In this document: piece by piece, positions 1-64,000 of the stretch
Layout of the letters: each line of letters begins with the position of its first letter
Numbering within the stretch: the stretch's first letter is position 1
Assembly (NCBI GenBank): GCA_037074765.1
Contig: JBAMDO010000575.1
Span: 124,001 to 188,000, forward strand
DNA from: Mansonella perstans
Taxonomy: Eukaryota > Nematoda > Chromadorea > Rhabditida > Onchocercidae
Length of the DNA stretch: 64,000 nt
Direction: 5' to 3'
Translations under genes and position numbers: made by a program
Notes under the pieces: generated by a model
What the model was told of the DNA's origin: nothing
Seen by the model: only the letters and a program-made list of their open reading frames with translations
Databases searched by the model: none

Positions 1-785
1 AAAAAAGCTACGAACGAGAAATCTATGGTTTTTTCCGTTTTTTCTTTTCTTAAATATGCTAAAATAAATTATTTTCACATTTTTTATTGTAACATTTGAA
101 GTTTATTTCGTTGATTATAAATTTGCAAATGCTTTTAATTAACTGTTGAATTTCATATTAAGTAATCAAAATAGGCCTATTACTTCAAAATGTGCCTTAA
201 CTTATTGTTGAGATAAGCAGATAAATATGCTAAGGTAAATCCTCAATTTATCGTATTCAAAATTTACTCTCGCATATTTGCGAGCAATATATGTGCAAGC
301 ATGTATTAGGTTAACTTCTGAGTATGGCAACTTTCGGGCACTATCATAGATAGTAGCAATTAGAAGTGTTTGTTTTTTACAGAAGGAAAAATCGTCAAAA
401 GTGAAAAAAAGAAATATAAGAGAAATTCCGGTGACGAACGAAGAGAAGGAGAATTACTCAGTCTTTTTATTGGTGATAGATTTTGAAGTTCATTGAATTT
501 TTGTTGGTCGATAAAATTTTGAAGGAAAAAAGTTTTTCCTTCCTAAATTATTAAAATATTAGAGAAGAAAATCTTTTGTCAAGAGAATGAAAAGTTGACA
601 TAACTGATATGATGCTTCTGGAAAAGAAAATTTGGAAATTGTGCCATTTAACAGTACCAATCAATCGAAAGTAATGAACGATAAGATTAAATTATAAAAA
701 TTTATTGCAATACGACCTGTTTTCGAGAAATTGAAAAGTTTGCATAATTTTATTTAATTAATTCAGTTATACAAATTTTATTTAG
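1..785. other. 5' flank of the PTP gene; partial repeat-family similarity
   Basis: No coding exon was recognised. The stretch from about 475 onwards is shared with 9425-9770 and 22435-22790, upstream of the other PTP copies. Positions 470-560 also resemble one arm of the inverted-repeat element at 12455-12912, both containing a GATCGATAAAAT-like core, so a copy of that element may lie just upstream of the PTP family. Confidence 0.5.
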
Positions 786-788
786 GAA

Positions 789-3322
789 ATGTTTGGACTT
801 GGTGTGGAAGGAATTGTAAAACAGTATCAAAGTGAAATAAAAACCTTCATTCCACCAGATATGTCACATACGGCATTCGATAAAAATATGGAAAAGAATC
901 GCTATAAAGGTTTTGTTACTTTCTTTTATACCTTTTAAATTTCCTAATTTCAAATTCAATCCGACTTAACAGAATGAATAACAAAGATAATTTTTAAAAG
1001 TTTTTGACCGATTTTAAAACACTGACACGTGTAATTTTAAAGACAATTAATTGCACATTGGTGATAATATCAAATTATGTTTATATATCTGTCATATAAT
1101 CTAATGAGAAAAAGTAACTGCTAGATAATTAACTGCAAGTGAAGTATTGCAGATGTCATATGCATCGATAAGACACGTGTTGTGTTGCAAGAGGGAGATT
1201 CTGATTACATTCACGCAAATTACGTTAAAGGTGATCCATTCCTGAACTCGTTTATTTGTACTCAGGTAAAGCAATAGTTTTTTCTTTTTCCTTGTTATTT
1301 TTCAATGATTTTTTTGATTTCTCCACTACTCTTTTGTCAGCTAAATAACGAATCTTTTATAATTTAATATCAAATTAATCTGTTACCTAATTTTTATCAG
1401 TTGTTCCTTTACAATGATTTAACTTTGAACGTTTCTTCGATATTTGTAAGTTTTTAAAAGATATGCGTGTTTCAGAATTAATTTTTCAAAATAAATTTGT
1501 TATTAAAAAATATATTCATTTATTTCCTGCTTTGCAATTACAATAATCTTGTTTGTCATTTTTGTTGATATATTTGTTCTTGGAGGTTAATTAAGCTTGG
1601 TTATAATTAATAGTTTTAATTATTACTGTAGGGACCAACGCAAGCAACAGTAAATGATTTTGGACTATGATAATGCAAGAAAAAGTAAGTAATATTGTCA
1701 TGCTATGCAATGTTCTTGAAGATGGCAGAAATAAATGCTTTCAATATTGGCCGCAAGATGTTGGCTTGTCGCTTACATTTAGAGGTTATTTAATATCAAT
1801 TATACATTCTATTTGTCTTTTCTTTGATATATAACTGATCTTATTGGTCGATTGTCTAATATCTAGTTATAACAGTTATACTAGAAATTTTTATTGGTTT
1901 GTTTTTTTTTTTTTTAATTTTACAAGTGATTTCTTTAAAAAACTAAAAAAATCCTTCCGTTTCATTTTATATCTATGAAATTAGACAATGCATACTGATA
2001 TACATTCCTTATTCTAAAAAAACATTAATATTTATACTTCTTATATAATTTTGTTTATTTTAAAACATGTTAATGAGTATGATCGATTGTATTTTAGTAA
2101 ATGAATGTAGACAAGCTGTAAAAAAAACGTGATCGTGACGTATTTATAGGTACACAAATAAAGTGCGATGAGATCGACGATAAGGATACAGCATTTGTAC
2201 TAACAATATTAAAAGCTGAAAACAAGGAGAACCGATTAACTATCAAACATATACGATGGAAGGAATGGTAATAATTATTTTTTACTAATCATATTTTGAC
2301 AACAAATATAAACAAAACATTACATGTGTTTCTTTTTTACTTATAAATTGAAGTAATTTTTTTTAATTTCAAAATTTATTATAGGCCTGATAAAAGCGTA
2401 CCATCAAGTGTACTGGCACCATTTCGAATATTGAAAATTGTACGACAGTCATTATATAATACTACGGTTATTCATTGTTCAGCAGGTATCGGCCGCACTG
2501 GTTGCATTGTTGCTATTGAAATGTGCTTACAACAGCTTTTGTCTGGAAAGCGGTTATTTCTCATCGATATGATTAAAAGATTAAGATGTACAATTTTTCT
2601 TCATTTTTTTCTTTTGAATTTAAAATTTTATAAAATTGTGCAATGAATTCATTAGTAATTTCAAAAATAATTCTATAATTGAAATAACTGAATTATTAAT
2701 GATGACTGACAAAATCATTATAAAATATACAGGATAATTAAATACTTTTAAATAAAAAAATTAAATTACATAGCTCAACTTTTTACGGTTACTAAATTTA
2801 AGTTTTTACCAATGATTTAATGCATGTGATATAACCTTCAGACTAGGTCGAAGAGTTCATTTTTTTAAACAGAAATTTCATATGGAATTGAGGTATTTAA
2901 AGAATATGATAAATGTTTTGTATAAATATATATATATCAGCAATGCGTATGAATGCTATTCAAACGGATGAACAACTTGTGTACGTGGTGCGATGCTTGG
3001 CTGCGTATGGAGAAGCTTGTGGATTGTTCAGTTCAAATCCTGAATTACAAGAGGTATCATCTTTTGACAGTCTGCGTGATAATTGACGTAACCATTCGCT
3101 AAACCATATTTCCTCCGAATATCCGATGCTGTAATTGACGTAAATAAATTCATTTGTGAACAGAGTTTGATAATTCACTAAAAAACATTTTTTTGTGAGA
3201 ACTTTGATCAATAATTTTGATTCGTCACTTCTCTTCACTTTTAGAAAGCTGAAAAGTTCTATCAAGAATACAATGCGATGTTGGCACTTAATAAAGGTGC
3301 AAAAGAACAGAAAGAAGATTGA
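789..3322 (+). CDS. Protein tyrosine phosphatase, seven exons, one-base frameshift in exon 3
   Basis: A classical cysteine-based tyrosine phosphatase catalytic domain, expected to dephosphorylate phosphotyrosine in the cytosol. Exons: 789-909, 1153-1265, 1632-1784, 2150-2267, 2385-2587, 2941-3053, 3245-3322; all introns are GT-AG and phases match. Allowing for the frameshift the product is about 299 residues, essentially a bare catalytic domain. Visible motifs: KNRY near residue 36, WPD near 169-171, HCSAGIGRTG with the nucleophile Cys near 200 and Arg near 206, and a Q-loop Gln near 244. The acceptor TTTAG lies 3 nt before the ATG, as at a spliced-leader site. Exon 3 has four T at 1658-1661 where the copies at 3.8 and 23.6 kb have five, which breaks the VNDFWTM motif. 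This is either a pseudogene or a homopolymer error. Nematodes carry many such PTPs, so no orthologue is named. Confidence 0.85.
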
Positions 3323-3799
3323 ATAAATCATTGCCAATTAAAGTACAATTATTTTGAACAATTAAAGTACAATTGCATATTAAAATTTCGAAGTAAAGTA
3401 CTTCTAAATCAATTTATCGTATCACACTGTAACGAAAATCCATGCCTTATTCAATCTTACGACAATAACTTTTTTTCTGCTTTAGTGAAAATGGAAAATT
3501 TTTAGATTATTAATAATATTTGGAATTGTTTTTCACGCGAGTTTTGTTGGTTAATCTAGAAAAGTTTTTACTGTTTTTAGCTTGAGATGACAGAAAGATG
3601 CAGCATCACCTAGTTATCATATGGCAATTATAACTGATTAGAAATTTTCTTTTAGTGAAAAAAAATGCCAACTAACTAATTAATTTATGTTACATAATTA
3701 GCGCAACCTGACTGTCAATGCTTAAATAATCTAAGAATATCATTTGATCAGTCAAATATCAGCTAAGAAAAATTAATCAAAGAGTAGTATAATAAAACA
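3323..3799. other. Spacer between PTP copies
   Basis: AT-rich sequence after the PTP stop codon; no exon, RNA gene or repeat was recognised. Confidence 0.4.
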
Positions 3800-4359
3800 A
3801 TTTATAGTTAATAGTAAATGATTTTTGGACTATGATAATGCAGGAAAAAGTAAGTAATATTGTCATGCTATGCAATGTTCTTGAAGATGGCAGAAATAAA
3901 TTCTTTCAATATTGGCCGCAAGATGTTGGCTTGTCGCTTACTTTTAGAGGTTATTTAATATCAATTATACATTCTATTTGTCTTTTCTTTGATATAAACT
4001 GATCTTATTGGTCGATTGTCTAATATCTAATTATAATAGTTCACTGATTTGTGTTTTTTTTTTAGTTTTACAAGCAGTTCCTTTAAACAATTAAAAAGAA
4101 TCCTTTCGTTTCATTTTTATGTCTATGAAATTAAACAATGCATACTATATATACATTTCTTGCTCTAAAAGAAAAATTAATATTTGCACTTTTTACATAA
4201 TTTTTTTTCAAATAACATATATTGAATAACATATATAAATGACATAGTTAGGAAATAATAACTAAAACATGCTTAATGAATGTGATCCATTATATTCCTG
4301 TAAATAAACGTAGATGAGATGCGAAAACAAAAAACGTGTTCGTGACGTACCATTAATAG
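3800..4359 (+). pseudogene. PTP fragment: exon 3 and following intron, direct orientation
   Basis: Matches 1648-2149 of the complete PTP gene and 23618-23950 of the fourth copy. It starts inside exon 3 (the acceptor and first codons are missing), keeps the five-T version of the NDFWTM codons, and runs through the following intron to the acceptor-like TTAATAGG, where it meets an inverted fragment. With no exon upstream or downstream in the same orientation it cannot encode a phosphatase. The intron resembles the copy at 23.8 kb more than the one at 1.8 kb. Confidence 0.8.
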
Positions 4360-4880
4360 GTCAGTTAATTCAATCGCAGAATAATTTTTGCAATTACTAG
4401 TGAATTCATTGCACAATTTTATAAAATTTTAAATTCAAGAGAGAAAAAAATGAAGAAGAAAAATTGTACATCTTAATCTTTTAATCATATCGATGAGAAA
4501 TAACAGCTTTCCAGATAAAAGCTGTTGCAAGTACATATCAGTAGCAACAATGCAACCAGTGCGACCGATACCTGCTGAACAATGAATAACCGTAGTATTA
4601 TATAATGACTGCCGTACAATTTTCAATATTCGAAATGGTGCCAGTACACTTGATGGTACGCCTTTATCAGGCCTATAATAAATTTTGAAATTAAAAAAAT
4701 TACTTCAATTTATAAGTAAAAAAGAAACACATGTAATTTGTTGTTTATATTTGTTGTCAAAATATGATTAGTAAAAAATAATTATTACCATTCCTTCCAT
4801 CGTATATGTTTGACAGTTAATCGGTTCTCCTTGTTTTCAGATTTTAATATTGTTGATACAAATGCTGTATCATTTTTATC
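4360..4880 (-). pseudogene. PTP fragment: WPD/P-loop exons, inverted
   Basis: Reverse complement of about 2175-2650 of the complete PTP gene: most of exon 4, its intron, and exon 5 with the HCSAGIGRTG signature. Exon 5 remains open on the minus strand with a few substitutions (for example Ile-Glu-Met-Cys to Thr-Asp-Met-Tyr), and the flanking exons are absent. It abuts the direct fragment at 3800-4359, so a local inversion joined two partial copies head to head. No start codon or upstream exons are present; read as a relic. Confidence 0.8.
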
Positions 4881-7640
4881 GTCTATGTCAGCAATGGAAA
4901 GCTTCCTATTACAAAAAGAAATATTCATCTATGATGGAAGAGAAACGGTATCTGATCTCGACAGTATCCAAAATTGCCTCACACAAAGCGGAAAATCTAT
5001 AACAAATACAAACAAATACAAATATAGTTTTATGAAATGAAACAGAAGTTATAATTAAGTGCTTGCATCGAAAAATTGGAAATTATCAGGAAAGATATAT
5101 GATGACTATGTCATCATTGATAAACCTCAAAAGTCATTTACCTTTAGATTTAATTATATTCCCCAAACCTAAAATATTCTCTCAATCGGAAAGTCGGCAA
5201 ACCGACAAAATTATTTGTTTAAGTCAAATAGTTTTGCATTTATCATTATTCCGTCGAACATCAAGCATTTCCCCACGCCTAAAATCACGAGTCAGTTATC
5301 TAATCTTTAGAGCGTCTAATTTTGTTTCTTGTCTAATTTGGCAAAATAATTTCCTTGTGTACAAAAACGGTTAGTCTTTTATGAAACATTAAATTTCCTT
5401 TGCTGCTGTGAGAATATCTCAATTTATGAAGATCTTATATGCCCGATTGTTGAAAAAATCTCCTTAAACGTTCCTTATATAGCAATAAGAAATTCTAACA
5501 TCATTTTATTGAGTCCAATCTATTTGCACTCAGATTTGTACCAATTCAACGTCCGATTTCGCTATTTAAAAATTCTCTCTTTTTACCAACAAGAAACTCA
5601 CCTGCAACTGTATTTTTATTCTCTGTATTCGCCAATAATACTATTACCATCATCAATAAACTTTTACCAGCATCGTACTTCTGTGTCAGGCAACAAAAAA
5701 CATCATCATCAGTATCTTCCAAACAAGGCAACACAAATTTTCACGACAAATGGTTTTTTTTTTTCCTATATTAATCATCATTGAAATTTTCATTTTATTT
5801 TGTTTTAAAATTTATCATCGAGTTTGATTTTAAATTTTATTTTTAAACTTTTTCTGAAAAAATAATGATTTCGTTTTTCCCGATGAATAATAATTTCTTT
5901 CCTATGATAAAATGTTTCCTTTTGATAAAATATTTGTGAGTATTTCATATGTTTGAATTTAATCATTTGGTTAAAAAATATCAATTTTTCGCCACAGTTA
6001 TGTTTCTAGACTATTAAAAACTGCCAAATTTATTTATTAGCCAAAAATTATTGAGCATCATTTTCTTTTCTACAGTTTTCAGTTGACCAAAGAGTGCTAA
6101 ATATTTTGCTAAAGTTTTCAATTTTATTTTCTTATTGCATTGTTTTTCTTCCCTATCAAAATAAAACAATTAAAACTTTTATGGAAGCTAAAATTCGGTA
6201 AAAGCATAAGACTAATAACATTTTTTGACCTTATAACTGAATTATTTTTTCTCAAATTGTTAATGATTTATTAAATGATCTACTTTCAAACATATAATTT
6301 TAATGACAGTACCTAAGTTTGTGCATAGGAAAATGGCAAGTTTCTTTGAAGAATTTTCACAAGTACAAGTTTTAGCATTTCATTTTTTTGAAATTGAATT
6401 TTTAGTACTATTTTACAATATCGCTGTTCACGTAACTTATGCTATCATTTAATATGTATACTATAATATTACAGCAAATGTGAGACATATAACACTGCTT
6501 ATTGTATTTATCTTTATTAATGCTGATCTTTACATACATATCACATGTGAATGTAATATTTTTCAAATATTATCATTTATTCATAAATTACACAGATATT
6601 TTCAATGGAATTTTACAGCGATCAGCAAAACTGCTGCAATAAGAGGATACAATGATAGAACGATATTTCATTAATGATAATTAGTGAAAAAAAGCAAGGA
6701 AGTCGAGCTTTATGTAAAGAATAAAACAAAGGTGAGGATGTGTTGATCTTTTTGATGTAACAGAATATCAGGAATATAGACAGCATTTATTAAGTAGGAA
6801 TCAACCGAATGATATACAATCGTTGTATCTCAATTTTGAGGAATAAATTGAAATGAATTACTGTTGGAGGGACAGGAACAGCGGAACAACAGCCAGATCG
6901 GAATTCAAATGAAGTAGTAAGGATTCCTTTAAAGGAAATCGATATATGTATAAACGTATTGAGGAAACGGTGAGACTGAATTAAAGATCCGAGATAATCA
7001 CAAATCTAATTAATTTATACTGAGAACAATTTGGTGTTAATTACAGTATAAGGATAGCCGAATATAAGATCTCTACAAACTGACAATATTCTTATTACTG
7101 CATCAGGAATTGACATACAAAAATGGTTTTTTATATGTAGAGGATATTGCATGGAAATTATTTTGCCAAATGTACAGCTTTCTCAACGACAGACAAAGAC
7201 ATCTGAAAATCATATAACTAACTCATTACAATGGAAAAAGGTCTCTTTGCTTGTAATGTGATGAATCTTTTATCCAGGAATACGCTACACTTTGATTGCT
7301 TTAACACATTATAAATTACATCGATTTTTGAACACTAGACACTCATATCAATCTTTTCTTTAAAAGTTTGCAATTTATTTTATTTCTTTTTTTTTTTTTT
7401 GAAACCTGTATTTCTAGAAAAAATTTTTTAAATGTCTTCTAGAATTCTCGTTTAAAAGTTAAATAGATATTAATTAATTTCATTCTATTTCTTGCCCCTT
7501 CTTTGCAAAAATTTGATGCAGAGCGAAATTTACAAAATTCAATGACAGAAATTATTTTTTTCCCGAAAACAAATTCTTTTCGCAATGGAAAAACTGATAA
7601 AATCTAAAACTTCAATTGCAACATTAATATAAATGATGTT
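4881..7640. other. Spacer with one weak exon-like stretch, otherwise no gene seen
   Basis: AT-rich DNA. One minus-strand stretch at about 5608-5740 is open and ends at a good donor (GCAG followed by GTGAGT) and could be an isolated exon, but no partner exon or family was found. Two short related blocks near 5160 and 5270 (CCCCAAACCTAAAAT and CCCCACGCCTAAAAT) hint at an old repeat. Nothing else could be supported. Confidence 0.35.
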
Positions 7641-7885
7641 ATATGATTTAAAATCAAACGGCTAGGCTTCTTTCTGAAGTTTGAAAAAATAAAATAAATG
7701 ACTGTTTCTAGGAAATAATAATTAAAAAAAACGTATTTAATTACAAAAATAAATAATGATTATAGTGATAAAAATTTGAATTTGAAATAAAATCACAAGT
7801 GATGTTTCACTTTCTTCTCATTATGTATTAATGAATTCATCTTGCTCTTCATCATTGTCATCATTATCATCACCATTACGATCAT

Positions 7886-9166
7886 TCATTGTTCATCATG
7901 ACCATCATCATCTTTCTCATCAAATTTTTTAATTTCAGTAGCATTTTCATAAAGCATGCTTCGAGGTATTTGTATGCGCATTATATTTCGACCATATTCA
8001 TCTGTTGAATTATTAATTTCCATTTTTGATACTGTCGTTTTGATTGATTCACCTGATATTGCTGTTTCAACCACTAATTCAACCGTGCTCCTGCAATAAT
8101 TTCCACAATACATTTTTAAGAATTTGGAAAGAGAAAAAATGAATAAGTAATATGAACAAATTAAAATATGGTCTAAATTGCCAATCAAAACAAAAATGAA
8201 ATATCGCCCAATCAGGTATTATTGGCAAATTTCGTTCCTTCGTATGATTGGTATTTTTATAAAAAATTGGTCGCATTATATATTTTGCCGAAAAAGTTAG
8301 ACTTGTTCATTTGTTGGTGAGCATAAAAAAGAAAAATCTTATACTTGTTTATTTGTTGGTAAATCAAAATACTGTTACATTTGTTTACTTGTTAACAAAG
8401 CAAAAACAAAAATTTTGAAAACATATCATATATATGATTGTTTGATGAAAAACACTTAAAGAGCTAAGAAACTTTTTTTTCGAAATAGATCTCATAAAGT
8501 ACCATGTTGCTGATTGCTCATTTCCTGATGTATTTGTATCCATTTGCTGTTTGCGTAACTGTTGAATCATTTTATGCTTTTCTTTTGTCTTCTTCATTAA
8601 TTCATCAAACTGTTGAACTTGTTCTTGTGCTCGCATATTTTGACTAACAAATAAAGTAAAGTAAGATGAAATAATTTACTTGTCAAATTTTAATCAATCA
8701 TAAGTACATTAAAGTGTTTTGAAAGAAAAAAGTTAAATTGATTCAAATTATTTATTTTGTTTACGACCAAATTTTTAATCGAAAAATTTTCAATTTTAAT
8801 CAGATTAAAATTATTTAACAAATGTATTAAAATATGTTTAAATAATTAAAAATACTTTCGTCTTGCGTAACATTGTATTAAAAGAATGATAATAGCCATG
8901 AAAGAAATAATTGATGCCGTCGTAAATAAAACTATCTCAGCGATTTGTAAAACATTCTTCGATCTGAAATATTTTCATTTCTTTTTTCCTTTGCTAACAA
9001 ATATATTCTCATTTCACTGATAGTTTCGTTTTTCAATTTGATCTATTTCATTTATTTGAAAAATTGTCGTTCGTTTGAAATTGATTTGCTATAAGGTCAA
9101 TGGACATTATCGTAAGTGTTAGTCTACCGGAATCGCCAATGCATGATTTCCGTAATTATTGTCGCA
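7886..9166 (-). CDS. Small single-pass membrane protein with coiled-coil tail (copy A, 5' end uncertain)
   Basis: Family not recognised. Exons in transcription order: 9128-9166 (weak), 8856-8963, 8503-8643, 7886-8090; all junctions are GT-AG and phases agree. The 8856-8963 exon encodes a strongly hydrophobic segment (about 22 residues rich in Ile, Leu, Phe and Ala) followed by Cys-Tyr-Ala-Arg-Arg, typical of a transmembrane helix with a basic cytoplasmic stop. The next exon is rich in Gln, Lys and Glu and looks like a coiled coil. The last exon ends in an acidic tail (DEKDDDGHDEQ). The start codon and any signal peptide were not found. A second, almost identical copy lies at 20883-22178. Confidence 0.55.
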
Positions 9167-9419
9167 CTAACAAAAACTACATATATACATGGACATATAT
9201 TGGCTTTTGATCACAATGAAACAGTTATCACTAAACAAACATTTAAAAACAAAAATCGAAACTTTCAAATATGTAAATTTTCTTATAAATTTAAATGTAA
9301 AATTTTAAAAATTATGAAGCGATCATTAATTTTTTTTTTCTTGAAAAGACTGCTTTGCAATTTATGAACAATTGTACTTTTTCAAGTAAGGATTTAGAAC
9401 ACTGACAATGTATGGATCA

Positions 9420-10085
9420 GTTAGTGGTCGAGATTTATTGATAACAGATTTTGAAGTTCATTGAATTTTTGTTGATCGATAAAATTTTGAAGAAAAAAAA
9501 TTTTCGCTTTCTAAATTATTTAATAATAGAGAAGAAAATCTTTTATCAAGAGGATAAAAACTTGACATAACTGATATGATGCTTCTGGAAAAGAAAATTT
9601 GGAATTGTGCTTGAAAATTGTGCCATTTATTTACAGTACAAACCAATCGAAAGTAATGAACGATAAAATAAAATTATAAAAATTTATTGTAACACGACCT
9701 GTTTTCGAGAAATTGAAAAGTTTGCATAATTTTGTTTAATTAATTCAGTTATACAAATTTTATTCAGGAAATGTTTGGACTTGGTGTGGAAGGAATTGTA
9801 AAACAGTATCAAAGTGAAATAAAAACCTTCATTCTACCAGATATGTCACATACGGCATTTGATAGAAATATGGAAAAAAATCGCTATAAAGGTTTTGTTA
9901 CTTTCTTTTATACCTTTTAAATTTTCTAATTTCAAATTCAATCCGACTTAACAGAATGAATAACAAAGATAATTTTTAAAAGTTTTTAACCGATTTTAAA
10001 ACACTGACACGTGTAATTTTAAAGACAAATTAATTGCACATTGGTGATAATATCAAATTATGTTTATATATCTGTCATATAATCT
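9420..10085 (+). pseudogene. PTP fragment: first exon only (copy 3)
   Basis: Exon 9771-9891 with its trans-splice-like acceptor (TTCAG three nt before the ATG) matches PTP exon 1, ending at the KNRY motif with a GT donor. Similarity to the other copies stops at 10085 within the first intron, and no catalytic exons follow. Pro-to-Leu and Lys-to-Arg changes separate it from the copy at 789. Cannot encode an enzyme. Confidence 0.85.
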
Positions 10086-12454
10086 ATCCACAGTCTCCTT
10101 TTTCCTTAAACTGCATTTAATGATAGCTAAGAGTAATATTTGCTTGAATTGTTGAAATGTTGAAATTGAAGAAGAAGGTGTGGGGAAAAAGATAAAAGAT
10201 ATGGCATGTATATAACTAAACATTGTTAAATTACATCAATTCTGCCATTTTCTGCAATATGTTTTGCTATTTTCATCATCATTCCTGCTTTTTGTTTGTT
10301 CATATGGGAGATCATTTAAAATTTTGTTTATGAGGAAACATTTATTTAAATGGAAAACAATTAACTTCTCATATTTTGTACTGAATGCTTTTTATTGTAT
10401 TTGTATTATTCAGTTTTCATTGAACTCTCTCACACTCTTCATTGCAACTAGTCATTTTCTTTATTGCTTCCGTTTTGTAAAAATAATGAATGAAATTCAG
10501 TTTTTCTTCTATCTGTACTATTTTTATCACTCATAATTTTAGCATCATTTAATTGCATCATCAATTCTTATTTATTAGATCTCAGTCGATATTTGATTAA
10601 AATAGAACTTGATTATCTGATTGAATAACTAACTGGTTACAAGGAAGCATTTTGAATGATTAAATTGATTAGGTGAATTAGCTGATAAAAAATGAGGAAA
10701 TATACTTAATTAGCTTTAATCTTACAAGCATTGAATTAATAGCGATTTTGACGATTAATTGGTGAAGGAATTTTCTGAAAAGTAAAAAATCAAAAAGATT
10801 ACAATCAATTAAATTTTTTGAAGTTTAAATAAATTTAAGCTTCCAGTTAATATTCAAACTTATTTTGTTGTTTCATCCAATTTAAAATCATACAGTATTC
10901 TCGGCATTCCTCACTGATTTATTTTTATTCATTTGATTTGTTTTATTCTTTTTGCAAAAACAATGACATATTTATTGATATTAATAATGACCTCACATTA
11001 GCAATGTATTATTGAGTACTGTACATGGCTTATTTATCATTTCTAGGCATTATTATTATTCATGATTACCACTCATTGCTTATTTATTTTTCATTTTAAA
11101 ACATTGCAGTAATGTTATCTTCACTGCTGGTTCTTTTTTTTTTTTTTTATTTTTTATTTTTGCTTTGAAACATTACGATAAAGATTGTTTCATCTGAAGA
11201 GGGAAAAATTATACAGTATATCAATTAGTGAAATTATTTCTAAAAAAAAAATACAAAAATCAGATAAAGCAATATGAATTGTATTAATTTTGACTATCAT
11301 TTATCTGATATAATGAAATAATATATAATTACAGATATTAAATTGAATGAACGATAAAAATTGCTAATTTTAACATTAAATATGAATTAACTTTACGCTT
11401 AATGTTTTAATTTATTTGTAGTTGCTTAATATGAAAATTACAGTAATCAGTCCTTTAATTAAAATTATATTTTACATGTTAGCATAATATGCTGCATATT
11501 ATATCTCAATTAGAATATTTTATTTTAGTTTTTGATCTGATTTGATTCGTTTTTTAATTTTATGATAAACCGTTTTAAAATTTGTTGTGTACATAAACTG
11601 AATAAAAACGTGTGGGAAGCTATGATCGTTGCATGTGTTGCTAACAAAAAAAGCTCCTATGTTAAGATTGTTGAGAATAGTTCAGGTAGTGGGTTTGGGT
11701 TTTCACTTATTCCTTTGCAAGGGTTGATTTATAAACTTCTAAATACTGATTTGATTTGTTCCATTGTATCATTTTACGTAACCTTATGCATACAAATAGG
11801 CTTTTCTAGTATTATAGATAGTCTAAATAATGCAATGATGCGATTGAGAACTAAATGATGTGTAAAGATAGGAGGAATGCATGATTTGATTCCTTTGTGA
11901 TGTAGATGTTAGGAAAGAATTAATCGATAGTTTTGCATGTCAAAGTTGAAATGAAAGAGAAGAGGAATGAAGGATATGATAAGTGTTGAATGTTTAAATT
12001 GTTTATCATTCCTGAAATAATTAATTAATTAATTGGAAGGAGGAAAGGAAGTTAATTAGAAGTGGCGAAATTAGAAGTTATTTTATCCATTTTTCATATT
12101 AATCTAAACTTTGTTACTTAATTGATGTGGAATTTGCCATTTATTGGGATATTGCATTTTTTCTTACTTTATATTGTAAGTATTTCCTTATGCCATATTG
12201 GATAAGATTGAAAAGCTTTTGCCTTTATGAGCATTTGTTGAATTATTCAGAGCTGATTAAAAGATTTATATATTTAAGTTTAAGACCATTGTGGAGAAAT
12301 TGTAAAATTTTTACTTCAGGGAACAGTGCAGAAGTCTGGATTTCGTATTTATAGCAATGTGTTAATAATAGGCTATTTAATGAGCAGCTGAAACTGAAAA
12401 ACAAAATAATGTTTATAAAGTGAAATTCATTCGAAATTCTCTATCCAGTGATAG
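10086..12454. other. Spacer without recognisable gene
   Basis: Very AT-rich. Two open stretches (11562-11858 and 12127-12354 on the plus strand) show low-complexity, hydrophobic composition and no splice context or family resemblance, so they are not called. No RNA gene was seen. Confidence 0.4.
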
Positions 12455-12912
12455 ACACGAACAGAGAAAGTTCAAGTCACAAACGAAGAGATACTGCTAG
12501 AAGCAAAAAAAAAAAACAACCAGTTTTTTCTTGGCAATAGATTTTATCAGTCAATAAAAATTAAATGAATTTTAAAATCTCATAAATTAATGTTTTTGAA
12601 AGTAAGAATTTTTGTAAGAAAAAAATCCTGAAAGTAAGTTCCTTCAAAAGACGTAATCGGCCATTCCAATGTATTAATACGTCACGGCCAGCAAATGTTC
12701 TTCGTATTGTCGACCAGCCGCTTTAATCATGAACTCTTACTTTCAAAACATTTTTTTTTTCGAAAATTCTTTTCAAAAACATTAATTTATGAGATTTTAA
12801 AATTCATTTAATTTTTGTTGATCGATAAAATCCATTACCAAGAAAAAACTGGCTGCTTTTTTGCTTCTGGCAACATCTCTTCGTTGTGACTTGAAATTCG
12901 TCTGTTTGTGTT
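12455..12912. mobile_element. MITE-like element with long terminal inverted repeats
   Basis: Left arm (about 12455-12605) and right arm (about 12767-12911) are imperfect reverse complements over roughly 145 bp. Shared blocks include TCAAGTCACAAACGAAGAGAT, ACCAGTTTTTTCTTGG and AAATGAATTTTAAAATCTC. The core of about 160 bp has no coding capacity. This is the form of a non-autonomous DNA transposon or foldback element. Sequences resembling one arm occur near 470-560, 9430-9500 and 22440-22510, so it belongs to a dispersed family. Target-site duplications could not be confirmed. Confidence 0.7.
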
Positions 12913-13898
12913 TCTTTTGTTTGGACTGCTTTTGTTTTTCCTTTGAGAGTGAGTGCTTTTTCTTTCTGCCCATTTCTGTCGAAGTATGTCGAAGCTAAAA
13001 TTTGATATTGAGAATTTGCTAAATGATGTGCCTGAGGCTTATTTGTGATTGTTTACTTGCCTAGTAAATTGTGTACTTGATTGTGCACTTGTTAAATAAA
13101 AAGTTTTATTTGAAAAAAAGATTTAAGTAGCTTTGTATAAATGCGAAAATAAAATTTCACACTCAAATTCCATTTCCTTCCATTTTCATTATAAATTAAA
13201 CTTCAGAAATAAAAATTTATAATTAAAACTCTGGCAAAAACACACACCGAAATGAAATTCCCTGCAAAATTAAATTTTTATTTCTTTTCCACTTCCCAAC
13301 CACTAATTAATTGGTTTTTTTGGAATAAAATGAAATGGAATGAATAAAATGTTAATAAATAAAATGCATGAACAGATAAAACAACTGAAAGTACTGGCTG
13401 AAGCTGCAGCAATTGAAAGTCATTAATTTGTGCAGTATTTGATGAAATTGAAAAATTTGTTTAATAAAAATTCGACAACAAAACTATGTAAGCATTGTTG
13501 AAAACGAATGAAACGATTACGATAATATTAGGAAATGAAAAGCAACAAAAATAATTGGAGAAATTAGACGAATTTGAAGACGAAGCATGACATTTCAACT
13601 ATAAATTATAAAAGAAAACGAAAAAAACTAAATGCAGGATTTCCTATTATCAAAAACAAGATATTTGATAATGATACTGTACTATGCCAAACCAAAGATA
13701 GCCAAAAAATCCTAATTATTGATAATAAAACTATCAGTAATGGAAAGAACGAGACAACAACAACAAGCAAGCTAGCCAGGATTATAATAAATTGAAAATA
13801 AAAACTAAACTCATTATAAAATAAGTCACAAGAGAGAAATGAGTTTTTGCAAGCTGTGAAATCTTTTAAAACAAACTTCAAAAACTAATTCAACTAAC

Positions 13899-14016
13899 CG
13901 TAGCAATGCTTGATGAAAAAACCGCATAGTTGTTAATATTTCGGCAGCAGTGGATGGTTGTTGATTGCATACTATACGACTGTGAAATTCACTTAGGGTA
14001 CGAATTTTCGCCGAAA
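13899..14016 (-). pseudogene. Isolated copy of an unc-79 N-terminal exon
   Basis: Identical in coding content to 49351-49468, the N-terminal exon of UNC-79 with the [13 protein letters not shown] motif. Splice sites are kept, but the next unc-79 exon in this direction is absent; sequence downstream is unrelated spacer. Carried here by duplication R3. Confidence 0.8.
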
Positions 14017-15947
14017 CTGAAAAAAATTTAATTCGTCCTTTTATTTAATAGACATCAAAAATTTTTCAAATTATTTCTTAAGAAAATAATGTTATCAAAT
14101 AAAAATATTTAATCACTTTTTCAATGGGAATCTTTAGTTAAAATTTATTATTTGTTAGAAATGAAATAGAATAGGAGAGAATGAAAAGATTGAAAACTTT
14201 GAAATAATTCAAATCCTCGGAAAGTTTATTTCATTCTTTGCATCTGAAAATTTCTTGCAAATTCTTTCACAGCGTGATAAAGCTCGAATTTACTGTCATT
14301 GTCAGTATTGTAAAATGTTTTCATCAATTGAAATTGTTAAATTTGAAATATTTCACTAAAATATATGCAAGTCTTCATATGCGTGTGCTTTCATGCATTG
14401 TTGCCAATTTAAAACAAGATTAAATATTTTAAATCGCTGCAAAACATCGTTAGTAGTAGTGAACAAAATATTATGTAAATAAACTTCTACTTGCAATATA
14501 TGAATAAATCAACATAATTTAGCTCAAAAATGTATCAAATTTTTGATAAAATATAATTAATAAACCACAGTATAGTAAAAACTCCCAGATGTGCAGAAAA
14601 CTATTGATTGATATAAACTCTGTCTTACTGATAAATGGAACTTCTAAACGAAAAACAAGTTTTCGCCACTATTACTTATAAATCATTTTGCCACATTTTC
14701 AACCAGCTAAATCTACCGTATCTAGCGTACTGTACTCTCTAATTGTTATTTATTGATCACATTAATTATTATGAGAAAAAATTTTGATAACTAACAGGTG
14801 TAGTATTTCAACAGGTAAGCCATGATTTAACACTGATTGGATGATAGAAATATGAACGATATGGTAAAACAGATGAAATGATGATTATGTTACTGATTGT
14901 ATCCGAACTTTGGTTAGCTTTTATTCGGATTTTAATCTCTAATCGCGGTATTTAAAGGATCACCGGAAGAATGCATTCTTTACTTCTATCAGCAAGCAGG
15001 CGGAGACCTCAGTCTTCATTAACGACCACGCCTTCATCTACATTTACATTGACTCTTTCACACTTTATCTGTCTATCCATACCATTATATCGGAAATTAA
15101 GGACCCGAATGTTTCATATTCAATATCATTAAATGAAACGATCAGCTGATCATGATGACATTATTGTTGTTTACTTGTTTCTGTCCGTTGAAGTGATCTG
15201 ACATTCTAATTTCTTCTGATAATTTCCTTATAAAAAGCAATTTTAAAACTTTTTCATTTCCTCATTGTACTTTTAATATTTCACTATGTTCATCATTCTT
15301 ATAACAACAACAACAACAACAAAAAGGCTTTGATGTGTAGTAAATGATGTACAGATACTCTCCTCACAACCTTTACTTTTTCAAACAAGAGCAATGGAAT
15401 GGAAAAAATAAAACAAACATGTCGCAGATTGTGTCACCATATTGTTGACCGAAGATTATCATATGCAATCATAATATCTGATACAGGTCGTAATTCAGTC
15501 TAATACACTATTACATAGAATGGTAACTTTGCAGAAATCATAGGCCATCTATTGCTATAGTTGGAATATCGAGCGGAAGCATCAACCGCGTCGCATCTAT
15601 TAGATTGATCGAGCGAAAGCTTGCATAAACGGATGTTGCGCGTTATCATAGTTTCGACGAATCCAGTGTTCCACATAGACATCACACATAGACAAAGGCA
15701 GATGCACAACAATACACACATACATACATACACACTGCTGCCAGTTTTATACAGCTTAATCGAGCGGATTTTTTTTGAACTGGAAACCTTTGACCTTGCA
15801 GCTAAGTACATGAAAATGCTAACAGAGGAATTGAAATATTTTTATTCACATGAAAAATTAATCCAACAATGGATAATGGATAAACAACGATAATGGATAA
15901 ACAATGGATAAGTGTTGATAATACTTGTACAATACATTTAGGTAATA

Positions 15948-16546
15948 TTATTTAGCAATATCGTTTAAGATTCGATTAATATAATTTCTTGTTTTGATAT
16001 CATCGGCATCAGCTACCATTCGTTGCAAACGTCGAACTTCCAACAGTGGCATCCAGGTAAGTAAAGCTCGTGCAATAGATTCCAGGTAATCACTTAACTT
16101 ATCATTAAATAAGCTTTCGATTTCTGGAAAATTAATTAAATGCTGGAAAAAGTCGAGCGATACTTTACCATCTGGGAATAAAAAATCAAAATCAGTAAGG
16201 TTTAAGGTTGGCAAACAACGAAGTAAATGATATTGTCCGCAAAAAATCGCTAGTTGAATTACATTTTCAGGACAATTCAAGGGTGGTGAAGCGAATGTCT
16301 GAGGGATAAAATCCTTGAAATCTTCCATTAGTTCTCGATAATCAATATTATGCAGGATGTCATTTTGCAAGCCAAGCCAAGTGCATACTGCACCTGACCA
16401 ACCATTTTGTGCAGCCACTATAGTATTTCTGTACTGTATTGCATTAAAAATAGAAGGATGCAACATCAGAAGTGCCGTATCCCGTACCACATCATTTTCT
16501 GCCGACAATACCTTTTGCCTCTCTGATTCATCCATTCGTAAACTCA
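15948..16546 (-). pseudogene. Copy of exon 2 of the uncharacterised two-exon gene
   Basis: The same 3' coding exon as 51431-52033, open to its TAA stop, but the first codons (those encoding ALWK) and the splice acceptor are replaced at the duplication breakpoint. Its matching exon 1 lies at 17218-17745 on the opposite strand, so the two halves of the gene cannot be spliced together here. A Met in the exon could in principle start a shorter protein of about 199 residues. Confidence 0.75.
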
Positions 16547-16604
16547 TCCATTTCCTTTCTCTGATTTATTTATTCGGAACGAATGTGCAAATTGATGACA
16601 TATT

Positions 16605-17838
16605 ACTGGATTTGCTATTTTGCTTGTTTAAATGTTCGGGATTGTAACTTTCGATGAACAGTTTTTTAACCGCTAATTAAGTTTGCACTACTATAATGGA
16701 CTTAGATGATTTGCACTACAATAATTGACTTAGATGAACCTTTATTACAGAAAGGGTTTCATTTAATAATCAGCAGAGCAGTATTCACTAAACTCATCCA
16801 AACGCTGCGCATTACGTTTACTTCAACTGTCAATTCAACCCAACAAATTTGGAATTCGTTTGTAAGGAAACATTTGAATATTCTTCAGGTAGGTATCATA
16901 ATGTATGCTTAGTGTATTTTGTGTCCTGTCCTCTTCGTTATCAAATAATTAAATAGTTTAGCTAAAGAATTTCTTCCTCTAAAGAATTTGATTCGTGTTA
17001 GTTCTACCATTAATTCTTTTTTTTTCAAATAATCCTGCTGAATTTTCAATAAATAATTGCTTGTAAGTTTTTACAATTGACTATTCAACGTTTCTGTTAT
17101 TACCTGAGGAAATATTCATTGGAAATGTAGTTGTAAATTTTTTTTTTCCTTTTCATTGCACAACATAAATTCTCAGCTGTTGAATAAATAAAATATTGTT
17201 GTAGGGTCATAACTGCTATGTTTAACTATATAACGTGGGAGATAGACGAAAGTCGAGAATCAACAGATCCATTATATCGTAATAACGAAAGTTGGGAATC
17301 AACATATTCAACATATCTGTGGTATCGTAGTACCGAAATTGGAGAATCAGGAGATTCATGGTATCGTAGTAACGAAAGTGGCGAATCACCAGATCCATGG
17401 TATTGTAGTAACAAATCTGTAACCTCATCTCTTTTTGCTTCATGCATGCGATACGTTATACTGCGAGAAGAAGAGACGAATGGTTTGCCAAAATCTATGG
17501 TTCAAAGAATTGAATGTCTGAAGTATGATATGGGCATAATCGGAAAAATGCATCAAGAATATGTTCCATTCAAGCTTTCTTGGATTGGCATTGGAAAAGA
17601 TGGCAAAGTCGACTGGCCTAAGACGTATGCAAAATGCTACCGTGAAATGCCAGCGGATGATTTTTTCGTATTTGCAGCGATTAACGGAATTGCTACCAGG
17701 GTAAACAGCCATATTAAAGATTTAGAATTAAATTATCATTTTTGATTATTTTTCGATCTACCGAATGGTGCACAGCTGATTTATAGAAGTTATATTACAA
17801 CCACATAACCATAGAAGTTATATTACAACCACATAACC
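16605..17838. repeat. Inverted segment R4 (reverse complement of 52196-53433)
   Basis: About 1.2 kb matching 52196-53433 in reverse orientation; its left half (16605-17110) is also inverted relative to 19850-20345. Near 17780-17838 a 28-bp unit (ATAGAAGTTATATTACAACC...) is duplicated in tandem at the breakpoint, whereas the right-hand copy has one unit. Confidence 0.9.
17218..17745 (+). pseudogene. Copy of exon 1 of the uncharacterised two-exon gene, inverted
   Basis: Open from ATG for 175 codons and nearly identical to the exon 1 region at 52280-52807. It has the same acceptor (TTGTAG) 13 nt before the ATG and the same internal donor (ACCAGG followed by GTAAAC). The first third carries imperfect 39-bp tandem repeats encoding Tyr-Arg-Ser-Asn-Glu-Ser-like units. 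Its only downstream partner on this strand is the decayed exon 2 relic at 17845-18085, which has lost an internal segment, so the locus is probably non-functional unless read through to its own stop. Confidence 0.65.
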
Positions 17839-17844
17839 ACTTGG

Positions 17845-18085
17845 CTTGGCTTGCAAAATGACATCCTGCATAATATTGATTATCGAGAACTAATGGAAGA
17901 TTTCAAGGATTTTATCCCTCAGACATTCGCTTCACCTGTATGCCAACCTTGAACCTTACTGATTTTGATTTTTTATTTCCAGATGGTAAAGTATCGCTCA
18001 AAATTTTCCAGCATTTAATTACTTTCCAGAAACCGAAAGCTTATTTAACGATAAATTAAGTAATTACCTGGAATCCTTATCTGGT
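17845..18085 (+). pseudogene. Decayed exon 2 relic of the uncharacterised gene
   Basis: Resembles the reverse complement of 16150-16390 (exon 2 of the gene at 51431), but lacks about 75 bp in the middle (the PENVIQLAIFCGQYHLL region) and shows several substitutions. It is more diverged than the other copies here, so it was probably duplicated earlier. It follows exon 1 (17218-17745) on the same strand. Confidence 0.7.
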
Positions 18086-19800
18086 CATCAACAATTCATC
18101 CATGACTCTTACCTGATCATCAGCAGTTCTGTTAAAAGTATGTATCACTAATCATATAATTATGCTCATTCATATCATATTTAAATTTCAATGCTTGCAC
18201 AAGTTCCGAGACAATTGCTTTTGTCAAAAATTGTTTATCACGATCCTGCAAGATTTTTTCTTGTCTCAGAAACAAACATCCAGCGACAATTGTATTTCTA
18301 TTAAGAAATTAGAATATTAATAACTGAAAAAAATGCATATAAAGAAATAAAAAAAGAAATGAGTAAGAAGACATTTTAAAAAAATTAAATAAATTTACTT
18401 TTAATAAGGCACGATTGCATGCCGTACAAACAGCCAAAAGATCCAATAGATCGGCTTTGCATTCATGTAATGCTTCTGTAAGCCACTTAGAAAATCCCTC
18501 TACCAGCGATACTGAACTCTGTAATAATTATTAAGCTATTGAATTGAATTATATTCTTTCTTCTTCAAGGCTTCATAATTTTTTCACTTAGTCTTCTACC
18601 ACTTCACTTTCTCAACATTCTCCATTTACTGAAACTACACCTTTGCTAAATCACCAGTACCATAATATAAAAGAAACAAAACAAATTTCGAACTTTAAAT
18701 GTAGAGAAGTTATGTACTCGTAGAACAGCTACCATTACACCAATGCAATTTTTGAATTCAGTACAAATCGGATTTCTATCAGTTTGCAATTGCATCTACA
18801 AGTTCAATATTTAAAATGAATTTTTAAACTAAATGTAGTTGTGAGGAAGCAGCAATTTAGAGAAGCATCAATCAGTTAAAGGAATTAAATAACCAATAAG
18901 GGTGTAAATGTTTGCAATAATTAGTGCAAAATTTAAACTGAAAAGATTGAAATAATCAAAAATTACTCAAAAATCAAACGGATGATTCTTTTAATTAATA
19001 AACATTGTAAGATATTTGTACAGAAGAGATAGTAAAAGCGATAATGATAATGCTGTATTAAAATGACAAGGGACTTGACATAATTAGTGAATTACAGCAG
19101 GAAATTTTTGGGTAAAAGAAAATGTTACCTTCGAAAGATATTGACGAAAGAATGAATCGAGCAAATTAGTAACGATATTCCAATGGGAGAAATATGCATC
19201 AGGTGATACATATTCCACATATACTGACAAATTAAACAAAATTCGAGACAGTCGATTAGGCCAGTCTTCCAGAATATCCTGAAATAAATTCCTTTAATTT
19301 TTTCCTTTCCAATATTATTATTACTACCGCTATTATTGTCATTTTTATCATTATTATTATTACTTTTATTATTGCTGCTATTATTATTATCATTATTATT
19401 ATTATTATCATAATTAATTATTATGATATTATATGACACCATTCAAACGGTTTGATCGTTGTTCTGAAATTTAATCGTATTGATTCGAATTTTTAAACTT
19501 AATAAGGAATTCTAATTAAAATTCAGAAAAACTAGAAAAAAATAACTTCGAGCAAATACTGAATAACGGAAACTGGATTTAATTCAGCAAAATCAGCTAA
19601 TGCAAATGATATCGTAGACCAAAACTGATTGACCCGTTCAATATTTGTATCAAACAATTGCAAAAATATTCCGCTTGATGACAACTGAAAAGTTTCGCGC
19701 CATCACGAAAATTATTCCATATTTCTCATATCGCTTTCAATCTAAGCTCAACTATTAATAGAAAAAAACTTTTTGAAAAAACCAATATGTCAAACGAATC
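18086..19800 (-). pseudogene. Partial copy of four unc-79 exons (R6, pairs with 28895-30630)
   Basis: Direct duplicate of the segment carrying unc-79 exons near 28940-29126, 29250-29370, 29990-30135 and 30400-30540, including the intronic ATT-rich microsatellite (19310-19420). The exon at 18090-18260 is shortened relative to 28902-29126, losing codons around the [16 protein letters not shown] stretch. Neither upstream nor downstream unc-79 exons accompany it, so it is a relic. Confidence 0.85.
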
Positions 19801-19837
19801 ATTTAATATATTGGTTTATGGTTAGGAAAAAAAGAAA

Positions 19838-20650
19838 AATTTACAACTAATATTTCCAATGAATATTTCCTCAGGTAATAACAGAAACGTTGAATAGTCA
19901 ATTGTAAAAACTTACAAGCAATTACAAATTCAGCAGGATTATTTGAAAAAAAAAGAATTAATGGTAGAACTAACACGAATCAAATTCTTTAGAGGAAGAA
20001 ATTCTTTAGCTAAACTATTTAATTATTTGATAACGAAGAGGACAGGACACAAAATACACTAAGCATACATTATGATACCTACCTGAAGAATATTCAAATG
20101 TTTCCTTACAAACGAATTCCAAATTTGTTGGGTTGAACTGACAGTTGAAGTAAACGTAATGCGCAGCGTTTGGATGAGTTTAGTGAATACTGCTCTGCTG
20201 ATTATAAATGAAACCCTTTCTGTAATAAAGGTTCATCTAAGTCAATTATTGTAGTGCAAATCATCTAAGTCCATTATAGTAGTGCAAACTTAATTAGCGG
20301 TTAAAAAACTGTTCATCGAAAGTTACAATCCCGAACATTTAAACAAGCAAAATAGCAAATCCAGTAGTATGTCACCAATTTTCACATCCGTTATAATAGA
20401 AATTAATCAATCTAATTCTTACTTTTTTCTTAATTCTTATGATTAATTAATTTCAACTATTTTGAAGTATCAGATTTTTTCTAAAATTCAAAAGGAAAAA
20501 GAGCAAAAAAAACATTTCACAAGAAATAAGGAAATTTTGCATAACATCAGCATTTTAGAGGTGACTTTTTTCAACCTATTTCAGTTTAATGCAACAAGAA
20601 ACTTTTCGCTCAATTATATGCACTAAAATCAAACGGCTAGGCTTCTTTCT
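19838..20650. repeat. Duplicated segment R5 (direct copy of 52886-53700)
   Basis: About 0.8 kb shared in direct orientation with 52886-53700. Its first 500 bp form an inverted repeat with 16605-17110, making a large imperfect palindrome whose spacer holds the unc-79 relic exons. It joins directly to R1 copy B at about 20626. Confidence 0.85.
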
Positions 20651-23097
20651 GAAGTTTGAAAAAATAAAATGAATGACTGTTTCTAGGAAATAATAATTAA
20701 AAAAAAACGTAAAACCAAGAAAGAACAAACAATTTAATTACAAAAATAAATAATGATTACAGTGATAAAAATTTGAATTTGAAATAAAATCACAAATGAT
20801 GTTTCACTTTCTTCTCATTATGTATTAATGAATTCATCTTGCTCTTCATCATTGTCATCATTATCATCACCATTACGATCATTCATTGTTCATCATGACC
20901 ATCATCATCTTTCTCATCAAATTTTTTAATTTCAGTAGCATTTTCATAAAGCATGCTTCGAGGTATTTGTATGCGCATTATATTTCGACCATATTCATCT
21001 GTTGAATTATTAATTTCCATTTTTGATACTGTCGTTTTGATTGATTCACCTGATATTGCTGTTTCAACCACTAATTCAACCGTGCTCCTGCAATAATTTC
21101 CACAATACATTTTTAAGAATTTGGAAAGAGAAAAAATGAATAAGTAATATGAACAAATTAAAATATGGTCTAAATTGCCAATCAAAACAAAAATGAAATA
21201 TCGCCCAATCAGGTATTATTGGCAAATTTCGTTCCTTCGTATGATTGGTATTTTTATAAAAAATTGGTCGCATTATATATTTTGCCGAAAAAGTTAGACT
21301 TGTTCATTTGTTGGTGAGCATAAAAAAGAAAAATCTTATACTTGTTTATTTGTTGGTAAATCAAAATACTGTTACATTTGTTTACTTGTTAACAAAGCAA
21401 AAACAAAAATTTTGAAAACATATAAAATATGCGCATAACATATATATGATTGTTTGATGAAAAACACTTAAAGAGCTAAGAAACTTTTTTTTCGAAATAG
21501 ATCTCATAAAGTACCATGTTGCTGATTGCTCATTTCCTGATGTATTTGTATCCATTTGCTGTTTGCGTAACTGTTGAATCATTTTATGCTTTTCTTTTGT
21601 CTTCTTCATTAATTCATCAAACTGTTGAACTTGTTCTTGTGCTCGCATATTTTGACTAACAAATAAAGTAAAGTAAGATGAAATAATTTACTTGTCAAAT
21701 TTTAATCAATCATAAGTACATTAAAGTGTTTTGAAAGAAAAAAGTTAAATTGATTCAAATTATTTATTTTGTTTACGACCAAATTTTTAATCGAAAAATT
21801 TTCAATTTTAATCAGATTAAAATTATTTAACAAATGTATTAAAATATGTTTAAATAATTAAAAATACTTTCGTCTTGCGTAACATTGTATTAAAAGAATG
21901 ATAATAGCCATGAAAGAAATAATTGATGCCGTCGTAAATAAAACTATCTCAGCGATTTGTAAAACATTCTTCGATCTGAAATATTTTCATTTCTTTTTTC
22001 CTTTGCTAACAAATATATTCTCATTTCACTGATAGTTTCGTTTTTCAATTTGATCTATTTCATTTATTTGAAAAATTGTCGTTCGTTTGAAATTGATTTG
22101 CTATAAGGTCAATGGACATTATCGTAAGTGTTAGTCTACCGGAATCGCCAATGCATGATTTCCGTAATTATTGTCGCACTAACAAAAACTACATATATAC
22201 ATGGACATATATTGGCTTTTGATCACAATGAAACAGTTATCACTAAACAAACATTTAAAAACAAAAATCGAAACTTTCAAATATGTAAATTTTCTTATAA
22301 ATTTAAATGTAAAATTTTAAAAATTATGAAGCGATCATTAATTTTTTTTTCTTGAAAAAACTGCTTTGCAATTTATGAACAATTGTACTTTTTCAAGTAA
22401 GGATTTAGAACACTGACAATGTATGGATCAGTTAGTGGTCGAGATTTATTGATAACAGATTTTGAAGTTCATTGAATTTTTGTTGATCGATAAAATTTTG
22501 AAGAAAAAAAATTTTCGCTTTCTAAATTATTTAATAATAGAGAAGAAAATCTTTTATCAAGAGGATAAAAACTTGACATAACTGATATGATGCTTCTGGA
22601 AAAGAAAATTTGAAATTGTGCTTGAAAATTGTGCCATTTATTTACAGTACAAACCAATCGAAAGTAATGAACGATAAAATAAAATTATAAAAATTTATTG
22701 TAACACGACCTGTTTTCGAGAAATTGAAAAGTTTGCATAATTTTATTTAATTAATTCAGTTATATAAATTTTATTCAGGAAATGTTTGGACTTGGTGTGG
22801 AAGGAATTGTAAAACAGTATCAAAGTGAAATAAAAACCTTCATTCTACCAGATATGTCACATACGGCATTTGATAGAAATATGGAAAAGAATCGCTATAA
22901 AGGTTTTGTTACTTTCTTTTATACCTTTTAAATTTTTAATTTCAAATTCAATCCGACTTAACAGAATGAATAACAAAGATAATTTTTAAAAGTTTTTGAC
23001 CGATTTTAAAACACTGACACGTGTAATTTTAAAGACAAATTAATTGCACATTGGTGATAATATCAAATTATGTTTATATATCTGTCATATAATCTAA
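20626..23097. repeat. Segmental duplication R1, copy B (pairs with 7648-10085)
   Basis: Second copy of the 2.45-kb unit with the membrane/coiled-coil gene and PTP exon 1. Unlike copy A it runs on into further PTP sequence. The short overlap with 53680-53733 suggests that R5 and R1 were joined here through shared sequence. Confidence 0.9.
20883..22178 (-). CDS. Small single-pass membrane protein with coiled-coil tail (copy B, 5' end uncertain)
   Basis: Paralogue of 7886-9166 with the same exon plan: 22140-22178 (weak), 21868-21975 (transmembrane segment followed by basic residues), 21515-21655 (Gln/Lys/Glu-rich, coiled-coil-like), 20883-21087 (acidic C-terminus and TGA stop). Coding sequence appears the same as copy A; differences are in introns. 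Family not recognised. With two nearly identical copies it is unclear whether both are real or one is a mis-assembled haplotype. Confidence 0.55.
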
Positions 23098-23950
23098 TGA
23101 GAAAAAGTAACTGCTAGATAATTAACTGCAAGTGAAGTATTGCAGATGTCATATGCATCGATAAGACACGTGTTGTGTTGCAAGAGGGAGATTCTGATTA
23201 CATTCACGCAAATTACGTTAAAGGTGATCCATTCCTGAACTCGTTTATTTGTACTCAGGTAAAGCAATAGTTTCAACGATTTTTTTGATTTCTCCACTAC
23301 TCTTTTGTCAGCTAAATAACGAATCTTTTATAATTTAATATCAAATTAATCTGTTACCTAATTTTTATCAGTTGTTCCTTTACAATGATTTAACTTTGAA
23401 CGTTTCTTCGATATTTGTAAGTTTTTAAAAGATATGCGTGTTTCAGAATTAATTTTTCAAAATAAATTTGTTATTAAAAAATATATTCATTTATTTCCTG
23501 CTTTGCAATTACAATAATCTTGTTTGTCATTTTTGTTGATATATTTGTTCTTGGAGGTTAATTAAGCTTGGTTATAATTAATAGTTTTAATTATTACTGT
23601 AGGGACCAACGCAAGCAACAGTAAATGATTTTTGGACTATGATAATGCAAGAAAAAGTAAGTAATATTGTCATGCTATGCAATGTTCTTGAAGATGGCAG
23701 AAATAAATGCTTTCAATATTGGCCGCAAGATGTTGGCTTGTCGCTTACATTTAGAGGTTATTTAATATCAATTATACATTCTATTTGTCTTTTCTTTGAT
23801 GTATAACTGATCTTATTGGTCGATTGTCTAATACCTAATTATAATAGTTCACTGATTTGTTTTTTTCTTTTAGTTTTACAAGCAGTTCCTTTAAACAATT
23901 AAAATAAACCTTTCGTTTCATTTTTATGTCTATGAAATTAAACATGCATA
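22435..23950 (+). pseudogene. PTP fragment: exons 1-3 (copy 4)
   Basis: Carries exon 1 (ATG near 22783, ending at the KNRY motif), exon 2 (near 23150-23262, HANYVKGDP region) and exon 3 (near 23604-23757) with the five-T, in-frame NDFWTM motif. Similarity ends near 23950 in the following intron; the WPD, P-loop and Q-loop exons are missing, so no active enzyme can be made. Its intron 3 resembles the fragment at 3800-4359, as if those two pieces were once contiguous. Confidence 0.85.
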
Positions 23951-24416
23951 TTGTACTTTCACTTGCTGACTTGACTTTTACTATGAAGCTTTATATTTAT
24001 TTATCTTTTCAAAGCAGCTATTTCTGTAAAAAAATAAGCAATAGCGATATCAATTTATCAATTATTTACAATTTTCGCGCCCTTTAATTTGAAGCAAATT
24101 TTAAATATGTCAAAATTAATGATATCTTCATAAATCAATCATAGGTGGAATGTTTCATAAGGTATAATTTTTATGATATTCGCATCATTAATTTATTGAT
24201 TCACATGATAGGTTCTATTTCTTTTTTTTGGGTTTTCTGATCTCACGTTTAGCTTTTTCCTACATGGTTTAAATAACATGTTTTAATCAATTTTCTGTTT
24301 GAAATATTTTGCTTTTCATCCTTCTCTTTCTTTCTCTTTCGTCCACACATTAAAAGAAAATGCTTTGCTGCGTTCAAGAAATAAGACTATTACAGCAAAT
24401 ATTTTCATATTTATAG
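23951..24416. other. Spacer, nothing recognised
   Basis: AT-rich sequence between the end of the PTP fragment and the exon-like stretch at 24417; no open frame of interest. Confidence 0.4.
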
Positions 24417-24580
24417 GACATAAAACTATCAAGTCCTGAAAGTCACTGCAATAGCTCTATTCTTATAACTAGTCAGACAAAATGTGTGCCTTTGAAAGAT
24501 CATCTTAAGGCAAGGACAACTCTAACTCCAAAACTGTACAGATGGAGCCCATTTAGTCCTGTTAAGGCTCCCATCTAAGA
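24417..24580 (+). other. Isolated coding-like exon, possible C-terminal exon
   Basis: After a clean acceptor (TTTATAG) a frame with balanced codon use runs to a TAA near 24580. It includes SSPESHCNSSILITSQ and ends with Pro-rich RWSPFSPVKAPI. Codons stay protein-like for another 25 residues beyond the stop. Base composition is richer in GC than the surroundings. No upstream exon was found and the family is unknown; it may be the last exon of a truncated gene. Confidence 0.3.
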
Positions 24581-25920
24581 AAAGGATGCTCTAGCCAAAA
24601 CTTTTCCTGCTATTACCGTCCAATTCTCGCTAAGCCGTGACAAATGAACCTCAGAAATAAAGAGTAGGATCAGTTCTGCGCCCACAAAATCCATTATATG
24701 TAAATTAATTAATAACTGAAATACAAATTTAGAATGTAACTTATCCAGTAACCTTTATCATGATTAAAGTTTTTTAAATATTTTAAAAAGTTCCTTATTT
24801 TTAAAAGAAAAGGAATTCTCGGAACATACTGTTATAGTAAAAAACAGTCATGTGTTCTGAGCGCAGAGTAGCGTTATTCATTTATGATTAGCCTTGCTTT
24901 GACCATCTTTCGCTATTATATAATTCATTCAAAACAGGAAATGTTTTTTTGATGCATACAATATAAAAAGCAACCCGCTAGGTATTGCTTACATGAATTT
25001 CAGTGTCAGTTTTGAATTTGCTATTTAATTTGAAGTAATCGTGTTTAATGTTCGCATATAATCCGATGTTATGTTTTAATCAGTTGTTATTATGTTAATG
25101 GGAATAAACCTAAACTAAGTTGCATTGTGCTTTTCTGGCGACTCTGTTCATATCTGTATGAGGAAATTGCCTATCTTCTGACACTATTGAAGTTCCTGAG
25201 CGATACGATGCGTGGTGGTAAAGCAACGATTGACTCTGTCTCTAGCGTAGCGAAGTTTTGGGTTAGATGAGTGATGTAAACAGTTTTGTTTTAAGGTCGT
25301 GCCGTTTCAAGCTAGGATATTGTGACGGTTGCAAGGTGCCAGGGTGTAGTACTGGACAGATCGGGCAATCGGGAGAGGAGGATTCGATTTCAGTATCTTT
25401 GTTGTAGTTCTCTTTACAATTTAAGCAACTTCTAAATGATGCTGAAATGCATATTAACTATATTAGTCTCCTGACAATCATTATTCAAATATTGCAACAT
25501 TTAATGAGCTTTATCTTTTCCTTCCTATTCATATTGGAGTCATTCTTTTCTTTATGATGTTACTGTGACCAACATATGAAATTTCTTCAAAAAGTACTAT
25601 CAGTTTTTAAACTGGTGGTTTTCAACAGTGATCTGTGACAGTGGTAACGCGGCAGGGCGAACTTTTTTAAATAGAGAAATCTTTTTAAGCTGTACTTTGA
25701 TTCGTTTGTAAAGGGGGTGCAGGTTCAATACCGCAATAATGAGGACCAAACTGAATTTTCTATTAAAAACGTTCCTTCTTTTCTATATTATAATGTTGCT
25801 TTAAGTTTACTTCTCATTTATTATCTCATGATACGTATACCTAGGCTCATTTATTATCCCATTCTGTGCATTCCAGCTCACAAGAGATTGAATGCTTTTT
25901 TACACATTCATTCATATTTA
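24581..25920. other. Spacer with a GC-richer block near 25120-25400
   Basis: No gene recognised. The block around 25120-25400 is less AT-rich than its surroundings and lacks a long open frame. A GGTTCAATACC sequence at about 25729 resembles a tRNA B box but no tRNA fold could be built around it. Confidence 0.35.
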
Positions 25921-25921
25921 G

Positions 25922-26091
25922 TGTTATTGCGCGGTGAAAACATAGTTTCAATGATTGTTCAATCTAATGAACAAGACGAGGATTCGGAACAGCAGGGAAA
26001 AGTGGGAAATATTGGTGGACCTGGTGTCGTAAAACCAGCTGGATATGGCATGGGAACATCAATGGTTGGACCTCCTCGACCCGCCCCTGGT
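25922..26091 (+). pseudogene. Orphan SmB-like exon (snRNP core protein)
   Basis: Flanked by an acceptor (ATTTAG) and a donor (CCCCTG followed by GTTAGC). The exon reads LLRGENIVSMIVQ, then an acidic stretch and a Gly/Pro-rich tail (GGPGVVKPAGYGMG). That is the end of the second Sm motif and the start of the Gly-Pro tail of Sm protein B/N, a spliceosomal snRNP core subunit. The exons that should precede it, with the first Sm motif, were not found within 2 kb, so it is a stray exon or gene fragment. A different protein with a similar RGE motif cannot be excluded. Confidence 0.45.
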
Positions 26092-26376
26092 TAGCGTTTT
26101 TAACTTCATTCAAAATATGGAAATTATCCTCTTGCAATGTTTTTCTTTTGGTTTTTATACATGCTATTTCTTCCTAAGACGTACGTGTAGGCGTCTTTTT
26201 GCTGTGTATACCTTCGCAATAATTTCATTAGCTTGTTGTGGAAATATAAAAACGTTGCGCAAACTTCATTTTTACATTGTCAGGTTCACTTTCACAAGTT
26301 TTAAAATATATTTATTATTCCCTTCAATCTATTGTTTTGAGAAAAAATGCAATAAATTATTATCCATGTAAATATA

Positions 26377-29300
26377 TTACACATTATAGAGCGGTGATGC
26401 TGCCGATGTTTGCAATTCAACTTGTGAAATTTTATAGCGTACATCTTTAAGCCACTGTTGCAGTGGTGCGGAATTCAATGATGGTTGATTTTCGCAAGAA
26501 TCCAATTTTAGTCGTAATTTATTAGGAATTTGAGCGTGATAAGCGGTTAGGATCGGTTGCCACATAGCACCCATTTGACCGAGTATTGCTGAATTACATT
26601 GTCGCAGGGCTTGCATTGTATTGAGGAAATGTAAATTGACCATGTCTGCTAGCTAAAAGGACTTGATTTATATGTTGGTGATATGCATGGCAATCAAATG
26701 ATAGTATAAAAATTTTTCATTGATAAGAAATAGCTGAAGGCAAAAAAACTGTTCTATCATCTGGGTGATATTATCATGCCTAGAATTCCTTTAACATAAA
26801 TCCTGAAAGGTAGTAGTTATACCTGACCCGATTAATCATTATCAGGTCAAAAAAATCGATATTAAACTTGTCATTTTGCAACTCTAAAGCTATTTACTTG
26901 AAATCTCAATTGAAAAATAAACGTACCACTTTGGAATGTGATAAAAGCTGTAGAATAGCTGGTGTAACTCGAGCCCAAAAATCCAAAATATTTGCTAATG
27001 AAGAAAGCTGAGGCTCATCTGATGTTAATGCAGCTCGTTCACAATAAACAGTCCATAGTTGACACAAATGAAAAGCATGGAAAAGTGCTGACATATGAAC
27101 AACTGATTCCTAAATAATGGTTGAAAAATTTATTTGAAAAAATTCATATTTATATCTTTCTCATACAAATCAATAAAAATTCAAAAATGTGATTGAAATC
27201 ATTAGCCCTTTAAATTTAGCGTAAATAAGGCTAAAAATTAAGAAAAGAAAAAAAAAAACCTTTGACTGATCAGCAAAACCAGCAAGTACAAAATGAATAT
27301 AATCAGCCATATGTTGTGAGCAACTAATCGGTATTGGTAAACATGGTTGATTAGCCTGAAGTGCTCCAAGTAATAGCCATGAAAGTAATCGTACGTTTGT
27401 TACAGCTTCCGCAAATGCACTTGGCATAGATTGCGTTACGGATGGCGGTGACATTAACCATGGCAGGTAACGATTCTGCAACATACATTTCTTCTTTAAA
27501 CAGTATGATCAATTTTTATTCTATACATTGGCTATTAGAAGATTACAATTCATTGGTTACAAAAATTTATTTGAAACAGAAAATATTATGATATTTATGA
27601 AGAAAGTATTAATAAATTATAAACAGAAAAAATTGAAAGGATTTTCAAGAAAAGGAAATCAATATGTGCGCAATTCTTATATACACGGATAAGGATATGT
27701 GTAATATGCATAATTGAACAAACTGTTTCCGGAATTAGAGACTCTTATAGAGGCAGTAATGTTATTATTTGCAATCAATACTGAAATTCTTTATTATCAA
27801 TTTAAAGACATCATTGCTTCAATGATTAAACATGATAAGGGATCTGAAAATATCAAAGAAATAAGATCAATGGAAAAGATGGAAAAAATTTTGAAATTTG
27901 ACAGAAATCAATTTAAAGCGTTGCAGACAAACTATTTGATCAAAGAATTGATAAAAAAGAATAATTGAACTCAAATAATCCGAGAAGGAATGCATTGGAT
28001 AAGAAGATAAGTTGCAAAGGGTCTTACAAACTTGTCCTAATTAATTATCTCATCTCGCTCCCATGAAAGAAACGACTTTAAGCAGTTACGATCTAAACAG
28101 TTCTTTAACTCATATCAGTCCTGAAGATAGAATAAGTCCAACACCGATATTAACAAGTTTCTAAAAAATGATGCTAGAGTTACCACAGTTCGAGAATCAC
28201 GCACACCTGATCGGCTCATTTCAACACCAACAATTTGTGCCACTGATGATTTGATATCACCACCAATACTATCGGAATTGGTGATTTTCTAAAAAATTAT
28301 TTCTTTAAAATTGAAATTAACCACTCTAGAATTGAGAGAAGAAGATTTTAAAAAAGAATCCCTAAGGAAGATACTGAAAAACTGCAAAAATTTAATAATT
28401 GAATATCTTTATATACATATACACGTACCTTAATTTCGGTAAGCACATGTAGATCGGAAATAAAATCAATAAAATCAAAGATATGCGGTCGGACAGCATC
28501 ACAAGCTGCCGTATTATACTGAAAGTTGAATTAATAAAAGTGACAAGTGGAAATTTGCTCCAATTAGGGTTAATTATCAGGAGAATCCCAAAAATCTCAT
28601 CAGCTACGATGCGATTCGTTTTTCTTAAAAAAATCATACAGCAACAAAGTTTAATACAAAAATGAGATTAGCGGATGAAAAATTAAACACGATAACTAAT
28701 TAATTAATCAATGCGTATTGTATTTATTTATTAAATAGAAGGAAAAAATTTTGATGAATAGTAAAAAAATCTTTATCATATAAGTTCTATTAGTCTATGA
28801 AACATTTCACCTAAGATATCTGAAGGTTCTTCAAAATACATATATAGTAACAATCCCATGAAATACTTAAACATTATGATCATATATCACAGCCACGATC
28901 CTTATCTGATCATCAACAATTCAGCCATGAACCTTACCTGATCATCAACAATTTCTACCGAAACATCTTCGCCAGCGTCTTGCAATATTAAATCTATCAC
29001 TATCATATAATTATGCTCATTCATATCACATTTAAATTTCAATGCTTGCACAAGTTCCGAGACAATTGCTTTTGTCAAAAATTGCTTATCACGATCCTGC
29101 AAAATTTTTTCTTCTCTCAGAAACAAACATCCAGCGACAATTGTATTTCTATTAAGAAATTAGAATATTAATAACTGAAAAAAATGCATATAAAGAAATA
29201 AAAAAAGAAATGAGTAAGAAGACATTTTAAAAGAAATTAAATAAATTTACTTTTAATAAGGCACGATTGCATGCCGTACAAACAGCCAAAAGATCCAATA

Positions 29301-32300
29301 GATCGGCTTTGCATTCATGTAATGCTTCTGTAAGCCACTTAGAAAATCCCTCTACCAGCGATACTGAACTCTGTAATAATTATTAAGCTATTGAATTGAA
29401 TTATATTCTTTCTTCTTCAAGGCTTCATAATTTTTTCACTTAGTCTTCTACCACTTCACTTTCTCAACATTCTCCATTTACTGAAACTACACCTTTGCTA
29501 AATCACCAGTACCATAATATAAAAGAAACAAAACAAATTTCGAACTTTAAATGTAGAGAAGTTATGTACTCGTAGAACAGCTACCATTACACCAATGCAA
29601 TTTTTGAATTCAGTACAAATCGGATTTCTATCAGTTTGCAATTGCATCTACAAGTTCAATATTTAAAATGAATTTTTAAACTAAATGTAGTTGTGAGGAA
29701 GCAGCAATTTAGAGAAGCATCAATCAGTTAAAGGAATTAAATAACCAATAAGGGTGTAAATGTTTGCAATAATTAGTGCAAAATTTAAACTGAAAAGATT
29801 GAAATAATCAAAAATTACTCAAAAATCAAACGGATGATTCTTTTAATTAATAAACATTGTAAGATATTTGTACAGAAGAGATAGTAAAAGCGATAATGAT
29901 AATGCTGTATTAAAATGACAAGGGACTTGACATAATTAGTGAATTACAGCAGGAAATTTTTGGGTAAAAGAAAATGTTACCTTCGAAAGATATTGACGAA
30001 AGAATGAATCGAGCAAATTAGTAACGATATTCCAATGGGAGAAATATGCATCAGGTGATACATATTCCACATATACTGACAAATTAAACAAAATTCGAGA
30101 CAGTCGATTAGGCCAGTCTTCCAGAATATCCTGAAATAAATTCCTTTAATTTTTTCCTTTCCAATATTATTATTACTACGCTATTATTGTCATTTTTATC
30201 ATTATTATTATTACTTTTATTATTGCTGCTATTATTATTATCATTATTATTATTATTATCATAATTAATTATTATGATATTATATGACACCATTCAAACG
30301 GTTTGATCGTTGTTCTGAAATTTAATCGTATTGATTCGAATTTTTAAACTTAATAAGGAATTCTAATTAAAATTCAGAAAAACTAGAAAAAAATAACTTC
30401 GAGCAAATACTGAATAACGGAAACTGGATTTAATTCAGCAAAATCAGCTAATGCAAATGATATCGTAGACCAAAACTGATTGACCCGTTCAATATTTGTA
30501 TCAAACAATTGCAAAAATATTCCGCTTGATGACAACTGAAAAGTTTCGCGCTATCACGAAAATTATTCCATATTTCCCATATCGCTTTCAATCTAAGCCC
30601 AACTATTAATAGGAAAGAAACTTTTTATAAAAACCAACAAAAAATTAGCAAATTATACAAAAGTATCAAAATTTCTAAGCAGTATGAAACACAAACTTGA
30701 TGCAACAGAACGCGAATTAACTGCTTTGCAACACTGCGACAATTTCCGGCAACAAACATCAATGTATCATGCCATGGATGTAGTGGCCTTTCAATTAATC
30801 TAAACATTTACAATCATAACTTATCAAAAATTTTCGATAATAAATCACTACAACATTTTTTTCCAAATCAATGTATTAACCTGGTAATGGTACTGATGAT
30901 ACGGAAGAGTAATGGAGCTGCCATTGCAGGTTCTCGATGAATAAACGTTTCCAAAGCAATCATACACAACGATAATGTTTCTTCATCGAAATTTCCCAAC
31001 AGTTCATTGCAATAACCGCATCGATACTTACGTTTATCCATGATTAAGTCATTTGTTGCTATAATAAAGTTAACTGCTCAGTTGACAATTACCTCAGTTG
31101 ACAATTGCCCTACAAATCTCATTGTAAACTTCTCACGATCTTCGTTATAATTCTTATTTAACTCTTGCACAATCAAAATTATTAGTGCTAATCTGAAATT
31201 AATTAACACTAAGCTATGAAAAATACGTTGGAAGTGATGCTTTGTTCGATCTGCCAGCTTTTTACCATGCTTCATAACTTCTTCTCCAATTGCTTCCAAT
31301 TTCCCTTCATTTATCTGAAACAAATGACACCGTTGTTGTTATGATTTAGTTCCAATCAAGAAAATTAAGCCAAATGGAAATCTAACGGTGAAACCAAGTT
31401 CACTAAATCTTGATGTTATGTAATTCGGAAAGACCTTTAATTACAAGTCATACAATTAATTTCATATAATAATTCATAAATATCAACGAATGTGATAAAA
31501 TTTGCAATAAATAAGTGAATTAAGTTATTCATCCATAACATTTCTCTCATCTTAAAATTCTTTTAATTTCACTGCAAATTTACGATTATTTCTTCTTTAT
31601 GACTTACATTAACGGCAGAATTGGATGAGCATAAAACAAGTGTCTCAGGCCGATGTAACTTATCAGTGCCACATTCATTTTCCAACTCTTCTTCATCAGA
31701 ACTTGATAATGGATCTATTTCGATCTTTACCGGTGGTGCTTTCATATTACAGACATGAGCCTTTAAGAAAATCTAATAAAATTAAAATTACAGGAAATAT
31801 CAAATGGTAAAATGGTTTCGACAAGGAATAATCACCTTCGTAAAATTATCTTTAAGAGTAGGAAAAAAATAATTTAGGAATGTTTTCATTTCAATTTCTT
31901 TCAAGAAAAACGGTTCAGAAGGAATAAAACAATAAGAGTGTTACATTGAGAAAGACTTACTTCAGTTTCAAGGGTGCAAATAATTATTAAAATAAGTTTT
32001 CGCAAATATTCGCTTAAAGGTGGCGCATCATATCGATACTACAAATAAATCATATTGTATCAATACTGACAACAAATTAATTGTTAAATCGTTTTTAACA
32101 TTTGCATGTTAAATCGCAATCAAAATGGCACTGAATCAAGACAAGTTAATCTTTAAAAAACATAAATAGAACTGAATTAAAAGACTGAAACAGCATGGAT
32201 AATTTATTAATTAAGAGTAAAATACCGGACGAAAGGGAACCATGAAATTTCCTATCTCCCGATTCCATGTCTCCTTTATGATAGACATTAAGCATTTAAT

Positions 32301-35300
32301 ATCCATATATCGGCATTTAAAAATTCATTTTTTCACTTTTCACGCGAATAATACGAAAAAATCAAATTATTCAGTGAGAATTTCTTATTTCATTTCATTT
32401 CCAATTTTGCTCTTCAGAAACCTTGTAAAGGATAATAATAACTGAGTTGAGCCAAAAATATCGAGCGTTGATGTCCAGTAAGGTAAGTGAATACTCGGTT
32501 AGTGGTTGATCACTGACCAGTTTTTGAGGAGATGGCAAATGAAGTAGGAGTTGCACGCCAAGCATCAAAATCTGTAACATATTCAATTATCATTTGAAAC
32601 CAATTTTTGCCAAAATTTAGTCTTTCTTCTTCCTAGCACTAACTTTAATCAGGAAAACGTAGTTATTTCGAATACGATAAAATGATTTTTGCATACAGTA
32701 TGATAATGGCTAGAAGATAACGCCATCATCCTACTAATAAAATAGCACTGATAACTTCTTTTCAAATATCGTTGGCAATACAAAGATACCTTATATTAGC
32801 ATGAAAACAATATTTTGCTGAGCATTTTAGTCAATCAATCCTCTTACCTGATTTCCCACCACTAAATTGGAATCCAAAATTTCCGGTAAACCACTTAAAA
32901 AGCTATTGCACACCGCTGATTTCCTGAAATATTTATCAGTTTTTGGCATAAGCATAAATTAATTTTTTCTTTATTTAATAGTGAGTAAATCTAACTTGCA
33001 AACAACTTCATTAATGAATTCATTCTCATTTCATATTTGCTTATACAGTGATAAGAGAAAATATAGAAAAATTTAATTGAAATACTGAACAAACCTTAAT
33101 ATTTTAGGCGGTACGATGAAACATTTCTCGGAATTACTGTAGCCAATAAGAGCATTGAAATGTCGAAAAAGTAAACTTTGCTTCTTAGCATTTGTTTTTT
33201 CATTACCATTTTTATTTTTACAAAGGAATGACACGAATAATGAAACTGTCAGGTAAACAATGTACCGTTCCGGATTGTCGATATCAACTACTCGATTCAG
33301 TAATAAACTCATATTGCTCTCTTCATCCGTAAATTCTCGTAAGCGTGGAAATGCTTCTGAAACCAGTCATAGTTATTCATGGTAGTTAAAATTTTCTATT
33401 GGTCAAATTCGTAGCAATTCAGAAGTTTGAGTAGCAGTTTTCTTCGTTACGATATCTGTTATGATAAATCAGAATAATGAAAGACATTAATTCTCCTTCA
33501 TGGAACTCATTTCAAATTCATAACATTCAATATATTTATTCCAGCATTGTTGCCATAAAAAAAACATTTGATAAGATCAATGATTGCCAAATTTAGAAAA
33601 GTAATTGCTATATTCAATAAATATTTCAAATATTTGAAATAATATTTCTCAAGAGTGAAACCTACCGCCATCATACGATGAACTATGCAACGATTCTTTC
33701 ATTTCTTCCGCTGGAAAGAAAAATTACTGTGAAAAATACAAAGGAAAAAATATATGCAAATACAATGTAATCATTTTTAAATGGATGCGTGCATTGCTAT
33801 AGAACAATTAAAAGTGATAGATTTGAATTTTCATTAATAAGTCTAATTAGGCTTATTAATGATTGGAGTAACTCTGATTAAAATGAATAGAGAAAGATTG
33901 GTGCAAATTAAACATATTTTAGAAATACCAGTAATGTCCAATCTATTTATTATAAAATTTAAGTAATTTAATTAAAATTATTGCAATTAATTCTTTTGTT
34001 AATATTTTTTCGAGTTAATTAAGTCGTGCGGCAGTACCGTATTAATCTCTACCGCATTCATGTGTTCAATACTTGCGCGTTCCATTTTAACTAGACCGAA
34101 TCTGAATCGATTTTCAACTCATTCTCCACTGTTATCAAGGCTATTCCAACCACAGAAAGACGACATCTTTCACAGTCAAAGAATAAGAAATTAAACCAAT
34201 TCTCTGCAACTTCATTAGCAACTGGCTCACCTGGCCTTAAAATTCTATGAATATCGCCTAATGCATCTTCTCTGGAAGCGTTCTTGTCAATTATCAAGGT
34301 TTTTCTTTTATGTATGGTTCAACTCTTACATTATCGATATCTAATATATTAATTTCTTTAATATCGGCAGCTTTATTTGCTTAAAGAGATCGCTCGCTAT
34401 CCTATCGTCACCTGCTGAAAGTAATTCCTCGCCACTTTCTCAACTGGATCCTCAAAAAACCAAAATCCTCCCCATCCTAATTCTCTATATGCCCATAACT
34501 TCCAAGCGCTATACCTGCGCTTAAAAAACACTAAGACATTAGAGAACAAATCCGCATTACTTCAGCTTAAAATTTACCAATTTTATTAAATTTAAGAGCC
34601 GATATTGTAACTGAATAACCTATGGGAAATCCAACATACTCTAAGTACAGAATAGGAGAGTGCATTGCAAGAGCAATATCTTGCAATATCCTGGATTTAA
34701 TCCAAATCCATGTGTTAGTACGATTTTTTTCTCCCACTTTTTTTTTTGAAATGAAAACATAAAACAACAAAATGATCGAACGGAAAACTGATTGGACATA
34801 ATTAAAAAGTAAAGTTATCAATTTTTATAAGTACTATCTTGATAATAAATTCCAATTGTCCAGTGTAGATTGATGTCCATAGGATAAATTGGTGTACTGA
34901 TGAATATATTGTGCATCATTCACGAGTAAACGGTATATCAAGGATGTCATCATATATAATGACATCGATGATAATAGTGAATACATACTATTCATAGATC
35001 TAACCAAAGCTGATACAACATTTGTAAATGATTGTATATGTTTGAATAATCGCCAGACAGAGATAATCTAACGATGATAACCATGTGACCGATCTTTCTT
35101 CGACCATTGATGAATGAACTTGTACAACTTTTCACTTCACCATCTTTTCCTCTAGTTGATTAGTTACTAATTAGCTAATTGCTCACTTTTAATCCCTAAT
35201 TCGATTATAATCGTCCATTTTATTTCTTCATATGATAACTTGAATATGACCTCCATAATGCGTTTCAAATGTTATTAAGTTGGCCTGTTATTGGCAAGAA

Positions 35301-38300
35301 TTGCCATTATCAAGACAGTGGCAAATTTTGGGACAGAATTACTAGCCTATTTCAATATTGCAGAACTGACCTACTTTTAATATTTTGAACACAATTTAAG
35401 GTCTTATTTATTTTTCTGGACAATATTAATGATAGACAGATCATTTGAAGTGAAAGAAAATGATTTTATGATTGATATGAAAGACAGAAATCAATAATCA
35501 ACAGTTCATAGGTTTTTTTTTTATATTAAGAAAAATTTGGAAACATACATAATGGTCGAAGTATTGCAGTACTGAGCTGATGACGCATTGAATTATTCTG
35601 TAAGGTTCGAACGATCGATTGAGCATTGGAATTATTCTCGATGATTTGACGGGCACGAGTTACTTTTCGTTGGTGAAATTCACTCAATGAATCCGAGTGA
35701 GACAGGCCTGAATTTCAATTTCATTTTTTTTAAAGATTATTTTTTCAATTTCTGCTCATTCCGTGATATCTTGTGCTATTAAAATTCATTTACTATAAAT
35801 GCAAAGTATTACTATATTTTTCAGTATATTTTTCAAGTGGATAATATAATAAAAGATTCAATGCCAAGTAAATCATCATTTTCAACTTGATCTATTTCAT
35901 TTATTAGATTTACGAGAAAAAAGAAGCAATGAAATCAATAATAATAAATAATTCTTTTGAACTAACTAAACCACAAGTATCGATGATGACCTATAGCTGA
36001 ATCCTTCATTAAATAGCACTAAGTAAAGCTAACACTAAAATTTAACGCAGTTATACAAGAAAATAAATTGACCAAGCACAACGTTAGATTCGCGATTCTT
36101 CATAAGAAGTTGGTTCTCGATAGCAAGTTCTTCAAATCGTCGATCGAAAAATTCCCACGTGAGAATTTCCTGATCCGGAAGGATTGATGCCAATTGTTGG
36201 ATTCGAGTAATAATCAATGCTCGATCAAGAAATGAACTATCAAATTGCGATTCCAAACAAAGACACATCAACTGTAATAGTTATATATATGTATTAAATT
36301 TCAAAATTTAAATTCTCTCTTTTTTTAATTTCGAAGTTTAAAGCCATCATCATCTACGATTACGAAAGTTCGGCAGAAATTTTTCGAGATTTTTTTAAAC
36401 CAACACTAATAACTTGAATGACAAGAGTTTAAACAAAATATTCGGTTTCTTTTTTCAGATAACTGCTATATTTATTAGTTTTACATTCATAACAAATAAT
36501 GTCCAATTAATCTAATTAATTAATTACTAAAAAGCAAACTAGTCGTAATTTTTCCAACCTTTAAAGAAGCTGAAGGCATATGTTGGATGGATAGTAATGC
36601 CTGTTGAACAACAGCTACATTCGGATCATCAACTGATGCAATCAGATGTGTAATACAACAACTTAGGCTTGTTTGAATTACTTTGTTTGAGTTAATTGGT
36701 AAAGCATTTGCTAGCTGGAGAAGTACACTTGATCGTTCTACTATAAAATCATATTAACATAACTTTTTCTTTTAGAGAAATGAAGATCTAATAATGTCGA
36801 AAAATATTCATTAAGCGAAGCTAATCTTTTTCTTACTAAATTACATAGAAAGAGAAAAAACTAATACAGCTATTTAAAGATAATAGAAATTTTTAAAAAA
36901 TTAAAAAAAGAAAGAAAGAACCTAGTAACTGAACTATTCATTATTTACGCAAGACTATAGATTATAAGAATGTTTTTTCTTTCTAAAAATGAAAAATAAA
37001 ATTTATGTTGTAATTAATTTACCAGCTAAAAATCGTTCCTCCCATCGCTGATCGGTAAATTGTGAATTAACCACTTTCCAGAACATTTCTTCACCACTTG
37101 GTAATGTTATACAATGCATAATTAATGGAATTACTAATTCAGCTAACTGGAATTGTATTCTTTGTTGTACCAAAAATTAGTTGGAAAATTAAAAAAAAAT
37201 CAAATGATAAAATTTAATTTTCTCTATGGATGTTTGTTTATTTGCATTCAAATTTGGTTACACTTTCCATTTTCAATTCTATGAAAATATAAGATGTGGA
37301 AAAGAATTCATTCTTAGAAGTCAAATAATGTAGTGCAGAAGTTCAAGTTACTTTAACCTGTGAGCGGTCTGAACGAAGTAAAGTCCAAAGTTTTGGTATC
37401 AGTAAATTTTCCTGCGCCCAAATTAAATAGCCTCGATGTTCATGACGAGCGTTCAACAACGATTCACAATGAAGACATAAAAATTTCACTGTTGTAAGCA
37501 TAAAGTAATGAGCATCTGCTTCATATTCCATTTCCAGATTCTAAAAATAAACTGGATTTTACTATTCAAACTTACTCATTCTATTAAGTAAATTCTTCGA
37601 TGAGTTACATTGTGAAATTAATGAAAAAGTTTTTTTTTGAAAAGGAAGGAACTGAGTTGACAAGATTCATTTATGGATCAATTCTTTACTCTTGAAAAGT
37701 CTTTTTAACTCGACTTATAACCTCTAACTTCAATTCTAACCGTTAAGATGGAATGGATAAGGCGAAGTTGAGCTGGCAAATCAGAAAGTGCAAAACGGAA
37801 ACGTCCCACCGAAGTATTCCAAAATTTCGTTGTTTGCTTTTCCGCCGTATCCTCCACTGGTGACCCTTTGACATCTTCCACCAATGATGAAATAATATGA
37901 TATGTTTCACGTCCTACATCTATTTCCGTCAACGTTGTTGCATGTGCGACAGCCGTTTCTACCTAATAAAAATAATAAACAATTATTCGGTGGTTAATTA
38001 AAATATTATATTATTATACCTCAACAAACAGTAGTGCTGCTACAGTATCAATGTTTAAAAAAAACCAAATTTTGAAAAAAAAATTCTAAAACGGAATATC
38101 TTCAAATGGGTAATAAAAATCTAAGATTTTTGAAATCATCAAGTTGGTAAGATAAAATTTTTTCGCCTATTAATTGCATGTAATTTCACAAACCTCTTCA
38201 CTAGGCAATACGCCAACAAATTCAATACTTGTTTCATGGATAGTAGCCGTTTGGAATTGAAGTTCAGCAGTGCGTGATTTTGCTGACTTATCAATAAGTG

Positions 38301-41300
38301 ATGATGACAAAGTATCCGGGACTGGTACCGCCGCCACCGACAGATCAGATTTATCAATCGGAGATGGTTCCGGCGTCCTCTCAGCAATATGCGTTTTCCA
38401 GTCAGTTATTGTCTGGAAAGATATCAACAGCAAATTTTTTGAATACTTGAACTAAAACGAATAATGTAATATTATCGTTCAAAACATTAATTACCTTATC
38501 AGCATGAATACGGAGTTGTTGTTTGGGGGATAATCGTTCCATAAGTCCAGCAACAGTTTGATAAACAAATACAGATTGTTGACAAGCTGAACAATCCAGA
38601 AATTCATCCAATTCTGGATTTTCACAACTATGCTTGCAGTGTGCGAATGGTTTTTGCAGTATTAGGGCACATGTAGAAAAGATCGATTCAGCCATCATGT
38701 TCACTTGATGTTGTAATTGATCGCTTAAAGATATCTGCAATTATCATCTAATGAAAGTATTTATGTGATAGGATGGGATAATTTAAATTAACCATTCCAT
38801 TTAATTCAAACAGTAACATTTCGAATAAAAAAAACAGTAGTGAGGAAAATACATTAATATTGGTATCGGATAATCTGAAATAGATTACTGAAACGATGAA
38901 CTAATGTTTAATAAACGAATGTTAGTGAAAGATCTGACGACTAGTGCCAGCATCTTATCAAAAATCCGATTATCATCATACTAACGAGTGTTTCCAACTG
39001 ATCAAAATATTTATTCGGTATTTCTATTAAAAATACCTGTTGAGAAATGATATCAATCATGGAAACATGAAGAGATATATGTTCTTCCTCCAAACCATTC
39101 GCAGTATTTCGCTTCAATTCCATTTGTAATATTCGCGAAGCACATTTCGAGAATGCATCAAGCAAAATTGGAAGTGGTATTGAAATCTCAACCACTGATA
39201 AGGCCTAGAATGAATCTACCTTATCGATTTTCGATTTAATTTTTATTGCTTAGAAATTTCTAACTGATTTTTCTCTCTCCTGTAGAAATTTTTTAAAGTT
39301 TCATAATATAAATTTATTATTTCGAAAATCACAAATTTAAAATCTATGTTTCTGGAGATTTGAGTGTAAATTTAAATTAATTTCGAAATTTTGAGCTTTT
39401 ATATATTCCCAGCAAATTATAATCTGACATAAATCCAATCGAGCGCATTTGAAATACTCTTTTCATCGCCTGTTGTCAAATGATCCGTGATGAACTGATA
39501 CAGCTGCTCATCGTTGAAAGGCAAGGGACGAAGGTCCGGTTCAAATATTTTACTACAAAAAAGTTCAAACGTTTTAAGGCTAATGCAAAAATGATAAGTG
39601 CATAGCAAGTATATTCGTTAATTAAATTAATCGTACTAAGAATATATGTTCCCACTGTTTGTTTCTATTCGGGCAATACCTAAGTAATATTTTGAAATCA
39701 GAAAAGTCATCGTCCTCCATCAAATCACAAATACTTTGCATCCATTGCGGTATTGTTCGATTCCACGTATTCAGTGCTATAATATCATATGGCATTATTG
39801 CTAATAACTTGTGAAGTCCATCGGACAATTGTTCTTTTTTTGTTGAAAGCCTATCCCAAGCACCACCAACCTGAAAAGAATTTCCAAAATAATTTAAAAT
39901 GTCTGAACCATAATTTTTCCTGTAATTTTTCAACGTGACAGAGTAAATGAATAACTCTGCTATTTAAAATTTAAGTTTTTATGCGACAAAAGAATGTCAA
40001 TAATTATATCAATAAAATCGAATCTTGAACATCCCAACTCTTTTGCGCTAAATTCAAACTCTAATTTTTAATATAAAAATAAACATAGCAGATAATTTTC
40101 ATGGATAATCAAAATAAGTAAAAAAACCACCTGAGCATACTCCGGTGGATTTGGCATTAAAGTTTCAACAAACACTTCATAATGATTCATAATTACCAAA
40201 TTGATCCAATCCAACACAAACTGTAAAAAAAAACAATTCATAAAGTAAAAATCTTTGACTCATTAATTAATATTTGTGAAAATTCACATGTAATTTCTTT
40301 TTTGTTTAAATTTCAAATATAAATTAACAAACAAAAAAATTTATACAACGCGTTAATTTATGCAACGTTTGATTTTAGAACAAATGAAAACAGGGAAATT
40401 CCCTCATTATTTTTACCTTTGACAACTGATTAGTTTTTTCTTAAAACATTCTCTTTTTATGAATTCATTTTTTTCAAATGTATTTATTATTATATTGCAA
40501 ATTTCTTATTTATTCATTTTTGATACAAAATAATCTTTGCTCATTTATCATTTAGTTATATTTTCTGCATCATTATAATCATTATTCACCCTTCAGCGAT
40601 GATTTCGAATAAACACTTTACTTACTTAAATACACTAGTACAGGACCAATTCACATACTGTCCTCAAGTTTAAATTATCACAGCTGCATGATATCATATT
40701 AGTGCATCGCGATGACAGATGTAAATTTTCAAAGTGAAATCAGCATTATTCACATACTATTTTTCCGGAAATCCGAGCAATCCATATAGTTGTCTCTTTT
40801 GATTGAAAATTTACATCTGTTATCATGACAAGATTAGGAATAATAAGTGGAGCAGCGTCTTTTGGACTCACTGATCTTAAGTAAATTTCTTTTGCTTTCT
40901 AATATATCCGTGCCTACTGCCATTTTCAGTGATTAAAGTGATAAGGACTGATTTTGATATAAATGATTAGAAGTGATTTACATCAGTCTTAAGTTGCTCC
41001 AATGCAGCACCAATAGTATCATTGGGTAATAAGGCAGTTGTTGCAAACCATTGCAGTAACATTGACATCATATATGCAATTGCTTGCTAAAAAAATCTTT
41101 ATCTGCTCGGTAACTTTTTTCCTTGCTAATTTATTTTTACTTAATTAACAATTAAAATTTACTCAATTATCTCTTCAGATGCGAGAACAAAGTTTTTAAA
41201 CAAACATTTCTTGGGAAATTGAAAAGCTCCAAAACTTTTTGAATGTTTGACATTAGTTTAAATTAAGGATCACGATTAATACATCATATTTTATTTAGTT

Positions 41301-44300
41301 TAATCATATTTATCTTACCAACAGTGCGCATTATAGTATCTAATAATAAAGATTATAGCTAATAATCTTCAATTAGAGAGAAAATACAGACCGGCCTAGC
41401 CTCTGGTATTGGAGAACAAATAGTTGCAAGAAGCCAAATACCAAATCGGCTCAATGTTCGCCGTTCATCGGCCATTTTATCAATTTCACGACCAAGACTG
41501 TGACCACCTTCTATTTGTCGCAGCCATTTCGGTCTTTTACCCTCAGTTTCCGATTCTTCAGGAAAGGAAGAAAAAACAGCATTTTAATTATAACATACTA
41601 AGTTTATTACACTTTTCTTCTCTAAAAATTTTGGTCAATTTTATAAATTTGTTTTTTAATTATTGGACAAATTCACTAGATAAATGTGCCATTTTTGTAG
41701 ACCAACTAGGACAGTGAACGCAGCTGGGTTTTAATTCAACTTATAGGTAAAACATATTCAAAGTGATCTAAGCATGTAATTTTGATGCAATGAGTTGCTT
41801 CGATGCAATCTAACTAAAAATTTATATTTCACATAAAGCTCAGAAAACTCAACACTTTAATTTCGTGTGGAAACATCTAGAATTGTTAAAAGTGAAATTT
41901 TTAGGAAGAAAACCATTTGAAAATTTGCCAAAACGTAGTGAAATGTAGTGAAAGAATTAAATGAAAATTTGATTTAAAAAACCTTCTAAATTTGCCGACG
42001 TTTCCTTCAAAAGTTTCACAATAGCTTCTACAACATCTCGCTCAAGCTCTGTTCCCCAAGCGCATTCCAAACCGCGGTGATTGATGTGCTCCTTATTGTT
42101 GACACTGTGTAGTGCCACAAAACACTCCTGAATTCAAAAAAATTGGACAAAAATCAACAAAAATTTTTAATTTTTAATTACCATAATTGTGAAAGTTTGA
42201 AGACTAACTGATTTGCAAGAAGAAAAATTAAATTTAAAATTGATCTGCAATTAGATTTTTTTTATTTACTGTCCTAAGCTTAAAATTTTGAAAATTCGCT
42301 TATTTAGAATTTTTGGGATAGAGCAAACATAATTAGAGAACAACACTTCGCAATTTGAATTCAGAAGATTTGGAGTACTGATAATTTTAAATTTTAATTT
42401 CCTTATTAAAACAATGCCTCATTAAACTAACTAAATCTGCTCATTCGCTTAAGGTACGATAAAAAAAGTCACCTCACAAAGCCGTAACGGAACATAATGA
42501 TGTGATCGAATGCAATCTTCAGAAAAGCATATAGCTACAGCAAGTCGCTTTGATGATTCACAACCCTGTTCATATTGCAATGAAATCAATAGAAAACATT
42601 GTGAATCTCAGGTAACTACCAATTATTTTGACAAATCAAAAGGAAAATAAACTATAAAAGTGATAAGAATTATTAACTAATTGAAATTATTAACCGAAAT
42701 TATTAATTATTTAATAAAATTTGATAAAAATTTCAGAAACTTCAAGAAATTATTTTAAAAAAATTTCGAAAACAAAAATTAAATTGCAAGAAATAATGAG
42801 AAAGATTTGAAAAGAACTTGCCTTATTTTGACATACTGCATTGCTCGATGCCGACATTGGCATACAAATAGGTATCGTTGTTATCATATCGTCGCTTTCT
42901 ATCATTTCAGCACATTTTTTACATAACGATATTGGTGGAGCTGTTTCACCGTATTTTATACAAATTAAAGGATCGAAACAGCGCCGAATACTGAAACTTA
43001 TTTTTGCCGAAATTTTAATTCAAAGAAATATGAGGATCTGAATCTTAAAAATTAGAATTCTATGTCTATCTATCATACAGTCTCGTTATTTACCAATCAT
43101 CAATTTTTAAAAAATTTGATGTTTAAATTATCAGAATTTTTCTCTGCAATCGATACGACTTATTCAGATTAATGTAACTATGGACTACAATAGCGATAAT
43201 TGGTAAAATTTTTAATGGAAAAAAAATAAATGAGTGAAAAAAGAAAAACTATTGCTTCCAAACTACTTCACCTTGGCTCTTTGTCCAAGCATTTGGCATT
43301 CTGACATGTTATGGATATCCAAGCTGTAAGAAGTATTTCATTTGGTCGGTGCAAAATTTCAAAAAATGACTATAATTAGCGAGAAAAAATTGATCAAATG
43401 TGAAGAAAATTTGTTTTCAAACTAATTTTTCAATTAATTATTTCGTAAATATCTTTTCTCAAATAAAAGTTACCAAAATAATATTGTTTTCTTTTTGACA
43501 AGCAGATTTCAACTGTAAATTTCAGAAACTCAAATCTTCTACCTTGAATACGGTACTGAATTGATTTACGGTGTAATGTTTGCCTATTATGGATCGGCCA
43601 ATAATGGAACAATAAATTTGCAGCAGCAATGCGAGCTTCACTTGTACCTTTTGACAACACCATTATCATATCCTTCAAAATTCTTGGCCTCATCATTTAC
43701 TTCATTATTTAGTTAATTAATTACTTTTTTTAAAAATGTTTTATTCAATTTGCTGTTTATGAGTAATGACTGGATAATTTATTAACTGCCCGAACAAATT
43801 TTCTTCAGGAAATTTCACTTTAGACAGTTCTTTTCGTGAATCATACGTGTAATACGTATAATTAAAGTTATAAAAAATGTGTACTAATACTAATAACTAT
43901 GAAACAATTAAAATGTAACGATGAAAGCGCAGGAACTGATAATTAGAGATTAATTAGAGATTAAAGAGTATTTTTACCCTGTAAACATTTTCTTTCTGGG
44001 CCAAAAGACTTTCCACAAAGAGTGTGTGAAGACCTGAAAGTAAAGCCAAAATAAAATTTAAGATGTATTTGAAATTAATAAAATGTTCTTGAAGCAAATT
44101 AAAAATAAATATCGGAATTGATAAATGACTACTAATTGATTTATGAGGTTTAAAATTTTTGCGTTAACACAAAATTGAAGGAAAGAAAATACAATATGAA
44201 AATGTTATGCTTCAAATATTGCGCTATTTATCCTTTTTCTTTCCTCGATATTTTATTCATCTAGCAGTTATTTTTAAACTTCATTTAAATTTCGATTTCA

Positions 44301-45593
44301 ACTTCTCAACCCTTCTTCATCTTTCACTAATTTGTCCATCTTTTGTTCATTTCATTTTTAAAGGATTATAAAATTGCAATTCTTTAAAATCGCATGCGTT
44401 TTTGAACAATAAATCGATCAGCAGTTTCTCTTCGAAAATTAGTTTCAAGTGTAAAGATGAAATCAGCAAATGAATGTATATTTCATAATTGATTTACTGT
44501 AATTAAAATTAAATACACCATAATTTTTATCAAAAACAACTATTTCTACGAATAATTTTTTCATTGATATGCGCCCATTTGTCGTAATAGTGGCAATGGT
44601 AGTATATTATAACTTTCCTTCAATCTATTTAAGATCTTTTCTAAACTTAAAAAAAAGTTATATATTCTAGGAACCACTTGCCTTTCCTAATAATATGATT
44701 TAAAACTTAAAAGTAGCAAGGCTGATAATTAAGACTAGTAATTAACTTTGGCAATTCATAATTTTATGACTAAATGGAATCAAAACATTGTCAACTGCAA
44801 CCCTTTAGCATTTTGGAAACTAGAAATGTAAGATTTCTTTGTTATTATTAATATTCACTTCCCTCAAAATTTTTATCCAATATTTTTCGTGCAGGAAAAA
44901 ATAAATGATTGTTTACTACAACCAACAAACTATTTATTATTAGTCTATTGGAATTAAAGTTTCATTTTATCAAGTCTTTCTTCTCTGAGACTGTTTGTAG
45001 TTTTTCTGTGAAATAAGTACGATAATTACAATATGTTGATAATTTCATTAATAAATTGAATCGAAAGAAACTGAGCTGAAAAAACCAAAATTAGAATCTT
45101 AGAATGTAAAATGACCTTAGAATTTTGAACTTTGAACTTTCAACATTCTAAATTGTACCGTCTTATACTAGCAGTACCTTGTAGTAATTTAAAATTTCTG
45201 ATATTCTTCGTTTTTTTTTTTCCTTTTTTTCTAAGATTTGTTAATTATCCAGGGAGTATTAAGTTTCCGCACATTAAAACACAACAAAATCTTCTTACGA
45301 ATTGAACACATTCGGTTAAGACAATGAAAATGATCGAAATCCAATTGAATTCCCTCCAGAAATCCTTCTAATAACTAGTTTTTCATGAATAAACTGTTCA
45401 ACTGTGCTTATACAATTGAGCAATCTATTATTAAATTAAACTGATTTTAGCAAGAAAGATTATTATTTATTATTAGTATCTTATCATCATACCAATAAAA
45501 ATAATATAATTAATAATCTTAAGTAATGACAACTACATAAAATAATAACAATGATAATAATAATTAATAATAATAATAATCATAATAATAATC

Positions 45594-45690
<97 letters not shown>

Positions 45691-48600
45691 TAATAATAAT
45701 AATAACAATAATAATAATAATAACAATAATAATAATAATAAATAATAATAATGTATTCATGAAAACGTTTTCATCAAAGCTGCTTATTACTTATGTTGCT
45801 TAAACTTAAAGTTGCTTAAAGATAGTTATAACTGAAAATCTTACTGAGATCGGTAGAATGTTGAAGTATCATCATAAGAACAGGCGGTACTGAAAGGCAT
45901 TCTTGTTTCGGTATAAGAATAAACGGGATAAAACATGTGCTTATCAGATGTACAAGCTTTTTATCAAGTTCGGCTGGAAAAACACCAAGTTGAGAAGCTA
46001 GCAAAAATGGCAACTGCTCGAGAAGATCACGTTGTAGGAAGAAGTACAGTGCCTTGAGTGTATCGAGGATTGCATCAGCAATAGCTGAAATTTTTTTAAA
46101 AAATTTTATGGCAGAAATTAAAATGTATCCGTATGAAATGTTAAAAAAGAAAAAACTTTTTTAAGTTTCAATTTATTTATTTCTTATATTTCATGCAACA
46201 AAGATCACCAAGCTGTGAAGCTGAAATTTGTTGAAAAACATCAAGCAAATTGATTATTCCATAATAAAGGCCTGAATAATTCAAATTTGGGTACAACGCT
46301 GCTCGATGCAATGTGGGACAATAACGTTCAAAGGCACTTGTCGGTACTGGCGGCATTTCTTTCAGGAATCTGCAATTATGTTTACTCAATTTGATTGGTA
46401 TTAAGTTTAATTTTTTAAAGAAAGTTAATCTGAGAAATTCAGCATGTTATTTCTTAGAATTTGTCATCTTTCATATACATCGAGATATTTGTTAATTTAT
46501 TTTTTCTCCTCTCAATTTATCAAACATTTTCTCTTTTCTTTCAGAAAAAAGTACTTTAAATCCAAATGTTTGTTAAACTTGAACACTTCAACTATTAAGT
46601 TTCCAAAATTTTCAAGAATATTTAAAAATGAAAAGACGGAGGAAGCCATCATCACAGCTTATGCATTTCGACTCCCAGCAATCTAATAGAATAAACTGCC
46701 ACTGAAGCAATGTTCAAAAATTCTTCAATCACTGATGTGATATATAAAACAAATAATAACTTATTTCAATATTTTTCGTTGTTAATTTTCCCTTCTTCCA
46801 AAAGTTGGATTTTATTATATAAATTTAAATAAGCAATGCTACAAATTATCCCTTAGTTAGATGTAGGAAAATGGATTAAAAAAACGACTAATCGAATGAT
46901 AATATATTCAATTATTTTAGTTACATTAAAATCAACTAGAAATTGGTTACAAGGTGATCAGAGGTGATCCCCAAGAACGATCTGACCTTTGAAACTTGAC
47001 TGAAGAAACTTCCATCTTCAAACCTTATCCTTAAATATTGTTCATCATTTTTTATTTGCTGCACTAATTATAAGCAATTTTTTGTGTTCTCTATCGGTAT
47101 ATTTATTATACATTCGATTATATGATGAACATTTTTATTTCCACTTCTTCTATTTTAATTTCTACCCAACTGATAAACTGTCATATAAACTTTTAATGTA
47201 TTAATTAACAATCGATGGTTCGCAAAGGTGCGGGACAATAAGTAAAAAATCAGACTTTTTAAAACTATAATTTGATTTGTTTATAAGCGATAGAGATTTA
47301 TTTGGAGCAGTATTGCATCGAATTCACTTTTTGTCAGCTTATATCTTAATTTCAAATTAGAGAATTTATTTTGCAGCCTATGTTCTCTGCGTCAAATAAA
47401 AAAGCCAAAGCGGTCTCTGTTCAAGAAAAGTTTGAATAGTACCATTAAATGTCGCACAATGAAAGCTTTGGAGAGAAAAATTTTTCCATTAGTAACTGCA
47501 ATCTTTTCAAATGCAAATGTGAAGATTTATAATAATGGCAGAGGTATGACATAAATAGAAAAAAGACCTAATAAGCAAAAGAGATCTTATCAAATAGTCC
47601 AGCTTTTATTCAAATTTAAGATTTAGCAAAAATTTGAAGTCTTAACATATGTAACATATGTAGACTGGCAAGAAAAACTTCTGAGAAATTCCTAAATCAA
47701 AAATTTTTCCTGCAATCGAGAATTTTGCAAAGAAAAGCTTGTATTTTGCTGCAAAATATTTCAGAAATTCAAAAAGAAAAAGAAGGGGAATGAAAAGACA
47801 AGTAAACAATAAACAAACGAAAAAGAGTGAATGATTGATGAATGAAAGAATGAAATATTCTTCTCAAAACACTTTGCAGTTGTAATTTTTCAAATTGGAA
47901 CTTAAATATTCAAAAATTTCCCTTGTGATTTGTTTTTTGCTGTGAAACAAATAAAAATTCTGAAATCAGTTGACATTTTTTTAAGGCTTCATTTATTTTT
48001 GCAAATTCATCTGACTTCATTAGCCATACTTATTAGCTGTTAATACTAATTTGTCAATATTCATTAACACATTATCTTGTCGTGCATCAGTTAGTAAATT
48101 GAAGGAAACTATTTCTTTAAAGGAATGAGTGAGAAACACTTTTACATCATTATTTCATATTTTCAATTAAAATGACGTTAGATGAAAAAACTGGGTGATT
48201 TTTCTGAATTCAAATGAATTGACAATTTTATGTAGCAAAAACGCCATAGACAAAAGCAAAGATTTCTATATAAAAAATAAGCAAGCCAGTCTGTTGATTG
48301 GCACAAACTTATAATAAAGTCTATTTGTTGATTGACGCAAATGTACTAACTTTTATAATTAATCTTTTGTTTAACTAAAGAGAGACTTTAACCCTGTTTT
48401 AATAATTCAGCTTGTAATCTAAAACACTTGTTACTTTTATGATAATTTGATGATGGCGCTAACTGATAAGCCTAAGAAGATGCAAAGATAGGCAACAACA
48501 TTAATATAACCTACGAACATTATCTCTACTCCTAAAATCACTCATCCATTATCAGTTTTATTTGAAAAAAGATTTAATTAGCTTTGTACAAATGTAAAAA

Positions 48601-49468
48601 CAAAATTTCACTCTCCCATACCATTTCCTTCCATTTTCATCATAAATTAAACTTCAGAAATAAAAATTTATAATTAAAACTCTGGCAAAAACACACACCG
48701 AAATGAAATTCCCTGCAAAATTAAATTTTTATTTCTTTTCCACTTTCCAACCACTAATTAATTGGTTTTTTTGGAATAAAATGAAATGGAATGAATAAAA
48801 TGTTAATAAATAAAATGCATGAACAGATAAAACAACTGAAAGTACTGGCTGAAGCTGCAGCAATTGAAAGTCATTTAATTTGTGCAGTATTTGATGAAAT
48901 TGAAAAATTTGTTTAATAAAAATTCGACAACAAAACTATGTAAGCATTGTTGAAAACGAATGAAACGATTACGATAATATTAGGAAATGAAAAGCAACAA
49001 AAATAATTGGAGAAATTAGACGAATCTGAAGACGAATCATGACATTTCAACTATAAATTATAAAAGAAAACGAAAAAAACTAAATGCAGGATTTCCTATT
49101 ATCAAAAACAAGATATTTGATAATGATACTGTACTATGCCAAACCAAAGATAGCCAAAAAATCCTAATTATTGATAATAAAACTATCAGTAATGGAAAGA
49201 ACGAGACAACAACAACAAGCAAGCTAGCCAGGATTATAATAAATTGAAAATAAAAACTAAACTCATTATAAAATAAGTCACAAGAGAGAAATGAGTTTTT
49301 GCAAGCTGTGAAATCTTTTAAAACAAACTTCAAAAACTAATTCAACTAACCGTAGCAATGCTTGATGAAAAAACCGCATAGTTGTTAATATTTCGGCAGC
49401 AGTGGATGGTTGTTGATTGCATACTATACGACTGTGAAATTCACTTAGGGTACGAATTTTCGCCGAAA
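26377..49468 (-). CDS. unc-79: UNC-79 homologue, NALCN/NCA sodium-leak channel auxiliary protein
   Basis: Very large protein built of helical repeats; in animals UNC-79 works with UNC-80 to stabilise and localise the NALCN (NCA-1/NCA-2) cation-leak channel in neurons. About 40 exons can be followed, including 49351-49468, 46209-46369, 45845-46084, 43978-44033, 43543-43672, 43272-43323, 42822-42990, 42473-42565, 41983-42127, 41392-41555, 40982-41086, 40131-40220, 39680-39870, 39429-39552, 39037-39204, 38495-38734, 38194-38412, 37741-37962, 37358-37540, 37023-37146, 36559-36740, then on to 26377. Diagnostic blocks: [24 protein letters not shown], a cysteine cluster at 42500-43000, [46 protein letters not shown]. 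Phases match at the junctions checked. The first coding exon lies upstream of 49468 and was not found. Exon borders below 36 kb are approximate. Confidence 0.93.
27712..28290 (+). other. Coding-like relic in an unc-79 intron
   Basis: Antisense to unc-79. A frame from about 27712 to 27965 is rich in Glu, Lys, Ile and Met (coiled-coil-like). After a stop, protein-like composition returns near 28063-28160 ([17 protein letters not shown]) and 28180-28280 ([16 protein letters not shown]), with stops or frame changes between. It looks like a decayed processed copy or exon cluster of an unidentified gene. Confidence 0.3.
34010..34436 (-). pseudogene. rpoB: Bacterial rpoB fragment, Wolbachia-like nuclear insertion
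   Basis: Lies in an unc-79 intron. Read on the minus strand it gives [22 protein letters not shown], then [11 protein letters not shown], then [13 protein letters not shown] and [13 protein letters not shown]. These are conserved blocks, in order, of the bacterial RNA polymerase beta subunit, with wording close to Rickettsiales. Nuclear or mitochondrial RNA polymerases do not carry this set. Frameshifts (before the DKNAS block), an in-frame TGA and an internal deletion between LSVVG and ENRF inactivate it. Filarial nematodes commonly hold such Wolbachia-derived nuclear insertions. The donor genus is inferred, not proven. It abuts a ccmF fragment at about 34436. Confidence 0.88.
34437..34720 (-). 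pseudogene. ccmF: Bacterial ccmF fragment, Wolbachia-like nuclear insertion
   Basis: Minus-strand reading gives [21 protein letters not shown], then [11 protein letters not shown], then the tryptophan-rich [13 protein letters not shown] followed by DPVEK. This is the signature of CcmF, the bacterial cytochrome c haem lyase subunit (LQDPGLAxHPP and the WWD-type motif). Lesions: a stop after GKF, TAG replacing a Trp codon, and frameshifts in the WWAY and FFDP positions. Joined directly to the rpoB fragment in the same orientation, so the insertion is a composite of two bacterial genes. Non-functional. Confidence 0.85.
34865..35072 (+). other. Coding-like relic beside the bacterial insertion
   Basis: On the plus strand a protein-like frame ([21 protein letters not shown]) shifts frame near 34945 and continues as [18 protein letters not shown] and on to a TAA near 35071. 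Codon use is unlike random AT-rich intron. No family could be named; it may belong to the same insertion event or be an unrelated pseudogene. Confidence 0.3.
40712..40826. repeat. Intronic hairpin with about 20-bp arms
   Basis: GATGACAGATGTAAATTTTC at 40711-40730 and its near-perfect reverse complement (GAAAATTTACATCTGTTATC) at 40804-40823 enclose about 75 bp in an unc-79 intron. Could be a short foldback element or an RNA hairpin; no mature small-RNA evidence is available. Confidence 0.5.
45540..45752. repeat. (TAA)n microsatellite, about 210 bp
   Basis: Long, slightly interrupted TAA/ATT run in the unc-79 intron between the exons at 45845-46084 and 43978-44033. Interruptions are CAT and AAC units. 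The long polyAsn or polyIle frames it creates are artefacts of the repeat. Confidence 0.95.
46370..49350. other. Long first visible unc-79 intron
   Basis: About 3 kb between the unc-79 exons 49351-49468 and 46209-46369. Only AT-rich sequence was seen; 48556 onward belongs to duplication R3. A degenerate tandem unit (GTTGATTG...CAAA) occurs near 48290-48345. Confidence 0.5.
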
Positions 49469-52017
49469 CTGAAAAAAATTTAATTCGTCCTTTTATTTAA
49501 TAGACATCAAAAATTTTTCAAATTATTTCTTAAGAAAATAATGTTATCAAATAAAAATATTTAATCACTTTTTCAATGGGAATCTTTAGTTAAAATTTAT
49601 TATTTGTTAGAAATGAAATAGAATAGGAGAGAATGAAAAGATTGAAAACTTTGAAATAATTCAAATCCTCGGAAAGTTTATTTCATTCTTTGCATCTGAA
49701 AATTTCTTGCAAATTCTTTCACAGCGTGATAAAGCTCGAATTTACTGTCATTGTCAGTATTGTAAAATGTTTTCATCAATTGAAATTGTTAAATTTGAAA
49801 TATTTCACTAAAATATATGCAAGTCTTCATATGCGTGTGCTTTCATGCATTGTTGCCAATTTAAAACAAGATTAAATATTTTAAATCGCTGCTAAACATC
49901 GTTAGTAGTAGTGAACAAAATATTATGTAAATAAACTTCTACTTGCAATATATGAATAAATCAACATAATTTAGCTCAAAAATGTATCAAATTTTTGATA
50001 AAATATAATTAATAAACCACAGTATAGTAAAAACTCCCAGATGTGCAGAAAACTATTGATTGATATAAACTCTGTCTTACTGATAAATGGAACTTCTAAA
50101 CGAAAAACAAGTTTTCGCCACTATTACTTATAAATCATTTTGCCACATTTTCAACCAGCTAAATCTACCGTATCTAGCGTACTGTACTCTCTAATTGTTA
50201 TTTATTGATCACATTAATTATTATAATAACCAATAATACTGTAGTATTGCACAGGAGAAAAAATTTTGATAACTAACAGGTGTAGTATTTCAACAGGTAA
50301 GCCATGATTTAACACTGATTGGATGATAGAAATATGAACGATATGGTAAAACAGATGAAATGATGATTATGTTACTGATTGTATCCGAACTTTGGTTAGC
50401 TTTTATTCGGATTTTAATCTCTAATCGCGGTATTTAAAGGATCACCGGAAGAATGCATTCTTTACTTCTATCAGCAAGCAGGCGGAGACCTCAGTCTTCA
50501 TTAACGACCACGCCTTCATCTACATTTACATTGACTCTTTCACACTTTATCTGTCTATCCATACCATTATATCGGAAATTAAGGACCCGAATGTTTCATA
50601 TTCAATATCATTAAATGAAACGATCAGCTGATCATGATGACATTATTGCTGTTTACTTGTTTCTGTCCGTTGAAGTGATCTGACATTCTAATTTCTTCTG
50701 ATAATTTCCTTATAAAAAGCAATTTTAAAACTTTTTCATTTCCTCATTGTACTTTTAATATTTCACTATGTTCATCATTCTTATAACAACAACAACAACA
50801 ACAAAAAGGCTTTGATGTGTAGTAAATGATGTACAGATACTCTCCTCACAACCTTTACTTTTTCAAACAAGAGCAATGGAATGGAAAAAATAAAACAAAC
50901 ATGTCGCAGATTGTGTCACCATATTGTTGACCGAAGATTATCATATGCAATCATAATATCTGATACAGGTCGTAATTCAGTCTAATACACTATTACATAG
51001 AATGGTAACTTTGCAGAAATCATAGGCCATCTATTGCTATAGTTGGAATATCGAGCGGAAGCATCAACCGCGTCGCATCTATTAGATTGATCGAGCGAAA
51101 GCTTGCATAAACGGATGTTGCGCGTTATCATAGTTTCGACGAATCCAGTGTTCCACATAGACATCACACATAGACAAAGGCAGATGCACAACAATACACA
51201 CATACATACATACACACTGCTGCCAGTTTTATACAGCTTAATCGAGCGGATTTTTTTTGAACTGGAAACCTTTGACCTTGCAGCTAAGTACATGAAAATG
51301 CTAACAGAGGAACTGAAAATATTTTTATTCACATGAAAAATTAATCCAACAATGGATAATGGATAAACAACGATAATGGATAAACAATGGATAAGTGTTG
51401 ATAATACTTGTACAATACATTTAGGTAATATTATTTAGCAATATCGTTTAAGATTCGATTAATATAATTTCTTGTTTTGATATCATCGGCATCAGCTACC
51501 ATTCGTTGCAAACGTCGAACTTCCAACAGTGGCATCCAGGTAAGTAAAGCTCGTGCAATAGATTCCAGGTAATCACTTAACTTATCATTAAATAAGCTTT
51601 CGATTTCTGGAAAATTAATTAAATGCTGGAAAAAGTCGAGCGATACTTTACCATCTGGGAATAAAAAATCAAAATCAGTAAGGTTTAAGGTTGGCAAACA
51701 ACGAAGTAAATGATATTGTCCGCAAAAAATCGCTAGTTGAATTACATTTTCAGGACAATTCAAGGGTGGTGAAGCGAATGTCTGAGGGATAAAATCCTTG
51801 AAATCTTCCATTAGTTCTCGATAATCAATATTATGCAGGATGTCATTTTGCAAGCCAAGCCAAGTGCATACTGCACCTGACCAACCATTTTGTGCAGCCA
51901 CTATAGTATTTCTGTACTGTATTGCATTAAAAATAGAAGGATGCAACATCAGAAGTGCCGTATCCCGTACCACATCATTTTCTGCCGACAATACCTTTTG
52001 CCTCTCTGATTCATCCA
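48556..52017. repeat. Segmental duplication R3, copy B (parental arrangement)
   Basis: Pairs with 13101-16546. Here both neighbours are intact: the unc-79 exon is followed by the rest of unc-79, and the 51431 gene has both exons, so this is taken as the source copy. The interval 49469-51430 contains no exon I could defend, although the missing unc-79 start exon should lie here or further upstream. Confidence 0.85.
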
Positions 52018-52807
52018 TTCGTTTCCATAGAGCCTGCAATCAAATGATTTACTGATAAATTACTATAATTCGTTGAATTTTACATTTAGAACAATCAATT
52101 TGATTTTTTAAATATAAATCCACCACCCTCAAACATATTTTACGAAAAGCAAAATAGTAATTCTATATCTGTCCTCTATACATTATCACTAACACTCAAT
52201 AATAAGGATTATGTGGTTATGTGGTTGTAATATAACTTCTATAAATCAGCTGTGCACCATTCGGTAGATCGAAAAATAATCAAAAATGATAATTTAATTC
52301 TAAATCTTTAATATGGCTGTTTACCCTGGTAGCAATTCCGTTAATCGCTGCAAATACGAAAAAATCATCCGCTGGCATTTCACGGTAGCATTTTGCATAC
52401 GTCTTAGGCCAGTCGACTTTGCCATCTTTTCCAATGCCAATCCAAGAAAGCTTGAATGGAATATATTCTTGATGCATTTTTCCGATTATGCCCATATCAT
52501 ACTTCAGACATTCAATTCTTTGAACCATAGATTTTGGCAAACCATTCGTCTCTTCTTCTCGCAGTATAACGTATCGCATGCATGAAGCAAAAAGAGATGA
52601 GGTTACAGATTTGTTACTACAATACCATGGATCTGGTGATTCGCCACTTTCGTTACTACGATACCATGAATCTCCTGATTCTCCAATTTCGGTACTACGA
52701 TACCACAGATATGTTGAATATGTTGATTCCCAACTTTCGTTATTACGATATAATGGATTTGTTGGTTCTCGACTTTCGTCTATCTCCCACGTTATATAGT
52801 TAAACAT
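51431..52807 (-). CDS. Uncharacterised two-exon nematode gene, 361 residues
   Basis: Exon 1 52807-52325 and exon 2 52033-51431 join in phase 0 (AGG/GCT) through a GT-AG intron to a TAA stop. The acceptor TTGTAG lies 13 nt upstream of the ATG, consistent with trans-splicing. The N-terminal 60 residues contain imperfect 13-residue repeats (YRSNESGESPDPW type). The middle has PFKLSWIGIGKDGKVDW and KCYREMPADDFFVF. The C-terminal half is helical with an ankyrin-like NVIQLAIFCGQYHLLRCL stretch. No signal peptide or membrane segment is evident. I do not recognise the family. Partial, rearranged copies of both exons lie at 15948-18085. It sits between LYAR and unc-79 on the same strand. Confidence 0.7.
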
Positions 52808-53433
52808 AACAGTTATGACCCTACAACAATATTTTATTTATTCAACAGCTGAGAATTTATGTTGTGCAATGAAAAGGAAAAAAAAAATTTACAACTACAT
52901 TTCCAATGAATATTTCCTCAGGTAATAACAGAAACGTTGAATAGTCAATTGTAAAAACTTACAAGCAATTATTTACTGAAAATTCAGCAGGATTATTTGA
53001 AAAAAGAAGAATTAATGGTAGAACTAACACGAATCAAATTCTTTAGAGGAAGAAATTCTTTAGCTAAACTATTTAATTATTTGATAACGAAGAGGACAGG
53101 ACACAAAATACACTAAGCATACATTATGATACCTACCTGAAGAATATTCAAATGTTTCCTTACAAATGAATTCCAAATTTGTTGAGTTGAATTGACAGTT
53201 GAAGTCAACGTAATGCGCAGCGTTTGGATGAGTTTAGTGAATACTGCTCTGCTGATTATTAAATGAAACCCTTTCTGTAATAAAGGTTCATCTAAGTCAA
53301 TTATTGTAGTGCAAATCATCTAAGTCCATTATAGTAGTGCAAACTTAATTAGCGGTTAAAAAACTGTTCATCGAAAGTTACAATCCCGAACATTTAAACA
53401 AGCAAAATAGCAAATCCAGTAGTATGTCACCAA
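52196..53433. repeat. Source of inverted segment R4 (and, from 52886 to 53733, of R5)
   Basis: Matches 16605-17838 in reverse and 19838-20650 directly (from 52886). It includes exon 1 of the uncharacterised gene and about 600 bp of its upstream region. The upstream exon-like block 53146-53270 is open on the minus strand and ends with a good donor (TTCAG followed by GTAGGT), but its phase does not fit exon 1, so it is left as possible 5' leader sequence. Confidence 0.8.
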
Positions 53434-53833
53434 TTTTCACATCCCTTATAATAGAAATTAATCAATCTAATTCTTACTTTTTTCTTAATTCTTATGATTA
53501 ATTAATTTCAACTATTTTGAAGTATCAGATTTTTTCTAAAATTCAAAAGGAAAAAGAGCAAAAAAAACATTTCACAAGAAATAAGAAAATTTTGCATAAC
53601 ATCAGCATTTTAGAGGTGACTTTTTTCAACCTATTTCAGTTTAATGCAACAAGAAACTTTTCGCTCAATTATATGCACTAAAATCAAATGGCTAGGCTTC
53701 TTTCTGAAGTTTGAAAAAATAAAATGAATGACTTTTTTTTTTTGAAAAAAAAAAAACAAAATCAATGACAATTATAATACTTACTTGAAGAATATACAAA
53801 TGTTTCCTTGCAAACAAATTGCAAGTTTGTTGG

Positions 53834-53965
53834 GCTGGATCGACAGTAGAGGTCAAGGTAATCCGCGCTGGATCAGCAGTAGAGGTCAAGGTAATGCGCG
53901 CTGGAGCGGCAGTAGAGGTCAAGGTAATGCGCGCTGGATCGACAGTAGAGGTCAAGGTAATGCGC
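53834..53965. repeat. 33-bp tandem repeat, four units
   Basis: Four copies of a 33-bp unit (core GACAGTAGAGGTCAAGGTAA) with few mismatches. The flanks resemble 53146-53280, which has a single unit, so a duplicated block expanded here. The length is divisible by three and no frame has a stop; on the minus strand it would read repeats of ARITLTSTVDP. Whether it is translated is unknown. Confidence 0.85.
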
Positions 53966-54116
53966 AGCGTTTGGATGAGTGCAACGAATAACTGCTCCGC
54001 TGATTATTGAATGAATAACTGAGTGCCCACTGAGTGTCCAGCCCTTTATATAATGGACATTTGTTTACAACATTCACGCCAGAGATCATTGACCAAGGTC
54101 ATTTGCAATATGCACA

Positions 54117-54120
<4 letters not shown>

Positions 54121-54152
<32 letters not shown>
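54121..54152. repeat. (CA)n microsatellite
   Basis: Sixteen uninterrupted CA units in the spacer between the uncharacterised gene and LYAR. Confidence 0.95.
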
Positions 54153-54155
<3 letters not shown>

Positions 54156-54957
54156 TTAAACATGAGGGAACAGAGAATGAAGAATTGCAGAAATGACATT
54201 AAGCATTCAAATAATTATTTGAAATAAAACATCTTTATAGCACAAATTTTTCCAATATTTTCAATTAATTAATTAATGCGAAATAATTTTATAATACAAG
54301 AATACTTTAATTATAATGATATATTTCTACATTAGAAAAAAAAATGTAAGTTTTTTTGAACATTTTATTCAAATTCTAACAATGAACAATAAAGCATTGT
54401 TCAGTTAATATTTAATACTTAATTCTATATTTAATTCTAACAGTATTTAATTCTTGCAGTATCACATCCTCATTTATTTTTTTTTCTTTTGTATGAAAAA
54501 CGTTGATCACTTCATTTTATTTAAATGAGATTCACTGTAAACATGAATAAATCACAATTTCCATGACCATTTCATTTATGCAACTATATATCTTCCGTAT
54601 TGGCTACATCGTTTCTCTTGCAATCTTCCATATAATAGATAAAGTTCTAAAATACCAAACAATAAACTGAATAGAATAGAAACTAAAACAACAAATGTCA
54701 TGCTCTCCTGTCATTATGAAGAATATAAACAATAACAACGAGAAAATGTCGGAACTACAAAACATATCAATTTATCACAATCAGCTATCAATTTCAAAAT
54801 TCTCAAAGAAAGTGATACACTTAGCAAAAGCAATGAATTCTATGTTTCCTAGTAATAACTTGAGTAAAAAAAGAATTTATTTGTAACAACATGTAATGAC
54901 ACACCATTCAATGACAATAAAGACAAAGGGGAACAAGCAACCACCGGTAACATTCAA
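54153..54957. other. Spacer downstream of LYAR
   Basis: AT-rich; an open stretch at 54695-54886 shows no coding features beyond length. Nothing supported. Confidence 0.4.
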
Positions 54958-56730
54958 TTAATTTAACCGAACTATTTTATCATCAATATGCAAACCTAAG
55001 GAACATAATTTCGCATTAAAAATGGCTTCGAGATTTTCATCACTTCTATCATATTGACTACTTGCTAAATAACTTTGAATAACTTTGGTTCTCAATCGCT
55101 TCACTTTCATTTGTCCATTTTCTGCTTCTTTTAAAGCTCGCTTAATTGCGCGTTTCCATTTGAATTTCTTCATATTATCTGCTGTTAATGTCATCTATAA
55201 TCATCGCTTTCAGTCTCTCAACTTTGCTATTTTGTTCACTTTTAGATGGAAAAATTGCATAAATCATAACAACATAATTAAATTTCTGACATAAAAAACA
55301 TGTTTTACAAGAAATAAATAATCCGAAGTGTCGCATACCTGTTCGGCACTATCACTGCCATTCTTATATATGTCTTTTTCCTCTATTTTATCTTTCCAAA
55401 TCTCGATTCCTTCCACTTTCTCAATATTATTCTTTGAAGTTCTCTGTTTATCGTTAAGTCCTATATCGCTGTTCAAACTACTGCAATCTCCATCACTTCT
55501 TTTCAGTTTTACTTCTCCATTGGTTTGCTGTATCTCTTCGGCTCGCTCATTTATGCAATTCCATGCCTGCATTATGCAGTTATAAAAAAAAAAGCGACTG
55601 GTTAAAAAAGTGCAAGAAAGACAGAAAAACATAAAGAAACCATGATGAATTCATCTATTCCTTTCTTGAAGTCTTCTACACCCAACATTGAAATGTAATC
55701 TTACTTTGACACATAGGTCTCGATTCCGGATTTTAAAAGAATTCTGCAAAAAATTGATGAACTTCGATTCTTTCCTTGGTACATTGTTGAAACCATGAAT
55801 CTGTTGCAAAAGATTTTTCAATCCCGAATCAGTCACTTTTTCTATCGCTCGTTCTACTTGTTCAATCCACCGATTCTGCTTTACTTCACCCTAGATTTAT
55901 TCGAATTAATCAAACCAATATCTCAAATGTTCTTTGAATGCTTTGAAACATTGTAATGCATTACTCAATTATTACCGGTTAAAAACTTACTTTGTTTTCC
56001 CTTTCGATATAGTTTTTCCCGCCATACTTTTTATTTTCTGTCACACATTTGATATGGTTCTTATAGGTTGCTATACAAAAAGCCTGACCACAATCCAAAC
56101 ACGAATAGGTTGTATCTCTGAAATGTTTCCATAGAAAACAAGTTATAACAGCCAGAAATTAGTTTTTGCAAAACATTATTTAATAAAGCTTGAGAGATGC
56201 TTTACCGAATAACGCCTTAGTAGTTAAGAAAGATGCATAATTTTTTTAAAAACGAAGACTGCTATTATGGTGTCCTTGCCGAACCCTCACCCACCATTAT
56301 AAGGTTTTCCGATCCTTACGACTGTTCCAATCTAAACAGTATCAGCGATATGTACCATTTTCAAGAAAACAATATTCGTTAGTAACTAGTAATAAAGATA
56401 CAACTTTTCACAAATTATCCGAGTTTGTAAGACGCAGAAATTCAAGCAATTTTTAAGCACCTGATGATGAAGTTATGCTTTCGAAACACAGCCTTTCTCA
56501 TATCAATAAATATCCATTAAAAAATATGGCTCTGTTTTCCATAAAAGTGCTTTAGATTATAGCACCCAAAAAAATCTCGAACGTAACTCGTGACTTCCAA
56601 AATACAGCGAGACAACTACTCGTATTAAAAATTCATCAAAAAGCTAAATGTACCTGCATATGAATCCATGCTTGTCAACTTGATTCTTTTTCAAAGCTTC
56701 ACCGCACCTATCACAACTGAAAAATACCAT
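54958..56730 (-). CDS. lyar: LYAR-type nucleolar zinc-finger protein
   Basis: Five exons: 56654-56730, 55991-56117, 55705-55890, 55339-55566, 54958-55194; phases join to 284 residues. The N-terminus is the LYAR C2HC double finger: MVFFSCDRCGEALKKNQVDKH, then YSCLDCGQAF with a later KNHIKCV, and the KYGG motif. The third exon carries the LYAR block with DNVPRK-type wording (NNVPRKESKFINFLQNS). Exon 4 is a polar acidic linker. The last exon ends with the family's basic C-terminal domain (KKFKWKRAIKRALKEA). LYAR proteins are nucleolar and take part in rRNA processing and growth control. An acceptor 14 nt before the ATG suggests trans-splicing. Follows PGAP2 on the same strand at about 370 bp. 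Confidence 0.92.
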
Positions 56731-57097
56731 GACAACAATGCTATCTGAAATAGGAGAAAAAGTATTACTATATTAAGAACCCATCAAGTTCGAATAGCAA
56801 AATTTAGTTTTAAATGAGTTTTAAATACACTTTAAACCGAAGCAATCATGTATTTTGGATAGAAAAAAGAGAGATCAATAATGTTTATTCAAATAAGCAA
56901 TATTACAATTATAAACTATGTAGCCAATCCATTTTACAGATATCACAGAAGAACTAAAAAAACCTACCAAAAATGAGAATATAATAGGAAACAAGATGAA
57001 AGTCTTGTAATACGATGAAAGCCTATTAAAATTTTTTAATTGATAAAAAAGAATATTTGAACCAAGACTTTGCAAAGATTTTGTGCAAAAAAATTTA

Positions 57098-58311
57098 TTA
57101 AGCGGAACGTTTGCTAACGCTAAATTCTGTCAATAGAGGCTGATAATGAAAGTTTGGACCAGATGAAGTCAAAACAAAATACTTTCCATGAAAATCAAAA
57201 AGTAATGTACAATGAAAAAGTATATTAGATAACACAACAGCGTATTCAGAAACAGCAAACAGCGTATATATCCCAGACTCACAATATGTGTTATGACGTT
57301 GGAAAAAATATACAGCGAGCAGCAATGATAACATTGATGAGGAACACATAAGGACCTTGTACTGGAATGATTTTTCGCCCTGAAAAAAGAGATATATGGT
57401 AATATCATTAGTGAAAAGCAGACAATAAGATATAATTATACTAAATTTGCGGAGAATTCTGCTGCAGAAAATTCTCTCAAACATGACTGATTCACTGGAT
57501 GTAAATCCTTTCATTATATTATCTTCTACTACCAATTTTTAATACGACCAAAGCTGAATTTAATTTATCAAAAAAGAGGAAAATAAGACTAACTAATGAA
57601 GACGTACGACGTCTACCAGAATAGTGAAATAAACTCGTTGCAATAAGCATATAAATTGTTGAGCAGAGAGCGAAACCGAGAAACGATATTTTATGAATAA
57701 CTGAAATACCGATTTGATTCATATTTATACAAACTGACTGTTCTCCATTGCTTGAATAAATATATGAAATGATGCGAACTTAATAAAACATAGTACCATA
57801 ATTTTCGGTTGATGAAGCAGTAGTTAACAAAAGAAGAAATAAACTTTCAGCGATATTTATGAAGCATCCTACTTGACAAGCTAATTCGAACCATATACGA
57901 TCATTTAACGGTCGCAATGGAGATGTTAACAACAGATTCCTGTTGAAGAAAAAAATTAAGACCAGATAACATACGTAATAAATTAGTAAATGATTACCAT
58001 GGAAATGAATGTAATATATGAGCAAATAAGGAAACTTACTTAAATGCGAAAGCTTCCACAATACGAGGTGCTGAATGTAAAGCAATGAAAAATCTCCAAA
58101 TGTAGCGCTCTGGTGAGAAAGATGCCACAGCAGCCGATATGGAAGGTAAATAATTTACAACACCGCAATGAGTACGAGTAGATTCATCCAGATGCAGTGC
58201 CAATGCTAATGATATGCAGAGAAATAAGGCCGTGAAGGGCAAACCTGCCGTGATGACAACAAACCAGCGGAATGAAAAGCACAGTAATTCCTCTTCACCT
58301 ACTAATGCCAT
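57098..58311 (-). CDS. pgap2: PGAP2 homologue, GPI-anchor lipid remodelling membrane protein
   Basis: Four exons: 58040-58311, 57797-57939, 57594-57700, 57098-57379; phases join to 267 residues, close to the family's usual length. PGAP2 is a Golgi/ER multi-pass protein needed for fatty-acid remodelling of GPI anchors. Visible: an N-terminal membrane segment (FVVITAGLPFTALFLCI), the family block NYLPSISAAVASFSPERYIWR, further hydrophobic segments, and the C-terminal block LFAVSEYAVVLSNILFH. The acceptor TTTCAG lies 13 nt before the ATG, as at a trans-splice site. The third exon was started at the TTTCAG before VIHKISF because other acceptors put stops in frame. Middle gene of a possible MRPL16-PGAP2-LYAR operon. 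Confidence 0.93.
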
Positions 58312-58708
58312 CTGACTTTCATTCCTGAAAACCAAAAATACCACTATGTTTTAAAACAAGATATAATTTTGATTGTTGGTCAATGATAAATATAATGTTT
58401 GCAACAACACTACCTATACAATTCTTCTAATATTCAATGCTCATTACAATTTCTCTACAATATGTCGCCTGCGATGAAAACAAAGGAACATTCGTAACTC
58501 CACATTGAAGAAATACTTTATCCACAAAATATACAAACGTAACAACACAAATATTAACAGAAGTACTGAAAAAATGATCAGTAATAAAAAAATCACGTCT
58601 AACTTTGGCATCTATAAAAAGTTCTCAAAGAAAGTACCGATTTATCACTTCAGCTTCAGCAATTTTGAAATACAATTTGTCGAAAACATCAAAATATGAA
58701 ACGTAATA

Positions 58709-60019
58709 TCATGTATATTTGCATTTAAAAGCAATATCATAATATGATAACCGTTTGCGACAATCTTGCATATTATATTTTAAAGCTAAATCCCAATTAA
58801 ACTTGTTAACATTTATTTGTTCAATTCTCTTTTCCTGGAGTTTCTTCTCCTCCAATATTTTTTCGCTAACAAATTCCACAGGAAAACGAAACTGTTCGCA
58901 CAGATACATCAAATAAGCTCTAGCCTGAAATACGATATTAATCGATATAAAGCTGATATGGCAAGCAACTATAACTGCTATCGAGTAAGAGTGTGAACTA
59001 CCAACTGATAATAAAATTTAAATATTACGTCTCATTTCATCATTAGTAGCAAGAAAAGATCATTTTTCTGTTACTTATTCATAACTATAAAAACATTCCA
59101 AACATACTTCCAATTCCATAATGTAACCACCGACTTCCAGAATAATTCTCTTTGCTCGAACAGGTGTAACATAATGGTGTATATTTCCCTTACCACTACC
59201 TGGTTTCGCCCCAATTGCCTTTTTTGTACGTGGAAGCCACGGTGCCGGAACTCTCCATATTGCGAATTGATTTTTTAAAAGATTTCGGTTCAAACGATCC
59301 TACAAAATCAATTTTAAACAATTTGAGTACGTTTATATTTTCAAATTTAATTCATCCACATTGCTTTGTAGGTTAATTAAATTTCAGTATATAAATAACA
59401 GAGACTGGAAAAGTGTTCAGTCACAATAGATTTTTTTCTTAAAGTAAATTGATAAGGAAGATGAAACAATAGAAAAAATCAGCAATTTAGCTAAAAAATA
59501 ATTTTCTTACACGAATGAAATTGAAATCATATGAACTAATGAATCCGCCAGCAACGGCAGCCAGCCCGTATTGTTTATGAATCAATTCAGTGTGTATTTC
59601 CTCAACACCACGGATGCTAACAAGTTGTTTCGATGACTTGAATTTTTGTTCGCCTAATGCGGGGTCATAGGTCGGCTCTTCTGGCATTATTGGCAATTTG
59701 TACTCCCCATTCGGTGGGAACACAACATCTAAAATAACAATGTCTACTTTCGATTCATTAAGTATCTCAATCTCAATAAAAATAGTTAATCACTATAATG
59801 CTTTTGTGATCAAACCATGTGCTGTTTAGCTAAACTGTCTGAGATTACAAATGCGAGAATTATTATACGCATTAGCACGCAACAATCCAAACATTCCTTT
59901 AGTTAATTAAACTTACTTTCAAATGTTTCTGGTTCTGGTCTTGGCAACCACTTTTTGTTATTACGTAGAAAACGTATCGAATTTTGCCAGATTGATTTTT
60001 CAGCCTGCTGGAGTAACAT
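58709..60019 (-). CDS. mrpl-16: Mitochondrial ribosomal protein L16 (uL16m)
   Basis: Four exons: 59917-60019, 59511-59728, 59108-59299, 58709-58924, giving 242 residues in one frame. Protein of the large mitoribosomal subunit, near the tRNA-binding and peptidyl-transferase region. The uL16 core is clear: NQFAIWRVPAPWLPRTKKAIG, then GSGKGNIHHYVTPVRA and ILEVGG. An upstream section includes QYGLAAVAGGFISSYDF and the C-terminus has a charged helix. The first exon gives a basic, Gln- and Arg-containing N-terminus consistent with mitochondrial import. Divergent from GRPEL1 and first in the minus-strand row of closely spaced genes. Confidence 0.94.
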
Positions 60020-61378
60020 TTTCAATTGAATTACAACATTTCAATTACTGTACCACATCTAAAACTTGCAACTTTTAGTTGCACTTTACTGAGAAATGCA
60101 TATTATCGTTTAACAAAGGCATCCAATCATTTGATCAATGTCCATATACTTTTTTTACATTGTAGATAGAATAATGCATAATGGTAATTCGCGAGAAAAA
60201 CGTAAAAATAGATGATACACTTATTTACAACAGCAAAGATGGCAAAGGTGATTTTTGAACGCTATAATTGCGTATGAATTTAATGGAATAAGTATTACAA
60301 TTTTAGAATTACAATTATAATTTTAGCTTTGTAAATTAAACCATCATAACTAAACATAAAAGAAAAAAAAAGCAGTAAACAGATTCGCCCTGGCGAGAAA
60401 TAAATTGAGAGCATAGAAATTTTTGCTTTATGATTCGACAAACTTAACTTCAGCTATTTTCTAACTCCAACAAACTCATCTTGAATTTCTATTTTCAAAT
60501 ATTGAACACAATAGGATGTTAATTTTGAAATCTCATGGAGTTATTGAAGGACTCGCTCCATCATAGATTCCTAACAACAACTAACAACTATGGTTTTTCA
60601 CTGAAGAATTACCTATCAATTAAAATAGAAAAAATTAAAAAAGAATTCCCTATCAATTAAGAAAGTTATTGTGTCCAATAGGATATTCACCAGACCGTTC
60701 ATTAAGCTTTTGAAAAATGCAAAGAACCACCTTCCGTACATGGAAAAAAATCACATCGTCAAAACGATTGTTCCTCATTTTATTTGTAAAGTTTCTCGAA
60801 TCATAGCCAAAAAAGGTGCTGATATTAACAATTGTTATTGCTCACCGTTGTTTTGTGGTCCTATTTTAAATTCAAATAATGAAACTATTTTAATTTATTA
60901 TTTTAATAATAAATTAGAATATAAAATTAAAAGAAGAATACCGAGCAAGAAATAGACATTAAAGTAGCATTGCAACTATGTGACATTTCACTAACATCAA
61001 ATAGCGAGATTTAAAAATAACGTATACGTACACGTAGTATTTACGTAATATCGTATTAGTCAATACGTACATATAGATTTACAAATAAATTCTAAGTGAC
61101 GCACATATACGTAAATCAAAAATAAAAATGACCGTGAATTAATTAATTAATTTAAGGGAAAGCGTGAGAAAATGAAAAAGATTGAGAGGAAAATCAGAAA
61201 TCAATGTGGGACCTTATTTCCTAATGCAGCTTAGTTCAATGACATTTTTCCGTGGTATTTGTTGCTTTTTTGGGGCGTTCAATTTGTTTACTATTTTGGA
61301 TTTTGTAAACATATCATAATTGTAAGTAAATGCAAATTTCATATAACAGAAAGGCAACATTCAGGAGCTGAAACGGTT
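60020..61378. promoter_or_regulatory. Divergent intergenic region between MRPL16 and GRPEL1
   Basis: About 1.36 kb between two divergent nuclear genes for mitochondrial proteins, so it must hold both promoters. A cluster of ACGTA/TACGTA words at 61018-61125 (at least seven within about 110 bp) stands out. An open stretch at 60671-60955 is codon-like only in part and is not called. Confidence 0.5.
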
Positions 61379-63532
61379 ATGATCAAACGTACGTGCTTTA
61401 CATTGCTGAGCACCGTACGTGTAGCCAGGATAGAAGCGCGAACAGTTACACAAGCCAACAAAAGGTTGCGTCTTTAATTGTTGATTTCCTGAAAATGTAA
61501 ACGTAAGAATTTCTCATATGAAGACATTTCACATTACTAACACAAATTATTCTTTCACTTTACCTTTTCAGAATTGTCATTTAGTAAATGAAAGAGGACA
61601 ATAATTTAAACATTTCATCTCAAAGATAAAAGTAATGAATATTGTAGAAATTATATTATTTCTATCTCAGATTGCAAGAAAATTTCCTTCCTTTTTTTTT
61701 ATCAAATCAAAGAAGCAGCAATCTAAGAAATAGCATAATAATGTCGAATTTTCAAAACCAATAAAAATTTTTTCAGTTTGTTGCTAAAAGATGATTTCCC
61801 TGCTTCAACGACACGCTTTTCGTTTAGTGCAGCTGTGCAAAAAGAAGGGTCTAAAGAAGTGTCGAATTTTTCTTTAAAACATGAAAATACAAGATTAACA
61901 AGTATTCTTTACTATTTAATTCAATTATAAGTTTGTCATATATTGTTGATTAATGAATGATTAATAGCTTTGTACAGAATTCATACAAGGTGCAGTAACG
62001 ATTTTGATTGAAAATATGTGAGATTAATATGATAGATTTTTGTTTTAAAGCCTAGTCATATATTTTCCATTCTTTTAGAGGAAGTGAAATTCAAAATAAC
62101 TTATATTTTCTTCCGTTGCTCGTATTATTTTCAAAGGGATTTAAAATTTTGAATTAGAACACTTCAAATGAGAAATTGCAATACTTGAGACTGAAATTTA
62201 GGTGCTGAATTTGTTGCAAAAATAAAAGAGACGACTGGTGCCTCGGAGACTGACGAAAACTTTGTGATACCTCGACCTGCGTTTGATGCTCTCGCTTCTG
62301 AATATGATATATTGTTAGACGAAGTAGATAGTTTCAAGGTAAATTTATGAAATTGCTTGTTGTTAGCGTACTTGTTCCATTATTTAAAGCAAAGAAACTA
62401 AATTGGTTGCTAAATTAGCTTAGGCGGAAGTATTTTCGTATGATCTTCCTATCTTAGACCGTTCACTCTCGGGACACTTCCATTCAATGTCTGATCTGGC
62501 CGTATTTCTCAGATTAGAGTGCATATCGAAGATTAATTCAGCAGTTTCTCTTTGAAACTTCATATCTTGTCATGTTCTTCCATTTTTTAACTGATTTAAC
62601 TTTTTAACTTTCTTTTTTTAACTTTTAACTGATATTTTTTAACTGGTAAGGCGTGGTATATTCTATTAAAATTGACTCGCATTTATTTTTATTAGAGAAT
62701 GCAGTTTTTTTTTGAGAAATATATTCAAAATTGCATGAAAATCTAATTTTCTAGAACTCACACAGCGAGATGTATGAAATTTTAAGGGTAAATACATTCG
62801 AGCGTTAGCTGAAGTCGAAAATGTTCGTCATCGTGGACATAAACAAACAGAAGAAGCGAAAGTATTTGCTATCCAAGGATTCTGCAAAGACTTACTTGAA
62901 GTTTGTTTTTCTTTCTTTCATTTCTTTGATCTTTATAAGAAGAAAATTTGTTTGCTAGACTTGAAAATCATATTTTTTCAGGTAGCAGATATTCTTGACC
63001 TCGCAGTGGGCGCAGTGAAGAAGGAGGAGTTGGACAATAATATTTCTTTAAAAAATTTGTTCGAAGGACTAGAAATGACGAAAACAGTGTTGCAGAAAGT
63101 ATTTACGAAACATGGGTTAAAGCAAATTTCTCCAGAAGGGGAAAAATTCGATCCAGCGTTGCATGAAGCTGTTTTTCAGATACCGAAAGATAAAGTGAGT
63201 CATTTTTTATCCCCAAAAAATCATTCTTAATATACGGGAGAAATTTTCATTTTTTCTTGTCAAGCGCTAAAGTTTTTTAAGACTGATTCCAATTAAAAAT
63301 GTAGACTTTTAGTTTTCATATCGTCTACTGCTTGCGCAGGCTATATACTAAGGGAAGGATATTTTATATCTTAATTAGCTGTTTTCAAGCTATAATTGAG
63401 AGTCCGAAAATGCTGATATATAAATTATTCCAGGCGAAATTCGAGTCGGGATGCGTAGCACAAGTAGTAAAAATAGGTTACGCTTTGCAGAATCGACCTA
63501 TTCGTGCAGCAAAAGTGGGTGTTGTACAGTGA
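61379..63532 (+). CDS. grpel1: Mitochondrial GrpE homologue (mtHsp70 nucleotide exchange factor)
   Basis: Six exons: 61379-61464, 61777-61901, 62202-62338, 62787-62900, 62982-63194, 63434-63532; every phase matches, giving 257 residues. It releases ADP from matrix Hsp70 during protein import and folding. The N-terminus is Arg-, Thr- and Ser-rich with almost no acid (MIKRTCFTLLSTVRVAR), a mitochondrial presequence. Then come a Glu/Lys-rich coiled coil, the GrpE block YIRALAEVENVRHRGHKQ, EEAKVFAIQGFCKDLLEVAD, and the C-terminal beta domain (FDPALHEAVFQIP, then VAQVVKIGYALQNRPIRAAKVGV). Start chosen because it gives the presequence and follows an acceptor (ATTCAG) by about 14 nt. Confidence 0.95.
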
Positions 63533-63649
63533 TTGTGATTTGGTAATATTTTCTCTTGCTACTGTATTTGTATCCCTTAAAGTTTTATCAAAAATGTGAA
63601 GTAAAGGAAAAAAATGCTTCTTATTTTATGAAAGTCTAATGAAAACAAG

Positions 63650-63717
63650 TTGATTCATTATGGTACTTGATTCATTATGGCACTTGATTCATCGTGGCAC
63701 TTGATTCATTATGGCAG
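63650..63717. repeat. 17-bp tandem repeat, four units
   Basis: Four units of TTGATTCATTATGGCAC with single-base variants, just downstream of the GRPEL1 stop codon, so possibly in its 3' UTR. A run of 26 T follows at 63744-63769. Confidence 0.85.
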
Positions 63718-63769
63718 TTCCACTTTTGTTATGTTTTGCGGTGTTTTTTTTTTTTTTTTTTTTTTTTTT

Positions 63770-64000
63770 GAATTTGGGCATTATGATGGCATAAAAATAT
63801 TTCATTTCATAATAGTGTTGCCTATACTCTGTTGAATTATGCAAATGTTTTTCTTTGAGTTTGCAAAAGTGATAAATGATTTATTAAATAGAAATTTTAA
63901 ACTATTGGCTGTCGTATAGGATTATTGTTAGCTATACACTTCATTATTTTTTTTTGGTTCTATGAATTTTAAGATCTTAAGTGGTTTCTTGAAATGTCAA
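63770..64000. other. Right end of window, nothing recognised
   Basis: AT-rich sequence without open frames or motifs. Confidence 0.4.

Follow-up and report, generated by a model that had tools for sequence, protein, structure and literature searches.

A short segment of bacterial DNA within the nerve-channel gene unc-79 of an onchocercid nematode derives from the Candidatus Midichloria lineage. Midichloria is a bacterium known from ticks, and Wolbachia is the usual symbiont of filarial nematodes. The insert occupies about 720 nt of the minus strand, at positions 33999-34720 of the 64-kb stretch of DNA that was analyzed (the window), and is composed of a broken ccmF piece abutting a broken rpoB piece. 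The best explanation, with a probability of about 0.9, is a dead insertion of bacterial DNA in the nuclear genome of an onchocercid, whose donor belonged to the Candidatus Midichloria lineage, and whose pieces were joined, captured in an unc-79 intron and then left to neutral drift. The identities of the pieces, the donor lineage, the unc-79 setting and the decay are all demonstrated by the comparisons described below. The coordinates of the features are collected in Table 1.

Table 1. Features of the insert, its unc-79 setting and related loci. Positions refer to the window unless a genome and contig are given; G000 is the nematode genome.
Feature	Position	Strand	Evidence or remark
ccmF piece	34440..34720	-	DNA match to Midichloria ccmF
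rpoB piece	33999..34439	-	equals Midichloria RpoB residues about 339-509
ccmF/rpoB joint	34439..34440	-	alignments read by eye
133-nt internal deletion in rpoB	34144..34145	-	alignment A2
15-nt internal deletion in rpoB	34128..34129	-	alignment A2
unc-79 coding frame upstream of insert (exon inside)	36035..36280	-	7sx3_D UNC79 1024-1082, E 2.1e-8
unc-79 coding frame downstream of insert (exon inside)	33073..33366	-	7sx3_D UNC79 1171-1240, E 0.0021
further unc-79 frame	31077-30868	-	UNC79 of 7sx3, residues 1908-1956
UNC-79 PF14776 exons	46308-39688	-	profile match
rpoBC fragment	G000:C147:202451-202897		fused-rpoBC model 227 bits, stops inside
rpoBC fragment	G000:C18:292038-292244		fused-rpoBC model 104.1 bits, stops inside
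rpoBC fragment	G000:C521:606533-606911		fused-rpoBC model 87.1 bits, stops inside
rpoBC fragment	G000:C58:158307-158654		fused-rpoBC model 77.4 bits, stops inside
ccmF of living Midichloria	G001:C1:593157-594861		degenerate
ccmF of living Midichloria	G002:C119:9133-10811		degenerate

Both genes are recognized by family models and by DNA comparison. The NCBIfam rpoB model TIGR02013 matches at 34318-34091 (E 2.9e-9) and 34118-33999 (E 1.2e-6), and the NrfE model TIGR03145 matches at 34824-34567 (E 6.5e-8) and 34561-34397 (E 1.2e-6); all of these matches are partial and far below the curated cut-offs. Pfam gives a single weak match, Cytochrom_C_asm (E 0.0059), also below its cut-off. Comparison with Midichloria DNA by blastn returns three blocks (E 1e-97, 3e-55 and 3e-35), far above chance, which are the sole matches between the whole window and the 933,600-bp chromosome of Midichloria strain IholoSidney (low-complexity filter on, E <= 1e-4). 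When this filter was disabled, an A+T-rich match of 37 nt to Midichloria appeared at 33950-33985 (E 0.001), which is taken as chance. The extent of the insert was set from the three blocks (33999-34128, 34144-34440 and 34456-34711), while the outer edge at about 34720 and the stretch 34440-34455 were read from alignments A1 and A2, so that the edges are precise to about 10 bases. The initial annotation had described minus-strand pieces of ccmF and rpoB with stops and frameshifts at 34010-34720. The NCBIfam and blastn matches bear out the genes, the strand and the lesions, and the end at 34720 holds, but the start was measured at about 33999.

Compared with intact relatives, the ccmF piece has two tryptophan codons changed to stops and frameshifts of +2, -1 and +4. 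The rpoB piece contains one stop and indels of +3, -1, +2, -133 and -15 nt, with a further -1 at a block edge. The composite insert is present in one copy in the 75.7-Mb, 539-contig assembly, where no second match to the ccmF family was found at E <= 0.001. Its G+C content (0.360) is higher than that of its flanks (0.297) and of the Midichloria genome (0.303), which counts against the best explanation. A target-site duplication or mobile element was sought at the insert edges, and none was convincing.

The insert lies between two coding frames that match UNC79 in the solved structure 7sx3 and is therefore within unc-79; with the PF14776 exons, these frames agree with the gene setting proposed earlier. 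It is carried in an 874,793-bp host contig with unc-79 frames on both sides and, as far as the assembly goes, appears to be embedded in a host nuclear chromosome. A 1.65-kb block is found twice in the window (18140-19785 and 28992-30637, 99.1% identical), and the second of these copies falls in the region expected for the 3' part of unc-79.

The closest sequences found to both pieces are rpoB and ccmF of the two Midichloria genomes, the MAG HscuESP (rpoB JALDTH010000008.1) and IholoSidney (CP094379.1). For comparison, genomes were called Wolbachia-type when rpoB and rpoC were fused into one frame, of 2762-2848 aa in the nine such genomes among the matches listed, and not by genome names; this fusion presumably characterizes Wolbachia and closely related bacteria. 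When the rpoB protein was compared with 262 Rickettsiales genomes (216 matching), the two Midichloria ranked first with 83.6 and 83.4 bits (67-68% identity), followed by a third genome at 64.8 bits, and the nine fused-rpoBC genomes among the matches listed scored 41.0-44.7 bits. Over 127 shared rpoB residues, identity to the insert is 81% for each of the two Midichloria; the next row reaches 61%, and the nine fused-type rows 46-47%. At the DNA level, identity to HscuESP is 86.6% over 298 nt at 34144-34440 (350 bits), 84.6% over 130 nt at 33999-34128 (142 bits) and 77.6% over 263 nt in the ccmF block at 34456-34711 (208 bits). The corresponding values for IholoSidney are 80.9%, 82.3% and, over 267 nt, 75.3%. 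Among the loci compared by blastn, the best fused-rpoBC-type locus reached 61.7 bits and the best other locus 79.7 bits.

For ccmF, a 40-aa query matched 175 of the 262 genomes, with IholoSidney at 43.9 bits (68%), the runner-up at 40.2 bits and the best fused-type genome at 35.2 bits. HscuESP reached only E 6e-4 on this query, since 10 nt of this region are missing from its own gene. The ccmF margin in favor of Midichloria is thus small for protein and wide for DNA. A pattern scan of genome contigs for the 75-aa rpoB frame gave two loci, each from Candidatus Midichloria; since the scan relies on exact short patterns, it is an unfair contest between donors. The insert groups with the two Midichloria in a 42-row protein tree (support 100/99), in which the tree program flags it for a long branch and an odd letter make-up, and a tree constrained to unite it with the nine fused-type rows is worse by 21.5 log units, a grouping that the AU test rejects (p-AU 0.00168). 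These comparisons point to Midichloria as the closest relative of both pieces: for rpoB, and for ccmF clearly by DNA and by a small margin by protein.

The two living Midichloria differ from the insert in both genes. Their rpoB is intact, unlike that of the insert, and their ccmF is degenerate with lesions unlike those of the insert (seven rows were used for the ccmF alignment A3, with the G052 row left out). In both living copies of ccmF, a 5-nt unit (CCCTA or CTCTA) is duplicated in tandem at the same site, and the repeated unit is the same within one genome and different between the two genomes. The insert is missing this duplication and is therefore in frame at that site. Either the insert is older than the break, or it has lost one repeat copy, or the two duplications arose independently.

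The decay of the insert can be followed in the rpoB piece, where 40 changes unique to the insert were counted over 432 aligned sites. These changes are distributed evenly over codon positions 1/2/3 (12/15/13; p 0.83), whereas those of the living Midichloria fall mostly at third positions (2/1/30 in IholoSidney and 4/0/8 in HscuESP), and the insert differs from the pooled living changes (Fisher p 1.7e-6). At 3 further rpoB sites the insert, IholoSidney and HscuESP all differ. No rpoB indels were found between the two living Midichloria in the aligned region. The even codon pattern and the indels therefore indicate that nearly all change of the insert's own came after transfer and without selection. 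Together with the stops and frameshifts, the evenness over codon positions argues that no purifying selection has acted on the insert since transfer. Neutral change of the insert amounts to about 9%. A mutation rate like that of C. elegans is 2-3 per billion sites per generation, which would give a rough age of some tens of millions of generations and no date.

The joint of the two pieces offers a view of how the insert was formed. On the complete IholoSidney chromosome, rpoB is a minus-strand gene at 344.6-348.7 kb, and the remains of ccmF are found at about 593.2-594.8 kb in plus-strand orientation; with a distance of about 245 kb and a difference in strand between the two genes, the joining is secondary. 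In the insert both genes run in the same direction and their meeting point is internal to both. The blastn blocks on either side of the joint stop at 34440 and 34456; read by eye, the alignments continue ccmF to 34440, and the two genes abut with at most 1 nt shared. Since the joint cuts an essential gene, a live bacterium could hardly carry it, and we therefore infer that the pieces were linked by end joining after they had left the donor, either in the nematode or as free DNA. If instead a single large segment had been transferred and then shortened by deletion, an inversion would be needed as well, unless the donor gene order differed. The initial annotation had read two unrelated, decayed genes lying end to end as an old transfer from symbiont to host in which non-contiguous pieces were joined, and this part is upheld for two Rickettsiales genes.

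Under the best explanation, free symbiont DNA would have reached the germline nucleus, and non-neighboring fragments of the donor's ccmF and rpoB would have been ligated by end joining. The ligated piece would have been captured in an unc-79 intron, probably during double-strand break repair. It would then have drifted neutrally and acquired stops, frameshifts and two internal deletions. The insert is predicted to have no function of its own and to be removed by splicing together with the intron.

The exact position of the donor leaves some room for alternatives. A member of the Midichloriaceae beyond the sampled Midichloria, resident in the insect vector or in the worm and not a tick symbiont, may have been the donor, though we consider this unlikely. 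Sampling of Midichloria for the donor comprises two genomes, and no branching order of the insert, HscuESP and IholoSidney is supported. With neutral change set aside, however, the insert branch has no third-position excess (13/40), which argues that the donor diverged near the common node of the two living Midichloria. It can also be suggested, tentatively, that an onchocercid ancestor harbored a second Rickettsiales symbiont in its germline, of the Midichloria lineage, beside or before Wolbachia; the fossil would then have left its donor near the split of the two Midichloria and may keep the ccmF frame from before the break.

An assembly artefact, in which contaminant bacterial sequence was placed in a host contig, is very improbable. 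The insert is known from the assembled sequence, but the rpoB piece has neutral-pattern changes and indels that would not be seen in a living bacterium for which this gene is essential, the insert is flanked by unc-79 frames within the 875-kb contig, and the assembly contains neither a full-length rpoB nor another ccmF match. When the assembly was searched with two rpoB models (12 and 15 matches), none of the matches passed the family cut-off, and therefore no intact or full-length Rickettsiales rpoB is visible; purging before deposition is possible. The search for more Midichloria inserts covered 40 kb of the 934-kb IholoSidney genome. A 20-kb piece bearing rpoB matched only the present insert in the whole nematode genome, and a 20-kb piece bearing ccmF matched the insert and contigs C199 and C535 at 72% and 68%. 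The latter two matches, which we take to be two pyruvate dehydrogenase E1 subunit genes, are probably conserved enzyme genes of the host itself.

The nematode genome also provides an internal control. Four other rpoBC fragments (Table 1) are probable Wolbachia inserts, judging from their scores: the fragment on C521 reaches 87.1 bits with the fused model vs 69.2 with the general rpoB model, and the insert 28.0 vs 30.4 (31.0 vs 35.1 in the window scan). Separately, COX1 gave 20 scattered matches in the same genome (e.g. C25:105373-106254), 16 of them with in-frame stops, which are either nuclear mitochondrial or bacterial coxA pieces. A nuclear transfer from Wolbachia, perhaps of a divergent supergroup, is hardly credible for the insert: onchocercids commonly carry Wolbachia inserts, according to the text of one survey (PMC12693587), and the present genome has rpoBC fragments fitting the Wolbachia-type model, but in the 262-genome comparison the nine fused-type genomes among the matches listed have about half the Midichloria bits, Wolbachia-type DNA scores 61.7 bits against 350 for Midichloria, the tree and AU test reject the grouping, the model scores of the insert and the C521 fragment run in opposite directions, and nesting with Wolbachia is not observed, so that this donor was ruled out.

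The label "Wolbachia-like" in the initial annotation is accordingly not retained. The peptide blocks that this annotation took as diagnostic are general features of RpoB and CcmF, not marks of Wolbachia. It had also treated the insert as the mark of a Wolbachia-exposed host; as the donor is Midichloria, the insert alone is no proof of such a host. Best matches outside Rickettsiales had been named as the finding that would overturn the assignment; the matches are inside Rickettsiales but belong to Midichloria, so this test was too loose.

The host can be placed by its own genes and not by the insert. An ordinary nuclear GrpE gene (PF01025; about 62200-63530, plus strand) is closest to onchocercids, with 89% identity to Elaeophora elaphi (best among 120 of 163 matches), 87% to Acanthocheilonema viteae, 86% to Cercopithifilaria johnstoni and 83% to Setaria digitata; over a part, it is 88% identical to Onchocerca ochengi and 87% to O. 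flexuosa. None of the matches listed comes near to full identity. This gene has a weak protein match to Midichloria GrpE at 62796-63182 (E 1e-12), and other window protein matches to Midichloria are at E 0.001 or weaker. A 202-aa frame in the window has a best match of 63%, with 57% to C. johnstoni and 55% to O. ochengi. Duplicated blocks at least 99% identical and about 35 kb apart are present in direct orientation at 13102-16539 / 48554-52022 and, inverted, at 16583-17811 / 53442-52214, and contain frames of about 200 aa with no Pfam match. Further repeats at 7639-10086 / 20614-23096 (98%) and 466-1994 / 22445-23950 (93%) are perhaps dispersed elements.

Tick-borne filariae meet tick symbionts, and Onchocerca volvulus is a blackfly-borne worm. 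The insert corrects the natural but wrong inference that every filarial scrap of rpoB or ccmF is Wolbachia, and it preserves evidence of a contact that searches limited to Wolbachia would be prone to overlook. A clear Midichloria fossil beside Wolbachia-type fragments shows that the filarial germline has received DNA from a further lineage of Rickettsiales. It becomes testable whether present-day symbioses were accompanied or preceded by a live infection with Midichloria or by a tick-borne past. A 2025 survey of 22 filarial genomes used Wolbachia models at 1e-30, as given in its main text, where a word search finds no occurrence of "midichloria" (PMC12693587). In the available text of another paper, Midichloria is mentioned once, as kin of Wolbachia (PMC8105934). 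Literature on Midichloria with nematodes or lateral transfer (titles and abstract openings, with subscription journals mostly outside) yielded no further nematode insert.

The nuclear Wolbachia transfers (NUWTs) of filarial nematodes, as described in the survey text, consist, like the present insert, of decayed symbiont DNA, taken to be without function, in the nuclear genomes of onchocercids, and differ in donor, since the present insert groups with Midichloria (PMC12693587). The nearest known case is a Midichloria-like lateral transfer in O. volvulus at OVOC_OM2 22,596,036-22,595,692 (PMC5310847). It is likewise a short piece in an onchocercid nuclear genome with its best match in Midichloria, but it is a single 345-bp piece known from a one-sentence report, whose text does not name the gene (PMC5310847). 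The present insert is a second and better-described case of this known kind, in which an ordinary mechanism is combined with an unusual and rare donor.
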